From Azospirillaceae bacterium (GTDB taxonomy: Bacteria; Pseudomonadota; Alphaproteobacteria; Azospirillales; Azospirillaceae), in assembly GCA_031291675.1 (NCBI GenBank), contig JARLIO010000021.1, forward strand, positions 1 through 64,000: a stretch of 64,000 bases of DNA. Direction: 5' to 3'. A model generated the notes under the pieces. That model was not told where the DNA came from, did no database searches, and worked only from the letters and a program-made list of their open reading frames with translations. Numbering within the stretch: position 1 is the first letter of the stretch; every line of letters begins with the position of its first letter. The position numbers were made by a program, and so were the translations under genes. Shown in pieces: positions 1 to 64,000 of the stretch.

Positions 1-173
1 ATCCCACACTTCGGTAATGAACGTCGAAACCTGGGGGCCGGATGCCTTAATTGGGAACGTCCGGTCCTGGGAGGGGGGCGGCCAGCAATGGCTGTCCCTA
101 CCTCACCGTTCACCCCGAGCGGGTGCGGGCGGCAGCCCGCGCGCCGACAGCCAAAATGACAACGGCTGCAGCT

Positions 174-833
174 TCAGGGATGGTGTCGCGCGGCAGCGGC
201 AGGCGCCGCCGGTCCGCGCATTGCCTCAAGCAGCTGCTGCGCAAATGCCAAATCGGCGTGGGTGTTGACATTGAAGAAGGGATCGATCGGGTCGCTGGCC
301 CAATCGGCATAGGCCACCCGATAGTGGCCGGTCCATTGTCCGACCCTGCGGATCCCGTCATCTACAAGGGCTGTGCGCAAGGCCGGGGCCAGGTGCCGCG
401 GCCACAGCCCGACGACCGGGTGACCGCGACCGCCGGATCGGACGCTGCCGATTTCGGCATCGGCGGCTGTCACGGCGGCGACCAGGCGCGCAACCAGGTC
501 ATCGGGCAGGAACGGCGTGTCAGTCGGCACCGTCACCAGCCAGCGGCATTGTGGCGCAGCCACCGCCATCCACTCCAGCCCGGTCAGGATCCCGGCCAGC
601 GGCCCCAGCCAGCCCCCGACACTGTCGGCGATGACGGGGGCGCCCAGGGCGGACAGGCGCCCGGGATCACCATTGGCGTTCACCGCGATCGGGCTCGTCT
701 GGCCCCGCAGACGCGCCAGAACATGACCCGCCAGCGGCGTTCCGGCGAGAAGCGCCAGAGGCTTATCGCCGCCCAGGCGCCGCCCCAGACCACCGGCCAG
801 AACCATTCCCGCGACCCCCAAGCTCGACATCAT
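174..833 (-). CDS. mobA: Molybdenum cofactor guanylyltransferase MobA
   Basis: Predicted to transfer GMP from GTP to molybdopterin, giving the guanine dinucleotide form of the molybdenum cofactor used by DMSO-reductase-family enzymes. The N-terminus carries the nucleotidyltransferase signature AGGLGRRLGGDKPL about residues 10-23, followed further on by a TVPTDTPFLPDDL segment that fits the family metal-binding aspartate region. At about 219 aa it is the usual MobA length. The frame stays open upstream, but the domain begins right after the double methionine at 833/830, so that start is used. It stands alone on the minus strand with no other molybdopterin gene nearby. CobY or IspD-like nucleotidyltransferases are less likely because of the LAGGLG...DKPL pattern. 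Confidence 0.85.
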   Translation of the reverse strand: MMSSLGVAGMVLAGGLGRRLGGDKPLALLAGTPLAGHVLARLRGQTSPIAVNANGDPGRLSALGAPVIADSVGGWLGPLAGILTGLEWMAVAAPQCRWLVTVPTDTPFLPDDLVARLVAAVTAADAEIGSVRSGGRGHPVVGLWPRHLAPALRTALVDDGIRRVGQWTGHYRVAYADWASDPIDPFFNVNTHADLAFAQQLLEAMRGPAAPAAAARHHP

Positions 834-999
834 GCGCCCTCGATCCGGATTACCGATTTCGCTCGGGCAAAGGAGCAAAAATACGCCCTTCGGCGGTGAT
901 GGCCTTTTCCCGTCTGCACTGCCTTCCCATGTCTGAGCTGATCCGGCGTACGGTCCCTCGTCCCAATCGTCCCTTCTCCCCACGAATCGGCGTCAGAGT

Positions 1000-1311
1000 A
1001 TGGTGTGGATTGCGGTCTCCGTTGTTTTCGTGACATTGGTCGTCGGCGCCGCCACGGCTTGCGTCGTCGCCTATCTCCGCGAAGACTTTCGCCGGTGTGG
1101 CGCGGAAGCGTCGCTCCGCCACGCCCAGGCCATCAAACGCCTGACCGACAGCCTGATGATCCTGCAGCGCGAACAGCAGGAGGCACAACGGCAGATCCAG
1201 GCCCTGTCGACAATCAATCGCAAACTGATCGACGATCTGGGCGATCTGCAGGACCGGCTCGACGATACCGGCTCGGGGCACCACCGCGCCGACGATCGCG
1301 TCCTGCATTGA
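1000..1311 (+). CDS. Small membrane-anchored coiled-coil protein, function unknown
   Basis: A 103-aa product with one hydrophobic N-terminal segment (about residues 2-25, rich in Val, Ala and Ile). A charged, Gln- and Arg-rich helix follows from about residue 40 to 90, with heptad-like spacing (RLTDSLMILQREQQEAQRQI). This looks like a single-pass membrane anchor with a cytoplasmic or periplasmic coiled coil. It lies between mobA and pssA and converges on pssA, ending 16 bp before the pssA stop. No family was recognised. The residue composition looks coding, but the ribosome binding site is weak, so the start is uncertain. Confidence 0.5.
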   Translation: MVWIAVSVVFVTLVVGAATACVVAYLREDFRRCGAEASLRHAQAIKRLTDSLMILQREQQEAQRQIQALSTINRKLIDDLGDLQDRLDDTGSGHHRADDRVLH

Positions 1312-1326
1312 TCGGGCTGCCGGGCA

Positions 1327-2163
1327 TCACGGCGATGACGGGCTTGACGGCAGGTTGACCACGGCGGCGATTGCCGTCGCCTGGACCCGGGCCGCCTGGA
1401 CCCGGAGCCGGCGGAACTGGCGGATGCTGAACGGGATGCTGACCAGATAGGCCAGCGCGACCGCACACAGCGTCGGCCACGGCGCGCCGACAAGGCAGGC
1501 CGCCAACAGGCCGACGCCCGCCAGAACCGACAGCAGATAGCGATGCGGCACCCGCAGCCCCTTCATCGAAAAGGTCGGGATCTGGCTGATCATCAGCAGC
1601 GCCACGGCCACGGTCCACAACCCGACCAGGACCGGATGCGAAGCCACCCCGGGCCCGGTCTCAAACGACGCCATCATCGGCAACAGGGCCAGCGCGGCGC
1701 CGGCCGGCCCCGGGACCCCGGTGAAGTAGTTGTAGGCCCAGGACGGCAGATCGGAATCACCAAGCTTGCTGTTGAACCGCGCCAGACGCAGCGCGGCACA
1801 GACGCAGAAGGCCAGAACCGCGATCCAGCCAAAGGTTCCGGCAGCGTCCAGGACCCAGAGATAAAGGACAATCGCCGGCGCGACGCCAAAACTGACGACA
1901 TCCGACAGGCTGTCAAGTTCGGCGCCGAACTTGCTTTGGCCGTTCAGCAGACGGGCGATCCGCCCATCCAGGGCATCGAGAACCGCGGCAATCAGGATCG
2001 CCAAGGCCGCAGCCTCCCAGCGCTGCTGCACACCGAAGCGGATCGCCGTGACCCCGCCGCACAACGCCAGCATCGTCAGGACGTTGGGCAGCAGGCGGTT
2101 GATCGACAGCGAGGCAAGCCGGGGCGACCGATGGCGCCGGCCGCGATTGAGCGTCCCCCTCAT
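1327..2163 (-). CDS. pssA: CDP-diacylglycerol-serine O-phosphatidyltransferase
   Basis: Makes phosphatidylserine from CDP-diacylglycerol and serine at the inner membrane, the first committed step to phosphatidylethanolamine. The CDP-alcohol phosphotransferase signature (D-x2-DG-x2-AR-x8-G-x3-D-x3-D) is complete in [13 protein letters not shown] followed by a GAELDSLSD segment, at about residues 63-90. Most of the remaining 278 aa is hydrophobic membrane helix. The ATG overlaps the TGA of the upstream psd gene (ATGA arrangement), so the two are translationally coupled: psd first, then pssA. The pairing of the two consecutive enzymes of phosphatidylethanolamine synthesis supports both assignments. 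Confidence 0.92.
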
Positions 2164-2855
2164 GACCGAACCTCACCCTGGCGTTGTGGTTCCTCGGAGG
2201 TCAGATCGGCGATGATGGTCTCCCCGCCGACCGCGATCTGCCCGACAATCACCAGCGGCGAGGTTCCCGGCGGGAGATAGATATCGGTCCGGCTGCCAAA
2301 ACGGATCAGGCCGAAACGATCGCCAGCCCGGACCACCTGTTGCGGTTTCAGGCGGCAAACAATGCGGCGCGCGACCAGACCCGCGATTTGAACGAAGGCA
2401 ATATCACGACCATCGCCGAGACGCAGTCGGATCGCCATCCGTTCATTGTCCTCGCTGGCTTTGTCAAGCGACGCGTTGACGAATTTTCCCGGCCGGTAAT
2501 GCGCAGCCTCAATCACGCCATCAACCGGGACCCGGTTGATGTGAACGTCAAACACGTTGAGGAAGATGCTGACGCGTGGACGGGTCCGGTCGCCCATGCC
2601 CAACTCGGGCGGCGGCACGGCGTCGACGATCATCGACACATGGCCGTCGGCGGGGCTGACGATCAAGCCGGGACGGCCCGGTGTCACCCGATCCGGATCC
2701 CGGAAGAAATAGCAGCACCACGCCGTCAAGACGACCCCCGCCCAACCCAGCGGCGCCGCCACCGCCGCCGCCGCGACGGTGATGACGACAAAGATGGCGA
2801 TGAACGGCCAACCGGCACGATTGATGGGCACCAGGACGGTTTTCAGAGCGGACAT
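2160..2855 (-). CDS. psd: Phosphatidylserine decarboxylase proenzyme
   Basis: Decarboxylates phosphatidylserine to phosphatidylethanolamine. This is a short-form (about 231 aa) proenzyme. The self-cleavage site is the Gly-Ser pair in [13 protein letters not shown] near the C-terminus, where the serine becomes the pyruvoyl group of the small subunit. Other family pieces are visible: an N-terminal hydrophobic stretch, [24 protein letters not shown], and [18 protein letters not shown]. The start at 2855 is preferred because the conserved domain begins just after it; the open frame extends further upstream in a sequence with no family resemblance. It overlaps pssA downstream by 4 bp. Confidence 0.93.
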
Positions 2856-3252
2856 AACGTATTGTACCTTGACGAGCTGAGCGGTCGTTCCCGGGGCTCT
2901 TCGCCCCCGGTGCCGGTGCCTGGAGCGGCAGGCGTGGAACCGGCGCGAAACAGACGGCAAACGCGGATCGCTACGGCGATGACGCCTGCATCACATACAG
3001 CCCCGTTCCCACGGCGCCAAGAGCCATAATGGGTGCAGCGCCGATCCATCACCGCTTCCGCGGCTTCCTTCGGTGCCACGTCCCGTGACGGCGTCGCCGC
3101 GCCGGCCGCCCCCCCTCAAGATGTCGAGCAGCCGCGGCGCCCGTCATGCTTGTCACCATGTCCGGAATGGTGTAACCGCCACGCTCTGTGTAGCGGTATC
3201 GAACGGCTCGGGATTGCTGCGCATTATCCCGCTCCGGAGAAAGGATGTTTGC
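2856..3252. other. Divergent intergenic region psd / LOG gene
   Basis: A 397-bp GC-rich spacer between the divergent psd and LOG-family genes, so promoters for both are expected here. A TACAAT hexamer read on the minus strand lies just upstream of the psd start, but I could not pair it with a convincing -35 box. No coding sequence, strong hairpin or operator-like palindrome was recognised. Confidence 0.4.
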
Positions 3253-3837
3253 ATGTCGGGTGTGGCATCGGTTTGCGTTTATTGCGGCGCCGCCAGCGGG
3301 ATCGGCGAGGACTACAAACGGGCAGCCCATGCGCTGGGTAGCGCGATCGCCGACCGGGATTGGCAGTTGGTCTATGGCGGCGGCCGGGTTGGACTGATGG
3401 GCATCGTCGCCGACGCCGCGTTGAGCCGTGGCGGCTCGGTGATCGGGATCATCCCCAGCCATATCCAGCGGCGTGAGGTCGAGCATCTCGGCCTGAGCGA
3501 GTTGCACGTCGTCGACAGCATGCACACCCGCAAACGAATGATGGTCGAGCGGGCCGACGCGTTCGTCGTTCTTCCCGGTGGACTGGGTACGCTCGACGAA
3601 ACTTTCGAGATCCTGACCTGGAAGCAGCTGGGGCTTCACGCCAAGCCGATCATCATCGTCGACATCGGCGGCTATTGGCGCCCCCTTCTGGCGGCGATCG
3701 ATCACGCCCAGTCTCAGGGCTTTCTTCAGCCCGGTTATCACGCGCTGTTTTCGGTCGTCGAACAGATCGAGGACGTGTTTGCCGTTCTGGAGCGACAACC
3801 GGCACCGCCACGGCTCGCCGATATCAGCCGACTCTGA
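3253..3837 (+). CDS. LOG-family nucleotide 5'-monophosphate phosphoribohydrolase
   Basis: A 194-aa protein of the LOG (Lonely Guy, YvdD/TIGR00730-like) family, many of which hydrolyse nucleotide or cytokinin monophosphates at the N-glycosidic bond. They were often misannotated as lysine decarboxylases. The diagnostic PGGxGTxxE motif is present as LPGGLGTLDETFE, preceded by the conserved SMHTRKRMM segment, and the N-terminus VCVYCGAASG and LVYGGGRVGLMG fit the Rossmann-like nucleotide site. The start at 3253 follows a GGAGAAAGGA ribosome binding site. Monocistronic, followed by the icd gene 275 bp downstream. Physiological substrate in this organism is unknown. Confidence 0.88.
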   Translation: MSGVASVCVYCGAASGIGEDYKRAAHALGSAIADRDWQLVYGGGRVGLMGIVADAALSRGGSVIGIIPSHIQRREVEHLGLSELHVVDSMHTRKRMMVERADAFVVLPGGLGTLDETFEILTWKQLGLHAKPIIIVDIGGYWRPLLAAIDHAQSQGFLQPGYHALFSVVEQIEDVFAVLERQPAPPRLADISRL

Positions 3838-4112
3838 GGGACGCCACAGCCGGTGGGCTCAAAAGCCCGGAACCCGCGCCGCGCCGCCGAAAATCGATGA
3901 TCGGCCGGCCGGGGTTTCTGTTGGGCGGACAAAATTCGCGGCCGTTCCCGCCCCGAAACACCGCTGCCACCGTCATGGTTTCGCCTTGGGATCGTTCCAA
4001 ACCGGTGTTATAACGCGGCCTCGCCCCTGCAGACGCCTCAAGGGATGGCGCCACCCCGGCGCCTCCACCGAGAGCTCCCGATTTGGGCACAATTCGACCC
4101 GGGAGAATTATC

Positions 4113-5333
4113 ATGCCTAAGATCAAGGTCGTCACCCCTGTCGTTGAACTCGACGGTGATGAGATGACACGCATTATCTGGCAGATGATCAAAGACAAGC
4201 TGATCCTGCCCCATCTCGACATCGACCTGAAATACTACGATCTGGGAATCGAAAACCGGGATCGAACCGACGACCAGGTCACGATCGACAGCGCCAACGC
4301 CATCAAGGAATACGGCGTCGGTGTCAAATGCGCGACGATCACACCGGACGAAGCCCGGGTCAAAGAATTCAACCTTAAGAAGATGTGGCGCTCGCCGAAC
4401 GGCACCATCCGCAACATGCTGGGCGGCACCGTGTTTCGCGAACCCATCATCTGCCACAACGTGCCCCGCCTGGTTCCGGGTTGGACCCGCCCCATGATCA
4501 TCGGCCGCCATGCTTACGGTGACCAGTATCGCGCGACCGACTTTCAGGTCCCGGGCCCGGGCACCGTGACCATGGTGTTCAAGCCGGCCGACGGCGGCGC
4601 CCCGACCGAGCACACCCTGTTCAATTTCCCCGGCGCCGGCGTTGCGATGGGGATGTACAATCTTGACGATAGCATTATCGGTTTCGCGCGCGCCTGTCTC
4701 AATTATGGCCTTGCCCGCAAGCTGCCGGTCTATCTGTCGACCAAGAACACGATCCTTAAAGTCTATGACGGCCGGTTCAAGAATCTGTTCCAGGAGGTTT
4801 TCGACGCCGAGTTCCGCGCCGACTTCGAAAAGAACGGGCTGCACTATGAACATCGGCTGATCGATGACATGGTCGCGTCGGTGCTGAAGTGGGACGGCGG
4901 CTTCGTCTGGGCCTGCAAGAACTATGACGGCGACGTCCAGTCCGACACGGTCGCCCAGGGCTTCGGCTCGCTGGGATTGATGACCTCGGTGCTGTTGACA
5001 CCCGACGGCAAAACCGTCGAAGCCGAGGCCGCTCATGGCACTGTGACACGCCATTATCGGGAGCATCAGAAGGGACGTCCGACCTCGACCAATCCGATCG
5101 CATCGATCTTTGCCTGGACGCAGGGCTTGGCCTATCGTGGCAAGTTCGACAACACGCCCGAGGTCACGGCGTTCAGCCATACCCTGGAACAGGTCTGCAT
5201 CCAGACTGTCGAGTCGGGTTTCATGACCAAAGACCTTGCGATCCTGATCGGACCCGATCAGCCCTGGCAAACCACGGTCGAATTTCTCGACAAACTCGCC
5301 GAGAATCTCACGGCGGCGTGCGCCACCGCCTGA
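4113..5333 (+). CDS. icd: NADP-dependent isocitrate dehydrogenase, eukaryotic-type (about 406 aa)
   Basis: Oxidative decarboxylation of isocitrate to 2-oxoglutarate in the TCA cycle. It belongs to the homodimeric NADP subfamily shared by alphaproteobacteria and eukaryotic IDH1/2. Visible landmarks are [14 protein letters not shown] at the N-terminus, [15 protein letters not shown], the substrate-binding RSPNGTIRN loop, [21 protein letters not shown], and the C-terminal [15 protein letters not shown] cofactor region. The start at 4113 follows GGGAGAATTATC; an in-frame ATG at 4083 would add ten residues not seen in the family. A second, unrelated-type isocitrate dehydrogenase gene lies about 1 kb downstream on the other strand. 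Confidence 0.95.
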
Positions 5334-5383
5334 CCGGATCGCAGATCGAAGGCGCCGGCCTCGCGGCGCGGAGAACAGAAAAA

Positions 5384-5414
5384 AAACGGAGGTCGGGATT
5401 CCCCGCCTCCGTTT
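5384..5414. terminator. Bidirectional intrinsic terminator between icd and gcrA
   Basis: A 9-bp stem AAACGGAGG (5384-5392) / CCTCCGTTT (5406-5414) encloses a 13-nt loop. On the minus strand the stem is followed by a run of eight T's (plus-strand A's at 5379-5386, partly in the stem). It should therefore terminate minus-strand transcripts reading from gcrA well; on the plus strand it would act as a weaker stop for icd. Confidence 0.7.
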
Positions 5415-5417
5415 CAT

Positions 5418-5453
5418 ATCGTGATCCCCGGCTCGTCGTGATCCCCGGCTCGA
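5418..5453. repeat. Short tandem repeat after icd
   Basis: Two head-to-tail copies of a 17-bp unit, CGTGATCCCCGGCTCGT then CGTGATCCCCGGCTCGA, lie directly after the terminator hairpin in the 306-bp icd/gcrA spacer. No function is suggested. The rest of the spacer (about 5455-5639) shows nothing recognisable. Confidence 0.55.
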
Positions 5454-5639
5454 CGTTGCCGCCAAACCGGCCCCGGGTGGTCAAGGGGTCCGTCTGATGA
5501 TCCCCCGCCATCGTACCGGCGGCGATCATCATCGAAATTTTCAGCCGATCAGGATGAACCCTTTCGGCGATGCCCGCTGTCGCTTGTCTTTAGGCGCGAC
5601 CCCGGCACCAACATCCAAAAACAAATATTCCTTTGCTGG

Positions 5640-6005
5640 TCACGCCGCACCGATCTTGCGGTCGCGATCATCTTCCCGCTTTTTTGAGGGTTGGTAAGCG
5701 ATCGCCGCATGCTCCGAACAATAGGGCAACCCCACAACCGCCGGCTTGCCACAGAAATGAAAATCATCGTGCTTGGGGTCGCCAACTGGCCACTTGCACA
5801 TTCTTTCTGTCAAATTCAGAATCGTCGCACCACGCGTCGGTTTCTTCTTGATTGGCGACGGCCGTCCGGACAAGCCGAGACGATGCGCCTTTCCGATAAC
5901 CGCATTTCGCGAGATGTCGCCGAGCGCGTCAGCAATCTCACTGGCGCTCATGCCCTGTCCCCAAAGTTGCTTGAGTTGCTCAACCCTCTCCTCGGTCCAG
6001 CTCAT
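5640..6005 (-). CDS. gcrA: Cell-cycle regulator GcrA
   Basis: GcrA is an alphaproteobacterial transcription activator that binds the housekeeping sigma factor and prefers N6-methylated GANTC sites, driving S-phase genes. The N-terminus MSWTEERVEQLKQLWGQG followed by a SASEIADALG helix-turn-helix and RNAVIGKAHRLGLSGR is the family DNA-binding part. The C-terminus has the conserved Cys/His region CKWPVGDP...FCG...YCSEH. At 121 aa it is shorter than Caulobacter GcrA (about 173 aa), so the linker between the two parts is compressed. Together with cckA in this window it marks the organism as an alphaproteobacterium. Confidence 0.93.
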   Translation of the reverse strand: MSWTEERVEQLKQLWGQGMSASEIADALGDISRNAVIGKAHRLGLSGRPSPIKKKPTRGATILNLTERMCKWPVGDPKHDDFHFCGKPAVVGLPYCSEHAAIAYQPSKKREDDRDRKIGAA

Positions 6006-6284
6006 GCCCCGCCTCCGCTGAAATTGGCCCTTGCTTTTCGTGGTCGACGAAATCCGAGGGGTCCCGGGATGACAGCGCTCATCAACCCGGCTGCGTCAAC
6101 CCCGCCATAGTGTCGGACGTCCGCTGCCGACCACGCAGACGCTATCATAAGCTGGGAAATTTGGTAGTCCCTAAACGGCCGGGACCCTCCCCCGGGAGAA
6201 AGCCGGACACTATTCCCTCGGAGTGTGACCTTCTCGCGCCGCAGGGCACGGCAGTCCATGATGATCGATTGATAAGGATTCGCG

Positions 6285-6318
6285 CCAAGGCAGCAAACCA
6301 GGGCGGTTGCTGCCTTGG
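6285..6318 (-). terminator. Strong hairpin downstream of the second isocitrate dehydrogenase
   Basis: A perfect 12-bp stem CCAAGGCAGCAA (6285-6296) / TTGCTGCCTTGG (6307-6318) with a 10-nt loop begins 13 bp past the stop codon of the minus-strand isocitrate dehydrogenase gene. There is no clear T tract on either strand, so it may act as a transcript-end stabiliser or a Rho-assisted terminator. The rest of the 325-bp gcrA/idh spacer holds nothing else that I recognise. Confidence 0.5.
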
Positions 6319-6330
6319 ATCTGCAACGAT

Positions 6331-7800
6331 CTATTGTCCTTGTGCCGCGGAAAAGCCCGCTTTGCCATCAAAATTACACAGATTCATCACTTCGATGAAA
6401 TCAATGCCCGCTTGCTGAAACCGCTCCAGCAAATCGATGATGTCGCGATGTGTCACAAGGTTCCCCTGGATCTCCCCGCCCCGGCCCAGAAAACGGACCC
6501 GCCAATGGTCGGTGCAATAGGTCTCGTCATGGCCACCGGGCCACACTTTGGTGCCGCGATTGGAGATCATGTCCAGGACCAGGCGCTCACCGGTCAGCGG
6601 TTCGATCAGCCTGTGGAATGCTTCGGGTGAACCGCCCCGCCAGTGCACGAAGACGTCGACCCCGACCAGGTCCTTGTGTGCCGGTTTGAAGGGCGCGATG
6701 GTGACCCCCGACCCAACCGTTCGCGGCGCCTTGGCATAGCCGACCGGCTCAAGATTCTGCGGCCGTTCGCCAAGACGGGCAACAACGGCCTCGGCAAAGG
6801 CCATGGTCGTCACCCGCTGGCGACTGATGCCCCGGCTGAAAATGTCGGCCGTATGGGTGCCGTCTTCGAGGGTGCGCAGCCACGCGTTGTGAACGACCGT
6901 CGCCACGTCACCCTTACCCAGATGAACCAGCATCATGATCGCGGCGGCCAACAATCCCGACGGGTTGGCGATGCCCTGGCCCGCGATCGTCGGCGCGGAG
7001 CCGTGAATCGCCTCGAACATCGCGCAGTGGTCACCGATATTGGACGACCCCGCCAACCCGACCGAACCCGCGATCTGTGCCGCGATATCGGAAATGATGT
7101 CGCCATAAAGATTGAGCGTGACGATGACGTCAAAATTCTCGGGTGTATCGGCCAGGCGCGCGGCACCGATATCGACGATCAGGTGGTCGGATTGAATTTC
7201 CGGATATTCCGCAGCGACCTCGTCAAAAACCCGGTGAAACAGACCATCGGTCAGTTTCATGATGTTGTCCTTGACGAAGGCCGTGACCTTGCGCCGATGG
7301 TTGATCCGCGCATATTCAAAGGCATAGCGGATGATCCGCTCCGACCCGGGACGCGAGATCAATTTGATCGACTGGACAACATCATCGGTCTGCCGATGCT
7401 CGATCCCGGTATACAGATCCTCTTCGTTCTCGCGAACGATGACGACATCCATATTGTGGTGCCGGGTCTTGATATAAGGGTGATAGGACACGCAGGGTCG
7501 GACATTGGCAAACAGACCCAAGGCCGTGCGCAGCGTCACGTTCAAGGACTTGAAACCACCGCCCTGCGGCGTCGTGATCGGGGCCTTCAGGATCACCTGG
7601 GTGCGACGCAGGCTGTCCCAGGCGCTGGTATCGATGCCACTCGGTACACCCCGGCGGTACACGCTCTCGCCGATCTCAATATGGTCGTATTCCAGGCCGG
7701 CGCCCGCCTCGTTCAGGACAAACAGCACGGCATCCATGATTTCAGGGCCAATGCCGTCACCGCGGGCCACCGTGATGGGAATGATTTCGGACATAGTCAT
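6331..7800 (-). CDS. Second isocitrate dehydrogenase, long Thermus/Rickettsia-type
   Basis: An isocitrate/isopropylmalate dehydrogenase-family enzyme of about 489 aa. Family motifs are ITVARGDGIGPEIMDAV, PITTPQGGGFKSLNV, NVRPCVSYHP, DVVIVRENEEDLYTGIEH, TAFVKDNIMKLTDG, NLYGDIISDIAAQ and AIHGSAPTIAGQGIANPSG. The GGGFKSLNVTLR loop and a long C-terminal extension (last about 140 aa, with TYCTDHWRVRF) fit the NADP isocitrate dehydrogenases of Thermus and Rickettsia, not isopropylmalate or tartrate dehydrogenases. GGAG lies 5 bp before the ATG at 7800; the ATG at 7794 is also possible. Its presence next to a canonical icd is unusual and may allow different cofactor use or regulation. Confidence 0.85.
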   Translation of the reverse strand: MTMSEIIPITVARGDGIGPEIMDAVLFVLNEAGAGLEYDHIEIGESVYRRGVPSGIDTSAWDSLRRTQVILKAPITTPQGGGFKSLNVTLRTALGLFANVRPCVSYHPYIKTRHHNMDVVIVRENEEDLYTGIEHRQTDDVVQSIKLISRPGSERIIRYAFEYARINHRRKVTAFVKDNIMKLTDGLFHRVFDEVAAEYPEIQSDHLIVDIGAARLADTPENFDVIVTLNLYGDIISDIAAQIAGSVGLAGSSNIGDHCAMFEAIHGSAPTIAGQGIANPSGLLAAAIMMLVHLGKGDVATVVHNAWLRTLEDGTHTADIFSRGISRQRVTTMAFAEAVVARLGERPQNLEPVGYAKAPRTVGSGVTIAPFKPAHKDLVGVDVFVHWRGGSPEAFHRLIEPLTGERLVLDMISNRGTKVWPGGHDETYCTDHWRVRFLGRGGEIQGNLVTHRDIIDLLERFQQAGIDFIEVMNLCNFDGKAGFSAAQGQ

Positions 7801-8031
7801 CGTCTCCAGGAAAAGGAGCCGGTCGATCCAGCGCGATCCGCACTCCGGGTTGGCGCTCGTCCGCCAAGAACCGGACAACCCTAGCGACAAGGTGCCGCGG
7901 GCGCAACGCGCGCGGGCCGCTCCGGGCTCCGGGCACAACGACCCGCCAATATCGTCGCATTCACGCCAAGATGCTGGCGGAAGCGGGCCAACCGGTCATA
8001 CAAGTTGGCCCCGAACAGGCAAATTCCGCGC

Positions 8032-9111
8032 TTATTCGAGCGGGGCGCTGGCGTCCCCATCGGACTCGGGAGCCCCCATCATCGCGCTGGCCACCAGGCC
8101 GGCATTACCCCGGATCTTGGCCTCAATCGCGTCCGCCATCGCGGTGTTGGTACGCAGGAATTGTTTGGCGTTCTCCCGCCCCTGGCCGATGCGCGTCCCA
8201 TCATAGGAAAACCACGAGCCCGATTTTTCGACGACACTGGCCTGAACCCCGAGATCAAGCAATTCGCCGACTTTCGAGATGCCCTCACCATACATGATAT
8301 CGAATTCGACAACCCGGAACGGCGGCGCCATCTTGTTCTTGACGACCTTGACCCGGGTCTGGTTGCCGACCACGGTCTCACGGTCCTTGATGGCGCCGAT
8401 ACGACGAATATCGAGGCGAACCGAGGCATAGAATTTCAGGGCATTGCCCCCGGTCGTGGTCTCGGGATTGCCGAACATCACCCCGATCTTGAGACGGATC
8501 TGATTGATGAAGATCACCATGCACCGGGACTTGGAAATCGACCCGGTCAATTTGCGGAGCGCCTGGCTCATCAGCCGGGCCTGCAGGCCGACATGGCTGT
8601 CGCCCATTTCGCCCTCAAGCTCCGCGCGCGGGACCAGGGCGGCAACCGAGTCGACGACCAGGACGTCAATCGCGCCGGAGCGGACCAGCGTATCGGCAAT
8701 TTCCAGGGCCTGTTCACCGGCGTCGGGCTGGGAAATCAAAAGATCATCGATAACGACGCCAAGCTTCTTGGCGTAACCGGGATCCAGCGCATGTTCGGCA
8801 TCGATAAAGGCGCAGATACCGCCCAGTTTTTGCGATTGCGCAATCACATGAAGCGCCAATGTGGTCTTGCCGGAACTTTCAGGGCCATAGATCTCGATGA
8901 CACGGCCCCGCGGCAAGCCGCCGACCCCCAAGGCAATATCCAATCCCAGCGACCCCGACGAGATGACATCGGCCTCAACCGTCTCGCGGGCGCCCAGCTT
9001 CATGATCGAGCCCTTGCCGAACGCCCGTTCGATCTGGCCCAAGGCGGCATCGAGAGCTTTTTGTTTGTCCATTGTCTCTTTTTCTACCAAACGGATCGGA
9101 ACGGCGGTCAT
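8032..9111 (-). CDS. recA: Recombinase RecA
   Basis: DNA-dependent ATPase for homologous recombination and SOS induction. The core is unambiguous: [14 protein letters not shown], Walker [34 protein letters not shown], loop L2 region [19 protein letters not shown], and [11 protein letters not shown]. The C-terminus ends in an acidic tail. The start at 9111 ([17 protein letters not shown]) is chosen because alphaproteobacterial RecAs commonly carry such a leader and a GAAGG lies 9 nt upstream. ATGs at 9120 and 9072 are alternatives. An SOS-box-like site lies about 95 bp upstream. Confidence 0.97.
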
Positions 9112-9205
9112 CCTCGACATCCTTCTCTCATACGGCCGACGGTCACGCAATCCATCAAATACCGGCCGTAAGTCCCCGGCTTCCCCGCGTGCCAGCCCCC
9201 AACAT

Positions 9206-9220
9206 GTACCCGTTTTGTTC
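9206..9220 (-). promoter_or_regulatory. Candidate LexA (SOS) box upstream of recA
   Basis: GTAC-N7-GTTC on the plus strand (GAAC-N7-GTAC in the recA direction) has the exact spacing of the alphaproteobacterial SOS box GTTC-N7-GTTC, with one mismatch. It sits in the 160-bp cckA/recA spacer, 95 bp before the recA start, where a LexA operator would be expected. Confidence 0.6.
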
Positions 9221-9270
9221 CCGTCCTTCAAGTCCCAAGATGCCGGGGCGGATTTCGCCGGCGACGATGG

Positions 9271-11841
9271 CTATTTCCCTTCGCGCAAGACCTCTTTGAC
9301 CTTGCCGGCCAACTGCTTGAGGCTGAAGGGTTTTGGCAGGAAATGGACAATTTCGCCGCCGTCGAGATTGTCGCGGAAGCGGTCCTCGGTATAGCCGGAA
9401 ATCAGGATCACTTTCAGATCCGGCCGGTTGGCCCGGGCATGACGGATCAGGGTCGGCCCATCCATCTGCGGCATCACGACATCGCTGATCAGCAGATCGA
9501 TGCGGTGGACATCGCCTTCAATCATCGCCAGGGCGGCCTCACCGCTGCGGGCCTCCAGCACCTGGTAGCCCTTGTTGCGCAGGGCGCGCGCACCGAAGAT
9601 TCGAACCGCGTCCTCGTCTTCGACCAGAAGGATCGTGCCGCTTCCGGTCAGATCGCTGATGGTGCGCTCGCGGGGATCGTCGGCGACGCTGGCCGCGGCA
9701 GCGTTGGCCTGTTGGCGGAAACGAGGCAGGTGAATGGTGAATTTCGCCCCTTCGCTGGGCACACTGTCAACAAAGACGAAACCGCCGGTCTGACGCACGA
9801 TCCCGTAGACCGTCGACAGACCCAACCCGGTTCCCGAGCCGACCTCCTTGGTCGAGAAGAACGGTTCGAAGATCCGATTCAGGTTTTCGGCCGGAATGCC
9901 GACCCCGGTATCGATGACGTCGATCGTGACATAGTCGCCGGGTGGCATGATTTCGTGCTCGCGGCGCACCGGATCGATCGCGGTGAAATTGCTGGTAACG
10001 ATTGTCAGCCGACCGCCGCCGCGCATCGCGTCACGGGCATTGACCACCAGATTGATGATCACCTGCTCCAACTGACCCTGATCGACCTTGACCAGGCCCA
10101 GATCGCGGCCATGCATCATTCGCAATTCGATATTCTCACCAATCAGGCGGCGCAACAGGCTCGACAGTTCGGCCAAAACATCGGTGATGTCCAAGACCCG
10201 CGGCTGCAGGGTCTGCTGACGCGAGAAGGCCAGCAGTTGCCGCACCAGGTTGGCGGCACGATTGGCGTTCTGCTTGATCTGCATGATGTCGGTGAAAGAC
10301 TGATCCCCGGGCTTGTGACGCAACAGCAAAAGATCGCAAAAGCCGATCATCGCCGTCAGCAGATTGTTGAAATCATGCGCCACGCCTCCAGCGAGCTGCC
10401 CGACCGCCTGCATTTTTTGTGATTGGGCGAACTGGATTTCCAGATTTTTCTGTTCGGTCAGGTCGATGAAATGCAGAATCAGGCCCGCGGTGCCCGCCAC
10501 GGTTCCACCGAGCCGGCTGGCATAAAGCTGGGCCACCATCGGCCTGGCGCCATTGATTCGGACCTCAAGCGGATTGGCGAAATCGCTGCCGGCCATCGCG
10601 CCAACCAGGCGCGCCTGCAATTCGGCCGCCTGTTCCGGCTGAACCAAAGCCGCGAGCGGCCGGCCCAACAGCTGATGCAACTCACCACCGATCATCGCCA
10701 GAAAAGCTCGGTTACATTCCACCAGGTCGCCCGCGGCATCGACCAGGGCAATACCAACCGGCGCATCGGCGAAAAAGCGCTGAAACCTCTGTTCCGACAA
10801 GCGCAACGCCTCGCGCCATTCCTTTTCCGGCGTCAGGTCGCGAACGACCGAGCGGGTCCGCACCATGCGGCCATCCGCGCCGACCACCACACTTTGCGTG
10901 ATCGAAGCCGAGAACAGGCGGCCTTGCAGGCCGCGCATCACCAACTCGCCCCGTTGCTGCTGTTCAAATCCGGGATCACCGTCGAACAGGCCGTAGGGGG
11001 GCGCGTCATGCGGCGGCTGGGCCAGGACCTGGTGAAGATGGCGCTCCCCCTCGACCAGATCGCGCGGCTGGCAGCCCAGCCAACGGGCCAGGGTGCTGTT
11101 GGCAAACAGGAAACGGCCACGATCATCAACCGAATAGAATCCGACCGGCGCGTAATCCAGGAAATCCGTCAGCTTCTCGCGCTCGTCGGCGATGATTTCC
11201 TCGGCCGCCTTGCGCGTGGAAATATCCTCGACCGCCCAGAACCGCCAGCCCGGCGAGCTCGGCAGCGGCCGGGCACCGATCGCGAGCCAGCGTGGCCTTC
11301 GATCGGGGGTGGTGGCCGCCAGTTCGACATCCACCGCCTCTCCGCGCTCCGACGCAGTCAACAGTTTCTGGAACCGGGCCGCCTGGCCGGCATCCCCGGC
11401 AAACAACCGCGCCAATCCGGTAATCCCAACGCCGTCGGCGCTCTGGTTCCCGATCCCGCCCGGCACCGATAACGCCCCGCCAATCACCGCCTGCCACATC
11501 GCGTTGGCATAGACGGCGTTGCCCCTGCTATCACTGATCATGCGCCCGGTCCCGGGCGATTCCATTGCGACCGCCAGCAAGGCCCGGGCGTCGACCGCGC
11601 GGCCGAGATCGCGGGCCAAAGCCCAGGCGACGGCGATCGCGCTCAAGATCATCACCATGGCCGCGATCACCGCGAGCGCGATGGCGTCGAGCCACAACGC
11701 AAGCAGGGCGACCAGGGCAATGGTTACCACCGCAGCAATGCCAAGGGTTGGCCCTTGCACCCACGGGGTACTGGACAGACCGGCGCGGCGCCGTAACACG
11801 ACATGTTCCGTGAGCTGATCCAAGGCTCGCTCTTCTCTCAT
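9271..11841 (-). CDS. cckA: Hybrid sensor histidine kinase CckA
   Basis: Membrane hybrid kinase that starts the CckA-ChpT-CtrA/CpdR phosphorelay of alphaproteobacteria. Order along 856 aa: two close membrane helices (about 31-77), three PAS-like domains (about 90-205, 225-340, 350-465), the phosphoacceptor region AGGVAHDFNNLLTAMIGF (His489), and a HATPase with NLVVNARDAM and GTGLGLSTVYGIV. A receiver domain closes the protein with ISDVVMPQMDG (Asp about 787). The HDFNNLL box and VVMPQMDGPTL receiver are characteristic of CckA. It is longer than Caulobacter CckA (691 aa) because of the extra N-terminal PAS region. It is co-oriented with, and directly downstream of, the flagellar run; flagellar genes are classical CtrA targets. 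Confidence 0.92.
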   Translation of the reverse strand: MREERALDQLTEHVVLRRRAGLSSTPWVQGPTLGIAAVVTIALVALLALWLDAIALAVIAAMVMILSAIAVAWALARDLGRAVDARALLAVAMESPGTGRMISDSRGNAVYANAMWQAVIGGALSVPGGIGNQSADGVGITGLARLFAGDAGQAARFQKLLTASERGEAVDVELAATTPDRRPRWLAIGARPLPSSPGWRFWAVEDISTRKAAEEIIADEREKLTDFLDYAPVGFYSVDDRGRFLFANSTLARWLGCQPRDLVEGERHLHQVLAQPPHDAPPYGLFDGDPGFEQQQRGELVMRGLQGRLFSASITQSVVVGADGRMVRTRSVVRDLTPEKEWREALRLSEQRFQRFFADAPVGIALVDAAGDLVECNRAFLAMIGGELHQLLGRPLAALVQPEQAAELQARLVGAMAGSDFANPLEVRINGARPMVAQLYASRLGGTVAGTAGLILHFIDLTEQKNLEIQFAQSQKMQAVGQLAGGVAHDFNNLLTAMIGFCDLLLLRHKPGDQSFTDIMQIKQNANRAANLVRQLLAFSRQQTLQPRVLDITDVLAELSSLLRRLIGENIELRMMHGRDLGLVKVDQGQLEQVIINLVVNARDAMRGGGRLTIVTSNFTAIDPVRREHEIMPPGDYVTIDVIDTGVGIPAENLNRIFEPFFSTKEVGSGTGLGLSTVYGIVRQTGGFVFVDSVPSEGAKFTIHLPRFRQQANAAAASVADDPRERTISDLTGSGTILLVEDEDAVRIFGARALRNKGYQVLEARSGEAALAMIEGDVHRIDLLISDVVMPQMDGPTLIRHARANRPDLKVILISGYTEDRFRDNLDGGEIVHFLPKPFSLKQLAGKVKEVLREGK

Positions 11842-12216
11842 GGTGATCGCTCGGCGGGCTGGGCATTGCAGGAGACCGGAGCCATGCCACGACGTGGAGG
11901 ATAATCCAACCTCGGCCTTCGGTAAGCAACCAAGTCGGGAACCATGCCGTCCTCACCGAAATAGCCAGATCCGCGCGCCGGAAACAAGAGAATCGTTTCT
12001 GATCAGTTTGACAGGGAAACGGCGCCGGAGCCTGGTTTTTTTTTGCATTTTCTACGCCAATCCGGACCCAACCTCCTCGAAAGGCACTGTTATGCCAGCG
12101 GTCATTAGAAAATTCCGTTGTGTTCCGACGTCCTGCAGCTTTCGGCCGCTGCGAGCCGCGGCGGCGGTCGCCGCCAATCCCAACACGCGATGAGCCACGG
12201 TCATCGCGTGTTGGGG
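11842..12216. other. Spacer between cckA and flhB
   Basis: About 375 bp upstream of cckA. It holds a run of nine T's near 12031-12039 on the plus strand and, against the flhB stop, a 15-bp hairpin described separately. A cckA promoter is expected here but no consensus boxes or CtrA half-site pair were recognised. No coding sequence. Confidence 0.4.
12179..12215 (-). terminator. 15-bp perfect hairpin at the end of the flagellar run
   Basis: CCCAACACGCGATGA (12179-12193) pairs perfectly with TCATCGCGTGTTGGG (12201-12215) across a 7-nt loop, one base past the flhB stop codon. No T tract follows on the minus strand. It probably ends or protects the flgB-flhB transcript and insulates cckA. Confidence 0.6.
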
Positions 12217-13293
12217 CTAGCGGGCGCCACGGCTTTTTCTCATTTTGAACACGAAGGAAATAACCTCGGCAACTGCCCGATAGTGCTCGTGTGGAATCTC
12301 CTGATCGATGTCGACCGAGGCATAAAGCGCCCGCGCCAGCGGCGGATTCTCGACAATTGGGATCTGGTGTTCCTCGGCCAGGTCGCGGATCCGCTTGGCG
12401 ACCAGATCGGACCCTTTGGCGACCAGCAAGGGCGCCTTCATCCCCGGCGGTTCATATTTCAACGCAATGGCAAAATGGGTCGGGTTGGTGACGATCACGG
12501 TGGCCTTGGGCACCGCGGCCATCATGCGCCGCCGCGCCCGTTCCATGCGCTTGCCCCGCAGGCGCGCCTTGATCATCGGATCGCCTTCGGTCTGCTTGTA
12601 CTCCTCCTTGACCTCATGCTTGGTCATGCGCAACTGTTTGATGAATTGGAAGTTCTGATACCAGGCGTCGGCGGCGGCGAGAACGATCATGCCAATAATG
12701 ACGCCGATGACCAGCTTGACCACCATCCGCTTCAGCTGCAGCAACGCCAGCGCGGCATCAAGACCAATGAAGCCCGCAATCTGGTCGATCATCGGTTTGA
12801 CCAGAAAGAAAACCAGGATGCCGATCACGGTCGCCTTGACCATGGATTTCAGCGTTTCGAACACATTCTGTGTCGAGAAGATCTTGGTGATACCCTTGAA
12901 GGGGTTCAGCCGCATGAGATCCGGAGCCAGACTTTCCGTCGAAAACATGAACCCGGTCTGGAGCGCGCCCGGGAGATAGGCTGCCAGCATCGTGGTCGCC
13001 AATAGCAACCCCAGGGACTTCGCCAGATCGATCAGGATTGCTTCCAGCAGCGCGCCGATGGCGTTCACGTCCGTCGGCTGCGTTCCCGCGGTGGTGATGA
13101 ACCCGGCCAGAACCGTTCTCATATGCCCCATCAAGCCGGGCAGAAACAGCGTGATAACCACCAGCCCCGCCAGCAGGGATCCAACCTGATCAACCTCCTT
13201 GCTCTTGGGAATGCTGCCGCGGGATCGGGCATCCTCCAGCTTTTTGGCGGACGGGTCTTCCGTTTTGGAGGCGTCATCATCATCTTCTGCCAT
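12217..13293 (-). CDS. flhB: Flagellar type III export switch protein FlhB
   Basis: Inner-membrane component of the flagellar export gate that switches substrate class from rod/hook to filament. 358 aa: a charged N-terminus (EDDDDASKTEDPSAKKLEDAR), four hydrophobic helices up to about residue 210, then a cytoplasmic domain. The autocleavage motif NPTH is at residues 270-273 in TVIVTNPTHFAIALKY. Followed by the family-typical VAKGSDLVAKRIRDLA and NPPLARALY. Last gene of the minus-strand flagellar run, 12 bp after fliR. Confidence 0.96.
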   Translation of the reverse strand: MAEDDDDASKTEDPSAKKLEDARSRGSIPKSKEVDQVGSLLAGLVVITLFLPGLMGHMRTVLAGFITTAGTQPTDVNAIGALLEAILIDLAKSLGLLLATTMLAAYLPGALQTGFMFSTESLAPDLMRLNPFKGITKIFSTQNVFETLKSMVKATVIGILVFFLVKPMIDQIAGFIGLDAALALLQLKRMVVKLVIGVIIGMIVLAAADAWYQNFQFIKQLRMTKHEVKEEYKQTEGDPMIKARLRGKRMERARRRMMAAVPKATVIVTNPTHFAIALKYEPPGMKAPLLVAKGSDLVAKRIRDLAEEHQIPIVENPPLARALYASVDIDQEIPHEHYRAVAEVISFVFKMRKSRGAR

Positions 13294-13305
13294 CGCCGTC
13301 CTCGA

Positions 13306-14070
13306 TCACCCCGGTGTCAGCAAACCATGAAGCAGTGATTCGAAACTCCCCATCCAGAAGCTCATCATGGCGGGGAAGATGAACACCAGCATCAGCAGGC
13401 CAAAGACCACCTGGGCCGCAGGAGCCAGGTTCTGGATTTGCAGGCTGGGGGCGACGCGCCCGATCAACGCCAGCGACAGGTTCAGCAAGACCCCGGTGAC
13501 GATGAAAGGGCTGGCCATTTCGGTACCGACCGCAAAGCTGGAAACCGTCATCCGGGCGAGCGCATCGGAGAAATCCGAGATCGGCGGCAAATGACCCGGT
13601 ACAAACACGTTATAGCTGCCAACGACGGCTTCGAGCATGAAGTAATGCATGTTCGTGACAAAAATCAACGCGACGGCAACCAGCCCGATCATCGACCCGG
13701 GCAAGGTTTCCTGCGTCGCCAGCGACGGATTATAAACCGTCGCATTCGACAACCCCCCGGCGAACGAAATGATCGTTCCCGCCAATTCCAGTGACGCCAT
13801 GCCGAGCTTGGCCAACAGGCCGATGAAAGCGCCGATCAGCAATTCGCTGCCGATCAGGATGACCAGCGCCGACGCCGCCACCGGTTGCGGCGGCAACTGC
13901 GGCTGCAGCAGCGGCGTCAAGGCATAGGAAATCGCGATCGCCAACAGCAGACGCAGCCGCGCCGAGACATACATGTCCGAATAGCCCGGCAGCACCATCA
14001 GCGCGGCACCGATGCGGCAAAACACCAGGACGATCGCGAAAAGTTGCGTGCTGATCAGTTGTTCGAGCAC
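13306..14070 (-). CDS. fliR: Flagellar export gate protein FliR
   Basis: Membrane subunit of the FliPQR export channel at the centre of the flagellar basal body. 254 aa, nearly all hydrophobic with about six membrane segments. It shows the FliR pattern FCRIGAALMVLPGYSDMYVSARLRLLLAIAIS near the N-terminus, split here as VLVFCRIGAALMVLPG and RLRLLLAIAISYAL. The position between fliQ (16 bp upstream) and flhB (12 bp downstream) is the standard flagellar order. Confidence 0.95.
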   Translation of the reverse strand: MLEQLISTQLFAIVLVFCRIGAALMVLPGYSDMYVSARLRLLLAIAISYALTPLLQPQLPPQPVAASALVILIGSELLIGAFIGLLAKLGMASLELAGTIISFAGGLSNATVYNPSLATQETLPGSMIGLVAVALIFVTNMHYFMLEAVVGSYNVFVPGHLPPISDFSDALARMTVSSFAVGTEMASPFIVTGVLLNLSLALIGRVAPSLQIQNLAPAAQVVFGLLMLVFIFPAMMSFWMGSFESLLHGLLTPG

Positions 14071-14086
14071 GAGCCGACCCGTCCCC

Positions 14087-14359
14087 TCAGTTCATGCCGA
14101 GACCGATGATGCGATCGGAAATCTCGTGGGCAAAATCCATCAGGGTGGTCAGCATGAACGGCGCCAACATGACCAGCGCCCCCATGATCAGCACCAGTTT
14201 GGGCAGGAAGGTCAGGGTTTGCTCCTGAATCTGGGTCATCGCCTGGAACAAGGCCAGCACCGTCCCGACCACCAGTGAGATCAGCATCACCGGGCCGCCG
14301 ACCTTCAGCATCACGATCACCGCTTCACGCAGAACGTCCAGCACCTGATTGCTGTCCAT
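14087..14359 (-). CDS. fliQ: Flagellar export gate protein FliQ
   Basis: 90-aa protein with two membrane helices separated by a short loop (KVGGPVMLISLVVGTVLALF and PKLVLIMGALVMLAPFML), matching the FliQ family in length and sequence (MDSNQVLDVLREAV start, QIQEQTLTFLPK loop). The ATG at 14359 is chosen because it gives the family length. It lies 173 bp downstream of fliE with a 20-bp palindrome in the gap, so it may have its own promoter or attenuator. Confidence 0.93.
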   Translation of the reverse strand: MDSNQVLDVLREAVIVMLKVGGPVMLISLVVGTVLALFQAMTQIQEQTLTFLPKLVLIMGALVMLAPFMLTTLMDFAHEISDRIIGLGMN

Positions 14360-14382
14360 GCCGTTCCGCCGCTCCGCTCTTG

Positions 14383-14402
14383 GCAAACCGCGCGCGGTTT
14401 GC
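14383..14402. promoter_or_regulatory. 20-bp perfect palindrome before fliQ
   Basis: GCAAACCGCG followed directly by its reverse complement CGCGGTTTGC. The two arms have no spacer, which suits a dimeric regulator operator better than an RNA hairpin. Centre lies about 33 bp upstream of the fliQ start in the fliE/fliQ gap. Regulator unknown. Confidence 0.45.
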
Positions 14403-14532
14403 ATATCATTGAGTCTCTGGGGCCCCGAGCACCCACCTGTCAGCGCGACCCTAGAGGGGTCGCCACCGCGATGCAAGACACCGCATGCCGGCCCCCTGAT
14501 CGAAGATGCCGAGGCACCGGATCAGGCCGCCG

Positions 14533-14841
14533 TCAGATCGACATCTTGATGATATCCTGATAGGCGCTGACGACCTTGTCGCGCACGGCGACAATGGTGT
14601 TGAGCATGGTCTCGGCATTATTGACGGCATTCACGACATCGGTCAGGTCAGCCTTGCCCACCGCGGCCTGGCCGCTCAGCTGTTCGCCCGCCTTCAAGGT
14701 GTCCACCGAGCTGCGGGCGGCATTTTGCAGCATCTGGGAAAAGCTGGCGCCCGCCGCGTCCTCCGCGGGCATGCCGAGATCGACCGCCGGTGACGCGGCG
14801 CTTTTGTATGCGGCCAGGGCATTGGCGATGGTGGCGACCAT
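14533..14841 (-). CDS. fliE: Flagellar MS-ring/rod junction protein FliE
   Basis: 102-aa basal-body protein that links the MS ring to the rod and is the first exported rod component. The C-terminal half shows the conserved FliE pattern VNAVNNAETMLNTIVAVRDKVVSAYQDI (split: VNAVNNAETMLNTIVAVRD, KVVSAYQDIIKMSI). An alanine-rich N-terminal helix precedes FSQMLQNAARSSVDTL. It lies 26 bp downstream of flgC in the standard flgB-flgC-fliE order. Confidence 0.95.
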   Translation of the reverse strand: MVATIANALAAYKSAASPAVDLGMPAEDAAGASFSQMLQNAARSSVDTLKAGEQLSGQAAVGKADLTDVVNAVNNAETMLNTIVAVRDKVVSAYQDIIKMSI

Positions 14842-14867
14842 GAACGACGTTCCATCTGGTTGGCTGA

Positions 14868-15278
14868 TCAGCTTTTCAGCAGGTCGAGGGTTTTGGAAAT
14901 CATGCTCTTGGCGGCGCTCAGAACGTTGAGATTGGCCTGGTAGCTGCGCTGAGCCTGCTTCAGGTCAACATTTTCAATCAGAACATTGACGTTCGGTAGC
15001 TTGACGTAGCCCTGGGCGTCGGCCCCCGGGTTTCCGGGATCATAGCGCGTTTCGAATTGACTGGGATCGTAGCCGACATGATCGGCCTTGACCACATCGA
15101 CGCCCAACTTGCGGTCGAGGGTATCACGAAACGTAATGGTCTTGCGCCGATAGGGTAATTCGTTGGGTGACGTCGCAGTGGATTCCGAATTGGCAATGTT
15201 TTCCGAAATGACCCGGATCCGCGCCGTTTCCGCCTTCATTCCCGAAGCCGAAATATCCATCGACTTGTAAAGATCCAT
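14868..15278 (-). CDS. flgC: Flagellar proximal rod protein FlgC
   Basis: 136-aa rod subunit. The N-terminus has the axial-protein helix (MDISASGMKAETARIRVISEN followed by IANSEST), with the core motif KAETARIRVISENIAN. The C-terminus ends with the matching helix NVLIENVDLKQAQRSYQANL and MISKTLDLL. Transcribed between flgB (34 bp upstream) and fliE. Exported by the FliPQR/FlhB gate encoded next to it. Confidence 0.95.
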   Translation of the reverse strand: MDLYKSMDISASGMKAETARIRVISENIANSESTATSPNELPYRRKTITFRDTLDRKLGVDVVKADHVGYDPSQFETRYDPGNPGADAQGYVKLPNVNVLIENVDLKQAQRSYQANLNVLSAAKSMISKTLDLLKS

Positions 15279-15312
15279 TGTTTCCGCCTCCGTTTACCGG
15301 TGCCCCGCCGCG

Positions 15313-15714
15313 TTACGCCGACTTGCCCAAGGCAATTTTGTAGAGCGACAACTGCTTGTGATAGAGGTTGGCCACCGCTTCATATTCGAGCTGGACATCG
15401 CCAACCTTCTTCATTTCCTCGTCAAGGACGACCGAATTGCCGTCTGGCGCCACCTCAAAGGCATTCCTTTCGCGCTCGACGCGGGTATCACCCTCGCGCC
15501 GCGCCCCCTGCAGATGCCGGGGATTGGTGAGCCGGGGCTGGACCGGGTGACGATCGGCCATCGCGAGTTCAAAGGTGAACGGCACCAGGTCGTGGGCCTC
15601 GTATTGCGGCGTGTCCACGTTGGAAATATTCTGTGACAACACCGCCTGACGCTGGGTCAGATAGTCCATCTTGCGTTGCAGCAGATGAAACAGGGGCGAG
15701 TCGCTGAGATCCAT
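15313..15714 (-). CDS. flgB: Flagellar proximal rod protein FlgB
   Basis: 133-aa rod subunit with the typical N-terminal region MDLSDSPLFHLLQRKMDYL and RQAVLSQNISNVDTPQY, and the C-terminal helix EAVANLYHKQLSLYKIALGK. The ATG at 15714 is the start of recognisable similarity; the open frame upstream of it does not look like protein. First gene of the minus-strand flagellar run, divergent from the FlhB-like gene at 15907 with a 192-bp shared promoter region. Confidence 0.94.
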   Translation of the reverse strand: MDLSDSPLFHLLQRKMDYLTQRQAVLSQNISNVDTPQYEAHDLVPFTFELAMADRHPVQPRLTNPRHLQGARREGDTRVERERNAFEVAPDGNSVVLDEEMKKVGDVQLEYEAVANLYHKQLSLYKIALGKSA

Positions 15715-15906
15715 GATAGCGTCCTGTGAAGGCGATCCCGACCGCAACCAGCGCGGCCAGCGTACATTACTGCAAAACCGGGGCCACATCCACAAACTTC
15801 GCCTTGACTTCGTTCTTGATCCGCCCGGAAACTGCCATCAACGCGCCGACGGACCGAACCCGGTCCCTGTTGAACCCCGGCACGCCACCAGCGGACCCTC
15901 ACGATC

Positions 15907-16251
15907 GTGCCCTACCGGCCACCACCGCCCGCACCGCCACCGTCCAAACCGCCGCGCGAGCGGCGTCCAATCGCCGTGGCCTTGCACTATGACCCCAGCG
16001 AACGCTCGGCCCTGCCCACGGTCGTCGCCAGCGGCCGTGGCACGATCGCTGACCGGATCGTGCAACTGGCGTTCGAGAACGGTGTCAAGGTCCGTGAGGA
16101 CGCCGATCTCGCCGAATTGCTGGCGGTGCTCGACCTTGACAGCGAAATTCCTGCCGAGGCGATCGTCGCCGTCGCGGAAATTCTTGCCTACCTCTATACG
16201 GTCAACAGCGTCGCTCTGCCGCCGCCGCGTTCGGGGGAGGAACAGCCATGA
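15907..16251 (+). CDS. Small FlhB-like cytoplasmic-domain protein
   Basis: 114 aa: a proline-rich leader (residues 1-20) followed by a domain resembling the C-terminal cytoplasmic part of FlhB (PIAVALHYDPSERSALPTVV, GRGTIADRIVQLAFENGVKV, DSEIPAEAIVAVAEILAYLY). The membrane helices and the NPTH cleavage site are missing, as in stand-alone FlhB C-terminal homologues found in some flagellar loci. These may interact with the export apparatus. It starts a plus-strand run with an unknown protein, fliO and fliP, overlapping the next gene by 4 bp. Confidence 0.75.
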   Translation: MPYRPPPPAPPPSKPPRERRPIAVALHYDPSERSALPTVVASGRGTIADRIVQLAFENGVKVREDADLAELLAVLDLDSEIPAEAIVAVAEILAYLYTVNSVALPPPRSGEEQP

Positions 16252-16565
16252 CCGACGCCTTGCTTGAGGCGATCGCCGCGGTCCAGGCGGTTCTGGACGC
16301 CGCGGTGCAGACCGTGTCCGGCGGCGGGACGGTCGATCTCACCGGGCTTGAGGCCGGACTCGAAGCATTGTGCCGCGATGCACGCGCCATCGCCGCCCAA
16401 CACCCGGACACCCGGGCCCCGCTGTCGGCGGCCCTTGGCACGCTGGCGGCGACACTGGACCAGTTGGCTTTCACCATGGGGCAACCCGTCGAGGACGATA
16501 CGACCCGGGCCCAAAATCGCGCCCGGGCACTGGCGGCCTATCGGCAGCCCCGGGACGGATATTAG
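16248..16565 (+). CDS. Unknown helical protein of the flagellar operon
   Basis: 105 aa, mostly alanine- and leucine-rich predicted helices (LLEAIAAVQAVLDAAV, LEAGLEALCRDARAIA, LGTLAATLDQLAF) with no membrane segment. Its ATG overlaps the stop of the FlhB-like gene and fliO begins 9 bp after it, so it belongs to the same transcript. Size, acidity and helix content would fit a small export chaperone such as FliT or FlgN, but there is no recognisable motif and this remains a guess from position. Confidence 0.6.
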   Translation: MTDALLEAIAAVQAVLDAAVQTVSGGGTVDLTGLEAGLEALCRDARAIAAQHPDTRAPLSAALGTLAATLDQLAFTMGQPVEDDTTRAQNRARALAAYRQPRDGY

Positions 16566-16574
16566 CGGAGACCG

Positions 16575-16859
16575 GTGTTGGACCTGACGACTTATCTGCG
16601 CTTCCTTCTGGCCCTGGCATTCGTGCTGGCCTTGTTGCTGCTGGCCGCGCTTGGGTTGCGCCGTCTGGGCTATGGCACCGCGGCGCCGCGGCGCGGCCGG
16701 TTGCGCCGTCTGGGCATCGTCGAAGTCACCGCACTGGATACCAAGCGGCGTCTGGTTCTGATCCGTCGCGACGGGGTCGAACATCTGTTATTGCTGGGTG
16801 GACCCAACGACCAGGTCATCGAAGCCAATATTCCGGCTGCACCAGAGGCTGCGAACTGA
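16575..16859 (+). CDS. fliO: Flagellar export assembly factor FliO
   Basis: 94-aa protein with one N-terminal membrane helix (LRFLLALAFVLALLLLAALG) followed by a basic stretch. A small domain then follows with the FliO pattern LGIVEVTALDTKRRLVLIRRDGVEHLLLLGG. FliO helps assemble the FliPQR channel. Initiates at GTG (16575). Its TGA overlaps the fliP ATG by one base (TGATG), so the two are coupled. Confidence 0.85.
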   Translation: MLDLTTYLRFLLALAFVLALLLLAALGLRRLGYGTAAPRRGRLRRLGIVEVTALDTKRRLVLIRRDGVEHLLLLGGPNDQVIEANIPAAPEAAN

Positions 16860-17653
16860 TGACGTCACGCCACCCCGCCCGACGCTTTTCCCGCGCCGGC
16901 GCTCTCGTCACGGCGCTCGGTTTTCTGCTGTTGCTCGGCACCCTGGTCCTGGCCGGTGGGCCCGCGGCCCTGGCCCAAAGCGTCACCCTGAATCTGGGCG
17001 GTGGTGGTACTTCGGCATCCGGTCGCATCATCCAGATGCTCGCCCTGCTGACCGTGTTGTCACTGGCACCGTCGATCCTGGTGATGGTGACCTCTTTCAC
17101 CCGGATCATCATCGTCCTCAGTTTTCTGCGCACCGCGATGGGCACCCAACAGGCGCCGCCCAACACCGTGCTCGTCAGTCTCGCGCTGTTTCTGACGGCC
17201 TTTATCATGGCGCCGGTGTTCGAGCAGTCCTACAATGACGGGATCCAGCCGCTGATGGCCAACCAGATCGACGAGATCGAGGCGTTCAAGCGCGCCGTGG
17301 CGCCCTTGCAGGATTTCATGCTGCATCACACCCGCGAGATGGATCTGAAGCTGTTCGTCGACCTGGCCAAGATCGGACCGATCGCCGATCCGGCCGATAC
17401 GCCGCTGCAAGTGGTGATCCCCGCCTTCATGATTTCCGAGCTGCGCCGCGCCTTCGAGATCGGCTTTCTGTTGTTTCTGCCTTTCATGATCATCGACTTC
17501 GTGGTCGCGTCGATCCTGATGTCGATGGGCATGATGATGCTGCCGCCAACCTCGATCGCCCTGCCCTTCAAGATCATTTTCTTCGTTCTCGTTGACGGCT
17601 GGTACCTGGTCGCCGGAACGCTGGTGCAAAGTTTCGGCCCCCCGGCAAACTGA
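16859..17653 (+). CDS. fliP: Flagellar export gate protein FliP
   Basis: 264-aa channel subunit. An N-terminal signal sequence (cleavage likely after ...AALAQS) precedes four membrane segments. Conserved FliP stretches include SILVMVTSFTRIIIVLSFLR, GTQQAPPNTVLVSLALFLT, IPAFMISELRRAFEIGFL and VASILMSMGMMMLPP. Gene order fliO-fliP is standard. No fliN or fliM lies upstream here, which suggests that the C-ring genes are elsewhere. Confidence 0.96.
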   Translation: MTSRHPARRFSRAGALVTALGFLLLLGTLVLAGGPAALAQSVTLNLGGGGTSASGRIIQMLALLTVLSLAPSILVMVTSFTRIIIVLSFLRTAMGTQQAPPNTVLVSLALFLTAFIMAPVFEQSYNDGIQPLMANQIDEIEAFKRAVAPLQDFMLHHTREMDLKLFVDLAKIGPIADPADTPLQVVIPAFMISELRRAFEIGFLLFLPFMIIDFVVASILMSMGMMMLPPTSIALPFKIIFFVLVDGWYLVAGTLVQSFGPPAN

Positions 17654-17996
17654 AACCCCGCCCCGCAACCGCGGCTCACGCCGAGTCGCAACCGGGGACC
17701 GCCACCACGATCCCCGGAATCGGCAGGCTGACAGCCTCGAACGCGCGATATCACGATTGAGGCTGTGCGGTCACGCCAATCACAACCGGAAGAGATGCCC
17801 GGCGGTCGCACGAAATATTCCCACCCGCTTCACGTCTCCGGCCCGGCGACCTCCCCCCCCCGACAAAGCCCCATCAGCATTCCGGCGCTTCACCGACAAT
17901 CGCTTTTCGCGATATCCTTGGCCGCGAAGGCATGCCTATAATGAATAATGTTCATGCGTCCTGCTGTTAACCGTGATCATGATTTCTGGCTCCAGA
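17654..17996. other. Spacer after fliP with a possible promoter
   Basis: About 340 bp. Nothing is recognised in the first 280 bp. A TATAAT hexamer at 17937-17942 is a good -10 candidate for the next gene, but no matching TTGACA-like box sits 16-18 bp upstream. No terminator with a T tract follows fliP. Confidence 0.35.
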
Positions 17997-19148
17997 ATGG
18001 CTCAGAGACCAGCTTATGACGCCGAAAAAGCGACATTGACGCTGACGGTGCACGATCAGAACCAGTTCTGGTTCGTTCTGTCGGATGGCGCATTGCCGCA
18101 GGGGGCGGAACGGCCCCGGTCGGTTGCTGCGATGCGTGAGGCCGCCAACCGCCAGGCGGTCCTGCTGGTGCGGTCGGTGTTTCTGCACAATCAAGCGGTG
18201 ATCGCGACGGGCGACAAGGCCAAGGGGCCGATTCGCCTCGAATTCCAGCCACATCTGCTGGTCAGCCGCAAGCGCGACGGCACACCCGGCCTGCGGATCG
18301 ACACCACCCTGGCCCTTGGCCCGGGCGCCGGCAAGCCGCGCCCCGCCGGTGATCCGGATCCGGAAGACACCGTGATCCCCGATATCGGCGCGTTGATTGC
18401 CGGGCTGGAGCAAACCACCCGATCGCTGGGGATGACCGATCTGTTGATCGCCGATCCGACCGGCTTGACCAGTGCCGACGAGGCCGAACGCGACGACCTG
18501 CTCCACGCCATTGTCGCCACCAAAGACCATGTCCTGACCGAACTCGCGGGCCTTGGCGCCGTTCTGGCGCAGCGCAACACCGGATCGCGCGAGACATGGC
18601 TGACCTGCATCTCAGGTGCGGTCTCGGCGACGCTCGAGGCGATGATCGCCTTCGACGATTTCGCCGATCATGTCCGCGAGGACAAGATCAACGAATTGAA
18701 TGCGCTGCGCCACGCGATCGAAGGTTATTTCTACCGGCTGGATCCCACGACCGACGCGGCCGCCTGCACCGCGTTTTCCCGGGGGATCAATACGCTGATT
18801 CTGGAAGAACACCGCGGCAGCCTGACCCGGAACAAGGTACACATCGAATCGCGCATCGAAGGAACCTACAGCGATATTATCGCAACACTGCAGAGGGTCC
18901 TGGCCACAAACAGCACGATCTCTTTCCTGCCCCGGCCTTTTCTTAGCCCGGCGGAAGGATTTTATACAAAATTCGTGTTCAATATGCTGCACATGGTGAT
19001 GGCGGTCCAGAATGGCGGCCTGTCGATCCGGCTTGAGACAAAGGCGCACAACCAGCTTCATCGCGACTTTCACGGCTGGAACCAGATTCGCCCCCCTTGC
19101 GTGCATATCACGGATCGCCGTAGTTATGAGGCGCTGCAACGGCGCTGA
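17997..19148 (+). CDS. Uncharacterised protein, 383 aa
   Basis: Function not recognised. It is soluble, with no signal peptide or membrane helix. The first 100 residues look beta-rich (KATLTLTVHDQNQFWFVLSD, PIRLEFQPHLLVSRK), the middle is helical and acidic (IPDIGALIAGLEQTTRSLG, EAERDDLLHAIVATKDHVL), and the C-terminal part is helical (FNMLHMVMAVQNGGLSIRL). GTG at 17973 and ATG at 17979 are alternative starts; none has a good ribosome binding site. It lies between fliP and a methyltransferase and could be a motility accessory protein, but that is inference from position only. Confidence 0.65.
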   Translation: MAQRPAYDAEKATLTLTVHDQNQFWFVLSDGALPQGAERPRSVAAMREAANRQAVLLVRSVFLHNQAVIATGDKAKGPIRLEFQPHLLVSRKRDGTPGLRIDTTLALGPGAGKPRPAGDPDPEDTVIPDIGALIAGLEQTTRSLGMTDLLIADPTGLTSADEAERDDLLHAIVATKDHVLTELAGLGAVLAQRNTGSRETWLTCISGAVSATLEAMIAFDDFADHVREDKINELNALRHAIEGYFYRLDPTTDAAACTAFSRGINTLILEEHRGSLTRNKVHIESRIEGTYSDIIATLQRVLATNSTISFLPRPFLSPAEGFYTKFVFNMLHMVMAVQNGGLSIRLETKAHNQLHRDFHGWNQIRPPCVHITDRRSYEALQRR

Positions 19149-19189
19149 TGCCGGCCGATCGGCCCCCCTGATCCCGGGAGAAGCCCGCG

Positions 19190-19951
19190 ATGACTCTTGC
19201 GACCAATCCGTCGCCCATTCCTTGCAAGATCTGCGGACGGGAGTCACCGCTCTTCTCCGTCCATGATTTCACCAAAAGCTGTCTCGAGGCCAATGGCACA
19301 AAGCTTCCGCTCTCCGGCATTCCAATTTATTATCGACAATGTCGCCAATGCGGGTTCATTTTTACCGATGCCTTCGATGATTGGTCGAAGGATGAGTTTT
19401 CAACACACATCTACAACAGCGACTATGCGATCGTCGATCCGGACGTGACCGGACTTCGCCCGAAAAACAACGCGGTGATGATCAACGGCGCCTTCGGAAA
19501 GCAGAAAGACGCGATCCGGGTTCTTGATTACGGTGGTGGCAACGGTGATTTGGCCGTGGCGCTGCGCTCTTGTGGCTTCAGCGTCGAAACCTATGACCCA
19601 TTTTCGCAATTTTCCGAGAAGCCGAGCGGCGCCTTCAATCTCATCACCGCCTTCGAAGTCTTCGAACATTCCCTGTCGCCGCACGACCTTCTCGACGACA
19701 TTTCCTCATACCACCCGGTCGACGCGCTCGTGCTGTTTTCGACGCTCGTGACCGAGGCCGACCCCGTCAATATCGCGCGTAATTCCTGGTACGTCGCACC
19801 CCGAAACGGCCACGTTTCGATCTACGCACGGTCATCGCTGAATTTATTATTTTCACAACATGGCTATCAATGGCTCTCGGCATCCGGGGACACGCATATC
19901 CATATCGCCTTCATGAGGCTTCCGGCGTTCGCGTCGCATTTGTTCGCTTGA
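19190..19951 (+). CDS. Zinc-ribbon class I SAM-dependent methyltransferase
   Basis: 253 aa. The N-terminal zinc ribbon has two Cys pairs (PCKICGRESP and YRQCRQCGFIF). A Rossmann methyltransferase follows with motif I VLDYGGGNGDLAVALRSCGF about residues 110-130, then LITAFEVFEHSLSPHDLLDD. This arrangement occurs in methyltransferases of carbohydrate and secondary metabolism, often encoded in surface-polysaccharide loci. GGGAGAAG lies 7 bp before the ATG. Codon choice is slightly less GC-biased than its neighbours, and it is 41 bp after the preceding unknown gene. Substrate unknown. Confidence 0.75.
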   Translation: MTLATNPSPIPCKICGRESPLFSVHDFTKSCLEANGTKLPLSGIPIYYRQCRQCGFIFTDAFDDWSKDEFSTHIYNSDYAIVDPDVTGLRPKNNAVMINGAFGKQKDAIRVLDYGGGNGDLAVALRSCGFSVETYDPFSQFSEKPSGAFNLITAFEVFEHSLSPHDLLDDISSYHPVDALVLFSTLVTEADPVNIARNSWYVAPRNGHVSIYARSSLNLLFSQHGYQWLSASGDTHIHIAFMRLPAFASHLFA

Positions 19952-20190
19952 GCGCTGCCGCGGACCGGGCGGCACGAATGGGGGGGCGGTCATGTGTCGA
20001 TCGTCCGCCGGTTCCCATGGCAACGACGGCCCGACGACGCTATATAGAGCAGACGGCGATCGCGAAACGCGATGCGGGCCGGGTTTTCATTGCGGCCCGG
20101 CTCCAGACGCCGCCACGGGTTGACATTCGCTGTTGACGTCAGCGGCGGTGTCACGAAACCCGCGTGCCCACGATTATTTCCAGGAGCAAG

Positions 20191-20571
20191 ATGAACAGTT
20201 TTAAGAATGCCGGTTTTGCCGATCGCTTGACCGCCGCCGCCGCCGCCCGAAAAGCCCTGATCGAAAAATTCCGCGCCCAGCCCGACGCCAACGACCCGGC
20301 GGTGATCGCACGAGAGGCCGAGCGTCAAGCCATTCGCGCCGCCCGCGAAGAACGCGCCGCCAAGGCACAATTGGCGCGCGCGGCACAGTTGCGCGCCGCC
20401 CAGGAGGCAAAGGCGGCACAGGAGGCCGAGCGTCTCGCCCGTGAGGCCGAGGAAGCCCTCCAAGCCGAACTGCGCTACGCCGAACAGGTCGCGGCTGACG
20501 CGGCCCATGAAGCCGAGCGCAAGGCCGCGCGTGATGCCCGCTATGCGGCGCGCAAGGCGGCCCGCCGCTAA
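20191..20571 (+). CDS. DUF6481-type Ala/Arg/Glu-rich helical protein
   Basis: 126 aa. The N-terminus MNSFKNAGFADRLTAAAAAR is followed by a long charged helix built almost entirely of Ala, Glu, Arg and Lys (REERAAKAQLARAAQLRAAQ and similar) and a basic C-terminus ARDARYAARKAARR. This matches the small alphaproteobacterial family I know as DUF6481, function unknown; a cold-shock or nucleic-acid-associated role has no support from sequence alone. The ATG at 20191 follows CAGGAG; an in-frame ATG at 20164 is less likely. Ends directly before a three-hairpin structure. Confidence 0.7.
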   Translation: MNSFKNAGFADRLTAAAAARKALIEKFRAQPDANDPAVIAREAERQAIRAAREERAAKAQLARAAQLRAAQEAKAAQEAERLAREAEEALQAELRYAEQVAADAAHEAERKAARDARYAARKAARR

Positions 20572-20646
20572 AGCTGTTTTTGGTCCAACGGGATCAGAAA
20601 CAGCGCTGAGAGTTTCGACTCTAACAGACCTTGGCCGGTCTGTTAG
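20572..20646. repeat. Three tandem hairpins including a dispersed-repeat copy
   Basis: Directly after the DUF6481-type stop codon come three stems. First, AGCTGTTT...AAACAGC (20572-20604) has the central TCCAACG loop and is about 28/33 identical to the repeat at 53595. Second, AGAGT-TTCG-ACTCT has a TTCG tetraloop. Third, CTAACAGACC (20621-20630) / GGTCTGTTAG (20637-20646) is a 10-bp perfect stem. They lie between convergent genes and probably terminate transcription in both directions. Confidence 0.65.
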
Positions 20647-20734
20647 GCCGTAACCCTTGCTCATGCTTTCATTTTGTGTTCCGGCCCCGACGCCGTGCGG
20701 CGACGGGAGCCGAACGCCGGATCGGCGGCCGGGC

Positions 20735-21949
<1,215 letters not shown>

Positions 21950-22007
21950 CGAGCCTGATCATGGTGCAACTCGATAATCTTTCGCCTCCTTTTCAAGGAC
22001 GCTCACG

Positions 22008-23351
22008 ATGAACAAGTCCCTGCTCATCGCGGCCGCGGCCGCGCTGCTTTCGTTGTCGTCCGCGGCACAGGCTGCCGACAGGACCAAAGTTGATTTCTGG
22101 TTTGGCCTTTCCGGCGACCTGGAAAAGCGTGTTCAGGACGTCTGCGGTCGCTTCAATGCGGCCCAGAGTGATTACGAGGTGGTCTGCACCAGCCAGGGCA
22201 ACTACGACGCCGCGATCCAGAACACGATCGCCGCGTTCCGTGCCGGCAAGCAACCGACCATCGTCCAGGTTTACGACGTCGGCACCGCAACGATGATGCT
22301 GTCGGGCGCCTATTACCCGGCCGACAAGCTGATGGCGGAAAACGGCTACAAGATCGACTGGAATGACTATTTCCCGGGAATTTCCAGCTATTATGCCACC
22401 TCGAAGGGCGAGATGTACTCCTTCCCCTTCAATTCCTCGACCGCATTGCTCTATTGGAACAAGGGTGCCTTCGCCAAAATCGGCAAGACCGCAGCGCCGC
22501 AGACCTGGGAAGAGGCCGCGGCTGATGCCCGGGCGCTGAAGGATGCCGGCTACGACTGTCCGATCGCGATCAATATCTCCGCCAATGAGAGCTGGCAGTT
22601 GCTCGAACAGTTCTCGGCGATCCACGGCCAGCCGATCGCGACCCGCAACAACGGCTATGACGGGCTCGACGCCGAGCTGCTGTTCAACAAGACCAAATTC
22701 GTCGACTATATCAAGGATCTCAAGGCCTGGTACGACGCCGGACTGGTCAAGATCAAGGCCAAGGAGATGGGCCAGGACATGGTCCAGGCCTTTGCCAGCG
22801 GCGAGTGCCAGATGATCATGACCTCGGTCGGCGATCATGGCACCGTGACCCGGACCGCCAAGGACGATCTGAGCTGGGACGTCGCGCCGCTGCCGGTCTA
22901 TGCCGGGACCCACCGGATGAACAGCCTGGTCGGTGGTGCCTCGCTGTGGGTCCTGACCGGCAAGAGCAAGGACGAGTACAAGGCCGCCGCCGCCTTCCTC
23001 GCCTTCATTGCCAAACCGGAAAGCGAGCTGTTCTGGTCGACCGTCACCGGCTATATCCCGGTCACCAACACCGGCTTCACCTATATGAAAGAGCAGGGTT
23101 TCTACGACAAGACGCCGTTCAAGGGCCGGGAGGCGGCGATCGCCAGCCTGACGGCATCGCCGCCGTCGCCAATCACCCGTGGCATCCGTCTGGGTGGTTT
23201 CACCCAGATCCGCGCCGAGGTCGGCAACGGCCTGCAGGAAATCTTCGCCGGCAAGACCGATGTTCAGACCGCGATCGATGGCATGGTCAGCCGTGGCAAC
23301 GTGATCCTGCGCCGCTTTGAAGCCACCTATAAGGGCAAGCAGCTGCCCTGA
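22008..23351 (+). CDS. ugpB: Glycerol-3-phosphate ABC transporter, periplasmic binding protein UgpB
   Basis: 447-aa periplasmic solute-binding protein for sn-glycerol 3-phosphate. The signal peptide is MNKSLLIAAAAALLSLSSAA, with cleavage probably after AQA. UgpB-specific segments are visible: FRAGKQPTIVQVYDVGTATM, SFPFNSSTALLYWNKGAF, ATRNNGYDGLDAELLFNK, VGGASLWVLTGKSK and SPITRGIRLGGFTQIR. CAAGGA lies 8 bp before the ATG. First gene of ugpBAEC. A Pho-box-like array upstream suggests induction by phosphate starvation. Confidence 0.93.
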   Translation: MNKSLLIAAAAALLSLSSAAQAADRTKVDFWFGLSGDLEKRVQDVCGRFNAAQSDYEVVCTSQGNYDAAIQNTIAAFRAGKQPTIVQVYDVGTATMMLSGAYYPADKLMAENGYKIDWNDYFPGISSYYATSKGEMYSFPFNSSTALLYWNKGAFAKIGKTAAPQTWEEAAADARALKDAGYDCPIAINISANESWQLLEQFSAIHGQPIATRNNGYDGLDAELLFNKTKFVDYIKDLKAWYDAGLVKIKAKEMGQDMVQAFASGECQMIMTSVGDHGTVTRTAKDDLSWDVAPLPVYAGTHRMNSLVGGASLWVLTGKSKDEYKAAAAFLAFIAKPESELFWSTVTGYIPVTNTGFTYMKEQGFYDKTPFKGREAAIASLTASPPSPITRGIRLGGFTQIRAEVGNGLQEIFAGKTDVQTAIDGMVSRGNVILRRFEATYKGKQLP

Positions 23352-23446
23352 CGAGGCGGCTTACCCCCTTGCATCGGCGGGGGCAGTCCGGGGCGGTTCC
23401 CGGGCCGCCCTGGATCGTTCCCACACCGCGATAGCGAAGCGACGGC

Positions 23447-24331
23447 ATGGAAAAACGTGCGACTTTCGGGTCCTGGTGGATCGGGATCGCCTTCGCGGTC
23501 CCGCAGGTGATTCTGATCTTCACCTTTTTCTATTGGCCGGCCGGCGAGGCGATCTATTGGTCGCTGACCCTGCAGCAGCCCTGGGGTGGCGGCAATATCT
23601 GGGTCGGGCTCGACAATTTCCGCCAGATCCTCGACGATCCGATCTATTGGGCCTCGGTGCTGCGCAGCGTGGTCTTCGCGGTCGCCTCGACCGGCCTGGC
23701 CATGGGCGGCGCCTTGATCCTGGCCGTGTTCGTCGACCGCGAATGCACCGGATCGCGGCTTTATCGCGTCGTGCTGATCTGGCCCTACGGGATCGCGGCC
23801 CCGGCACTCGGTTTGGCGTTTCGCTTCCTGATGGCGCCCGAGGCGGGATTTCTGGCCTTCCTCAACCAGATCGCACCGGGTCTCTGGGACCCCGGGCTCA
23901 ACGGCACCGATGCGATGATCGAGATCATCGTCGCCTTCTCGTGGAAATATGTCGGCTATGACTTCATCTTTTTCCTGTCAGCGCTCCAGGCGATCCCCCG
24001 GGCCCAGATCGAGGCGGCCGCGCTCGACGGTGCCGGCTGGCTGCGCCGGCTGCGCGACATCCAACTGCCCCTGCTGACACCGACCGTCTTCTTCCTGCTG
24101 GTCATCGATCTTACCGAGAGCTTCCAGGACAGCTTCGGCATCGTCGACATCATGACCGCGGGCGGACCGGCGCGGGCGACGGAGCTGATGGTCTACAAGA
24201 TTTATTTCGACGGTTTCCGCGGCTTCGATTATTCCGGTGCCGCCGCCCAGAGCATCATTCTGATGGTCCTGATCATGCTGCTGACCGTACTGCAATTCCG
24301 CTTCATCGAGCGGCGGGTGCATTATAAATGA
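23447..24331 (+). CDS. ugpA: Glycerol-3-phosphate ABC transporter permease UgpA
   Basis: 294-aa inner-membrane permease of the CUT1 group with six predicted helices (first about residues 15-35). The cytoplasmic EAA loop that contacts the ATPase reads RAQIEAAALDGAGWLRRLRD followed by IQLPLLTP. It forms a heterodimer with the product of the next permease gene. It lies 95 bp after ugpB and 49 bp before the ugpE start chosen here. Confidence 0.92.
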   Translation: MEKRATFGSWWIGIAFAVPQVILIFTFFYWPAGEAIYWSLTLQQPWGGGNIWVGLDNFRQILDDPIYWASVLRSVVFAVASTGLAMGGALILAVFVDRECTGSRLYRVVLIWPYGIAAPALGLAFRFLMAPEAGFLAFLNQIAPGLWDPGLNGTDAMIEIIVAFSWKYVGYDFIFFLSALQAIPRAQIEAAALDGAGWLRRLRDIQLPLLTPTVFFLLVIDLTESFQDSFGIVDIMTAGGPARATELMVYKIYFDGFRGFDYSGAAAQSIILMVLIMLLTVLQFRFIERRVHYK

Positions 24332-24380
24332 ACACACCGATGACCGGGGCATGCCCCCTTGCTCCCAGGCCGAGGCCGGC

Positions 24381-25295
24381 ATGATCGAACGAACGCCGAT
24401 CCTCAATCTGGTCACCCAGCTCGTGTTGTTTGTCGGCCTGGTGGTGGCGCTGGCGCCCTTCGTTTTCGTTGCGATCGCGGCAACGCACGACCTGCGTGAC
24501 GTCAATCTGGTGCCAATGCCACTGCTCCCGGGCCACAATTTTATCGACAATCTGGCCACGGCATGGCATCGCGCCGGCCTGGGGCCGAAGCTGGTCAACA
24601 GCCTGATTTTCGCCGGGGGGGTCGCGATCGGCAAAGTCGTTGTCTCGGCCTTCACCGCCTATGCGATCGTATTTTTTCGCTTTCCGGGGCGGCAATTGCT
24701 GTTCTGGTCGATCTTCGTCACGCTGATGCTGCCGCTTGAAGTGCGCATCGTGCCGACCTATGCCGTCGCCGCCAATGTCCTGGGCCCCTATCAGGCCATT
24801 CTCGATATCACCGGGATCACCAGCCTGGTTGAGGCCCTGTCGGGGATCCGGCTCGACCTGCAATTCGGCCTGCTGAATTCCTATCCCGGCCTGATCCTGC
24901 CGCTGGTCGCGACCGCGACCGGGACCTTCCTGTATCGCCAGTTCTTTCTGACCCTGCCCGATGAGCTGGTCGAGGCGGCGAAGATGGACGGGGCCGGACC
25001 GATCCGATTTTTCTTCGACATCGTCCTGCCCTTGTCGCGTAACAATATCGCGGCGCTGGCGACAATCATGTTTCTTTGGGCCTGGAATCAGTATCTCTGG
25101 CCCCTGCTGGTGACCACCGAGCCCGAGCACGCCACCGCGGTCACCGCGCTGAAATCCCTGATCCCCAACGAGGGCGGCATCCCCGAATGGAACGTCGCCA
25201 TGGCCGGAACCTTGATTGTCATGCTGCCGACACTGATTGTGGTGATCGTGATGCAGCGCTGGTTCGTCCGCGGCCTGATCGCATCCGAAAAATAA
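24381..25295 (+). CDS. ugpE: Glycerol-3-phosphate ABC transporter permease UgpE
   Basis: 304-aa permease partner of UgpA with six predicted membrane helices and the EAA loop [20 protein letters not shown] followed by IVLPLSRN. The ATG at 24381 has GAGG six bases upstream; an in-frame ATG at 24351 is an alternative with no ribosome binding site. E. coli UgpE is 281 aa, so the true start could be slightly further in. Third gene of the ugp operon. Confidence 0.9.
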
Positions 25296-25312
25296 AGGCG
25301 AGCTTGCAAGCC

Positions 25313-26404
25313 ATGGCTGAAATTTCCCTGCGCCACGTCGCGAAATCCTACGGCAGGACACCCGTGGTTCATGCCATCGACCTTGAGGTCGCTGCCGGCG
25401 AATTCATCGTGATTCTGGGGCCATCGGGTTGCGGCAAATCAACCCTGCTGCGCATGATCGCGGGTCTGGAGGCCATCACCGCCGGTGAAATCGCGATCGG
25501 CGGCCGGGTCGTCAATGATCTGGAACCGCGCGAGCGGGGCTGCGCCATGGTGTTCCAGAACTATGCCCTGTATCCGCATATGACCGTCGCCGACAATATC
25601 GGCTATGCCCTCAAGGTCGCCGGGGTGGCGAAAGCGGAACGGCTCGCCCGGATCGAAAAGGTCGCGGATGCGCTCGGGCTGCGCGACTTGCTGGGGCGCC
25701 GGCCGGCGCAGCTTTCCGGCGGCCAGCGCCAGCGTGTCGCCATGGGGCGCGCGATGATCCGCGAACCCGCCGTGTTCCTGTTCGACGAACCGCTGTCGAA
25801 CCTCGATGCCGAATTGCGCGTCCGGATGCGCGTCGAGATCCGCAAATTGCACGACCGGCTTGGCGCCACCTCGATCTTCGTGACCCATGACCAGGTCGAG
25901 GCGATGACCCTGGCCGATCGGATCGTCGTGCTCCATGGCGGGCGGGTCGAACAGATTGGCACGCCGTACGCGATCTATCATCAACCGGCCAGCCATTTCG
26001 TGGCCGGCTTCATCGGTTCACCGGCGATGAACCGCCTTGATGGCCGGGTCGGCCCGGCGGCGACGGTTGTCTTCGCCGACGGCACCACGATCGCCGTGCC
26101 GGATCTCGACCTGCCCGAGGGCCAGGCGGTGACGCTGGGGATCCGACCAGAGGATCTGCGTGTCGGTTCCGAGGCGCCCGAGGATGGCATCCGTCATCGG
26201 CTCGCCATCGATTTCGTCGAACATCTGGGCCCGGCGGCGCTGGTCCATGGCCGCTTCGCCGGCCATGATTTCGTCGCCTCGGTGCCGCGCCATATCGCGT
26301 TCACGGTGGTGGAGGGCCTGACCTTCACGATGCCAGTCGAAACGATGCATCTGTTTGACAGCACGACAGGCCGCCGCATCGGCATCGACGCCGCGAGGGA
26401 ATGA
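25313..26404 (+). CDS. ugpC: Glycerol-3-phosphate ABC transporter ATPase UgpC
   Basis: 363-aa ATPase energising UgpAE. Walker A is GPSGCGKST (about residues 37-45), the signature is [14 protein letters not shown], and Walker B is [16 protein letters not shown] with the switch His in [17 protein letters not shown]. The C-terminal TOBE-type domain from about residue 240 contains [11 protein letters not shown]. It begins 17 bp after ugpE and ends the operon; no ugpQ phosphodiesterase follows. The product converges on the tail-like module with 47 bp between. Confidence 0.94.
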
Positions 26405-26451
26405 TCCCGACCGGTCCGGTCTGTTTGGCCGAATGGCGAACTCAGCCGCTG

Positions 26452-27210
26452 TCAATTCAGATCGATTGTCGGTGCCTTGACCGCAAAGGGCTGATCACAC
26501 TCGATCGTCATGGCGCCGCTGCTATGCACCGTGGTGCCCTGGCCGCCCGAGAGGCTCAGCCCGCCGCCCGCGGCCAGCGTCATATTGCCGCCTGACGTCA
26601 AAGCCAAATCCGCCGGTGTCGCGACCGCAACCGACCCCTGGATCTGAGCGGTCAAGGTCCCGCCACTGGTCAGTGTCGTGTTGCCGCCGGGCTGGATCAC
26701 CAGCGTGAAGCCAGCCGTCACCACGGTAATCTGCGGTGCCGGGGCCGCGGCAATCTGCCAGTTCCCGTCTGCCGCCAACGGCGCCAGATCCTGATGGGCC
26801 CCCGACCCGATCCGCAAATAGGCGCCACCGGGATGGTTTGCCTCGATCGAACCATCGGGGGCGATTGTGGCATAGGCCCCGGTGGCGTGGCGATAGATCG
26901 CCCGATCCTGCTCGGCAAACGACATCTGGCTGCCCTGTGGCGAGACGAAACCCAGCACCAGGGGCCGGGTGTGGTCGATGAAGCCGCAGACGGCGAGCAG
27001 CGACCGGGCCCCGGCCGCCGCCAGACCACCACTGGCCCCCTCGCTGACCGGGGCCTTGACGCTCGGTACCGCCCAAATGCCGCCATCGGAATGGGCCATG
27101 CCCGATGACACCGGGACTTCGGCGGCGTGCCAGCCGTCGTCGGTGAACACCAGATCCAGCGTGCGCCGATCCGGGTGAACCGCCACCACCTGTGCGATGC
27201 GGAGCATCAT
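26452..27210 (-). CDS. Tail spike / baseplate assembly protein V-like
   Basis: 252 aa. The N-terminal OB-fold-like part (MLRIAQVVAVHPDRRTLDLV, ALLAVCGFIDHTRPLVLGFV without catalytic residues) is followed from about residue 150 by a repetitive, Gly/Thr/Ser-rich beta-helical tail (QPGGNTTLTSGGTLTAQI, ALTSGGNMTLAAGGGLSLSG). This is the build of gpV/gp5-type membrane-puncturing spikes of contractile tails. Its ATG overlaps the stop of the upstream hub gene. It is the last gene of the module; the wedge genes (W, J, I) that normally follow a V gene are absent and the ugp operon abuts instead. Confidence 0.75.
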   Translation of the reverse strand: MMLRIAQVVAVHPDRRTLDLVFTDDGWHAAEVPVSSGMAHSDGGIWAVPSVKAPVSEGASGGLAAAGARSLLAVCGFIDHTRPLVLGFVSPQGSQMSFAEQDRAIYRHATGAYATIAPDGSIEANHPGGAYLRIGSGAHQDLAPLAADGNWQIAAAPAPQITVVTAGFTLVIQPGGNTTLTSGGTLTAQIQGSVAVATPADLALTSGGNMTLAAGGGLSLSGGQGTTVHSSGAMTIECDQPFAVKAPTIDLN

Positions 27211-28640
27211 CGGGAATAGGGTCCCCTCATTCCTTCCAGCAGATAAGGACTGCCGGGCATCTTGTTGCGTGTCAGGAATCCGGTGCCGCGGATCAGGATC
27301 GCGGTACTGATCCAGCCCTGCAGCGGCGACAGGCTGTGATTGACCCGCGTCATGTAAGCGCTGGCGACGACCCCGCCGCGGGTCAGGCGCAGATATTGCC
27401 CGGGCTTGAGCGCTTCGGAGCCTTTCAGGACGGCGCGCCCCTCCTCGAACACCGCATTGTCGCGGTTCATGTCGCGCAACTGGGTTGCCCGCTTCTTGTG
27501 CCATGGGGGAAACTGGTTCAACGCCGAGACCCGGCGGTCTGCCGGTTGACTGGCGGGCATGACACTGACCGCGGGCGGCAACAACCGGCTGAAGGCCCGC
27601 ATCTCACGGGTGCCGTACAAGGCCTGCAGGCTGTTGGCATAGTCCAGATCCAGCGGATAGGCATCGTTCAGTGCGGCATTGCCGGCCCACCAGGCGGTAT
27701 CGGGCGCCGAATCGCCGGGCGGGACCCAGTAGAAATTGGCGACCCGGTCATCGCCATGCCAAAGCCTGAGCCTGACAACGTCACTGTCGCTGATGTCGAT
27801 GGTTCCCGGGTCGGTCGCCCCGTCAATCACGAAACTGTCATCCTGCGCGGATCGAAAGGGCGCCGGGCGGAAGCGGACCACGGGCCCGGTTTCGCTATCT
27901 TCGATGAACCACTCGTTCCACGGCCGATCGGCAAAAGCCGTCGCGATGTCAAACAGGCTGCCGGTCGCGCTGGCCAGTCGGATATTGCTGACCAGACCCT
28001 CGCTGACCTGGGCGTCGACGGTAAAGGGCTTGATGCCGCTGCCGCCGACCGCGGCCAGCGCCTGGACCTTGGGGTTGACGACATTTTCAATCAGCAGCGA
28101 CATGAATTGGCTCACGGGCCAAGTCACGGTGGGCATGCCGGTCGTCGCCTGGAGCTGGAAGGTCTCAAGATAGGGCTGTTCCAGCACAGTCATCAGTTGC
28201 GAGACGATGCGGTGGATCTGCATCAGCTTGCCAGCGTCATGACCGGTGATCGACACGATGCGCCGCGGCGCGCCATTGTTCCCCGCCTCCTCGCTGCGCT
28301 CGACGCGCGAGACAAAGCCGCGCATGATCAAGGGCAATTTCTGGCTGGCATACAAATGCGGCTCGCGTGCCGCCCTGATTTCGATGACGTCCATGGCCTC
28401 GACACCGGCATAGACGCTGTCCGCGAGGTCCGGACGGATCTTGTCCGCGAAACTCACGGTGAAGGCGCCACAGGGTTCATCGATGCTCTTGGTGATCGTG
28501 ACCGATCCGCCGGATCCCAGATAGGGCGTCAGGTCGACAAGCCGCGCCGCCTTGGCATAGCGCCGGGCCACACCGTCCTCGCGGTCGACGGCCTTTACCA
28601 GCAAGATCTGACAGGTCGGCCTGTAAGTCGACACCGTCAT
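27207..28640 (-). CDS. Tail hub-like protein (gpD/gp27/Mu gp44 position)
   Basis: 477 aa, soluble. The start MTVSTYRPTCQILLVKAVDR and the LTPYLGSGGSVTITKSIDEP segment look like the first domain of tail-hub proteins. A WPVSQFMSLLIENVVNP region, GSLFDIATAFADRPWNEWFI and a late ALKPGQYLRLTRGGVVASAY domain fit the repeated beta domains of hubs. It is placed between the 999-aa protein and the spike gene, the order tape measure-hub-spike seen in Mu-like tails. Both ends overlap neighbours by 4 bp. Assignment rests on order plus weak resemblance. Confidence 0.65.
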   Translation of the reverse strand: MTVSTYRPTCQILLVKAVDREDGVARRYAKAARLVDLTPYLGSGGSVTITKSIDEPCGAFTVSFADKIRPDLADSVYAGVEAMDVIEIRAAREPHLYASQKLPLIMRGFVSRVERSEEAGNNGAPRRIVSITGHDAGKLMQIHRIVSQLMTVLEQPYLETFQLQATTGMPTVTWPVSQFMSLLIENVVNPKVQALAAVGGSGIKPFTVDAQVSEGLVSNIRLASATGSLFDIATAFADRPWNEWFIEDSETGPVVRFRPAPFRSAQDDSFVIDGATDPGTIDISDSDVVRLRLWHGDDRVANFYWVPPGDSAPDTAWWAGNAALNDAYPLDLDYANSLQALYGTREMRAFSRLLPPAVSVMPASQPADRRVSALNQFPPWHKKRATQLRDMNRDNAVFEEGRAVLKGSEALKPGQYLRLTRGGVVASAYMTRVNHSLSPLQGWISTAILIRGTGFLTRNKMPGSPYLLEGMRGPYSR

Positions 28641-31636
28641 GGCACGCCCCCCCAGGGACGTGCCCCATCAACCCGGGTCACCGGCAATGTCTCTTCGCCC
28701 AGACGCTCCCCGGCCTGGTTTTCGTGGATCACCCTCAGCGCCTGAATTCGATGTTCGACCGGGGCTGTGGGCTGTCGCCGGGGATCGTCACGCGGCAAGG
28801 GCGTCCCCATGGCGCGATCGGACGACGGCGTCGGCGCTCCGGGTAGAGACCAGCTTATTCCCGGTACCGGGAGCGGTCCGCGGAACCCGTCGACAAAGGC
28901 CCGGTCTGCCAACGGGAATGGGGACCCGCGCCTTGGCAACCCGGGGACCGGCACCGCGGGCGCGATCCCCGGACGGAACGGCCGCGACGCCGGCACGGTA
29001 TTATCGCGGCGGTCCGGGGCGGCGGTGATCGCCGACGGAACGGCGAGATCCGGAACGTTGCCTTGAGCGAAATTCCAACGCAGATCAGGCGACCGCAAAT
29101 CGAGCGCGTGAGCGCCCGGAGCCGTATTCCCGATCAGATCTCGCGTCCCGGACCCCGGGGCCAGGGGCGTGGCGAAGGCTTGGTTCGGGCGCCCGGCGCG
29201 GCTTGACGGCGCCGCCACGCCCGGGATGCGGCCCCGGTCGGCCTGTTTCGTCGTGTCTGCCCCCCTTCCCGCCCGGTTCGGATCCGATCGCCTCTGGTCG
29301 TCGGGGCGACCGCCTGCGGCAACGAAGCCGTCCAGGACAGGCTGCTGTTCTGGCGGCCGCACCGGACCCAGGAACGCCCGATCGCGGTGAAGGCCGGGTT
29401 GCCATCGCGACGGATCGCCCGGGACGGCAACCCCGGGAAAGCCACGATCTTCGCTCTCCTGCCCCGCCCCCACCCCGCGCGGAATCGGATCCGGAGCGTG
29501 CGGCCACCGCCCGGGCGGCGCCAACTGGGACAGGAGCGCGGGCACCGGGCTCGTCCCCATCACAACAGGCAAATCCGGGCCTCCCGCCCAAGGTTCACCC
29601 GCAGCAACGCCCGGCGAACGGGGCGCTCGATTCCGGCCTGGCGGCGCCAACACCGTTCTCGTCGGCTCAGTGACCGCGCGACCGGAGCCCTGTGCGATCG
29701 TCACCGGCCATTGATCCGTTGGCTGGATGATTCGAGCCGCTGCCGGTATTGCCGCGATCCGCCCCGCCGGTCCAGACACGACCGCGGCTCCATCGATCTC
29801 TTCACGATTGACCGTCCCGGCGGGGGTTTCCCGGTTCGCGGTCTCCGCAACCGCGAGACGGCGCGGCGACGCCAGGTCTCCGTCCGCTTCGGGGGCTCGC
29901 GTCACCGCCACCGCGCCCCCACCGCTCGGGTGCCGTGAAATCGAAAGCCCGGGACCGCCCGGCAACACCGCTGACATCGCCGTGACGCCGGGGTCATTCG
30001 TCACGGACGCGCCCCCTGCCGCGCTTCCCGCGGCGCCTTCCGCACCGGCCGCCGCCGAACCGGGGGACGAAAGCCCGGGCAAAATCGCCGTACCGGCGCC
30101 ATTCCCTGGCATCGCGCTGGCCGACCTCACCACCGTTCCCTCGCGAACCGCGGGGAGTGTTCCGGCAAATGACCCCGTTCGTTCGAGCCCCCGCAGTCGC
30201 GGGACGGCGGATGTCGCGGCCCAAGCCAATGTCCGCCGGTCCGCCGCGGTCTGGGGCCTCGGGACCGAAAAGTCCGGCGGCACGAGGGCGGCACTCCCGT
30301 CGGCCCGGGGCCGCGCCGCGGCGCTTGCGTGCCCGATGTCAGAACCACCCGAGCCGGCGGACAGCAACGCCGTTGTCACATCCCGGGCCTGTCGATCCGC
30401 CGAGGTCTGCGGTGTCGGGACGGAAGAATCCGGCGGCACGATACCGGCAGCCGCATCACCCCCGCGCCGTGCGCCGGAGCCTGAGCGCCCGATGTCAGAA
30501 CCGCCGAGGCCGGCAGATGCCAACGCCATCGCCCAATCCGGCGCCTGCCGATCCGCCACCTTCCGAGGTATCGGGACCGCCAAATCCGACCGCACGATGG
30601 CGGCACCGACGGCACCCGCAGACAAGGCCTCCGGCACCGATCGCGCGATGGCAAAACCGTCGAAACCCGGACGGGCCGCCGCCGGGGACATTGCCGGCAC
30701 GATCGGATCCCGGCTTCCTGTCGTTTTCGCGAGGGAGAAAACCATCGGCGCGCTTGTCGGGCTTGCCGCTACCGCGGCCGGGTGGGCCGGTATCGCGGGT
30801 TGCGAAACGATCAAGCGGCGTGGTGCACCCGGCTCCCGTGCCGCTGATGACACGAACCCCGGGTCGCCACTCGTGTCCATGGTCCCATCGCCAGGAAGCG
30901 ACACGACACCGCTCCGCGCGGATGCATCACCCCGTGGTTCGGGCGCCCGGACCGACGACGACGGCAGGGCCTCGGTGGGGCGCGAACCCGGCGATCCTGG
31001 ACGCTGCCCGGGGTTCGTCCCCGACGGCATCACGTCGCTTCGCCCCGCCCTTGCCTCGCGTCGAACGGCCCTGCCCCGCGCATCTGGCGCCGATGGAACG
31101 ATGTCAGGCGTAGCGCCCGGCCCCGGCGCTTCCCCCTCGCGCACCACCGAGGACTCCGCTCCCGTGGCTCCCGTTGCCCTTCGCGGCGCATCGAACAGCG
31201 GGATGGCGAGCCCCGCGGCGAGACGCCTTGAAGGCACCGGGATACGCCACACCAACGCAGCGCCCGATCTACCATCGCCCGGGGCAATCCCCGGGCCGTC
31301 GCCGAGCAAAAACCGGCCTGCGGCACCGATCCGGCGCGCCCGCAGCTCGGGATCGGGAAACCGCGCGACAGCCTGATCGTACCAGCGCAGAAAGTCTGGC
31401 GCACCGCTGTCGCGCACCGCGGCGGCGGTGGCACCACGCGTGATCCGCCGCAGGCGAAGAAACCGGTTCTGGATGACGCGGGTGTCATTGGCGATGCCAA
31501 CCAAGGCCGGTGTGTCGAGATCGAGTGTCGCAAAGGCCCGGTCGCCCTGGCCATCGCCGCGCACGGCGTCGCGGATCCGATCGAAACGTCGAACCACGGT
31601 TGAGGTCCCCCGTTCAGGGACAATTGTTTCGGTCAC
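28637..31636 (-). CDS. 999-aa Pro/Ala/Arg/Gly-rich repeat protein of the tail module
   Basis: Function unknown. Residues 1-135 look folded (TSTVVRRFDRIRDAVRGDGQ, RVIQNRFLRLRRITRGATAA, PELRARRIGAAGRFLLGDGP). The remainder is low-complexity and probably disordered. A 52-residue unit is repeated about three times near residues 338-470 (SADRQARDVTTALLSAG and SAGSGGSDIGHAS types). A short final segment (HRIQALRVIHENQAGERLGE) looks ordered again. No membrane helices or long coiled coils, unlike typical tape measures, though the gene occupies the tape-measure position. GTG start with AGGAG upstream; the stop overlaps the hub ATG. The antisense frames here are long because of composition. Confidence 0.7.
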   Translation of the reverse strand: MTETIVPERGTSTVVRRFDRIRDAVRGDGQGDRAFATLDLDTPALVGIANDTRVIQNRFLRLRRITRGATAAAVRDSGAPDFLRWYDQAVARFPDPELRARRIGAAGRFLLGDGPGIAPGDGRSGAALVWRIPVPSRRLAAGLAIPLFDAPRRATGATGAESSVVREGEAPGPGATPDIVPSAPDARGRAVRREARAGRSDVMPSGTNPGQRPGSPGSRPTEALPSSSVRAPEPRGDASARSGVVSLPGDGTMDTSGDPGFVSSAAREPGAPRRLIVSQPAIPAHPAAVAASPTSAPMVFSLAKTTGSRDPIVPAMSPAAARPGFDGFAIARSVPEALSAGAVGAAIVRSDLAVPIPRKVADRQAPDWAMALASAGLGGSDIGRSGSGARRGGDAAAGIVPPDSSVPTPQTSADRQARDVTTALLSAGSGGSDIGHASAAARPRADGSAALVPPDFSVPRPQTAADRRTLAWAATSAVPRLRGLERTGSFAGTLPAVREGTVVRSASAMPGNGAGTAILPGLSSPGSAAAGAEGAAGSAAGGASVTNDPGVTAMSAVLPGGPGLSISRHPSGGGAVAVTRAPEADGDLASPRRLAVAETANRETPAGTVNREEIDGAAVVSGPAGRIAAIPAAARIIQPTDQWPVTIAQGSGRAVTEPTRTVLAPPGRNRAPRSPGVAAGEPWAGGPDLPVVMGTSPVPALLSQLAPPGRWPHAPDPIPRGVGAGQESEDRGFPGVAVPGDPSRWQPGLHRDRAFLGPVRPPEQQPVLDGFVAAGGRPDDQRRSDPNRAGRGADTTKQADRGRIPGVAAPSSRAGRPNQAFATPLAPGSGTRDLIGNTAPGAHALDLRSPDLRWNFAQGNVPDLAVPSAITAAPDRRDNTVPASRPFRPGIAPAVPVPGLPRRGSPFPLADRAFVDGFRGPLPVPGISWSLPGAPTPSSDRAMGTPLPRDDPRRQPTAPVEHRIQALRVIHENQAGERLGEETLPVTRVDGARPWGGVP
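30235..30625 (-). repeat. 156-bp in-frame tandem repeat inside the 999-aa gene
   Basis: Three copies of a degenerate unit, with equivalent points at 30261, 30417 and 30573, are exactly 156 bp (52 codons) apart. The shared core on the plus strand reads like TCGGGACCG followed by TCCGGCGGCACG with substitutions. Because the period is a multiple of three, copy-number change would keep the reading frame. Confidence 0.7.
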
Positions 31637-31646
31637 CTTCGGCTCC

Positions 31647-32000
31647 TCAATAACGTTCCGCCGTCATCGTCTCCCAATCTTCGGGGCGGTTGCTGGCGGC
31701 CGCCGCTTCGGCCTCAGCCAACGCCGCGGCGAAATCGGGGTCGACGATCTCGGACCGCAACTCCGGGTCATCCCAGAACCGATGTGCCCAGTAATCGACG
31801 GCGATATCCTCAATCGTCAGCGACAGGAAGCGCGGATCATTCGGTGGCAGGTTGTAGCGGCGGCGAAAGGCGAACGCGATCGTCTCGCTGAGATCGAGTC
31901 CAAGGCGCCGAGCGTTACGTTGCAGTTGCGCTGCGAAACGAATCCTCCTGTTGTCGCAACCCCGCATGGACCTTCCAGAGGATCGCAAAGGCCTCGTCAT
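31647..32000 (-). CDS. Tail assembly chaperone, second frame
   Basis: 117 aa if started at the ATG at 32000. The last 85 residues (LDLSETIAFAFRRRYNLPPN, IEDIAVDYWAHRFWDDPELR) look like the downstream product of tail assembly chaperone pairs. It overlaps the preceding frame by 86 bp in a +1/-2 relation. In many tailed phages the second frame is reached by programmed ribosomal frameshifting, giving a fusion protein. Independent initiation at the internal ATG at 31967 (GGAAGG upstream) is also possible. The first residues in this frame (RPLRSSGRSMRGC) look non-native, favouring a shift or a later start. Confidence 0.6.
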   Translation of the reverse strand: MTRPLRSSGRSMRGCDNRRIRFAAQLQRNARRLGLDLSETIAFAFRRRYNLPPNDPRFLSLTIEDIAVDYWAHRFWDDPELRSEIVDPDFAAALAEAEAAAASNRPEDWETMTAERY

Positions 32001-32235
32001 CGAACGGATCGGCCTGATCGATCGACCAGCCGTCCGGGGCCTGGACCGTCAGCAGGGCCAACGTCGCCATGCAGCGGGCGCTGTGGACATAGTCGGCGAC
32101 GATCGGATCACTCAACGGACCGCCGAGAATGCGGCAGGTCTCGGCTTCGATGCGCAGCGTGTCACGGATCTGACGCTGCCGGAACACGAAGCGGCCGACG
32201 CCGTCGACGTCGACGGTAAAGGTCTTTGTCGTCAT
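31915..32235 (-). CDS. Tail assembly chaperone, first frame
   Basis: 106 aa, located immediately downstream of the tail tube gene (3 bp gap), where contractile-tail modules encode their assembly chaperone. The sequence FTVDVDGVGRFVFRQRQIRD, followed by RIEAETCRILGG and a helical middle, fits the small beta-plus-helix chaperone type. It ends at a TAA within the overlap with the second frame. Probably a non-structural helper that coats the tape-measure protein during tail assembly. Confidence 0.65.
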   Translation of the reverse strand: MTTKTFTVDVDGVGRFVFRQRQIRDTLRIEAETCRILGGPLSDPIVADYVHSARCMATLALLTVQAPDGWSIDQADPFDDEAFAILWKVHAGLRQQEDSFRSATAT

Positions 32236-32238
32236 GGC

Positions 32239-32724
32239 TTACAGTCCCGTCCCCTGAACATCGAGCGCCTTGAAGATCCCCTGTTGGACCGTGATCTTGT
32301 GTGCCGAGATCTCCAACTCGCCATTGTCATAGGAGCAGCTGACATATTTGCGGACCACATCGCCGCTATCCCGGGAATAGACGACCAGATCGAAGACATT
32401 GCCCTGCATCACGACATCGGCATTCTCCGGGGCAATCCCGACACCGCGCAGATTGCTGTTGAACAGCACCATGGTGTGCACGGCGATCTGATGCACCGCC
32501 TTGGTCGGGACATGCTCAAGGACGTGGATGTCGCCGACGCCGCTGACGCCTTCGAGGCCATAATGGTCGCTGGGGCGGATCGATTGGACCAGCCCGACCT
32601 GGGCGCCGCCGAATTCGACGACAATACGGTTGCCGGTATAGGTCTGGAGCAGCACAGCCTGGCTCGCGGCGTTGTTCTTGCCAATGCTGCCGGTGAAATT
32701 CGGGCTGAGGGGATCGGTGGCCAT
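32239..32724 (-). CDS. Tail tube protein
   Basis: 161 aa, beta-rich, no membrane segment. It directly follows the sheath gene, as tube genes do, and has a GGAGGTAA ribosome binding site suiting high expression. Segments such as VLLQTYTGNRIVVEFGGAQV, DIHVLEHVPTKAVHQIAVHT, FDLVVYSRDSGDVVRKYVSC and ELEISAHKITVQQGIF fit the tube fold built from two orthogonal sheets that forms hexameric rings. The family was assigned by order, size and fold appearance. Confidence 0.7.
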   Translation of the reverse strand: MATDPLSPNFTGSIGKNNAASQAVLLQTYTGNRIVVEFGGAQVGLVQSIRPSDHYGLEGVSGVGDIHVLEHVPTKAVHQIAVHTMVLFNSNLRGVGIAPENADVVMQGNVFDLVVYSRDSGDVVRKYVSCSYDNGELEISAHKITVQQGIFKALDVQGTGL

Positions 32725-32757
32725 GATGGTTTACCTCCAGGGTCAGGTATCGCGGGG

Positions 32758-34482
32758 TCAGGCGGTGGCGGTGCCGGAATAGGGCACCAGCGAAATCGTG
32801 ATCGGGATGAAGTTGACCGGGATCACCGGGCTGCACTGGAAGCTGACGCTCAGCACGTCGCCGTCGAGGCTGGCGGTAATCCCCTTGTAGGCCGGGTTGG
32901 TGGCATCACCGGCCAACACCGCCAGCCCGGCCGGCTCCGGCTTGGCCAGCAGGCGCAAGGTGCTTTCGGTGATCGCAATCGCCCGGGCCAGGGTCAGCGA
33001 CGTCGCCTTCTGGCCGCGCAGCACGTCCAGGGCGTCGCGCACCGACCGCGCGGTGTAATCGGTGGCGCGGCCAACGGAGACTTCGCAGCGGTAATAGTTG
33101 TTCGACGCCAGCCAGGTCGTCACCGAGCGCACCACCTTGTAGCCGGCAGCGGTGCTTTCCAGGCACAGCACCCCGGCCTGGATCAGCCGGTCGGTATCGG
33201 TCGGGTTGCGCGGGCTAACCTCCAGACCGCGCAGGGTCAGGGTCTTGTTGGTCATGGCGACGCCGGGATCGCTGCCGGCAAAGGCCGCCGCGACGCACAC
33301 CGCGGTGAAATAGGGCGGATACAGCACCAGGTTGGAATTGGCGTCGTAATCGTAGTAACCGGGCCAGCACAGCGCGGTACGATCGCTGTTGAGCGCCTTG
33401 GGCAGCGTCAGCACACTGGCCTGGGTGGTGCCGCTGGCCGGGCCGACAAAGGCCCGGCGTTCGCGCCGCCCCGTCGTGCTCATATAACTGCAATGAGCGT
33501 CGGCCATGGCCCAGATCGCCGGGGTCGGCGACAAGGGCACGATCCATTGGACATCAACGGTCTGCAGCGTGGTGAAAGCGTTGGACCAGTCCTGGGTCAG
33601 CACCGCGGGCGTGCTGCCCCCGGCCAGATAGGTAAAGGCCAGATTAGCCAGCCGGGCAAAGGATCCGGCCGGCCGGGTCGCGGTGACGAAGCTGCCCGAG
33701 GCGGCGCTGTTGAACCAGGTCAGGGCGGCTTCCAGATCGCCGGTGACGGTGAAGGCCGCGCTCTTGATGTCCTGGCCGGTGACCGCGTCCAGGCCGTTGA
33801 GCGCGACCAGATCCTCACTGCTGGCGACCAGGATCGCGCTCAGGTTGCCCAGCGTGTTGAGATAGTCGATGACCTGGCCATAGGTCGAATAGCTGTTGAG
33901 GTCGACGGTCGCCAGCACGGTGCCGACCGGCGCGGCGATGGTCAGTGCGGTGCCAGTGATGCTCAGGGTCGCGGTCGCAGCACTGCCGGTATATTGCAGG
34001 GTGAAGGCCTGCTGACCGATATCATCGCCGGAATAATAGCTGCTGCCCGACTGAACCGTGATCTTCTTGCCGGAATCGGTGCCGGTTTCGATCTTGACCT
34101 TGATCTGGTTGGTTTGCAGCCCGTAATCGGTGCCCTGAACCACCAGCGCCGCCGCACCATTGACATCGGCGAGGCTCAGCGACGACGCGGTCGCGCTGCC
34201 GACCCGGATGGCATAGACCGTCGACGGCGCGTTGGTGTCGTCGGAGGGCGCGAAGGCCTTCTGCACCGCGGTGCACAGATCACCGCTGATCAGGGTCGTC
34301 GCGGCCTCGGCCGCCGAACCGAAGCTCAACACGGTGTTGGGCTGGCCCCCCGCTGAAATGCCGAGCAGCGCCAGATAGCTGCCCGAGGTGTCGTTGGTCG
34401 GATTCATCGCGGTGTCGTCGATCTTCGACACCGTCGCCGGGGTCACCAGCAATTGACCATTGAAGAACAGGGTGGATGCCAT
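32758..34482 (-). CDS. Contractile tail sheath protein
   Basis: 574 aa. The C-terminal third has sheath-family landmarks: VAAAFAGSDPGVAMTNKTLT, RGLEVSPRNPTDTDRLIQAG and VLCLESTAAGYKVVRSVTTW, then a final domain GDVLSVSFQCSPVIPVNFIP followed by ITISLVPYSG. The N-terminal and middle parts include surface domains (SGSYLALLGISAGGQPNTVL, TVQSGSSYYSGDDIGQQAFT). A sheath implies a contractile (myovirus-like) tail. AGGAG lies 8 bp before the ATG. This is the most secure member of the module. Confidence 0.88.
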   Translation of the reverse strand: MASTLFFNGQLLVTPATVSKIDDTAMNPTNDTSGSYLALLGISAGGQPNTVLSFGSAAEAATTLISGDLCTAVQKAFAPSDDTNAPSTVYAIRVGSATASSLSLADVNGAAALVVQGTDYGLQTNQIKVKIETGTDSGKKITVQSGSSYYSGDDIGQQAFTLQYTGSAATATLSITGTALTIAAPVGTVLATVDLNSYSTYGQVIDYLNTLGNLSAILVASSEDLVALNGLDAVTGQDIKSAAFTVTGDLEAALTWFNSAASGSFVTATRPAGSFARLANLAFTYLAGGSTPAVLTQDWSNAFTTLQTVDVQWIVPLSPTPAIWAMADAHCSYMSTTGRRERRAFVGPASGTTQASVLTLPKALNSDRTALCWPGYYDYDANSNLVLYPPYFTAVCVAAAFAGSDPGVAMTNKTLTLRGLEVSPRNPTDTDRLIQAGVLCLESTAAGYKVVRSVTTWLASNNYYRCEVSVGRATDYTARSVRDALDVLRGQKATSLTLARAIAITESTLRLLAKPEPAGLAVLAGDATNPAYKGITASLDGDVLSVSFQCSPVIPVNFIPITISLVPYSGTATA

Positions 34483-34496
34483 CAGGGGAACTCCTG

Positions 34497-34766
34497 TCAG
34501 ACCGGCCGGACCGCGAAGGCGGCGAAGGCGGTGGTGAAGGCGGTTTCGGTGTCGACCAGGTGTTGGGCGGTCCGCGCGTCCTGGTAGAAGGCGGCGATCA
34601 GCTCGACCCGGTGATCGGTCTTGGACAGCCGGGTGCAGAATTCCTTGAGCGACAGCGGAAAGCGGTGCACAACGCCGGCCGCACCGCCGTCCGTGGTCGT
34701 GGCGCTTGCGGTCGTGGCCGCCGCGGGAAACGTCGCTCCGGCGGCGGGGACACTGTCATCAGGCAT
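34497..34766 (-). CDS. Small unknown protein of the tail module
   Basis: 89 aa between the terminator-like gene and the sheath gene. An Ala/Thr-rich N-terminal third (AAGATFPAAATTASATTTDG) is followed by a compact segment VVHRFPLSLKEFCTRLSKTD and VELIAAFYQDARTAQHLVDT. AAGGAG lies 7 bp upstream of the ATG at 34766, which decides this start over an in-frame ATG at 34883. Small proteins in this position occur in Mu-like tail modules, but no family was recognised. Confidence 0.6.
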   Translation of the reverse strand: MPDDSVPAAGATFPAAATTASATTTDGGAAGVVHRFPLSLKEFCTRLSKTDHRVELIAAFYQDARTAQHLVDTETAFTTAFAAFAVRPV

Positions 34767-34833
34767 GATACGGCTCCTTGATTGGCGGCAAGAACGGTCA
34801 AAGCGGCAGGCAAAGACCCTTGGTTCCGGCGGT

Positions 34834-35733
34834 TCAGCACCGGAGCGTGACAAAATCGCCGCCGATGCCGTTGGCAGCGACATCGACGGCGCTTATCCGT
34901 GGAACAGTCCCGGTGAGATAACGGGGGACAACGCAGGAAAAATGACCCTTTGTAAGGAATAATGGCGCATTTTTCTGGAATATTTCCTCCGAATCCTCTT
35001 GGGAAAATTCGATCAGTTTCAATCCAAAGGCATCGAATACGGGTTCATTGACCTGGATAACCCGCGCCAGTGCGCAGCGCAGCGCGATGCGTTCATCGGC
35101 GTTCAGCGCGGTTCCCGTGACGTTCAGGACCACCGCGCGCAGGGTGCCGCGGGCCTCGCCGACACCCGAGGCAACGGTCGTGTCGAGCGCGGCATTAGTT
35201 TCGAGAACGACATGATCGGCGCCGACAACGTCACCGACAGCCTGCGCCCAGGGCCGATCGGCGATCAGTTGGACCGTCACCACGGGCAACGGCACCGTGC
35301 TCTGAGCCCCATAGGGCGCCGTCAGGACGGGAACCCGGCCCGATTTCGGATGCAGCATCCGGCGCTGCACTTCGACGGCCAGCCCGGCGGCGATGCGATC
35401 GCGCAACAGGGTCTGGGGATCAATCGCGTCGCCGCGATACCGGGCTTCGGGGGTCGCGGCGAGGCTCGATCCCGTGGTCCAGGCCTGGCCGTCCCAGGTG
35501 AACGCCCGATAATAGTAGGTGACGCCATTGATCAGGCCATTGACATCAACGACCGGTACGACGGCGCCGCCATCGAACACGCGCTCGTCGACACAAACGG
35601 CGCCGGCATCGTCCGGCCCGGTGAATTGATCGGCGGTGCGCCGCAGGATCCGCCCGAACAGCGCCCCATCGGGGTGCTGGAGGATCAGACGCAGGGCGTT
35701 ACCACTGGCAAGGATTTCGATTGCAGTCATCAT
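34834..35733 (-). CDS. Tail terminator-like structural protein with an N-terminal FnIII-like part
   Basis: 299 aa. The first about 95 residues resemble a fibronectin-III-like beta domain (VVPVVDVNGLINGVTYYYRA, WDGQAWTTGSSLAATPEA). The rest (TLLRDRIAAGLAVEVQRRML, PLPVVTVQLIADRPWAQAVG, LRAVVLNVTGTALNADERIA) has the helix-then-sheet look of tail terminator/completion proteins. Position at the upstream end of the tail genes, before the sheath, supports that. The fusion of a surface-type domain to a terminator-like domain is odd. Assignment is mostly positional. Confidence 0.5.
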   Translation of the reverse strand: MMTAIEILASGNALRLILQHPDGALFGRILRRTADQFTGPDDAGAVCVDERVFDGGAVVPVVDVNGLINGVTYYYRAFTWDGQAWTTGSSLAATPEARYRGDAIDPQTLLRDRIAAGLAVEVQRRMLHPKSGRVPVLTAPYGAQSTVPLPVVTVQLIADRPWAQAVGDVVGADHVVLETNAALDTTVASGVGEARGTLRAVVLNVTGTALNADERIALRCALARVIQVNEPVFDAFGLKLIEFSQEDSEEIFQKNAPLFLTKGHFSCVVPRYLTGTVPRISAVDVAANGIGGDFVTLRC

Positions 35734-35789
35734 GACGACAAGCTGCCGTCACGACTTGTGCCAGGGAAGCGGCTATTTTGAGCAGGGTG

Positions 35790-36590
35790 TCAGGCCGCGT
35801 ACAATCCGGCGGCGCGAAAACGCCGGCGCACCCGATCCACCGCGGTGGCATCGGCCTGCCGCGGCGCCGGTGCGCCGCCCGGGCACAAGGGACCGGCCTG
35901 AGGCTCTCTGACGTCGGACACGGTCCGGATCTCAACGCGCTCGACGTCATCAAGAGACTGGGCGAAGGCAAGCCGCTGCGCCACCGCGTCGTCGTCATCG
36001 TTGATGCCGGGGATCACAACATAGCGCAGCCACAGGGCCGCCGGGCTGTCGCCCAGCAAGCGCGAAAAACGCCCGGTATCGATCATCGTGGCATCGGAAG
36101 CATCGTCATGACACGCACCGGTGATATCGAGCACGACGAGGTCGGTCAGGCGCAACAGGCTGCGGGCCGCAAACAGGTTACCAATGCCCTGGGTGTTGAG
36201 CGCGGTCGACAGGCCAAGATCGCGACACTGGCGGAACAGCTGCGCCACGAAGCCGGGCTGGCGCAGGGGTTCGCCGCCGGCCACCGTCACGCCGCCCCCG
36301 GACAGCGTCATGAATTCCCGGAAGGTCCGGATCTGCCCGATCACCGTGGGCACCGTCACCGCCCGGCTGCAGAAACAGGGATCCGTGGCGGCACAAACAC
36401 AATCCGGGCAGCGCAGCCGGCACCCCTGAAGATAGACGGTGAAGCGGACACCCGGTCCCTGATTCAACGTCCGGGGCTCCAGCGCCGCGACATGTCCGAT
36501 CGGCGCCACCGCTCCGCGGTCCGCCGCAGCGTTCGCTATGATCGTGCCTTGCCGCATCCGCGTCATTTTCCTGCCGAAGCCGAACCCCAT
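35790..36590 (-). CDS. Radical SAM protein, glycyl-radical-enzyme activase-like
   Basis: 266 aa. The radical-SAM cluster motif Cx3Cx2C is complete in LQGCRLRCPDCVC, followed by extra cysteines in DPCFCSRAV. The activase-type SAM-binding GGE region is present as MTLSGGGVTVAGGEPLRQPG, as in pyruvate formate-lyase activating enzyme, with later VLDITGACHDDA and VVIPGIND segments. No glycyl radical enzyme gene is nearby. It ends 57 bp before the tail module begins and is co-oriented, so it may be co-transcribed. Start at 36590 or the ATG at 36566; neither has an ideal ribosome binding site. Confidence 0.75.
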   Translation of the reverse strand: MGFGFGRKMTRMRQGTIIANAAADRGAVAPIGHVAALEPRTLNQGPGVRFTVYLQGCRLRCPDCVCAATDPCFCSRAVTVPTVIGQIRTFREFMTLSGGGVTVAGGEPLRQPGFVAQLFRQCRDLGLSTALNTQGIGNLFAARSLLRLTDLVVLDITGACHDDASDATMIDTGRFSRLLGDSPAALWLRYVVIPGINDDDDAVAQRLAFAQSLDDVERVEIRTVSDVREPQAGPLCPGGAPAPRQADATAVDRVRRRFRAAGLYAA

Positions 36591-36845
36591 GTGCTACCGA
36601 CGCCCGAGCCACGCCTGATCCTGTTGGAGCAGTGTTGCGCCACTTCGCGGTTCCGGCGATGATTTGCATCAAACCCACCCGACACCAACGTAAAGCGATG
36701 TTGCCCTGTCGGCGTTTGCCCGAATATGATAGCGTTGCGCTAACCGGTAGGCCTAGCGATCTGCCTCGGCCGTGACCATCGACGGTGGCGTTGAGCTGGA
36801 GCGTGCGAAAGTGAGCCCCATCAAGCCCAGCGAGTGAGGACCATC

Positions 36846-37151
36846 ATGACCACTGAATTTCGATACGAGGTCGAACACAAGTTCCGCGGCAAAGGCAAAG
36901 TCGCCGAGGCCGAAGACTGGATCCGTGCGAATGTCAATGGTCAATGGGGACTGGACTTCATCGGAATGCAGGAAGAAGTCGATGAGGCTATCAACGTCAA
37001 GACCTTTCTGTTCCATGTTCGATTCAAGTTCGGTCGCGCCGAGGAATGCCGCCGGTTTCGTGAAGAATTCATCCTGGGCAAAAAGCCCGTGCGCGCGGCG
37101 GCAAAGCCGGTGCCGGCAAAGAAGGGGTTTTTCGCACGGCTTTTCAGCTGA
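36846..37151 (+). CDS. Small uncharacterised protein, 101 aa
   Basis: Soluble, charged protein: MTTEFRYEVEHKFRGKGKVA, DWIRANVNGQWGLDFIGMQE, VKTFLFHVRFKFGRAEECRR, then a basic, Ala/Pro/Lys-rich tail ending KKGFFARLFS. The N-terminal 75 residues look like one small alpha/beta domain. GAGG lies six bases before the ATG at 36846, so the upstream ATG at 36834 is not used. Followed after 25 bp by the kinase-like gene, so the two may be one transcription unit. No family recognised. Confidence 0.65.
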   Translation: MTTEFRYEVEHKFRGKGKVAEAEDWIRANVNGQWGLDFIGMQEEVDEAINVKTFLFHVRFKFGRAEECRRFREEFILGKKPVRAAAKPVPAKKGFFARLFS

Positions 37152-37176
37152 GCCGATGGCGGGATCGGGCCGCTGA

Positions 37177-37863
37177 ATGGCAACGCCCCTGGCGCACGCC
37201 CTTGAGACAAGAATAGCGCTGCTCGAAAGTGAAGTCGCCACGCTGCGGGCGTTGTCAGATCGGCGCGGTGCCGCGCTGCAGGAGCTGCGCCATCGGGCGA
37301 AGAACAGCCTGCAGACGATCGTCAGCCTGCTTCGCCTGCAGACCGGCCGCCTCACCGAGCCGACGGCGCGTGCGCTCGCGAACCAATCGCTGCGACGCAT
37401 CGAGGCTATCGCGATCGCCTATCGTCACCTCGGGGAACCCGGGGTCGATGAACAGCAAATCCATCTGGCGCCTTACCTCACGGATTTGGCGCAGGCGCTC
37501 GCGGCCCAGAGTGCCGACGATGGCACCGCCGTCGGCTTCACCGTCGATGTCGACGCCACGCTGTGGACCAGCCTGGGCAAACTGGTGCCGCTGGGGCTGA
37601 TCGCCCACGAACTGATGACCACGATGATGCACAACCGCGCCAACGCCACAGACGTGATCCGGCTCGCGATGTTTCCGGGATCCGATGGCATCGCAGATCT
37701 GACGCTGACCCGGTGCACGGGCCCCGCTTGGGCCCCGGCGGCGGCCTCTGACAGCGAGCCCGAACCCGCGTTGATCGAAGCCCTGGCCGGGCAATTGGGC
37801 GGGACGATCACGACCACGGTGGGCGCCCGCGAAACCGCCGTGGTCTTCGCCGTCCGACTGTGA
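37177..37863 (+). CDS. Degenerate HisKA_2-type histidine kinase-like / phosphotransfer protein
   Basis: 228 aa with no sensor domain. A short coiled coil (LETRIALLESEVATLRALSD) precedes a HisKA_2-type dimerisation helix whose phosphoacceptor histidine lies in ELRHRAKNSLQTIVSLLRLQ (about residue 40). The ATPase part is degenerate: the N-box that normally reads like ELVTNAxKHA is here HELMTTMMHNR, with the magnesium-binding Asn replaced, and the DxGxG box is not recognisable (LTRCTGPAWAPAAA). It may therefore act as a histidine phosphotransferase, much as ChpT does with a different helix family, or be a pseudo-kinase. Confidence 0.7.
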   Translation: MATPLAHALETRIALLESEVATLRALSDRRGAALQELRHRAKNSLQTIVSLLRLQTGRLTEPTARALANQSLRRIEAIAIAYRHLGEPGVDEQQIHLAPYLTDLAQALAAQSADDGTAVGFTVDVDATLWTSLGKLVPLGLIAHELMTTMMHNRANATDVIRLAMFPGSDGIADLTLTRCTGPAWAPAAASDSEPEPALIEALAGQLGGTITTTVGARETAVVFAVRL

Positions 37864-37962
37864 TCCCGCCCTATACCAGCGGTTCGAAAAAATGACCGTT
37901 GCGTCCAGGCGTCCCGCTGCGTTCAACGCTTGCGGGTCGCGGCGCCGGCTGCCACCGCGCGC

Positions 37963-38397
37963 TCAGTCGGCCAGCGCCTGGCGCGCAACCCAGGCCACAT
38001 TGCGGCTGGCGCCCGGCCCCAGCGCGGCAATCTGGTCGGGGGTGAACCAGGCAACCTCCAGCGCATCGGTTGCGGCGACCGGCTCGCCGGGTTCGGGCCG
38101 ACAGGTCACCGCGATCATGACGTAATGAAACCCGTCACCCGACTCCGATTCCACAGCGTCCTCGCTGATTTCATCCAGGACGGTCAGAATCCGATCCGGG
38201 TGGGCGAGAATCCCTGTCTCTTCCGTCAACTCGCGAATCGCCGCGGCGACCACCGTCTCGCCCCATTCGACCTTGCCACCGGGGAATCCCCACAAACCAC
38301 GATCCGGCGGTTGGGATCGACGAACCAGGAGCAGATGCCCCTCCCGCACGGCAATCGCCAGGGCTGCAACAACGGGATGGCATCGTTCAGGGGACAT
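37963..38397 (-). CDS. Nudix hydrolase (MutT-like)
   Basis: 144 aa. The complete Nudix box Gx5Ex7REUxEExGU is present as GGKVEWGETVVAAAIRELTE followed by ETGI, at about residues 40-63. The N-terminal VVAALAIAVREGHLLLVRRS strand and the WGFPGGKVEWGE context are typical of MutT/NudG-like pyrophosphatases that clean nucleotide pools, but the substrate cannot be told from sequence. It is convergent with the kinase-like gene. A second Nudix gene follows upstream on the same strand after 332 bp. Confidence 0.85.
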   Translation of the reverse strand: MSPERCHPVVAALAIAVREGHLLLVRRSQPPDRGLWGFPGGKVEWGETVVAAAIRELTEETGILAHPDRILTVLDEISEDAVESESGDGFHYVMIAVTCRPEPGEPVAATDALEVAWFTPDQIAALGPGASRNVAWVARQALAD

Positions 38398-38729
38398 GGG
38401 GCTGGACCAATCGTCGGGTCAGATCACAACGGTTCAACCGTCCGGGAACATCGCCAGAGCGGCGAGAAACCGGCGCATCCAACGCGCCACGCTGACAGCA
38501 CCGGACCCGTCTTTCCCGGTTCGGCCTCAAGCACCGCGCTCTCCGTTCGCTGCCTTTGTGGACACGGAGGGTGGCACGAACCGATGCTGCACCACGACAC
38601 GACATCATGCCAACAGGAAATACCATGAAGCGCGACAAGTTTCGACGAATTCGTCGGATCGTCTGGCGATAACGAAAGATCGCCAATATCCGGAGCGCCA
38701 GAGGTTGTGATTCTCTTGTCTTTTACCAC
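38398..38729. other. Spacer between two Nudix genes
   Basis: 332 bp without a recognisable gene, terminator or repeat. Short frames here lack coding character. It should hold the promoter of the downstream MutT-like gene and the end of the upstream transcript. Confidence 0.4.
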
Positions 38730-39254
38730 CTAAAGCAGACCCTTCAAGCGCAGCAGACCGAAGGCCGCGACCGTCGCGGCATCCTTGATCTCGCCCTGGC
38801 AGATCATCTGCACAACCGCCGCGACAGGAAATGCCGCGGTGATCAGATCCTGCTCCTCGTGCTCCAGCGTCGCCGGCCCCTGGCCGAGGCCGGTGGCCAG
38901 GAAGACGCGGCAGCCTTGATTGGAATAGCCGTAGCCGGGAAACAAATAGCCGATTTCTTCGAGCGCCGCGGCATCGAGACCGGTTTCCTCCCGCAACTCA
39001 CCGCGCGCCACGTCATGGGGCGCGGCGTCGGGCTGCTGTTCCCATGAACCCTGCGGAAATTCCCAATACCGGCCGCGAACGGGATAGCGGAATTGCTCGA
39101 CCAGGTGGACCCGGCCCTCGCGATCCAGCGGGACAATCAATACGAAATCCGTCTTCTCGACGACGCCATAGATCCCGTCGGAGCCATCGGCGCGCCGGAT
39201 CGCATCCTCGCGAACCCGCATCCACCGGTTCTCATAGACAACCCGCGACGCCAT
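38730..39254 (-). CDS. Nudix hydrolase (ADP-ribose pyrophosphatase-like)
   Basis: 174 aa. ASRVVYENRWMRVREDAIRR, the LVEQFRYPVRGRYWEFPQGS substrate region and a Nudix helix VARGELREETGL are clear. The helix is the variant seen in a subgroup of ADP-ribose pyrophosphatase relatives: Gly replaces the canonical Arg before E and the spacing after the glycine is two residues longer. The start is uncertain: ATG at 39254 (domain start) is used; ATG at 39296, preceded by GGTGAAG, is possible. Likely housecleaning of nucleoside diphosphate derivatives. Confidence 0.8.
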   Translation of the reverse strand: MASRVVYENRWMRVREDAIRRADGSDGIYGVVEKTDFVLIVPLDREGRVHLVEQFRYPVRGRYWEFPQGSWEQQPDAAPHDVARGELREETGLDAAALEEIGYLFPGYGYSNQGCRVFLATGLGQGPATLEHEEQDLITAAFPVAAVVQMICQGEIKDAATVAAFGLLRLKGLL

Positions 39255-39383
39255 TGTCTCGATATCGTGGTGCGCCGCCCCGCCCGCTACGATCATCTTC
39301 ACCGCCCTGTTTCGACCACCGGGTTGACAATGCACCGGCGGGGCGGCGAAATCGACCCCTTTCCCGTCGACAATGGCAGCGCG

Positions 39384-39653
39384 TCAATCGTATGCGAACC
39401 CTTTGCTTGAGGTGAACATCTGGCCGATCGCATCGTGGAACAGCCAGACCGGCGGACGGCCCAGCGTTTCGCCCTGTGCCGCGATCCGCGTTTGGCGCGC
39501 CCGACAACCGATGGCGACGCGCGCAGGACTGATTTCGGCCGAAGAATCCGGAAGCAAGGCGATCCCCGCCCCGCCGCGATCCGGGCGACGGACCGCCGAC
39601 GAATTTCCGCGATCGCCCGTCACGCGAAAGGCTGTCGGACGTCTTTGGCGAGA
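39384..39653 (-). pseudogene. Possible LysR-type regulator remnant
   Basis: An open stretch between in-frame stops encodes about 89 residues that resemble the end of a LysR substrate-binding domain: RQRRPTAFRVTGDRGNSSAV, then RGGAGIALLPDSSAE (compare the family AGLGIALLP), and GRPPVWLFHDAIGQMF near the stop. There is no helix-turn-helix and two stop codons lie just upstream in frame, so it would be a degraded 3' end. The resemblance is weak and the call is tentative. Confidence 0.3.
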
Positions 39654-39749
39654 TCAAGCCCCCGGTCGCCGCGCCGATGGCGTTGTCCTCGGATTGACGC
39701 CGGGCCAGGGCATCGCGCGTCATGGATCGCGCCGGGCGCTCCGAAATAG

Positions 39750-40088
39750 TCTATGTCGTGCTTTTGTTTCCGTTTTATTTCGCCCAAGACATCGCATACC
39801 TATGTATTCAATATTTGTTCGCGTTATGTTGATTTTTTGTTCTTATCCAGCTTTCTTTCGTTTTCTTTACCCCTTTTTTCCGAGTCGCGGTTTCTGGTTC
39901 CCCGGTGCGCCTCATCATGCCGGGACAAGACGTCGGAAACGGCCCGCCGGCGCCCGCCTTGGAAGTCTTACAAGGATGTAAGGTGCCAAATCCGGATAAA
40001 TGGGGGAAGACCAGCGATATTGACGGCAACCGTTGGCCCGCTGGTTTTCGGGCCAACGTCGCCTGACCCAACAGGGTAGGAAAGTCGG
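39750..40088 (+). promoter_or_regulatory. pstS leader region: AT-rich tract and hairpin
   Basis: An AT-rich tract (about 39760-39890) is followed by GC-rich leader. Just before pstS is a perfect 10-bp stem CGTTGGCCCG (40031-40040) / CGGGCCAACG (40049-40058) with an 8-nt loop, ending 30 bp before the ATG. An inverted CTTACA...TGTAAG lies near 39967-39982. No convincing PhoB direct repeat was found, although Pho control would be expected for pst genes. Confidence 0.4.
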
Positions 40089-41147
40089 ATGAAACAAGTG
40101 GGACTGGCCATCGCGATGGTCGGCAGTGTGTTGTGCCTCGCGGGCGGAAATGCGGAGGCTGCGGCCACCATTTCCGGTGCTGGCGCAACTTTTCCGTACC
40201 CGATCTACGCCAAGTGGGCAAGCGCCTACCAACAGGCGACCGGCGCGGAGCTGAATTACCAGTCGATCGGCTCGGGCGGCGGGATCAAGCAGATCACGGC
40301 GGGAACCGTTGACTTTGGTGCCTCGGATATGCCGCTGGAGCCGGCCGACCTCGACGCCGCCGGTCTGACCCAGTTCCCGATGATCATGGGTGGTGTCGTC
40401 CCCGTCGTGAACATCAAGGGCGTTCAGGGCGGACAGATGAAACTGTCAGGGCTGGTGCTCGCCGATATCTATCTCGGCAAAGTCAAGAAATGGAATGACC
40501 CCGAGATCGCGCATCTCAATACCAATCTGAAGCTGCCGGATACGGCGATCACGGTGGTTCATCGCTCCGATGGCTCGGGCACGACCTTCATCTTCACCAA
40601 CTATCTGGCCCAGGTCAATCCGGACTGGCAGAGCAAGGTCGGCGTCAATACCGCCGTCAAATGGCCGACCGGCCTTGGTGGCAAGGGGAACGAGGGGGTC
40701 GCCAGCTATTCCAAGCAGGCGAACGGCAGCATCGGCTATGTCGAATATGCCTATGCCCTGCAGAACAAGCTGCCCTACGTCCTGATGCAGAACAGCGCCG
40801 GCAGCTATGTCACGCCGAGCGCCGAGACTTTCCAGGCCGCCGCGGCCAACGCCGTTTGGGCCCAGGCCAAGAACTTCCACCTGATCCTGACCAATCAGCC
40901 CGGCGCCAACAGCTGGCCGATCACCGGCGCCAGCTTCATCCTGGTGCACAAGAAGCCGACCGACCCGGCGCGGGTGGCCGAGGCACTGAAGTTCTTCGAT
41001 TGGGCCTATCACAATGGTGGCCCGGCCGCGGCGGAACTGGACTATGTCGCCATGCCCGACAATGTCGCCGATCTGGTGCGCAAAAGCTGGCGGGATAACA
41101 TTACGACCAGCGCCGGCGCCCCGGTCTACGATGCCGGCAGCAAATGA
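40089..41147 (+). CDS. pstS: Phosphate ABC transporter, periplasmic binding protein PstS
   Basis: 352-aa high-affinity phosphate-binding protein. The signal peptide is MKQVGLAIAMVGSVLCLAGG, with likely cleavage after NAEAA. Phosphate-contact regions are typical: ISGAGATFPYPIYAKWASAY, SIGSGGGIKQITAGTVDFGA and VVHRSDGSGTTFIFTNYLAQ, then NEGVASYSKQANGSIGYVEY. AGGAAAG precedes the ATG. First gene of pstSCAB, all overlapping by 4-8 bp. Confidence 0.96.
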   Translation: MKQVGLAIAMVGSVLCLAGGNAEAAATISGAGATFPYPIYAKWASAYQQATGAELNYQSIGSGGGIKQITAGTVDFGASDMPLEPADLDAAGLTQFPMIMGGVVPVVNIKGVQGGQMKLSGLVLADIYLGKVKKWNDPEIAHLNTNLKLPDTAITVVHRSDGSGTTFIFTNYLAQVNPDWQSKVGVNTAVKWPTGLGGKGNEGVASYSKQANGSIGYVEYAYALQNKLPYVLMQNSAGSYVTPSAETFQAAAANAVWAQAKNFHLILTNQPGANSWPITGASFILVHKKPTDPARVAEALKFFDWAYHNGGPAAAELDYVAMPDNVADLVRKSWRDNITTSAGAPVYDAGSK

Positions 41148-42151
41148 CTGAGACCGAGATGGTCGCTGATCCGGTCGTCGCCGCCGTCGACCGGATCAGG
41201 ACACGCCGGGTGCATGCCGGCCGGATCGCTGACCGGTTGTTTCATGGCGTGACGGGCGGTTTCGCCCTTCTCGTGCTCAGCCTGCTCGCGGCTGTGCTGG
41301 TGTCGCTCGCCATCGGCGCGGCACCAGCCTTCCGCCAGGCCGGTTTCGGTTTTTTCATCAGCACCGCCTGGGATCCGGTGTCGAATGATTTCGGCGCGCT
41401 GGTGCCGATCTTCGGCACCGTCGTCACCGCGGTGATCGCGCTGGTGCTGGCGGTGCCGATCAGTTTCGGCATCGCCCTGTTTCTGACCCAGTTGGCCCCG
41501 CCCTGGCTGAGCCGGCCGGTCAGCACCGCGATCGAACTGCTGGCCGCGGTTCCCAGCATCATCTATGGCATGTGGGGGCTGTTTGTCTTCGCCCCGTTTT
41601 ACGCGGCCACGGTCCAGCCGGCGGCCCAGTCTCTGCTGGGGGATTCCCCGTGGGTCGGGGCCTTGTTCCAGGGACCGCCCCTCGGGATCGGCATGTCGAC
41701 CGCCGGGATCATCCTCGCGATCATGATCATCCCGTTCATCACCGCGATCATGCGCGATGTCTTCATGACGGTACCGCCGAAGCTCAAGGAATCCGCCTAT
41801 GCGCTGGGCTGCACGACCTGGGAGGTCACGACGGCGGTCGTGCTGCCTTACACCAGGGCCGGTACCGCGGGCGGCATCATGCTGGGCCTGGGACGGGCCC
41901 TCGGTGAAACCATGGCCGTGACCTTCGTCATTGGCAACGCCCACGATCTCAGCGCCGCTCTGTTCATGCCGGGAACCACGATCTCCTCGACGATCGCCAA
42001 CGAATTCACCGAAGCCTATGGCGGAACCTACAGCGCCGCCCTGTTGGCGCTCGGCCTGACCTTGTTCCTGATCACCGTCATCGTTCTGGCGCTGGCGCGC
42101 CTGATGCTGTTGCGCCTGGAACGTCAAAGCGGAGGGCGCCGGCATGTCTGA
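41144..42151 (+). CDS. pstC: Phosphate ABC transporter permease PstC
   Basis: 335-aa inner-membrane permease with six predicted helices (first about residues 30-55). The substrate-pathway region [19 protein letters not shown] and the ATPase-contact loop [20 protein letters not shown] are typical of PstC. Its ATG overlaps the pstS stop (ATGA) and its own end overlaps pstA by 8 bp. The periplasmic loop after the SIIYGMWG segment is of normal length. Confidence 0.95.
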
Positions 42152-43007
42152 TCGCACGCTGGATCCCAACCGCTATTTGTGGCGCCGCCTGACCAACGGG
42201 TTCTTTCTGTGTGCCGCGATCGCGGTCACCGCGCTGGGGCTGGTCATCCTGGCCAGCATCCTGATCACACTGATCGGTCGCGGCTTTGCCGCCCTGTCAC
42301 CCCAGCTGTTCAGCCAGCCGACGCCGCCGCCGGGCAATGACGGCGGTCTCAGCAACGCGATCCTGGGCAGTGTCCTGATGACGATGCTCGCCACCCTGAT
42401 CGGAACGCCGGTCGGCGTGCTGGCGGGAACCTGGCTGGCCGAATATGGCCGCGGCACGCTCGTGGCCGCGACGGTCCGGTTCATCAACGACATCCTGCTC
42501 AGTGCGCCGTCGATCCTGATCGGGTTGTTCATCTATCAGGTCGTTGTGGTGCCGCTGGGCCATTTCTCCGGATGGGCCGGGGCCATCGCGCTGGCGGTGA
42601 TCCTGATCCCGGTCGTGGTGCGGACCACGGAGGACATGCTGCTCCTGGTTCCCGATCGCCTGCGCGAAGCCGCCGCCGCCCTGGGCGCGCCCTATTGGCG
42701 CGTCATTGTCTCGATCAGTTATCGCAGCGCCCGGACCGGGATCCTGACCGGCGTGCTGCTGGGCATCGCCCGGATCGCGGGCGAGACGGCGCCTTTGCTG
42801 TTTACCGCACTCAACAATCAATTCCAGAGTCTCGATCTGAACGGTCCGATGGCCAACCTTCCCGTGGTCATCTTCCAGTTTGCGATGAGCCCCTATGACG
42901 ACTGGCAGCGGCTGGCCTGGGCCGGCGCGCTGTTGATCACGGTCGCGATCCTGGTCTTCAGCGTTACCGCCCGGATCGTTCTGCGCACAAGGGATCAAAC
43001 ACGATGA
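42144..43007 (+). CDS. pstA: Phosphate ABC transporter permease PstA
   Basis: 287-aa permease partner of PstC. Landmarks: [55 protein letters not shown] and the EAA-type loop [20 protein letters not shown]. Six predicted helices. Overlaps pstC upstream and pstB downstream by 4 bp. Confidence 0.95.
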
Positions 43008-43831
43008 CAGCGATCGACATCAGCGCGCGGGCCCCGGCGGCCGCGATCGCGGATCGCGATCGGATCGGCGCCGCGTCGTCGACCGGGATCAGCATCCGCA
43101 AGCTCAATTTCTTTTACGGCGCCGCCCAGACCATCCGCGATTTCTCGCTGGATTTCCCGGAACGCCGGATCACCGCCATGATCGGGCCGTCGGGCTGTGG
43201 CAAATCCACGATCCTCCGGGTCCTGAACCGGATCTATCAGCTTTATCCCGGCCACCGCGCGACCGGTGAGGTGTTGTTCGGCGGGCAAAATATTCTGGAC
43301 CCCGGCATCGACCTCAACCTGCTGCGGGCGCGGATCGGCATGGTGTTTCAACAGCCGACACCGTTTCCGATGTCGATCTACGACAATATCGCCTTTGGCA
43401 TCCGGCTTTACGAACGGGTGCCGCGCACGGAAATGGACGACCGGGTCGAAAGCGCGCTGCGCGGCGCCGCGTTGTGGGATGAGGTCAAGAACAAGCTGCG
43501 CGGCAGCGGTCTCAGCCTGTCCGGCGGCCAGCAGCAAAGGCTGTGCATCGCCCGTTCGATCGCGGTCAGCCCCGACGTGTTGCTGCTCGATGAACCGGCC
43601 TCGGCGCTCGATCCGCTGTCCACCGGCAAGATCGAGGATCTGATCGGCGAGCTGAAAGACAGTTACACGATCGTGATCGTGACCCACAATATGCAGCAGG
43701 CGGCGCGCATCTCCGACATCACCGCCCTGATGTATCTGGGTGAACTGGTCGAGGTCGGACCGACCGACATCATGTTCTCCAGACCGACACAACAGCGTAC
43801 CGCCGACTATATCACCGGCCGTTTTGGCTGA
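43004..43831 (+). CDS. pstB: Phosphate ABC transporter ATPase PstB
   Basis: 275-aa ATPase. Walker A is GPSGCGKST, with [20 protein letters not shown] (PstB-specific Q-loop region), signature [16 protein letters not shown], Walker [21 protein letters not shown] and switch [13 protein letters not shown]. It ends the operon; phoU, which usually follows pstB, and phoBR are not in this window. Confidence 0.96.
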
Positions 43832-43841
43832 TTTCTGACAC

Positions 43842-43868
43842 GGGGTGCGGACCAATCCCCCGCACCCC
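43842..43868. terminator. Hairpin between convergent pstB and dctD
   Basis: A 9-bp stem GGGGTGCGG (43842-43850) / CCGCACCCC (43860-43868) sits in the 79-bp gap between convergent genes. There is no T tract on either strand, but the location suggests a shared transcript end. Confidence 0.5.
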
Positions 43869-43910
43869 CACCAGGGACGGGCCCCGATTTGAACGCGGCG
43901 CCGAACGCGG

Positions 43911-45242
43911 TCAGCGGAAATCATCGACCACAATACCGAAACGCCGGACCTTGTCATAAAAGGTCTTACGGGGAATTCCCAAGGCTTCGACCGTCAGCTT
44001 GACGTCGCCCCGATGCAAAGCCAACTCGTTCTCGATCACGCTCTTTTCAAAAAAATCGACTTGCTGCGGCAGCCCCAGGCGCACGCTGCTGTCGACGCCC
44101 GAGCCGACAATGTCAAGTTCGTCGCCAAGCCCCAGAACAAAGCGATCGGCAGCATTCTTCAACTCGCGGACATTTCCGGGCCACGGATGTGAGCTCAGCC
44201 AATGCAAAACCTGCGGTGTCAATTTGGGGGGATCCCGGCTGTAACGGGCCGCCGCCTTGAGCATGAAATGCTGGAACAGCAGGGGGATATCCTCGCACCG
44301 CTCCCGCAGAGGCGGGATTCTGATCGTGACCACGTTGAGACGATAATAAAGATCGCCGCGAAACCGCCCCTCCGCGCTGGCCTGCTTCAGGCTGGTCTTG
44401 GTTGCCGAAATCACCCGGATATCGACGGGCACGATTTCGTTCGAGCCCAGCGGCTCAACCGAACGTTCTTGAAGAACGCGGAGAATCTTGACCTGAAGGG
44501 GAAGCGGCATGCTTTCGATTTCGTCGAGGAACAGCGTCCCTTTATGGGCGAACTGAATGCGACCGACCCGACTTTTCGAGGCCCCGGTGAAGGTTCCGGC
44601 TTCATGACCGAACAGTTCACTCTCAAACAGGCTCTCGGGAAGCGCCGCGCAATTCAGGGCAACAAAATTATGCCGGCGACGCATGCTCTGATGGTGTAGC
44701 GCCCGCGCGATCAGCTCCTTTCCGGTCCCGGTCTCGCCCATGATCAAGACATCGGCATCGGTTTCGGCAATCGACGCGACAATGGTCCGAACGCGCTCGA
44801 TCGCGGGAGAACGGCCAATAATGTTTGTTTCGCTCGCGGCCACCAGTTCCTCTTTGAGGCGCCGGTTTTCCATGATGAGGACACGCCGTTCAACGGCGCG
44901 TCCAACGGTATCGACCAGCATCTCGGCCGGAAAGGGCTTTTCAATAAAGTCGTAGGCACCGCTGCGAATGGCCCGCAACGCGATCGACACATCGCCGTGA
45001 CCGGTGATCATGATGACCGGAAGATCCGCATCGATGGCCAACGCCCGTTCCATCAACGCGAAACCATCCATCCCCGGCATGCGGACGTCGGTGATCAGGA
45101 TTCCGCTATCACGGTTCACCAGCTTCAAGGCCGCTTCACCGGATTGGCAACAGATGACGCTATGGCCGGCCAACTCGAGGGTCTGTTTCCCGGCATTGCG
45201 GATCTGGGGTTCATCATCGACCAACAGGATTGTCGGGATCAT
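43911..45242 (-). CDS. dctD: Sigma-54-dependent response regulator, DctD-like
   Basis: 443 aa: receiver domain (phosphoacceptor Asp52 in TDVRMPGMDG, conserved Lys in FIEKPFP), AAA+ sigma-54 activation domain (Walker A GETGTGKE about 169-176, Walker B region GTLFLDEIESMPLP), and a C-terminal Fis-type helix-turn-helix (DVKLTVEALGIPRKTFYDKV). The sigma-54 contact loop reads GTFTGA at 216-221 instead of the usual GAFTGA. It forms an operon with the kinase gene dctB upstream (4-bp overlap) and is divergent from a 2-hydroxycarboxylate transporter with a sigma-54 promoter. Confidence 0.9.
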   Translation of the reverse strand: MIPTILLVDDEPQIRNAGKQTLELAGHSVICCQSGEAALKLVNRDSGILITDVRMPGMDGFALMERALAIDADLPVIMITGHGDVSIALRAIRSGAYDFIEKPFPAEMLVDTVGRAVERRVLIMENRRLKEELVAASETNIIGRSPAIERVRTIVASIAETDADVLIMGETGTGKELIARALHHQSMRRRHNFVALNCAALPESLFESELFGHEAGTFTGASKSRVGRIQFAHKGTLFLDEIESMPLPLQVKILRVLQERSVEPLGSNEIVPVDIRVISATKTSLKQASAEGRFRGDLYYRLNVVTIRIPPLRERCEDIPLLFQHFMLKAAARYSRDPPKLTPQVLHWLSSHPWPGNVRELKNAADRFVLGLGDELDIVGSGVDSSVRLGLPQQVDFFEKSVIENELALHRGDVKLTVEALGIPRKTFYDKVRRFGIVVDDFR

Positions 45243-47131
45243 TCGGCATCCGCCCGGCGCAGGATCAGGGTAAAGACGGCACCGCCGCCAGGATGGTTGG
45301 CCGCGCTCAACCCGCCACCAAATCCTTTCACGATGCCCTCCGAAATCGACAAACCGAGACCAAGACCTTCCCCGGCCGGTTTGGTGGTGAAAAAGGGATC
45401 AAACAACTGGGCCATCGCATCGGCGGCAATGCCGCGGCCGCTGTCACGCACGGAAATATGCACGAGCCCGGCATCGACCGCGACCTCGACCGAGAGGCGC
45501 CGCTCGGCAACGGCCCGCATCGCATCCTGGGCATTGCGCAGCAGGTTTATCATGACCTGTTGAAGCCGCACACCATCAGCCAGAACACACAATTCGGTTG
45601 CGGGGGGCGTCCAGGCCAGCGTGACACCATCCGCACGCAGTGACGCCGCCAACAGGGCCAAGGCGCTTTCAATGGCATGGGCAACGCCAACCGCCTCCAA
45701 CTCACCAGAGGACTTGCGGGCAAACTGCTTGAGTTGACCCGTGATCCGCGCCATGCGTTCGGTCAATCCCGCGATTTCACTTAAATTGTCGCGCACCGTG
45801 TCGTGGCGTCCCAGCCTGAGCAGGGTCACCGCATTGTCGGCATAACTTCGGATCGCGGCCAGCGGCTGGTTGATTTCGTGTGCCATGCCGGCCGACATTT
45901 GACCCAATGCCGCCAACTTGACAGCCTGTACCAGTTCGTCTTGCTTGGATTTCAGCCCGTCTTCGACACGCATGCGCTCGGTCACTTCGTCCGTGAGGCG
46001 GCGGTTGCTCGCGACCAGGGCCGCGGTCCGTTCGCTGACGCGCTGTTCAAGCTCCTTGTTGTGACGATGCATCATGCGCCCCCGATGGACGAGGAAATAC
46101 AGGACGAGAATCGCCAGCCCCATCGCGGCCACGGTCAGCAGGCCGCGATCATGAGCCCGCGCCTGGGCCTCCCGAATGTCCATCAGAACATGCAAGGTCC
46201 AGCCACTGTCATCCGGCAAAGGCTGGGACACCATGACATAATCCGTTCCGGCAATATTGGTCAGGACAGCGCCGGCCGTGACACCAAGAAGCGGCAAGGG
46301 TTCGTTGCCGAATTGCCGGCTGGTCCGCAATTCGGACCGGAGCTCGGCCGACAAGGGTGTCAAGGTGCGAAAGCGCCATTGCGGCGTGTTGGTGATCAGA
46401 ATGATGCCATTGCGTTCGGTCACGAACACCCGTTCGCCGCCGCCGGACCAGCCGCGTTCCAATTCATCCATCACCGTCTTGACGGCAATCGCGCCCACCA
46501 CGCCTGCCGCGCCCCACACCGGCATCGCGATGTAATAACCCGGTTCCCGGGCGGTGGAACCAACCGCATAATACCGTCCTTCCCGCCCGTCCCGTGTGGC
46601 ACGGAAATAGGGACGGAAGCCGAGATGCTGTCCGACGAAGCTTTCGGAACCCTTCTGCCAATTGCTCGACGCGATGATGTCGCCTTGCTGGTTCAGCATA
46701 TAGACCGCCGCAACGCCGAGCGACGCGCTCAGACTTTCCAGCCTGCGGTCAAAAGCGATCATATGCTGGTTCGTCGGGTCATCCCTCCCCTGGTCAGAGA
46801 GGAGCTCGGCAACCTCGCGGTCGGAAGACAAAACCACCGGAATATTGCGCGAGCGCGCCAATTCGCTCTGCAAGGCGACGCCATAAAGGGTCAGCCGATC
46901 GCGCCCCTGAACCGCAAGCTGTTCATAGGCCTGGTGTTCCGTCCATTCGATCGTGCGCAACGTGACCCAGGGCACGGCGATCACCAGGACACCCAAGAGC
47001 CCGATCAGCAATAATCGCGGCGGGTGGCGCCCAGCGAGGCGCCACGCAATTCCGAAGCGACGAAGCATCACGTTTTCGAGAACACCGCGGTCGACCATGT
47101 ACCGCCTGCCAATGCCTTGTCCGATAGACAT
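45239..47131 (-). CDS. dctB: C4-dicarboxylate sensor histidine kinase, DctB-like
   Basis: About 630 aa. A membrane helix (PPRLLLIGLLGVLVIAVPW) is followed by a periplasmic double-Cache-type sensor, with RSRNIPVVLSSDREVAELLS and YYIAMPVWGAAGVVGAIAVK as in DctB. Then come a second helix (LLTVAAMGLAILVLYFLVHR), a coiled coil, the phosphoacceptor region MSAGMAHEINQPLAAIRSYA, and a HATPase with NLLRNAQDAM and GEGLGLGLSISEGIV. The exact start is unclear: ATGs at 47131, 47098 and 47068 all precede the first helix and none has a strong ribosome binding site. Its TGA overlaps the dctD ATG. Confidence 0.88.
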   Translation of the reverse strand: MSIGQGIGRRYMVDRGVLENVMLRRFGIAWRLAGRHPPRLLLIGLLGVLVIAVPWVTLRTIEWTEHQAYEQLAVQGRDRLTLYGVALQSELARSRNIPVVLSSDREVAELLSDQGRDDPTNQHMIAFDRRLESLSASLGVAAVYMLNQQGDIIASSNWQKGSESFVGQHLGFRPYFRATRDGREGRYYAVGSTAREPGYYIAMPVWGAAGVVGAIAVKTVMDELERGWSGGGERVFVTERNGIILITNTPQWRFRTLTPLSAELRSELRTSRQFGNEPLPLLGVTAGAVLTNIAGTDYVMVSQPLPDDSGWTLHVLMDIREAQARAHDRGLLTVAAMGLAILVLYFLVHRGRMMHRHNKELEQRVSERTAALVASNRRLTDEVTERMRVEDGLKSKQDELVQAVKLAALGQMSAGMAHEINQPLAAIRSYADNAVTLLRLGRHDTVRDNLSEIAGLTERMARITGQLKQFARKSSGELEAVGVAHAIESALALLAASLRADGVTLAWTPPATELCVLADGVRLQQVMINLLRNAQDAMRAVAERRLSVEVAVDAGLVHISVRDSGRGIAADAMAQLFDPFFTTKPAGEGLGLGLSISEGIVKGFGGGLSAANHPGGGAVFTLILRRADAE

Positions 47132-47204
47132 AGAACATTCATTGGGAAATCCCGATAGATATTTTCGGGCATTTTGACGGATCGCCCCGCGGTGGCATGA
47201 CGCA

Positions 47205-47267
47205 GCCATCGGACCGGGAAGCCGGTAATCGGCCCAATCGCGCGGTCTGACCGCGGGCCATCGGACC
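47205..47267. promoter_or_regulatory. Candidate activator-binding region for the transporter promoter
   Basis: Two copies of the 11-mer GCCATCGGACC lie at 47205-47215 and 47257-47267, 52 bp apart (about five helical turns). Between them is a palindrome CGCGGTC-T-GACCGCG at 47241-47255. The region is 100-160 bp upstream of a sigma-54 promoter, where enhancer-binding regulators such as DctD usually bind. Confidence 0.5.
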
Positions 47268-47365
47268 AGGGGCGCGGCGCGGACTTTGGCACAGTCGTTC
47301 GGTCCGCCTGTGCGGTTTTCCGGCCATGTCGCCCCTCAACACCCCGGTTTCCGCCATGTGCCGCG

Positions 47366-47381
47366 TGGCACGATGGTTGCT
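47366..47381 (+). promoter_or_regulatory. Sigma-54 (-24/-12) promoter of the 2-hydroxycarboxylate transporter
   Basis: TGGCACGATGGTTGCT matches the consensus TGGCACG-N4-TTGCW, with GG at 47367-47368 and GC at 47379-47380 in the required spacing. Transcription would start near 47391, giving an 80-nt leader before the ATG at 47472. It is divergent from dctBD, which encodes a sigma-54 activator. Confidence 0.85.
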
Positions 47382-47471
47382 TTGTTGATCGGTGCTTTTG
47401 AGGTTGGCTTGAGCACCTGGTGCATCAGGCCGATCATCAAGACAAAAATAAAAAAGCAGGAGGACACCCAG

Positions 47472-48851
47472 ATGGCAAAATTCACCGCAGTCCCCGTGGA
47501 CGGTGGCGATCGCGTCTACATCACCGATCCCTCGCCCCATCTCACCGTGCCGCAGCACGGACAGCGCTTCTTGAACAGGTTGTTTTCTATTCGCATCGGC
47601 CCGCTGCCGATCGTCATGTATGCGATTCTTTTCATCGTCATTTACTATTCATCCCTGATCGGAAAACTGCCGGAAGACATGATCGGTGGTTTTGCCGTCA
47701 TCATGATTATGGGATGGTTTCTCGGCGATGTCGGCCTGAAGGTCCCGGTGCTGAAGGACATCGGCGGACCGGCCATTCTTTCGATGTTCGTGCCATCGGT
47801 CATGATATATTATGGACTCATAAACACAGACACGCTGAAATCAATCACCGCTGTCATGAAGACGTCGAACTTTCTGTATCTTTACATATCATGCCTTGTT
47901 TGCGGCAGCATACTTGGCATGGCCAGAAAAGTTCTCGTTCAGGGATTCTTGCGGATGTTTATTCCGCTGGCCGTTGGCACGATTGCCGCCGTGAGCGTCG
48001 GCATCGCGGTCGGGGCGCTGTTCGGCTATGATGTGAAGCGAACATTCTTCTTCATCATCATGCCCATCATGGGTGGCGGTATCGGCGAAGGCATTCTGCC
48101 CTATTCGCTCGCCATGGCAGAAATCCTGAAGCAACCACAAGGAAGCATCATCCCGCAATTGGCGCCTGCCGCCATGCTCGGAAATGTGTCCGCCATCATC
48201 ATTTGCGGTTTCCTGAAGAAATTCGCCGACTCCCACCCACAATACAATGGCCATGGCCTCCTGGTGAAATCCGGCAATGACAGCGAGCTTCTTGCCGAGA
48301 TGAACAAGGAGAAAAAAATCGAGTTCCCTCTGATGGGTGCCGGCCTCGCGATCGCCTGCGGCTTTTTCATCTTCGGCGGCGTCGCCAGCAAATATATCGG
48401 CATCCCGGGTGCCATTATCATGATCTTTACGGCAGCCGCGGTTAAAGCCCTGAAAATCATGCCCGCCGAAATGGAGCAAGGCGCCTACCACATCTATCGC
48501 TTCATTGCGACCAACATGACATGGCCGCTTCTCGTTGGTCTTGGTGTCCTGTACATGCCATGGAAAGACGTCATCGCCGCCGTCACCCCCGCCTATATTG
48601 CGATTTGCGCCTCGACCGTTATCGCCATGATGACGTCGGGCTTTTTCATCGGCAAAGCCATGAACATGTATCCGATTGAGTCGGCCATTGTTACCGGTTG
48701 TCACAGCGGCTTGGGCGGAACCGGCGACGTCGCCATCCTGTCGGCGGCAAACCGAATGGAACTGATGCCCTTCGCCCAGGTGTCGACCCGCCTCGGCGGG
48801 GCCAGCATGATCGTGATCGCGACCATCCTGCTGAAGCTCACGACCGGCTGA
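47472..48851 (+). CDS. 2-Hydroxycarboxylate (malate/citrate) transporter, 2HCT family
   Basis: 459-aa secondary transporter of the CitS/MaeN/CimH family, importing malate, citrate or related acids with cations. Both family reentrant-loop signatures are present: PIMGGGIGEGILPYSLAMAE in the first half and VTGCHSGLGGTGDVAILSAA, then NRMELMPFAQ, in the second half. Eleven or so hydrophobic helices. AGGAGG lies 8 bp before the ATG at 47472, so upstream in-frame starts are rejected. Flanked by dctBD (divergent) and malic enzyme (142 bp downstream), which makes malate the most likely substrate. Confidence 0.9.
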   Translation: MAKFTAVPVDGGDRVYITDPSPHLTVPQHGQRFLNRLFSIRIGPLPIVMYAILFIVIYYSSLIGKLPEDMIGGFAVIMIMGWFLGDVGLKVPVLKDIGGPAILSMFVPSVMIYYGLINTDTLKSITAVMKTSNFLYLYISCLVCGSILGMARKVLVQGFLRMFIPLAVGTIAAVSVGIAVGALFGYDVKRTFFFIIMPIMGGGIGEGILPYSLAMAEILKQPQGSIIPQLAPAAMLGNVSAIIICGFLKKFADSHPQYNGHGLLVKSGNDSELLAEMNKEKKIEFPLMGAGLAIACGFFIFGGVASKYIGIPGAIIMIFTAAAVKALKIMPAEMEQGAYHIYRFIATNMTWPLLVGLGVLYMPWKDVIAAVTPAYIAICASTVIAMMTSGFFIGKAMNMYPIESAIVTGCHSGLGGTGDVAILSAANRMELMPFAQVSTRLGGASMIVIATILLKLTTG

Positions 48852-48992
48852 ACCGCAAGTCCTCCTTACGTCTTATGGATCAAGGCATTCCGACCGGCAG
48901 CGCAGGGCTCACAAATCTCCCTTCGCCGTCCTGGTCGGGAACAGCCCGAGGCGCTTGATCACACCCAACATCCTGACCTGGAGATACGTCCC

Positions 48993-50288
48993 ATGACGGG
49001 CGACGCTCTTTTTTACCATCGCTTCCCGAGCCCCGGAAAACTGGCGATCATCGCCACCAAACCCATGGACACGCAGCATGACCTGGCCCTGGCCTATTCC
49101 CCGGGCGTTGCCGAGCCCTGCGAACTGATTGCGAGTGACCCGAACTGTGTCGGTGATTACACGGCACGACGGAACCTGGTCGCCGTCATCAGCAACGGAA
49201 CCGCCGTTCTCGGCCTGGGCGATATCGGTCCCCTGGCCGCGAAGCCGGTCATGGAAGGCAAGGCGGTCCTGTTCAAGAAATTCGCCGATATCGACGTGTT
49301 CGACATCGAGATCGCGGAAAAGGACCCCGCCATGCTGGTCGAGGTCATCGCTCGGCTTGAGCCGACCTTCGGCGGCATCAATCTCGAGGACATCAAGGCG
49401 CCTGAATGTTTCGAGGTTGAACGAAAGTTGCGCGAACGGATGAAAATCCCGGTATTCCACGACGATCAGCATGGGACCGCCATCGTTGTCTGCGCCGCGA
49501 CGCTCAACGCGCTGCATCTGGTCGGCAAGAAAATCGAAGACATCAAACTCGTGACGATCGGCGCCGGCGCCGCCGGTATCGCTTGTCTCGACCTGCTGCA
49601 CAGCCTGGGACTGCGGCGCGAGAATGTGACGCTGGTCGACAGCAAGGGTGTCGTCTATGCCGGACGCACCCAGGGTATGAACAGCTTCAAACAATCCTAC
49701 GCCCGGGAAACCGAAGCCCGAACCCTCGATGATGCCATCGCCGGCGCCGACGCCTTCCTCGGCCTTGCCGCCGGCGGCGTGCTGCGCCCCGCCATGGTCG
49801 CCAAAATGGCGGATCAGCCGTTGATTTTCGCGTTGTCCAATCCCGAACCGGAAATCCGCCCCGAAGATGCCCGCGCCGTCAGCCCGGACGCCATCATCGC
49901 CACCGGCCGCTCGGACTATCCGAACCAGATCAACAACGTCTTGTGTTTTCCGTTCCTGTTCCGCGGTACGCTCGACGTCGGGGCCACGACCATCAATCAG
50001 GATATGAAGATCGCCGCAGTCGAGGCAATCGCCCGGTTGGCGCGAGCCAAGCCCGCACGCGCCGTCGCCGCCGCTTATCCCGGCGAGGCGCTTGCCTTCG
50101 GACGTGATAATATCCTGCCCAAACCCTTCGACCCCCGCCTGATTGTCGAAGTCGCCTCGGCGGTCGCCAAGGCCGCCATGGATAGCGGTGTTGCCACCCG
50201 CCCCATTGTCGATTTTGAGGCCTACAAAGAACAGTTGGCGCTGCGAACCGCAACCAAAGCCATTCTCACCCCGCAAGCCGCCGAATAG
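48993..50288 (+). CDS. Malic enzyme, NAD(P)-dependent
   Basis: 431 aa. It decarboxylates malate to pyruvate. Landmarks: [15 protein letters not shown] (substrate loop), [53 protein letters not shown] (metal site) and [16 protein letters not shown] (dinucleotide fold), plus [13 protein letters not shown]. It lacks the C-terminal phosphotransacetylase domain of the long MaeB type. As a partner of the transporter just upstream it gives a malate uptake-and-decarboxylation route. Whether it shares the sigma-54 transcript is unknown. Confidence 0.93.
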
Positions 50289-50716
50289 GCGCCTTATACC
50301 AATCCGCTTTGATCGTGACCGATCAAAGCGAAGCCTCAGGCGCCGGCGCGCCCCTCCGGGCGCTTGGCTCCGCGCCCCCGGGGGCGCGCGGTCGCCGTCG
50401 CGACCGGGACCAGCCCGCCATGGGCAAAGATCATGGCGGGCTGGTATTATCCACGGAGGGGCCGGCGCGCGAACGCCCGCCCCATCCCGTTATGGCCTTG
50501 CCCGCGAAGACGGGCCCTGTTGATCTCCCCTTCCAAAAGTCCCAGCTGTTCGATAGCCTTCGCGGGAGAATTGTTAATCGATGGGGGAGGTGCGCCGATC
50601 ACGATCCTGTCACGATGGCACCGACAACGCCCGACGCCAAAGGCGCGCCCGGACGTTGGTTGCGTTGCCTTGCCGTCACCGCCATAAACTGTATTTGCAA
50701 CAAAGGTCGTCGCCCC
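50289..50716. other. Spacer between malic enzyme and cysD with two hairpins
   Basis: 428 bp. A 9-bp stem GCTTTGATC (50306-50314) / GATCAAAGC (50321-50329) follows the malic enzyme stop. A perfect 13-bp stem CCAGCCCGCCATG (50410-50422) / CATGGCGGGCTGG (50432-50444) lies further on. Between them is a very GC-rich, self-complementary stretch. These probably end the malic enzyme transcript. The cysD promoter should lie after about 50450; no consensus was recognised, nor any riboswitch. Confidence 0.5.
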
Positions 50717-51625
50717 GTGCCTGTAGGACGCTCTTCCCATCTGAAACACCTCGAGGATGAAAGCATCTTTATCTTCCGTGAGGTTGCGGCGGAATTTCGC
50801 AATCCGGTGATGCTCTATTCCGTTGGCAAGGACTCCGCCGTGATGCTCCATCTGGCGCTCAAGGCGTTCCATCCTTCGAAACCACCCTTTCCCCTGCTCC
50901 ACGTCGATACCGGCTGGAAGTTCAAGGAAATGATCCGGTTTCGTGACGAGACCGTGGCACGGCTGGGCCTGGAGCTGATCCGCCACACCAACCCCGAGGG
51001 ATTGGCGCAAAACATCAATCCGTTTGATCACGGCTCGTCCTACTATACCCATGTCATGAAGACCGTGGCGCTCAAGCAGGCCTTGACGCAACACGGCTTC
51101 GACGCGGCGTTTGGCGGTGCCCGGCGTGACGAGGAAAAATCCCGCGCCAAGGAACGAATCTTCTCGTTTCGCAACGAGGACCACAGTTGGGACCCCAAGA
51201 ACCAGCGCCCTGAATTGTGGAACATCTATAATACGCGTGTTCTGAAGGGCGAATCAATTCGTGTCTTTCCTCTGTCAAATTGGACAGAACTCGATATCTG
51301 GCAATATATTCTCGCCGAAAATATCCCGATCGTTCCGCTTTATTTCGCCGCAAAACGACCGGTGGTCGAACGCGACGGCATGCTGATCATGGTCGATGAC
51401 GATCGCCTGCCCTTGCGCCCCGGCGAGAGCCCGACCTTGCGGCAGGTGCGCTTTCGCACCCTGGGCTGCTATCCGCTGACCGGGGCCGTCGTCTCGTCGG
51501 CAACGACCTTGACCGAGATCGTACGCGAGATGCTGCTGGCCCGCACCTCGGAGCGCCAGGGGCGTGCCATCGATCATGATGAATCCGGTTCGATGGAAAA
51601 GAAAAAACGGGAAGGATATTTCTGA
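50717..51625 (+). CDS. cysD: Sulfate adenylyltransferase subunit 2 CysD
   Basis: 302 aa, exactly the usual CysD length when started at the GTG at 50717. No ATG lies close by in frame, and the sequence further upstream does not resemble the family. Forms APS from sulfate and ATP with the CysN GTPase. PP-loop motif [18 protein letters not shown], then [59 protein letters not shown] and the C-terminal [11 protein letters not shown] are all conserved. The stop overlaps the cysNC ATG (TGATG). Confidence 0.95.
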
Positions 51626-53532
51626 TGTCCGCATCGACCCTGACACCGGAGATCCCGGACATCGCCGCCTATCTCAAAGCCCAGGAACGAAAGAGCCTGC
51701 TGCGCTTCCTGACCTGCGGCAGTGTCGACGACGGCAAATCCACCCTGATCGGCCGTCTGCTCTATGACACCAAGCTGATCTTCGAGGATCAACTCGCCGC
51801 GCTGGAGAAAGACAGCCGCAAACACGGCACCACCGGCGCGGATATCGACCTCGCTTTGCTGGTGGATGGGCTGGAGGCCGAGCGCGAACAAGGCATCACG
51901 ATCGACGTGGCCTATCGCTTCTTCGCCACGGATCGGCGCAAATTCATCGTCGCCGACACCCCCGGCCATGAGCAATACACCCGCAACATGGCAACCGGCG
52001 CCTCGACGGCGCAGCTCGCCGTGCTGCTGGTGGACGCACGCACGGGGATCATGACGCAAACCCGTCGCCACGCCTTCATCGCCAATCTTTTGGGGGTGGA
52101 GCACTGCGTGCTTGCGGTCAATAAGATCGACCTTGTAGATTTCAGCCAGGCGCGCTTCGACGAAATCTGCGCGGCTTTCGCGGCCTTGACCGGCCATTTC
52201 TCGTTCACCACGGCGGTCGCGATTCCGATTTCGGCACGCTATGGCGACAATGTTTCGACGCCCAGCCCGCATCTCGGCTGGTATCGGGGCCCTACGCTGC
52301 TGGAACATCTGGAAACAGTGCCGGTCGACAAGGGGAACACGGCCCAGCCGTTCCGGATGCCGGTGCAATGGGTCAATCGGCCCGACGCCAATTTTCGCGG
52401 CTTTGCCGGGACCATCACCGGGCACCGCCTCCGCACCGGCGACCGGGTGGTTGTCGCCGGTTCCGGGCGCCAGTCCACGGTCAAGAGCATCGTCACCTAT
52501 GACGGAATCCTGGCGGAGGCCGGCGTCGGCGAAGCGGTGACGCTGACGCTGGCCGATGAGATCGACATCTCGCGCGGCGACGTGCTGGCCAGCGCCGATG
52601 ACCCGCCGCAATACGCCGATCAACTGGCGGCCCATCTGGTGTGGATGAGCGAAGACCCGCTGCTGCCGGGCCGCCCTTATCTGCTGAAGAGCGGTGGCAA
52701 GACCGTGACCGCCTCGGTGACGACGCTGAAATACAAGATCGACATCAACAACGACTATGACCACCTGGCCGCCCGCAGCCTGGCGCTCAATGAGATTGGC
52801 ATGTGCAATCTGTCGCTATCGGCACCGGTTGCCTTCGACCCCTACAAGAACAACCGGCAGACCGGGGCCTTCGTCCTGATCGACCGGCTGACCAATGCGA
52901 CCGTCGCCGCCGGCATGGTCGAATTCGGCCTGCGGCGGGCGACCAATATCCATTATCAGGCGACCGACATCAACAAGGCGGCGCGTGCTGCGCTGAATGG
53001 CCAAAAACCGGTGGTGCTCTGGTTCACCGGCCTGTCGGGTTCCGGAAAATCGACGATCTCGAACCTGGTCGAGCAGCAGCTGTTTGCCCTGGGCCACCAT
53101 ACCTACCTGCTCGACGGCGACAATGTCCGTCACGGCCTCAACCGCGATCTCGGTTTCACCGCCGCAGACCGGGTCCAGAACATCCGACGGGTCGGCGAAG
53201 TCGCCAAACTGTTCGTCGATGCCGGGGTCATCGTCCTGGTCTCGTTCATCTCGCCGTTCCAGGCGGAGCGCCGCATGGTCCGGGATTTGCTCGAGCCGGA
53301 CGAGTTCATCGAGATCTTCGTCGATACCCCGATCGCACTATGCCGCGAACGTGACCCCAAGGGCCTGTACAAAAAAGCCGACGCCGGGCTGATCACCAAC
53401 TTCACCGGGATCGACAGCCCCTATGAGCCCCCCGAGACCCCCGAGTTGCACCTGCAGACCGCCGGTCAGTCTCCCGAACAACTCGCCACCCGGGTGCTGC
53501 ACCTGCTGCGCGAGCGCCACCTGATCCGTTAG
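51625..53532 (+). CDS. cysNC: Bifunctional sulfate adenylyltransferase subunit 1 / APS kinase CysNC
   Basis: 635 aa. The N-terminal GTPase half has the P-loop GSVDDGKSTLIGRLLYD, switch residues around DGLEAEREQGITIDVAYRFF, G3 DTPGHEQYTRNM and G4 NKID. Beta-barrel domains follow. The C-terminal APS kinase (from about residue 455) has its own P-loop GLSGSGKST, then LDGDNVRHGLNRDLGF and SPFQAERRMVRDLL. It therefore makes APS with CysD and phosphorylates it to PAPS. The fusion is common in alphaproteobacteria. No PAPS reductase gene is present in the window. Confidence 0.96.
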   Translation: MSASTLTPEIPDIAAYLKAQERKSLLRFLTCGSVDDGKSTLIGRLLYDTKLIFEDQLAALEKDSRKHGTTGADIDLALLVDGLEAEREQGITIDVAYRFFATDRRKFIVADTPGHEQYTRNMATGASTAQLAVLLVDARTGIMTQTRRHAFIANLLGVEHCVLAVNKIDLVDFSQARFDEICAAFAALTGHFSFTTAVAIPISARYGDNVSTPSPHLGWYRGPTLLEHLETVPVDKGNTAQPFRMPVQWVNRPDANFRGFAGTITGHRLRTGDRVVVAGSGRQSTVKSIVTYDGILAEAGVGEAVTLTLADEIDISRGDVLASADDPPQYADQLAAHLVWMSEDPLLPGRPYLLKSGGKTVTASVTTLKYKIDINNDYDHLAARSLALNEIGMCNLSLSAPVAFDPYKNNRQTGAFVLIDRLTNATVAAGMVEFGLRRATNIHYQATDINKAARAALNGQKPVVLWFTGLSGSGKSTISNLVEQQLFALGHHTYLLDGDNVRHGLNRDLGFTAADRVQNIRRVGEVAKLFVDAGVIVLVSFISPFQAERRMVRDLLEPDEFIEIFVDTPIALCRERDPKGLYKKADAGLITNFTGIDSPYEPPETPELHLQTAGQSPEQLATRVLHLLRERHLIR

Positions 53533-53628
53533 AGCATTTTCCGACCCCGTGGGTTCCGGTTGGGCGTAGAAAATGCGACAAAACAAAGATCTGGAGCTGT
53601 TTCCGATCCAACGTGATCGGAAACAGCT
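53533..53628. repeat. Two-stem intergenic repeat after cysNC
   Basis: The element starts at the cysNC stop codon. Its first stem is GCATTTTC (53534-53541) / GAAAATGC (53569-53576). The second is a 14-bp perfect stem AGCTGTTTCCGATC (53595-53608) / GATCGGAAACAGCT (53615-53628) with loop CAACGT. The second stem recurs as a diverged copy at 20572. The overall build resembles interspersed repeats common between genes in alphaproteobacteria. The remaining bases to 53787 show nothing further. Confidence 0.65.
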
Positions 53629-53787
53629 GTAGCGGGGTGCGTCATCGAATTTTCGACCGTCGCCCTCGCGAACGCGCCTCCTGTTTCAGAGGCGCCCGCG
53701 CCGGGACGCGCGGCCGCGGCACAAGCGGGGCTCGACGCCGTCAAGACCGCCGGCACGTGACCTTTTTGCCTCAACCGGACACGTCGG

Positions 53788-54663
53788 TCAGCCGCGGCAG
53801 CGGCGCATCAGGCAGGTTTCAATAACCTTCTTCACGTTATCGACCGCAACGGCCTCGGTCAGCCCATGGCGGGACAGCACGGCATTGGCACCAGGACCAT
53901 GAAGAAACAATTCCGTCAGATCGTCGCCCCATTTGGCCCGGAACCGCGCCAACATGGTCGCCTCCCGCGCGTCCCTCTCACTGTCCGCCTCGCCGCTGCG
54001 CCATGTCGACCGTCCGCCGAAATGCAGCACGAACGAGGTTGGCGCACATCGCACGTCGAACCCGGCCAGATGAGCGCGAATACGATAATCGCCGTCCTCG
54101 CCCCCGGCGGGACCAAAATGTTCGTCGAATGGACCAAGCGTCGTCAGCACCGTGTGACTGAGGCGGAAGGCATGAAACGACAAATGGAGGGGTCGGAACA
54201 CCGCCGCTTCGGCCCAGGTGGCGGCATGCTGCCGCGCCGCCGCCCGAAGTTCGCCCTCCCGCCCCAGATAGCCATCCAGATCCAGGAACGCGGGAAAGAC
54301 AACATCCCCGACATGATATTCGACGTGCTGGTTGGTCATCGGCAGCAAGATCGCCCGATCATCAACGAGCAGCGGCGGCAGCCAACCCGGCGTGAAAATG
54401 ATGTCATTGTTCAGCACCACCAGGTCTGCGGCTGAACCGCGCGCCCATTCCAGGACTTGATTGACATTGGCGGCGAAGCCCATCGGCCAGCGATTGCGCA
54501 CCAACTCCACCCGACCGTTGGCCGGGGGCGCTGCGGCGCCGTCATTGTCGATCAGGATGACCCGATCATCTGGACCCAGCGGCGTATGAGCCAGGAAACT
54601 GGCCAGGGCCATCCGGGTATAGGCCGTAGACCGGGCCGTGGTGACCATCATAAACAAGATCAT
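53788..54663 (-). CDS. Family 2-like glycosyltransferase
   Basis: 291 aa. GT-A fold signs: N-terminal MVTTARSTAYTRMALASFLA, then DRVILIDNDGAA, VRNRWPMGFAANVNQVLEWA and the metal-binding VVLNNDIIFTPGWLPPLL (N-D form of the DxD region). Later LGPFDEHFGPAGGEDGDYRI holds the usual ED acceptor-site motif. Probably adds a sugar to a surface glycan, lipid or flagellin. Stands alone between the cys genes and an unknown protein. The start is uncertain; ATGs at 54663, 54651 and 54648 are possible. Confidence 0.8.
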   Translation of the reverse strand: MILFMMVTTARSTAYTRMALASFLAHTPLGPDDRVILIDNDGAAAPPANGRVELVRNRWPMGFAANVNQVLEWARGSAADLVVLNNDIIFTPGWLPPLLVDDRAILLPMTNQHVEYHVGDVVFPAFLDLDGYLGREGELRAAARQHAATWAEAAVFRPLHLSFHAFRLSHTVLTTLGPFDEHFGPAGGEDGDYRIRAHLAGFDVRCAPTSFVLHFGGRSTWRSGEADSERDAREATMLARFRAKWGDDLTELFLHGPGANAVLSRHGLTEAVAVDNVKKVIETCLMRRCRG

Positions 54664-54747
54664 AACCGAAAACCATCACCCGGCCACCAATTCTACCTAC
54701 AGGTTATTTGATCAGAACCGTCTCCCTGTTTCAACGAAAAACAGCCG

Positions 54748-54900
54748 TTCTCATTTTGGCTTTCGGCCCGCGGGCTTCCGCCCGCACCCCCTCGGGGTGA
54801 ACCCAGAATCCCCCTCTATTTTGCCAAAAACAAAGGGGTCTGGGGCATGGCCCCCGTTGGGTTTGGGCGAAAGCCCAACGCTTCGTCGCCAAAATGAGAA
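54748..54900. repeat. 153-bp structured element with 13-bp terminal inverted repeats
   Basis: The ends are TTCTCATTTTGGC (54748-54760) and its reverse complement GCCAAAATGAGAA (54888-54900). Inside are perfect hairpins GCGGGC-TTCC-GCCCGC, CACCCC-CTC-GGGGTG and TTGGGC-GAAA-GCCCAA (GNRA-type loop). It lies in the 357-bp gap between the glycosyltransferase start and the next gene's stop; nothing else is seen in that gap. It could be a miniature mobile element or a structured RNA segment. Confidence 0.6.
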
Positions 54901-55020
54901 GTGCTGAACGAAAAACCAAACCTGACCGCAGGCCGGTTGTCGCGAGCAACAGACGAGACCAATCGGTCTTCAGCCGGCGCCGGGCAAACGCCACCCGATC
55001 CGCGGGCGCGCGCAGCATGA

Positions 55021-56007
55021 TCAGGTGGGCGGTGGCCGCGACACCAGGCGCCATTCGGAGCCTTGCGAGAAACGCCGGGCCAGGAAGCTGTAGGTCCGCT
55101 TGAGAAGCTGTTCCAGCGCCATGGAGCGATCGATCTTGACCGCGGCCCAGGCATCAATGATCTCATCCCACATCATCATGATCTGATGCAGGTCATCGCG
55201 AACGCCCCGAATATACTCGGTCTGGGATTCGAAATTCCGCAGCATCGCCAGGATTTCACCGGTTTGGGCGTCAACCTGGCTGAAGCGATCATTGAGATCC
55301 GCCAGGGGCGGCGCCGCCAGCGTCTGCATGCGAATTGTTTCGTCATGAAGGCTGCGATCGCGCTTGTAGAGCCGGCTTGCCGTTTCAATGCCGCGCCGCA
55401 CCAGGAGCAGATGATGGAAGCGATCGCGCAGCGCCTCAATATAGGACAACTCCTGAGCCAAATTCTCGATCCGCCGCGCAACAGCCTCTTCGCCGTGATT
55501 ACCCAACACCAGCCGATCAGCGATCATCCGGAACGCCTCCTGAATTCGCGCCCGGGTCTTGGGGTCGTCGACGATCTGTTCCAGCTTATCCAGATCGACA
55601 ATGACCGTTTCACCGCCGGTCAGCCACGACACCAGCTGGACCTGGAGGCGTCCCCGGGCGATCTGCAGATGCCGGTCGTCGACCGACCAGGACGCAGTGC
55701 CATTCAGAAGCTCATTGGGAATACTGTCGCCGGGCCGGATACGCTTGACGAAATTCAAACCTTCGGCGACGACGGTCAACAAATGGCCATCCTCGCTCTC
55801 GGCATCGATATCGAATTCGGCACACAGCTTACTCAGGGGAACCGTGGCCTCAAGCCCCCCGAGCGGCAGGATGAAGCACGGCTCGTCTGATGCGGCGCTG
55901 CGGGAAAACCGGCAGCCCTCGATCGAAAAAACCTTGTGATGAAAGATGAAATGCGTGCTGAGATCACCGGCGGGAAGCAGAGAGCCTTCATTACCCAAGG
56001 TAGCCAT
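55021..56007 (-). CDS. Uncharacterised protein, 328 aa
   Basis: Function not recognised. The first about 130 residues look beta-rich, with a possible small ligand- or nucleotide-binding-type domain (DLSTHFIFHHKVFSIEGCRF, EPCFILPLGGLEATVPLSKL). The C-terminal 200 residues are helical and charged with coiled-coil character (ARRIENLAQELSYIEALRDR, ETIRMQTLAAPPLADLNDRF, QVDAQTGEILAMLRNFESQT). No membrane helix or signal peptide. The ATG at 56007 has GGAGAGG about 12 bases upstream; a TTG at 56034 is possible. A signalling or scaffold role is only a guess from the coiled coils and the neighbouring phosphorelay gene. Confidence 0.7.
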   Translation of the reverse strand: MATLGNEGSLLPAGDLSTHFIFHHKVFSIEGCRFSRSAASDEPCFILPLGGLEATVPLSKLCAEFDIDAESEDGHLLTVVAEGLNFVKRIRPGDSIPNELLNGTASWSVDDRHLQIARGRLQVQLVSWLTGGETVIVDLDKLEQIVDDPKTRARIQEAFRMIADRLVLGNHGEEAVARRIENLAQELSYIEALRDRFHHLLLVRRGIETASRLYKRDRSLHDETIRMQTLAAPPLADLNDRFSQVDAQTGEILAMLRNFESQTEYIRGVRDDLHQIMMMWDEIIDAWAAVKIDRSMALEQLLKRTYSFLARRFSQGSEWRLVSRPPPT

Positions 56008-56194
56008 AACCGCTGTCAACCTCTCCGGGACCAACCCGATATGCGCCCATGACAGGCCACGCGCCCCGAGGGCCCGGCAGGCCCGGCCTGTGCGATGACG
56101 CGTGCTGCCCCGAAGCCATATCCCACCGCGATCGCGCGGCCGATAACGGGTCGCGTGGCAGGGAAACCCGTGGGCCGATCCTTGTCACCCGCCC

Positions 56195-57070
56195 TCACGG
56201 CAATCCCATCGCCCGCAAAGTCAGATCAAGAACCTGATACATCCCGGCGAGATGGGCGCGCTCATCAGCGATCATGTGGGTCTCAAGCGCCAAGGCCATT
56301 TCACCCAGACGGCGAGCCCCAACATTCCACGCCATCCCCTTCAGGGTATGGGCCGGGCGTTTGTAATCGTCTCCGTTCTCGATTGCAACCGTCAAACGAC
56401 GCAGTTCGCCTCGCGCCGCGTCGGCGAATCCACCGAGCGAAACCCGCCAGTCATCAACCCCGAGTGCATCCTCCATCATGGCGATCTGCTCCCGGTCCAG
56501 CAGATCATCGCCCGGATTGGGCGCGGCCCCTTTGGTCTCGGAACTGCCCGTCGCCGGCATTTCGTCACCGGCCTCGGTCGCGATCGGATCCGCCGGCGTC
56601 CGGCGCGTCGCAATCGCGGCGGCAATCTCGGTAAAAAGCGCCTTGAGCCGCAACGGCTTCGTCAAGAAGCCATCCATCCCCGCGGCAATGCAATCCCGAC
56701 GCGATCGTTCCGAGGCATGGGCCGTCAGTGCGATCACGGGAATCCGGCCGCGAGGCCCGGAAAGCGCCCGGATCCGGCGCGTTGCCGTCAGACCATCCAC
56801 CGTCGGCATCTGGACATCCATCAAGACCAGATCCAGATCCTGGTCGCTGACCAATTGAACCGCCTGCCCGCCGTCGCCGGCAACGGTGACGACATGCCCG
56901 GCCCGCTGCAGGATGCCGGCTGCGACCTCACGATTGATCTGGTTGTCATCGACGACCAGAATGCGCAACGGCCCACCGATCACGGTCCGGTCACCGGTCG
57001 CCGGCGCGATCCCGCTCGACGCCGGCGGCAATACGGTCCCGGAAATCCCGAGCCGCGATTCCGTCGACAT
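56195..57070 (-). CDS. Phosphorelay protein with REC and HPt domains
   Basis: About 291 aa. The receiver domain has ILVVDDNQINREVAAGILQR, phosphoacceptor Asp in LDLVLMDVQMPTVDGLTATR, a conserved Thr in VIALTAHAS and Lys in FLTKPLRLKALF. A C-terminal HPt domain has the phosphorylatable His in RPAHTLKGMAWNVGARRLGE. These are the last two modules of a BarA/ArcB-type hybrid kinase, but no kinase core precedes them. The frame stays open upstream to 57481 without recognisable domains; the start at 57070 is an estimate (57088 and 57100 also possible). Confidence 0.78.
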   Translation of the reverse strand: MSTESRLGISGTVLPPASSGIAPATGDRTVIGGPLRILVVDDNQINREVAAGILQRAGHVVTVAGDGGQAVQLVSDQDLDLVLMDVQMPTVDGLTATRRIRALSGPRGRIPVIALTAHASERSRRDCIAAGMDGFLTKPLRLKALFTEIAAAIATRRTPADPIATEAGDEMPATGSSETKGAAPNPGDDLLDREQIAMMEDALGVDDWRVSLGGFADAARGELRRLTVAIENGDDYKRPAHTLKGMAWNVGARRLGEMALALETHMIADERAHLAGMYQVLDLTLRAMGLP

Positions 57071-57538
57071 CCGCAGGCGTCGCGTCATCAGGCCCCGCAT
57101 CGCCACGGCCGCCTGACATCCCCGAGGCATACCCGTCGGGGTGCAACCCTGAAACGCGTGAAACACGCCGGCGCCAGAATAGCAATCGCCGCCAGCCGTC
57201 AGCATATACAAAGGAAACCGCCCGTCTGCGTCACCATGACCCCATCTCGCATCTGAAGGTTGTGACCCGTCGTCCCGGAGCTGTCCGTCCTGAGCCCGGG
57301 GTGAAGCAACACATCCGCGGCACCGCCCTTCCCTCGACCTCGCGACGGGCGGCGCGATGCTGACCGGAAAAACGAACCGCACCGATCTGGCACTGTGCAA
57401 GGCGATCCGCGTCGTAAACGGCAGAACTGCGCCGCGATCAGGCCTCGCCGGTCTCACGAACGCGCGCGGCCGCTGTGACACGCCGCGAACACCTCGACCC
57501 TCATTACTTGTAACAATCTACCTCAGTTTCCACCAGCT
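57071..57538. other. Spacer upstream of the REC-HPt gene
   Basis: About 470 bp between the class-III PLP enzyme stop and the REC-HPt start chosen here. The minus-strand frame is open through most of it but reads as arginine- and proline-rich sequence without domains. Either the REC-HPt protein has an unusual extension or this is leader. No terminator was recognised after the PLP enzyme gene. Confidence 0.35.
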
Positions 57539-58948
57539 TTATTGGGCCGCCGCGCCGTTTAAGCCGCGATGTCCAGCCAGCGCCGCGACGTCATCAAGAC
57601 AGGCGTCGATGATGTCCAGTGCATGGTCGAGTTCGTCGCGTGCAATCGTCAGCGGCGGCGACAGCGTCAAGACGCTGCCCATGGTCACCTTGAAACTCAG
57701 GCCCCGGCTCAGCGCCGCATACAGGGCCGCATCGGCCGCCTCAACCGCGGGCGCGCCGTCCGGGGTCACGAGTTCGATCCCGATCAGCAGACCCGCACCC
57801 CGAATCTCACCAATGAGGGGGCGGTGGCGCGCCGACTCGCGCAGGCGATCGACGGCATGGCGGCCCAGGCTTGCCGCCCGCTCGACCAGGCCCTCGTCCC
57901 GGATGATATCGAGTGTGACCAGGGCCGCCCGGCACAGCACCGGATTTTTTTCGTGGGTGTAATGGCCCAGGGCCTTGTCGGCGGCACGATCGAGGGACGG
58001 TCGCGCCAGCGTGGCCGCAATCGGCAGAACACCGCCGCCCAGCGCCTTGCCAACCACAAGAAGGTCGGGGACAACCCCCGTCTGTTCACTGGCAAACAGG
58101 GTGCCGGTCTTGCCCAGACCGGTCGGGATCTCGTCAAAAATCAACAAGGCGCCATGATCATCGCAGGCACGGCGCACTTCCGCCCAGAACCCGGGCGGTG
58201 GCAGATAAGGTACCGCGCGAACCGGTTCGGCGATCACGGCGGCAATATCGCCTTCCTTTTCAAGAACATAGCGCACCATCCGCGCGCAAGCCATCCGGCA
58301 CGCGTCGAGATCAGGCGCGCCGCTGGCGGACGGAAAACCATAGGGACAGCGGTAACAGGCGAACGGCGCAACATGCTCGGTTCCCGCCAGCAGCGGACCG
58401 ATCCCGTGCGAGCGGAACAGCGCCTCGCCGCCAACGCTGACCGCGCCGAAACCCGCCCCATGAAACGCGTCCCAGAATGACAGGGTCTTGAACCGCCCTG
58501 TGGCGATCCGCGCCAGTTTCAACGCGATCTCGATCGCCTCCGAGCCTCCGGGCGCGAACAGAACCCGCTCCAACCCTGCGGGCGCGACCGCGGTCAGGCG
58601 TTCGGCCAATTCCACCGCCGGTTCGCAGGTGAAGCGCCGCGGCGCAAAAGGCAGGCTGTCCAGTTGATCTTTGAGCGCCTGGATCAGACGGGGATGGCCA
58701 TAGCCGATATGGTGGGCGCTGTTGCCATGGAAATCCATGAAACGTCGCCCGTCCATATCCTCGATCCAGATCCCCGCGGCGTGACGGATCGCCGACAGAC
58801 ACGGCGTCGACAGCGACTGGCGCAGGAACCGTGCCTGGTCGCGGTCCAGCAGGGCCTGGGCTGCGGGACCGACATGCGCGCGCTGCCATGTATCGCGGCG
58901 GGGGCTTAGATTGACATCGCCTTCACGGACGTCATACGCAACCGTCAT
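57539..58948 (-). CDS. Class-III PLP-dependent enzyme, possibly (R)-1-hydroxy-2-aminoethylphosphonate ammonia-lyase (PbfA-like)
   Basis: 469 aa, fold-type I PLP enzyme. Landmarks: GSEAIEIALKLARIATGRFK (phosphate-binding region), SFWDAFHGAGFGAVSVGGEA, LIFDEIPTGLGKTG, and the PLP lysine Lys301 in LLVVGKALGGGVLP. The N-terminus (EGDVNLSPRRDTW, FLRQSLSTPCLSAI) and DFHGNSAHHIGYGHPRLIQA resemble what I recall of PbfA, an aminotransferase-like lyase acting on hydroxylated aminoethylphosphonate. An ordinary omega-amino acid aminotransferase cannot be excluded. No phosphonatase or phosphonate transporter lies beside it. Confidence 0.6.
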   Translation of the reverse strand: MTVAYDVREGDVNLSPRRDTWQRAHVGPAAQALLDRDQARFLRQSLSTPCLSAIRHAAGIWIEDMDGRRFMDFHGNSAHHIGYGHPRLIQALKDQLDSLPFAPRRFTCEPAVELAERLTAVAPAGLERVLFAPGGSEAIEIALKLARIATGRFKTLSFWDAFHGAGFGAVSVGGEALFRSHGIGPLLAGTEHVAPFACYRCPYGFPSASGAPDLDACRMACARMVRYVLEKEGDIAAVIAEPVRAVPYLPPPGFWAEVRRACDDHGALLIFDEIPTGLGKTGTLFASEQTGVVPDLLVVGKALGGGVLPIAATLARPSLDRAADKALGHYTHEKNPVLCRAALVTLDIIRDEGLVERAASLGRHAVDRLRESARHRPLIGEIRGAGLLIGIELVTPDGAPAVEAADAALYAALSRGLSFKVTMGSVLTLSPPLTIARDELDHALDIIDACLDDVAALAGHRGLNGAAAQ

Positions 58949-59707
58949 CGAAAAACTCCGTTGGTATCACGGCCCCGGGCGCACCTCTCGCCACAGATCC
59001 GTCGCCGCACATTGGCCCATGCCATGGCCACGACCGACCGGCGTTCGGCGGGCGACAATATGACTATACATCGATACCGCCCCTCCGATAATCACAGAAG
59101 CATGGAGCGCCACGCGTTGTCCGCACAGACATGCGGTTCGCATCGCCCCGCACAACACGCGGCCCGTGTGTTGGAATTTTTCGCACTACGACACCTATCG
59201 AAAATCTGTCTGTGACGAACAAGTTGAATAAAATAGCGCAATTTCGTTCCAGGTGGCACCATGAAATGCCATTTCACTTAACATATTTCCTATTCTAGTG
59301 AATTTTATCGTCGATAATGCGAAATCATGACGCGATCATTGTTTCTGATATCCATAATAATTTTTCAAATAGCGCGCTATGTGAGATCATTTCTATTTTA
59401 TATTTATACTATATTTCTTGTCGAACAGGTCACCATCGAACATTTCTACACGCAAAGAACATCATTCCGCTAAAACATTCGCTATACCAGCGTCAGAATT
59501 TTTGGTCTCGTCGTGACGAGATTTCAAATAAAGACAATAAGACGCCTTCTACGGAGGAAAGTGTCATTCAAATTTTTAGTATGATGATGTTACGATTCAA
59601 GTCATATAGCTACAAATTGAGGAAAATTCTTTCGTCTTGGTTGGCGTGAAATATTGACCTTTTCAATAATTTCACGACACTACCACGTGGCAAAATGAAC
59701 ACTGGAT
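58949..59707. promoter_or_regulatory. AT-rich, palindrome-dense spacer between divergent genes
   Basis: A 759-bp spacer. From about 59200 to 59700 base composition falls sharply toward AT compared with the GC-rich surroundings. Palindromes: TGAAATG-C-CATTTCA (59262-59276), TTATCG-T-CGATAA (59305-59317), and a long pair GTGAAATATTGA (59646-59657) / TCAATAATTTCAC (59663-59675) with one bulged base, ending 32 bp before the chemoreceptor ATG. A 110-codon frame here (59317-59649) has no coding character. Confidence 0.5.
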
Positions 59708-61408
59708 ATGATCCTCATGCGCATTCGTCATTTTCGGATTTCCGTCAAGATTGCGATCATCTCCTTGATCGCTGTCGTCAGCCTGGTGGCCGCCGAGGCC
59801 GTCACGCTCATTCAGGTTCGACACGACCTTCTTACCGATCGCGAGGCAAAGACCCGGAATGTCGTCGAGACCGCGCAGAGCCTGATTGCGCATTATGAGC
59901 ACTTGGCCCAGAGCCACGCCATGACGGCCGACGACGCCAAAAGTGCCGCGCTGGCTGCCGTGCGCGACCTGCGCTACGACGGCTCGCAGTATTTTCTGGT
60001 CGGTGACGTGAATTCTCATTTGCTGTTGGCCAACGCGTTCAACGCCGCTCAGGAAGGCAAAAGCGGCGACACCTTCAAGGATAGCGACGGAAAATTCTAT
60101 TTCCGGGAATTCATCGAGACCGCCGTCCACAATCAGAGTGGATTCGTCCGCTATAATTTCAAGAAGCCCGGCGGCAATGAACTGGCTCCCAAACTCACCT
60201 ACGTCCAGGGCTTCGCGCCCTGGGGCTGGTTCGTCGCCAGCGGCATCTATATCGACGACATGGATGCCATCTTCCGCCACAAGGCGCTGGTCTCCGGCCG
60301 CATCACCGCCGCCATTCTCCTGATCCTTTTCGGTGCGGTTTACGTGGTTGGACGGGGAATCTCACGGCCGATCCGCACGCTGACCGACATCATGGGCAAG
60401 CTGGCCGCCGGTGATCGCACCGTCGTCATCGCCCATACCAATCGCGGCGACGAGATCGGCCGCATGGCGGATGCCGTTCAGGTCTTCAAGGACAATGCCA
60501 TCGCCATGGAACGCTTGCGTGCCGAGCAGGAACACGCCGGCCGCAACGCCACGACCGAAAGGAAACTCACCATGGCGCGATTGGCCGACAGCCTGGAGGC
60601 ACGCATCCGCGGGATCGTCGAGGGTGTGTCGTCGGCTGCCGTCGAAATGGAAGCAACCGCCCGATCGATGTCGAACATCGCCGACGAGACCCAAGGCAAG
60701 GCGTTAACTGTGGGCTCGGCATCCGAACAGGCCTCAGCGAATGTCTCCACCGTCGCGACCGCGGCAGAGCAGCTCTCGGCATCGATCGGCGAGATCGGGC
60801 GCCAGGTCATGCAGGCTTCGGAGATTGTCGCCCAGGCGACGGACGATGGCCAACGCACCAACACCGTTGTCGAAAGTCTGTCAACCAGCGCCGGAAAGAT
60901 CGGGCAGATCGTCAATCTGATCAATTCCGTCGCCGAGCAGACAAAATTGCTGGCCCTGAACGCCACGATTGAAGCGGCCCGCGCCGGCACTGCCGGCAAG
61001 GGCTTCGCCGTCGTCGCCAGCGAGGTCAAGGGATTGGCTTCGCAAACCGGCCAGGCGACGGACGACATCAGATTCCAGGTGGCCAACGTTCAGAACGAAG
61101 TCCAACAGGCGGTCGAGGCGATCCGCCTGATGTGCAACCGGATCCACGAGGTCGACGTGATCTCGACATCGATTGCCTCATCCATCGAACAGCAAACCGC
61201 AGCGACCCAGGAAATTGCGCGCAGTGTCCAGCATGCGGCGGCAGGCACCCAACAGATGTCGCAAAACATCACCTCGCTGACGGATGCCGCCGGCGCAACC
61301 CGGGTCGCTGCCGGTCAGGTCCTGAGCGCGGCTGCGGATCTGGCCAAAAACGCAACGGCCATCCAAACCGAGGTCGAAGCCTTCGTTGCCGGGATCCGCA
61401 TCGCCTGA
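59708..61408 (+). CDS. Methyl-accepting chemotaxis protein with a single Cache domain
   Basis: 566 aa. First helix KIAIISLIAVVSLVAAEAV, then a periplasmic single-Cache (type 2) sensor (LRYDGSQYFLVGDVNSHLLL, YVQGFAPWGWFVASGIYIDD). The second helix is followed by a HAMP region (ISRPIRTLTDIMGKLAAGDR) and a cytoplasmic signalling helix bundle. The hairpin tip, which contacts CheA and CheW, reads SVAEQTKLLALNATIEAARA then GTAGKGFAVVASEVKGLA. ATGs at 59708 and 59717 are equally possible. Cache sensors of this type often detect small organic acids; ligand unknown. Signals to the flagellar motor. Confidence 0.92.
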   Translation: MILMRIRHFRISVKIAIISLIAVVSLVAAEAVTLIQVRHDLLTDREAKTRNVVETAQSLIAHYEHLAQSHAMTADDAKSAALAAVRDLRYDGSQYFLVGDVNSHLLLANAFNAAQEGKSGDTFKDSDGKFYFREFIETAVHNQSGFVRYNFKKPGGNELAPKLTYVQGFAPWGWFVASGIYIDDMDAIFRHKALVSGRITAAILLILFGAVYVVGRGISRPIRTLTDIMGKLAAGDRTVVIAHTNRGDEIGRMADAVQVFKDNAIAMERLRAEQEHAGRNATTERKLTMARLADSLEARIRGIVEGVSSAAVEMEATARSMSNIADETQGKALTVGSASEQASANVSTVATAAEQLSASIGEIGRQVMQASEIVAQATDDGQRTNTVVESLSTSAGKIGQIVNLINSVAEQTKLLALNATIEAARAGTAGKGFAVVASEVKGLASQTGQATDDIRFQVANVQNEVQQAVEAIRLMCNRIHEVDVISTSIASSIEQQTAATQEIARSVQHAAAGTQQMSQNITSLTDAAGATRVAAGQVLSAAADLAKNATAIQTEVEAFVAGIRIA

Positions 61409-61540
61409 AACGGCCGGATCGCCGCCGCAACACGGTGCCGAGCGCCGCAGATGACGGTCTTGCGAGTCGGCACAGGAATGCGCCAGCGACACGATCGCCG
61501 GTGTCATGTGTCACAAGGGCGGGGATTGGATCATGTGTTT

Positions 61541-61572
61541 TTGCAAAGTCATCCTATATCGTTATAGGATGA
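61541..61572 (+). promoter_or_regulatory. Promoter with overlapping operator upstream of the GntR gene
   Basis: Perfect inverted repeat TCATCCTATA (61549-61558) / TATAGGATGA (61563-61572) with a 4-bp centre. It covers the -10 TATAGG (61563-61568) of a promoter whose -35 is TTGCAA (61541-61546), 16 bp away. This fits autorepression by the GntR/UTRA regulator encoded 44 bp downstream. Confidence 0.75.
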
Positions 61573-61615
61573 TCCAGGTGTCCGCTCTACAATCGACGCG
61601 CTCATGAGGCCTGCC

Positions 61616-62389
61616 ATGGACGACGCCGCACCCGTATTCCATCGTGCCGGCCCCGTCGCCTTGTGGCGTCAGCTTGCCGACCATCTGGCGACCCGCATCG
61701 CCAGCGGCATCGACAAGCCGATGGCGCGCCTGCCCACCGAGCCCGAACTCTGCGCGACCTACGGGATAAGCCGCATCACCGTGCGCCAGGCGATCCGTCA
61801 CCTCGTCGAACACAATCTCGTGACCCGCCACCAAGGCAAGGGGACTTTCGTGGCCAGCCCGGTCATGAAGCACGACCTTCTGGAACTGAAAGGCATCATC
61901 CCGACGATCCAGGAGCAGGGCCTGCCCCTGACCACGAAACTTCTGGATTTAAGGCTGATCGAACCGGACAAGGCGGCCCGGGAGCGGCTGCACACCGACG
62001 AACCACGGCTGCTTCTGTTGCGACGCCTGTATCTGAGCCACGGCGTGCCCTTCGGGATGACCGAGATCACCTTGCCGGCGATCGCCGCCGACCTCACCTG
62101 GGCCCAGGTCGAAGCCCATAGCTGTTACGAGATCCTCGGCATGTTGCTGGGGATCCCGGTTGCCCGGGCTGACGTCACAATCGGTGCGCAGGCAGCAAAC
62201 CGTTCGCTGGCCAATCACCTCGACATTCCCCCCGGAACGCCGCTTCTGCTGTTCGAGCGCGTGTCCCTCTGCGCGGCGCAAATTCCCCGCGAGTACACCC
62301 GCTTCTGGACTCGGGCGGATCGCTACCGTTTCACCATGACGATCGATGACACCGTGCGCAAGGGCGGCTATTTCACGCACATTGGCTGA
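61616..62389 (+). CDS. GntR-family regulator (HutC/UTRA type)
   Basis: 257 aa. The N-terminal winged helix is typical: LWRQLADHLATRIASG, RLPTEPELCATYGISRITVR, QAIRHLVEHNLVTRHQGKGT. It is followed by a UTRA effector domain (LLLLRRLYLSHGVPFGMTEI, ARADVTIGAQAANRSLANHL, GTPLLLFERVSL). GAGG lies 7 bases before the ATG at 61616, which decides against the ATG at 61604. It probably represses itself and the downstream transporter and aconitase-X genes until a metabolite binds the UTRA domain. Confidence 0.9.
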   Translation: MDDAAPVFHRAGPVALWRQLADHLATRIASGIDKPMARLPTEPELCATYGISRITVRQAIRHLVEHNLVTRHQGKGTFVASPVMKHDLLELKGIIPTIQEQGLPLTTKLLDLRLIEPDKAARERLHTDEPRLLLLRRLYLSHGVPFGMTEITLPAIAADLTWAQVEAHSCYEILGMLLGIPVARADVTIGAQAANRSLANHLDIPPGTPLLLFERVSLCAAQIPREYTRFWTRADRYRFTMTIDDTVRKGGYFTHIG

Positions 62390-62427
62390 CAGCGCTTGAC
62401 CAAGTGCATATTCGACAGGAGAGATCG

Positions 62428-63720
62428 GTGAAACTCGGCATAAAATGGAAACCTCGAACGCTTGATCTTGTCCTTTTTCTTCTGTTCACCAGTTATCTCA
62501 TCATTTATATCGATCGCGTCAATCTCTCAACCGCGGCTGGCGCCATAAAACGCGATCTTGGCCTCTCGAATACCGAGCTCGGTCTTGCCTTTTCCGCTTA
62601 CAGCTATCCCTATGCGATCCTCCAACTCGTCGGTGGCTGGTTTGCCGACAGTTTTGGCCCGCGGCTGACGCTTGGGATCTTTGGCGTTATCTTCTCGGTC
62701 GCCACGGCCCTGACCAGCATCATCGGCGGCCTGGGCTCTCTGATGGCGGTGCGCGCCCTGCTGGGTTTTGGCGAGGCGCCCGCTCTGGCAACGGCGACGC
62801 GCGCCTTCGCGAATTGGTGTCCGATCGCGCGCTGGGGCTTTGTGCAAGGGATGGCCCACTCTTTCTCCCGGCTCGGCAACGCGATCACGCCACCCTTCAT
62901 TGCATTGCTGATCACAGCGATCTCCTGGCGTGGCTCGTTCCTGATCACGGGCGTGTTGTCCCTGGGCTGGGTCGCGATCTGGCTGTGGTATTTCCGCGAC
63001 AACCCGGCCGACCATCCCGGGATCACCGCAGCGGAACTTGCAACGCTGCGTGTCCGGACCGGGGAGCAAACGCGCAGTCGCGTCCCGGTCTGGCGCCTGT
63101 TCCGACGGATGCTTCCCGTCATCGCCACCGATTTCTGCTATGCCTGGACTTTGTGGGTCTATCTCAACTGGCTGCCCTCGTTCTTCAGTGAAAGCTATCA
63201 TCTCAATCTCAATAGTTCAGCACTGTTCACCTCCGGTGTTTTCATCGCCGGCATCGTCGGCGACACGCTTGGCGGTGTTATCAGCGACCGGGTGCTGAAG
63301 CGAACCGGCAGTGTCCTCAAGGCCCGGCGCAATGTCATTGTCGGCGGGATGCTCGGCTCGCTGATCCTGCTGATCCCGGTGCTGCTGTTTACCAACCTGA
63401 CCGTGGTGACCATCTTCCTCACCCTGGCGTTTTTCTCGCTGGAGCTGGTGATCGGGCCGTTGTGGTCCGTGCCAATGGATATCTCGCCACGACATGCCGG
63501 CACCGCGAGCGGCTTGATGAATTTCGGCTTTGGCATCGCCGGCATCCTGTCGCCGATCGCCTTCGGTCTCGTGATCGATCGCACCGGCAACTGGCACCTG
63601 CCCTTCGCTTTTTCGATCGGCCTGCTGCTGCTCGGTGCCGCGATGGCCTGCACCATGCGACCCGAGCAGCCGTTCCTGGTGGAAGCCGACACCGCGCCGC
63701 CCCCCAACCAAAGCGCGTGA
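62428..63720 (+). CDS. MFS transporter, anion:cation symporter family
   Basis: 430 aa with about twelve predicted helices. The first helix region LFTSYLIIYIDRVNLSTAAG has the YxDRxNLS signature of the ACS family (transporters of hexonates, phthalate, tartrate and other organic anions). Also FSAYSYPYAILQLVGGWFAD and GFGEAPALATATRAFANW. GTG at 62428 follows AGGAGA at the right distance; a GTG at 62404 is less likely. Located 38 bp after the GntR gene and 23 bp before the aconitase-X gene, so it probably imports the acid processed by that enzyme. Confidence 0.88.
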   Translation: MKLGIKWKPRTLDLVLFLLFTSYLIIYIDRVNLSTAAGAIKRDLGLSNTELGLAFSAYSYPYAILQLVGGWFADSFGPRLTLGIFGVIFSVATALTSIIGGLGSLMAVRALLGFGEAPALATATRAFANWCPIARWGFVQGMAHSFSRLGNAITPPFIALLITAISWRGSFLITGVLSLGWVAIWLWYFRDNPADHPGITAAELATLRVRTGEQTRSRVPVWRLFRRMLPVIATDFCYAWTLWVYLNWLPSFFSESYHLNLNSSALFTSGVFIAGIVGDTLGGVISDRVLKRTGSVLKARRNVIVGGMLGSLILLIPVLLFTNLTVVTIFLTLAFFSLELVIGPLWSVPMDISPRHAGTASGLMNFGFGIAGILSPIAFGLVIDRTGNWHLPFAFSIGLLLLGAAMACTMRPEQPFLVEADTAPPPNQSA

Positions 63721-63743
63721 GCCCACGCCCTGGAGATCTGACA

Positions 63744-64000
63744 ATGCGTTTAACCGATGAAGAACAGGCCATGCTCGCCGGTGAATTCGGCGAACCCCGC
63801 CGCTGGGCCATGACGCACCAGATCCAGGTCGGCGAATTCTTCGACGCCGCCGATCTGGTGCCCATCGCCCAGGCCCATATCATGGCCGACACCGAATCGC
63901 TGGGGCCGGCCGGCGTCGAATTCCTGGAACGGCTGGCATGCCATGCCCCGGCGCAACGACGGGTCCGGGTCCCCACCATCACCGATCCACGGGGCCTCGA
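63744..64000 (+). CDS. Aconitase-X-type dehydratase, 5' part (runs off the window)
   Basis: The first 85 codons only. MRLTDEEQAMLAGEFGEPRR, LVPIAQAHIMADTESLGPAG and VRVPTITDPRGL match the start of the aconitase-X (former DUF521) family, whose large-domain members include cis-3-hydroxy-L-proline dehydratase and mevalonate-5-phosphate dehydratase. In proteobacteria with a GntR regulator and a transporter the hydroxyproline role is the more likely. GGAG lies about nine bases before the ATG. Whether the small swivelling domain is fused or separate cannot be seen. Confidence 0.75.
   Translation, partial: MRLTDEEQAMLAGEFGEPRRWAMTHQIQVGEFFDAADLVPIAQAHIMADTESLGPAGVEFLERLACHAPAQRRVRVPTITDPRGL

Follow-up and report, generated by a model that had tools for sequence, protein, structure and literature searches.

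The window analysed here is a stretch of 64,000 nucleotides (positions 1-64,000 of contig JARLIO010000021.1) from the 99-contig assembly GCA_031291675.1 of an Azospirillaceae bacterium. Between 26452 and 35755 on the minus strand it carries genes for a terminator-like protein, sheath, tube, two chaperones, a protein in tape-measure position, hub and spike, preceded by a start element and, as had been noted from the sequence alone, flanked on both sides by host genes (Table 1). That sequence-only reading had described a module of ten tail frames. Nine are indeed tail genes where it placed them, while the tenth (35790-36590) encodes a radical-SAM/4Fe-4S protein (Pfam Fer4_12, E 9e-11). We rejected this gene as a part of the device because it lies upstream of the start element, which separates it from the tail genes, and has nearly no counterpart in the five relative loci searched (a single 30-aa match, in PHB04, E 0.007).

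Table 1. Features of the tail locus, in window coordinates, and of the phage-type loci on other contigs of the same genome
Feature	Contig	Position	Strand	Support
Late-gene start element GTCGTGACGGCA	C70 (window)	35744..35755	-	sequence; also present at further phage-derived loci of the genome and in related phages
299-aa tail-terminator/head-tail-adaptor-like protein	C70 (window)	34834..35733	-	counterparts PHB04 gp014, Dolphis gp15; tblastn PHB04 39% identity, E 2e-50; TSO22-1 43%, E 4e-65
128-aa frame	C70 (window)	34497..34883	-	C-terminal ~53 aa match PHB04 gp013, E 1e-10; TSO22-1 E 6e-14
Tail sheath	C70 (window)	32758..34482	-	phrog_279 E 7e-67; 57% identity to TSO22-1, 53% to PHB04 and Touem01
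Tail tube	C70 (window)	32239..32724	-	phrog_985 E 1e-32; PHB04 54% identity
Tail assembly chaperone, first frame	C70 (window)	31915..32235	-	role by position; PHB04 gp010 44% identity, E 2e-21
Tail assembly chaperone, second overlapping frame	C70 (window)	31647..32000	-	role by position; PHB04 44% identity, E 7e-26; phrog_25000 (tail assembly chaperone) E 0.02
999-aa protein, tape-measure position	C70 (window)	28637..31636	-	ends conserved, middle low-complexity, internal tandem repeat
Baseplate hub	C70 (window)	27207..28640	-	phrog_1015 E 2e-6; PHB04 31% identity, E 1e-65; TSO22-1 43%, E 9e-124
Central spike, 252 aa	C70 (window)	26452..27210	-	ATG at 27210 overlaps hub stop; PHB04 36% identity, E 2e-29; TSO22-1 44%, E 7e-65
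Terminase and regulators	C66
Portal, protease, scaffold, capsid	C22
Neck and fibre	C19
Baseplate wedge	C71
PAAR tip	C34			58% identity to Dolphis gp24
Tape-measure-end paralogue	C88			63% identity to C-terminus of the 999-aa protein (g999)

Each of the nine tail frames has a match in Azospirillum sp. TSO22-1, in identical order and with 43-57% identity over the matched stretches (for the 999-aa frame, its two ends only), and eight of them match phages PHB04, Touem01 and Dolphis, again in identical order. This shared order is far beyond chance, and it is that of PHB04-type myophages, not specifically the Mu-type order first suggested. The PHROG tail matches of hub and spike are weaker than those of sheath and tube, and a structure prediction of the 299-aa protein from a two-row alignment was uninformative (mean pLDDT 31.7). 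The first tail gene begins with an ATG 22 nt past the first base of the start element, and no Shine-Dalgarno sequence separates the two. The 128-aa frame probably starts downstream of its annotated start, and the spike most likely starts at 27210, not at 27504.

The 999-aa protein is conserved with its TSO22-1 counterpart at residues 14-111 and 937-996 alone. Its residues 101-900 are of low complexity with a weak codon signal, yet contain no stops where 7.4 were expected, a result reached in 3 of 3000 simulations, and the gene is tandemly repeated within (30237-30453 / 30393-30608). The TSO22-1 counterpart has a transglycosylase-like stretch that is missing here, and most of the recognisable sequence is gone. 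The C-terminal domain of this protein occurs a second time in the genome, as the paralogue C88_108, and so does that of the scaffold, of which the C71 protein C71_138 shares 51 aa with the C22 copy at 65%.

The phage genes are dispersed over the host genome. Including the tail locus, phage-type genes lie at no fewer than seven loci, each on its own contig, and add up to about 29 genes and roughly 27 kb; six of these genes are the terminase pair and four neighbours at C66, which were assigned in part by position. Open genes are present for terminase, portal, prohead protease, scaffold, major capsid protein (MCP), two neck proteins, a collar fibre, the PAAR tip, the tube initiator, W, J and I, besides the tail set of the window. 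The fibre gene is cut by the end of its contig; all other frames are complete, and the breaks fall between genes. The contiguous genome of a PHB04-type phage or prophage is absent, with the single-copy genes for sheath (C70), J (C71), MCP and portal (C22), TerL (C66) and neck protein gp017 (C19) divided among five contigs. Pfam searches found host-type genes beside the C70, C71, C22, C19, C66 and C88 loci, and those on C19 and C22 lie near contig ends. Within the pieces, gene order follows PHB04-type phages with three exceptions: the C19 fibre directly behind gp016, the C22 portal directly before the protease, and the scaffold paralogue at the head of the C71 run. A GPW_gp25 match at C66:50873 was rejected as a second baseplate, as searches with 16 and with 45 proteins from the window, C71, C22 and the phages gave no match on C66:43000-60000 (E 0.01). 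Thus the absence of wedge, fibre, capsid and terminase genes, as claimed in the sequence-only reading, is true of the locus and false for the genome. A search for separate baseplate and fibre genes, which it had recommended, found them at C71 and C19. Of its two proposals, a domesticated minimal contractile device is contradicted by the wedge, capsid and terminase genes that occur elsewhere and belong to this type of phage, and the split-locus proposal is borne out by the six other contigs.

The 12-base element GTCGTGACGGCA also precedes late genes in PHB04-type phages. The pattern GTCGTGAYGGCA has 17 matches genome-wide, against 3 for a reversed-pattern control and 3.7 expected. Eight of the 17 precede scattered phage-type units, at six of the seven loci; four of these (C22:5775, C70, C71 and C19:1246) match by construction because the pattern was read off them. 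The copies at C22:3119, C19:2756, C34 and C88 were found after the pattern was set, and the C34 and C88 loci were discovered through it. The capsid and neck operons carry their own start elements, and the C66 terminase operon has a two-mismatch version only. Matches at C31, C53, C70:73113, C79 and C84 fall within or beside unrelated-looking genes and were treated as chance. Others lie at C30 (a 281-aa hydrolase-like protein), C43:144781 (a membrane protein and a patatin-like protein) and C43:111524, and C41 holds an apparently decayed copy of the C43 leader with the element. As the element is ancestral, its presence alone is no proof of present use.

The genes themselves argue for retention and not decay, as the sequence-only reading had it. 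Over 18 proteins, 888 of 1044 phage-invariant columns are kept (0.85, compared to 0.87 in the contiguous phage G401), and the tail genes show no better conservation than those for capsid, protease, portal, terminase and neck. With a codon score trained on 22 host genes, 18 of 25 virion genes fall inside the range of host genes, and in all 25 the coding frame outscores the other five. The remaining seven and both ZnR genes score below the host range, and the coding frame of ZnR2 is no better than its other frames. In the trees, the branches of this genome (portal 0.73, sheath 0.61) exceed twice the tree medians but were not flagged as long.

These data bear on whether the pieces are a scattered relic, i.e. 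a PHB04-type prophage broken by chromosomal rearrangements whose parts have not yet decayed and which makes no particle. We consider this unlikely, though it is the most serious of the alternatives. The remodelled tape-measure protein would fit it, as would the lack of a second genome with the same pieces, and the decayed-looking C41 copy indicates that sequences linked to the element can degrade here. Dispersed repeats able to drive rearrangement exist, but they are missing at some breaks, and we rejected them as the cause of the dispersal. Lysis genes were not identified either, in a PF11860 (muramidase) search that was also empty in control genomes; the PHB04 primase, whose absence would favour domestication, has no match here or in the contiguous relative G401 (100 of 104.5 kb of its contig). 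Without a working positive control, neither blank is proof of absence. In the stretches of these loci that were searched, phage gp018, gp019 and gp034 had no counterpart. Against a relic stand the complete frames and the kept invariant columns, the six structural functions tested, each present once, and the start elements at six loci; furthermore, breakage at random in a late region so densely packed would be expected to cut genes.

The closest named relatives are the 86-96 kb contractile phages PHB04, Dolphis, Touem01 and Mecenats66. The PHB04-type group comprises Bordetella phage PHB04, Pseudomonas phages Dolphis, Jeremy and Touem01, Aeromonas ST4, Morganella Mecenats66, Yersinia fHe-Yen8-01 and Enterobacter phiT5282EW. 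With these phages the genome shares the matched virion genes, most of the order within each piece, the start element (in a scan of phages other than phiT5282EW and Jeremy) and ZnR1, which occurs in 9 of 50,697 phage records, every one of this group. Unlike the contiguous phage genomes of about 86-96 kb, it has its genes at no fewer than seven loci, with the tape-measure protein remodelled, the scaffold and tape-measure C-termini doubled and no primase match in the uncontrolled search described above. Closer capsid relatives were found on eight IMG/VR contigs (56-66% identity). Among 82 family genomes, which include no other of the same genus, the MCP was found in this one and in none of the 81 others; a strong portal match occurs in 2 of 385 sampled class genomes (this one and G401), and five more give weaker matches (E 5e-16 to 6e-8, 26-29% identity). 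Such a distribution does not show long vertical inheritance.

The nearest relatives also conflict from gene to gene, being PHB04 for TerL, G401 and the IMG/VR contigs for MCP, G401 for portal and TSO22-1 for sheath, which may reflect contributions from two or more phages. That the pieces came from several related phages entering at different times, and never were one element, is nevertheless very improbable: the doubled C-terminal domains would agree with it, but MCP, portal, TerL, sheath, J and gp017 show no redundancy, and PHB04-group phages look mosaic anyway, the MCP and TerL trees grouping Touem01, ST4, PHB04 and Dolphis differently.

No complete prophage across the flanks was seen in close relatives, but the 82 family genomes searched, with no other of the same genus, could hardly have shown one; TSO22-1, the one family relative with this sheath, has a contiguous tail locus in which no capsid homologue was found. 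Like the element described here it has tail and baseplate genes, ZnR genes and the same start element; unlike it, it is contiguous, with endolysin, holin and fibre-type genes. A tail-only set thus exists in the family, which raises the question of whether the tail half alone is used here, as a tailocin-like killer with the capsid genes as passengers. R-type tailocins are typically headless, without capsid, portal and terminase genes, and this genome has all three. As conservation is as good in the head-side genes as on the tail side, and start elements of their own precede the capsid and neck operons, we regard this reading as improbable.

We consider it reasonably likely that the window module belongs, as the tail operon, to a domesticated contractile phage (PHB04/Dolphis/Mecenats66 type), dispersed over at least seven loci and behaving like a gene transfer agent, with particles, packaging of host DNA and transfer inferred from the genes of one genome. 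In this mechanism, an XRE-type regulator at C66 would repress an operon of CxxC-rich (zinc-ribbon-like) proteins plus terminase, and ZnR1, a CxxC-rich protein of that operon, would activate the late elements, such that all loci would fire together. Heads and contractile tails would assemble from the dispersed genes. Since the element is nowhere contained in one stretch, the headful-type terminase would fill these heads with DNA of the host. The cell would then lyse and the particles inject DNA into kin. According to PMC9503643, headful packaging has been shown for Mecenats66, which groups with Dolphis and PHB04; this mode suits the packaging of host DNA.

As in the gene transfer agents characterised in PMC9662315, the proteins here derive from tailed phages and the genes are endogenised in the host genome, at several loci as is often the case in such agents. 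With these loci on different contigs among host genes, it is unlikely that one headful would hold them all. RcGTA is siphovirus-like, with a non-contractile tail, and is not known to have a sheath; the sheath present here sets this element apart from RcGTA and its family, the Rhodogtaviriformidae. The phage-derived virion genes of RcGTA lie at five host loci and total about 20 kb, and BaGTA and BhGTA particles have non-contractile tails or none (PMC9662315). The recognised agents thus resemble the present element in their dispersal, and differ in that here the tail is contractile, the phage group is another one, and the capsid, neck, tail and baseplate loci are separated.

A more specific version is tentative and rather unlikely as a whole: a contractile gene transfer agent whose seven or more loci are wired by the 12-base late element (leaderless or near-leaderless transcripts, zinc-ribbon activator) and which has its own size control. 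C71_138, a scaffold C-terminal domain with its own late element, might compete with the scaffold to give small heads, C88_108 might adjust or cap the tail, and domestication might have locked the particle into carrying headfuls of host DNA. SaPI1 CpmB, a short protein with the scaffold's C-terminal capsid-binding part, acts in capsid-size redirection (PMC5644958); its possible likeness to C71_138 is in idea only, as a short protein sharing the scaffold C-terminus.

The passages of PMC9662315 on the three recognised families, Rhodogtaviriformidae, Bartogtaviriformidae and Brachygtaviriformidae, describe none with a contractile tail, and no contractile gene transfer agent is described among the titles and abstract openings listed in searches of mainly open literature. 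For 13 Azospirillales genomes a table in PMC6821227 gives zeros, which we take to mean that an RcGTA-type cluster is lacking. PMC3899980 reports presumed gene transfer agents, particles containing ~10 kb DNA, from strains of Azospirillum lipoferum and from Azospirillum sp. B510, and remarks that such agents are hard to find when their genes are scattered. If the A. lipoferum strains are among the 81 other family genomes, the element described here is not theirs, since none of those has its capsid gene. The dispersed element does show where and how to look for the Azospirillum agents, and the start element and ZnR1 offer direct handles on co-regulation. If the reading is true, this would be a new lineage from a different phage group, meaning that myophage particles have also been domesticated for host use, and that scanners relying on gene clusters would miss such split elements.

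A domesticated phage, retained for the sake of its particle, best explains the virion genes of the window's genome: a near-complete virion set lies at seven loci, the six genes tested (major capsid protein (MCP), portal, terminase, sheath, J and gp017, one genome match each) are single-copy, and the 12-base start element of the related phage group stands at six of the loci. The search covered 5.87 Mb in 99 contigs (97.7% complete), and its coordinates are collected in the table.

Phage-derived genes and associated features (C, contig of the window's genome)
Feature	Position	Strand	Remark
299-aa terminator-like protein, short protein, sheath, tube, two overlapping chaperone frames, 999-aa protein, hub, spike	window 35755-26452 (C70)	-	nine frames, in this order
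Radical-SAM/4Fe-4S protein	window 35790-36590	-	adjoins tail operon
138-aa protein, tube initiator, W, J, I	C71	-	one run; lexA and comEC close by
Baseplate_J	C71:6378-7139		single genome match
lexA	C71 stretch, local 2893-3678 and 5167		same strand as baseplate operon, ~1.5 kb downstream
MCP	C22:832-2277		PHB04 MCP query, E 5e-128
Protease, scaffold-like gene	C22		between MCP and portal
Portal	C22:4250-5764		PHB04 portal query, E 3e-187
Terminase	C66:110333-112261		Dolphis terminase query, E 9e-180; 60% identical to PHB04 gp055
TerS-position gene, ZnR1, ZnR2, one gene without Pfam match, divergent XRE-type regulator	C66		upstream of terminase
GPW_gp25	C66:50873-51148	+	
PHB04 gp017 homologue	C19:1294-2064		E 3e-46
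Arginase-family gene, gp017, gp016, collar fibre	C19 (3,560 bases)		fibre runs off contig end
Element, 194-aa membrane-type protein (by eye), patatin-like protein	C43:140001-155000, local 4781-6584		
Decayed-looking second copy of C43 leader	C41 stretch, local 5633		
Element, 281-aa hydrolase-like protein	C30:36001-44000, local 4962-5952	-	lower GC (58%)
TSO22-1 tail and baseplate locus with fibre-type genes, N-acetylmuramidase, holin, two ZnR genes, start element	NZ_LGQZ01000072.1:71672-93384, local 6128-21435		continues in next stretch
Short repeats	window 53530-53676, 54742-54906; C71 stretch, local 11844-12096; two further stretches, local 9400-9550, 8009-8172

Pfam recognizes next to none of the tail frames, and PHROGs give strong matches for sheath and tube and weak ones for hub and spike. 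The tail locus is flanked by a sugar-type ABC transporter ATPase gene on one side and a histidine-kinase gene on the other. The radical-SAM frame, counted as a tail gene in the sequence-only reading, was rejected as lying outside the phage unit; its PHROG matches are QueE-like and anaerobic-RNR-activase-like. The sheath is 48-53% identical to those of Pseudomonas phages Touem01, Dolphis and Jeremy, Bordetella phage PHB04 and Aeromonas phage ST4, and eight of the nine frames are collinear with matches in PHB04, Touem01 and Dolphis, where baseplate, W, J and I come next in gene order. Here W, J and I lie on C71, in line with the split locus that the sequence-only reading had allowed for. GPW_gp25 has two genome matches; the one listed on C66, tried as a second baseplate, was rejected with no phage-group genes around it and may belong to a type VI secretion baseplate. 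Between lexA and the C71 baseplate operon lies a gene that by eye is response-regulator-like, and a link of this operon and lexA to the SOS response is possible. The C22 capsid operon has a MucR gene and an FMN-binding-domain gene at its flanks, and the contig begins with a run of C.

Among 82 genomes of the family, the sheath was found in two, the window's own and Azospirillum sp. TSO22-1, in which tail and baseplate genes are contiguous, fibre-type genes follow, and endolysin and holin lie upstream. A PHB04-type capsid homologue was not found in the TSO22-1 genome, and the locus looks like an R-type tailocin of the PHB04 phage type. Portal matches occur in 7 of 385 genomes of the class, two of them strong: the window's genome and G401 (56% identity), a genome of another alphaproteobacterial family with contiguous phage genes, whose MCP (G401:C62) is 64% identical to that on C22. 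Sheath and tube genes of this type, at 42% and 46% identity, also lie on a 4.6-kb contig (DHGD01000001.1) from a MAG that bears the label Syntrophomonas.

The upstream sequences of the phage-type units have GTCGTGACGGCA in common, a pattern derived from four of them (portal, 299-aa gene, the 138-aa C71 protein C71_138 and gp017, the last with T for C). GTCGTGAYGGCA occurs 17 times genome-wide versus three times for the reversed pattern, with 3.7 copies expected from a second-order Markov estimate on examined stretches of the genome; eight of the 17 are upstream of phage-type genes (two each on C22 and C19, one each on C70, C71, C34 and C88), and four of these eight are the source of the pattern itself. 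The C34 unit encodes a PAAR tip protein that shares 58% identity with Dolphis gp24 and scores 25.2 bits against Pfam PAAR_motif, slightly short of the cut-off of 27; the sole element of the C66 terminase operon is a two-mismatch version before ZnR1. Scanning stretches of six named phages, TSO22-1, G401 and eight IMG/VR contigs, with one mismatch allowed and some chance matches, gave 40 rows for 39 distinct sites. With the start taken as the first ATG opening a frame of at least 60 codons, a simple rule which departs from annotation at least at PHB04 gp010 (annotated ATG 39 nt past the element, behind AAAGGAG), the ATG lies 22 or 23 nt from the element's first base in 18 rows, none with a Shine-Dalgarno match, and at another distance in 15, six with such a match; seven have no ATG in range. 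In the window's genome, the ATG stands at +22 with no Shine-Dalgarno sequence in the 299-aa and portal genes, the 108-aa C88 protein (C88_108) has GTG at +22, and the ATGs of gp017 and PAAR lie at +42 behind GGAGG and at +43 behind GGAGGA. The element would be a late promoter, with transcripts beginning at or near the ATG in the +22-type group. The C43 element unit is possibly a lysis or cargo unit. The C30 protein shows by eye a GHSWGG motif and an N-terminal NPYHVPAG stretch, has no Pfam or PHROG match, and could be cargo or have no connection with the phage genes.

ZnR1 and ZnR2, so named from their CxxC-rich sequence, have no PHROG matches. With E up to 0.1, ZnR1 found 9 of 50,697 phage records, all of the PHB04 group, and both have relatives in TSO22-1 (E 4e-32 for ZnR1, 7e-7 for ZnR2). 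Inverted GTGGG...CCCAC sequences lie between the XRE-type gene and the C66 operon, and a repressor would act on a ZnR activator, which would act on the late elements.

Six phage proteins from the tape-measure position are 929-1058 aa and mostly mutually alignable, and that of TSO22-1, at 675 aa, includes a transglycosylase-like stretch. The 999-aa protein is conserved at its ends only and contains 25% Pro+Gly versus 14-18% in the phages. For Mecenats66, whose protein has 996 aa, PMC9503643 gives a contractile tail of 142 nm, and a tail of similar length would be expected here if protein length alone sets it. C88_108 finishes with 56 aa that share 63% identity with the C-terminus of the 999-aa protein; C71_138 shares 51 aa with the C22 scaffold (65% identity) and matches the gene between protease and capsid in three phages (E 8e-6, 6e-11 and 1e-7). 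SaPI1 CpmB, as described in PMC5644958, is a short protein that redirects the size of the capsid, to which it binds via a C-terminal motif also present in the phage scaffold; by analogy, the duplicated C-terminal domains would suggest size control in this genome. Short-repeat families (about 40-165 bp) are dispersed across the examined genome stretches.

The main rival, still alive, is a scattered relic of a phage, favoured by a gene set known from a single genome and by the missing lysis genes. As to intactness, a codon score whose training set of 22 host genes spans 0.21-0.65 places 18 of 25 virion genes inside the host range; lower scores go to the 128-aa, second chaperone, 999-aa, scaffold, C71_138, PAAR and C88 frames and to both ZnR genes. 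The coding frame outscores the five others in all 25 virion genes, and not in ZnR2. The central part of the 999-aa frame has a codon score close to zero, yet no stops, versus 4 to 12 in the other five frames; 3 of 3000 Markov simulations likewise had none. Over 18 proteins, this genome retains 888 of the 1044 columns (0.85) that do not vary among the other reference phages, the scaffold being compared as a 279-aa frame whose likely start gives about 227 aa. Retention is 0.87 in G401, 0.82 in TSO22-1 over the genes present, and 0.69 to 0.97 in the named phages, the lowest being Mecenats66, whose value is pulled down by a terminase cut at the stretch edge. In trees, the genes fall among phage genes with nearest relatives that vary from gene to gene; none of this genome's branches is flagged as long, though the ones for portal (0.73) and sheath (0.61) are more than double the tree medians.

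Gene transfer agents are the recognized precedent for a phage domesticated in this way. Packaging in Mecenats66 is headful according to PMC9503643. Two of the six gene-transfer-agent features listed in PMC9662315 are found in this genome; we therefore call the set gene-transfer-agent-like and not a gene transfer agent.
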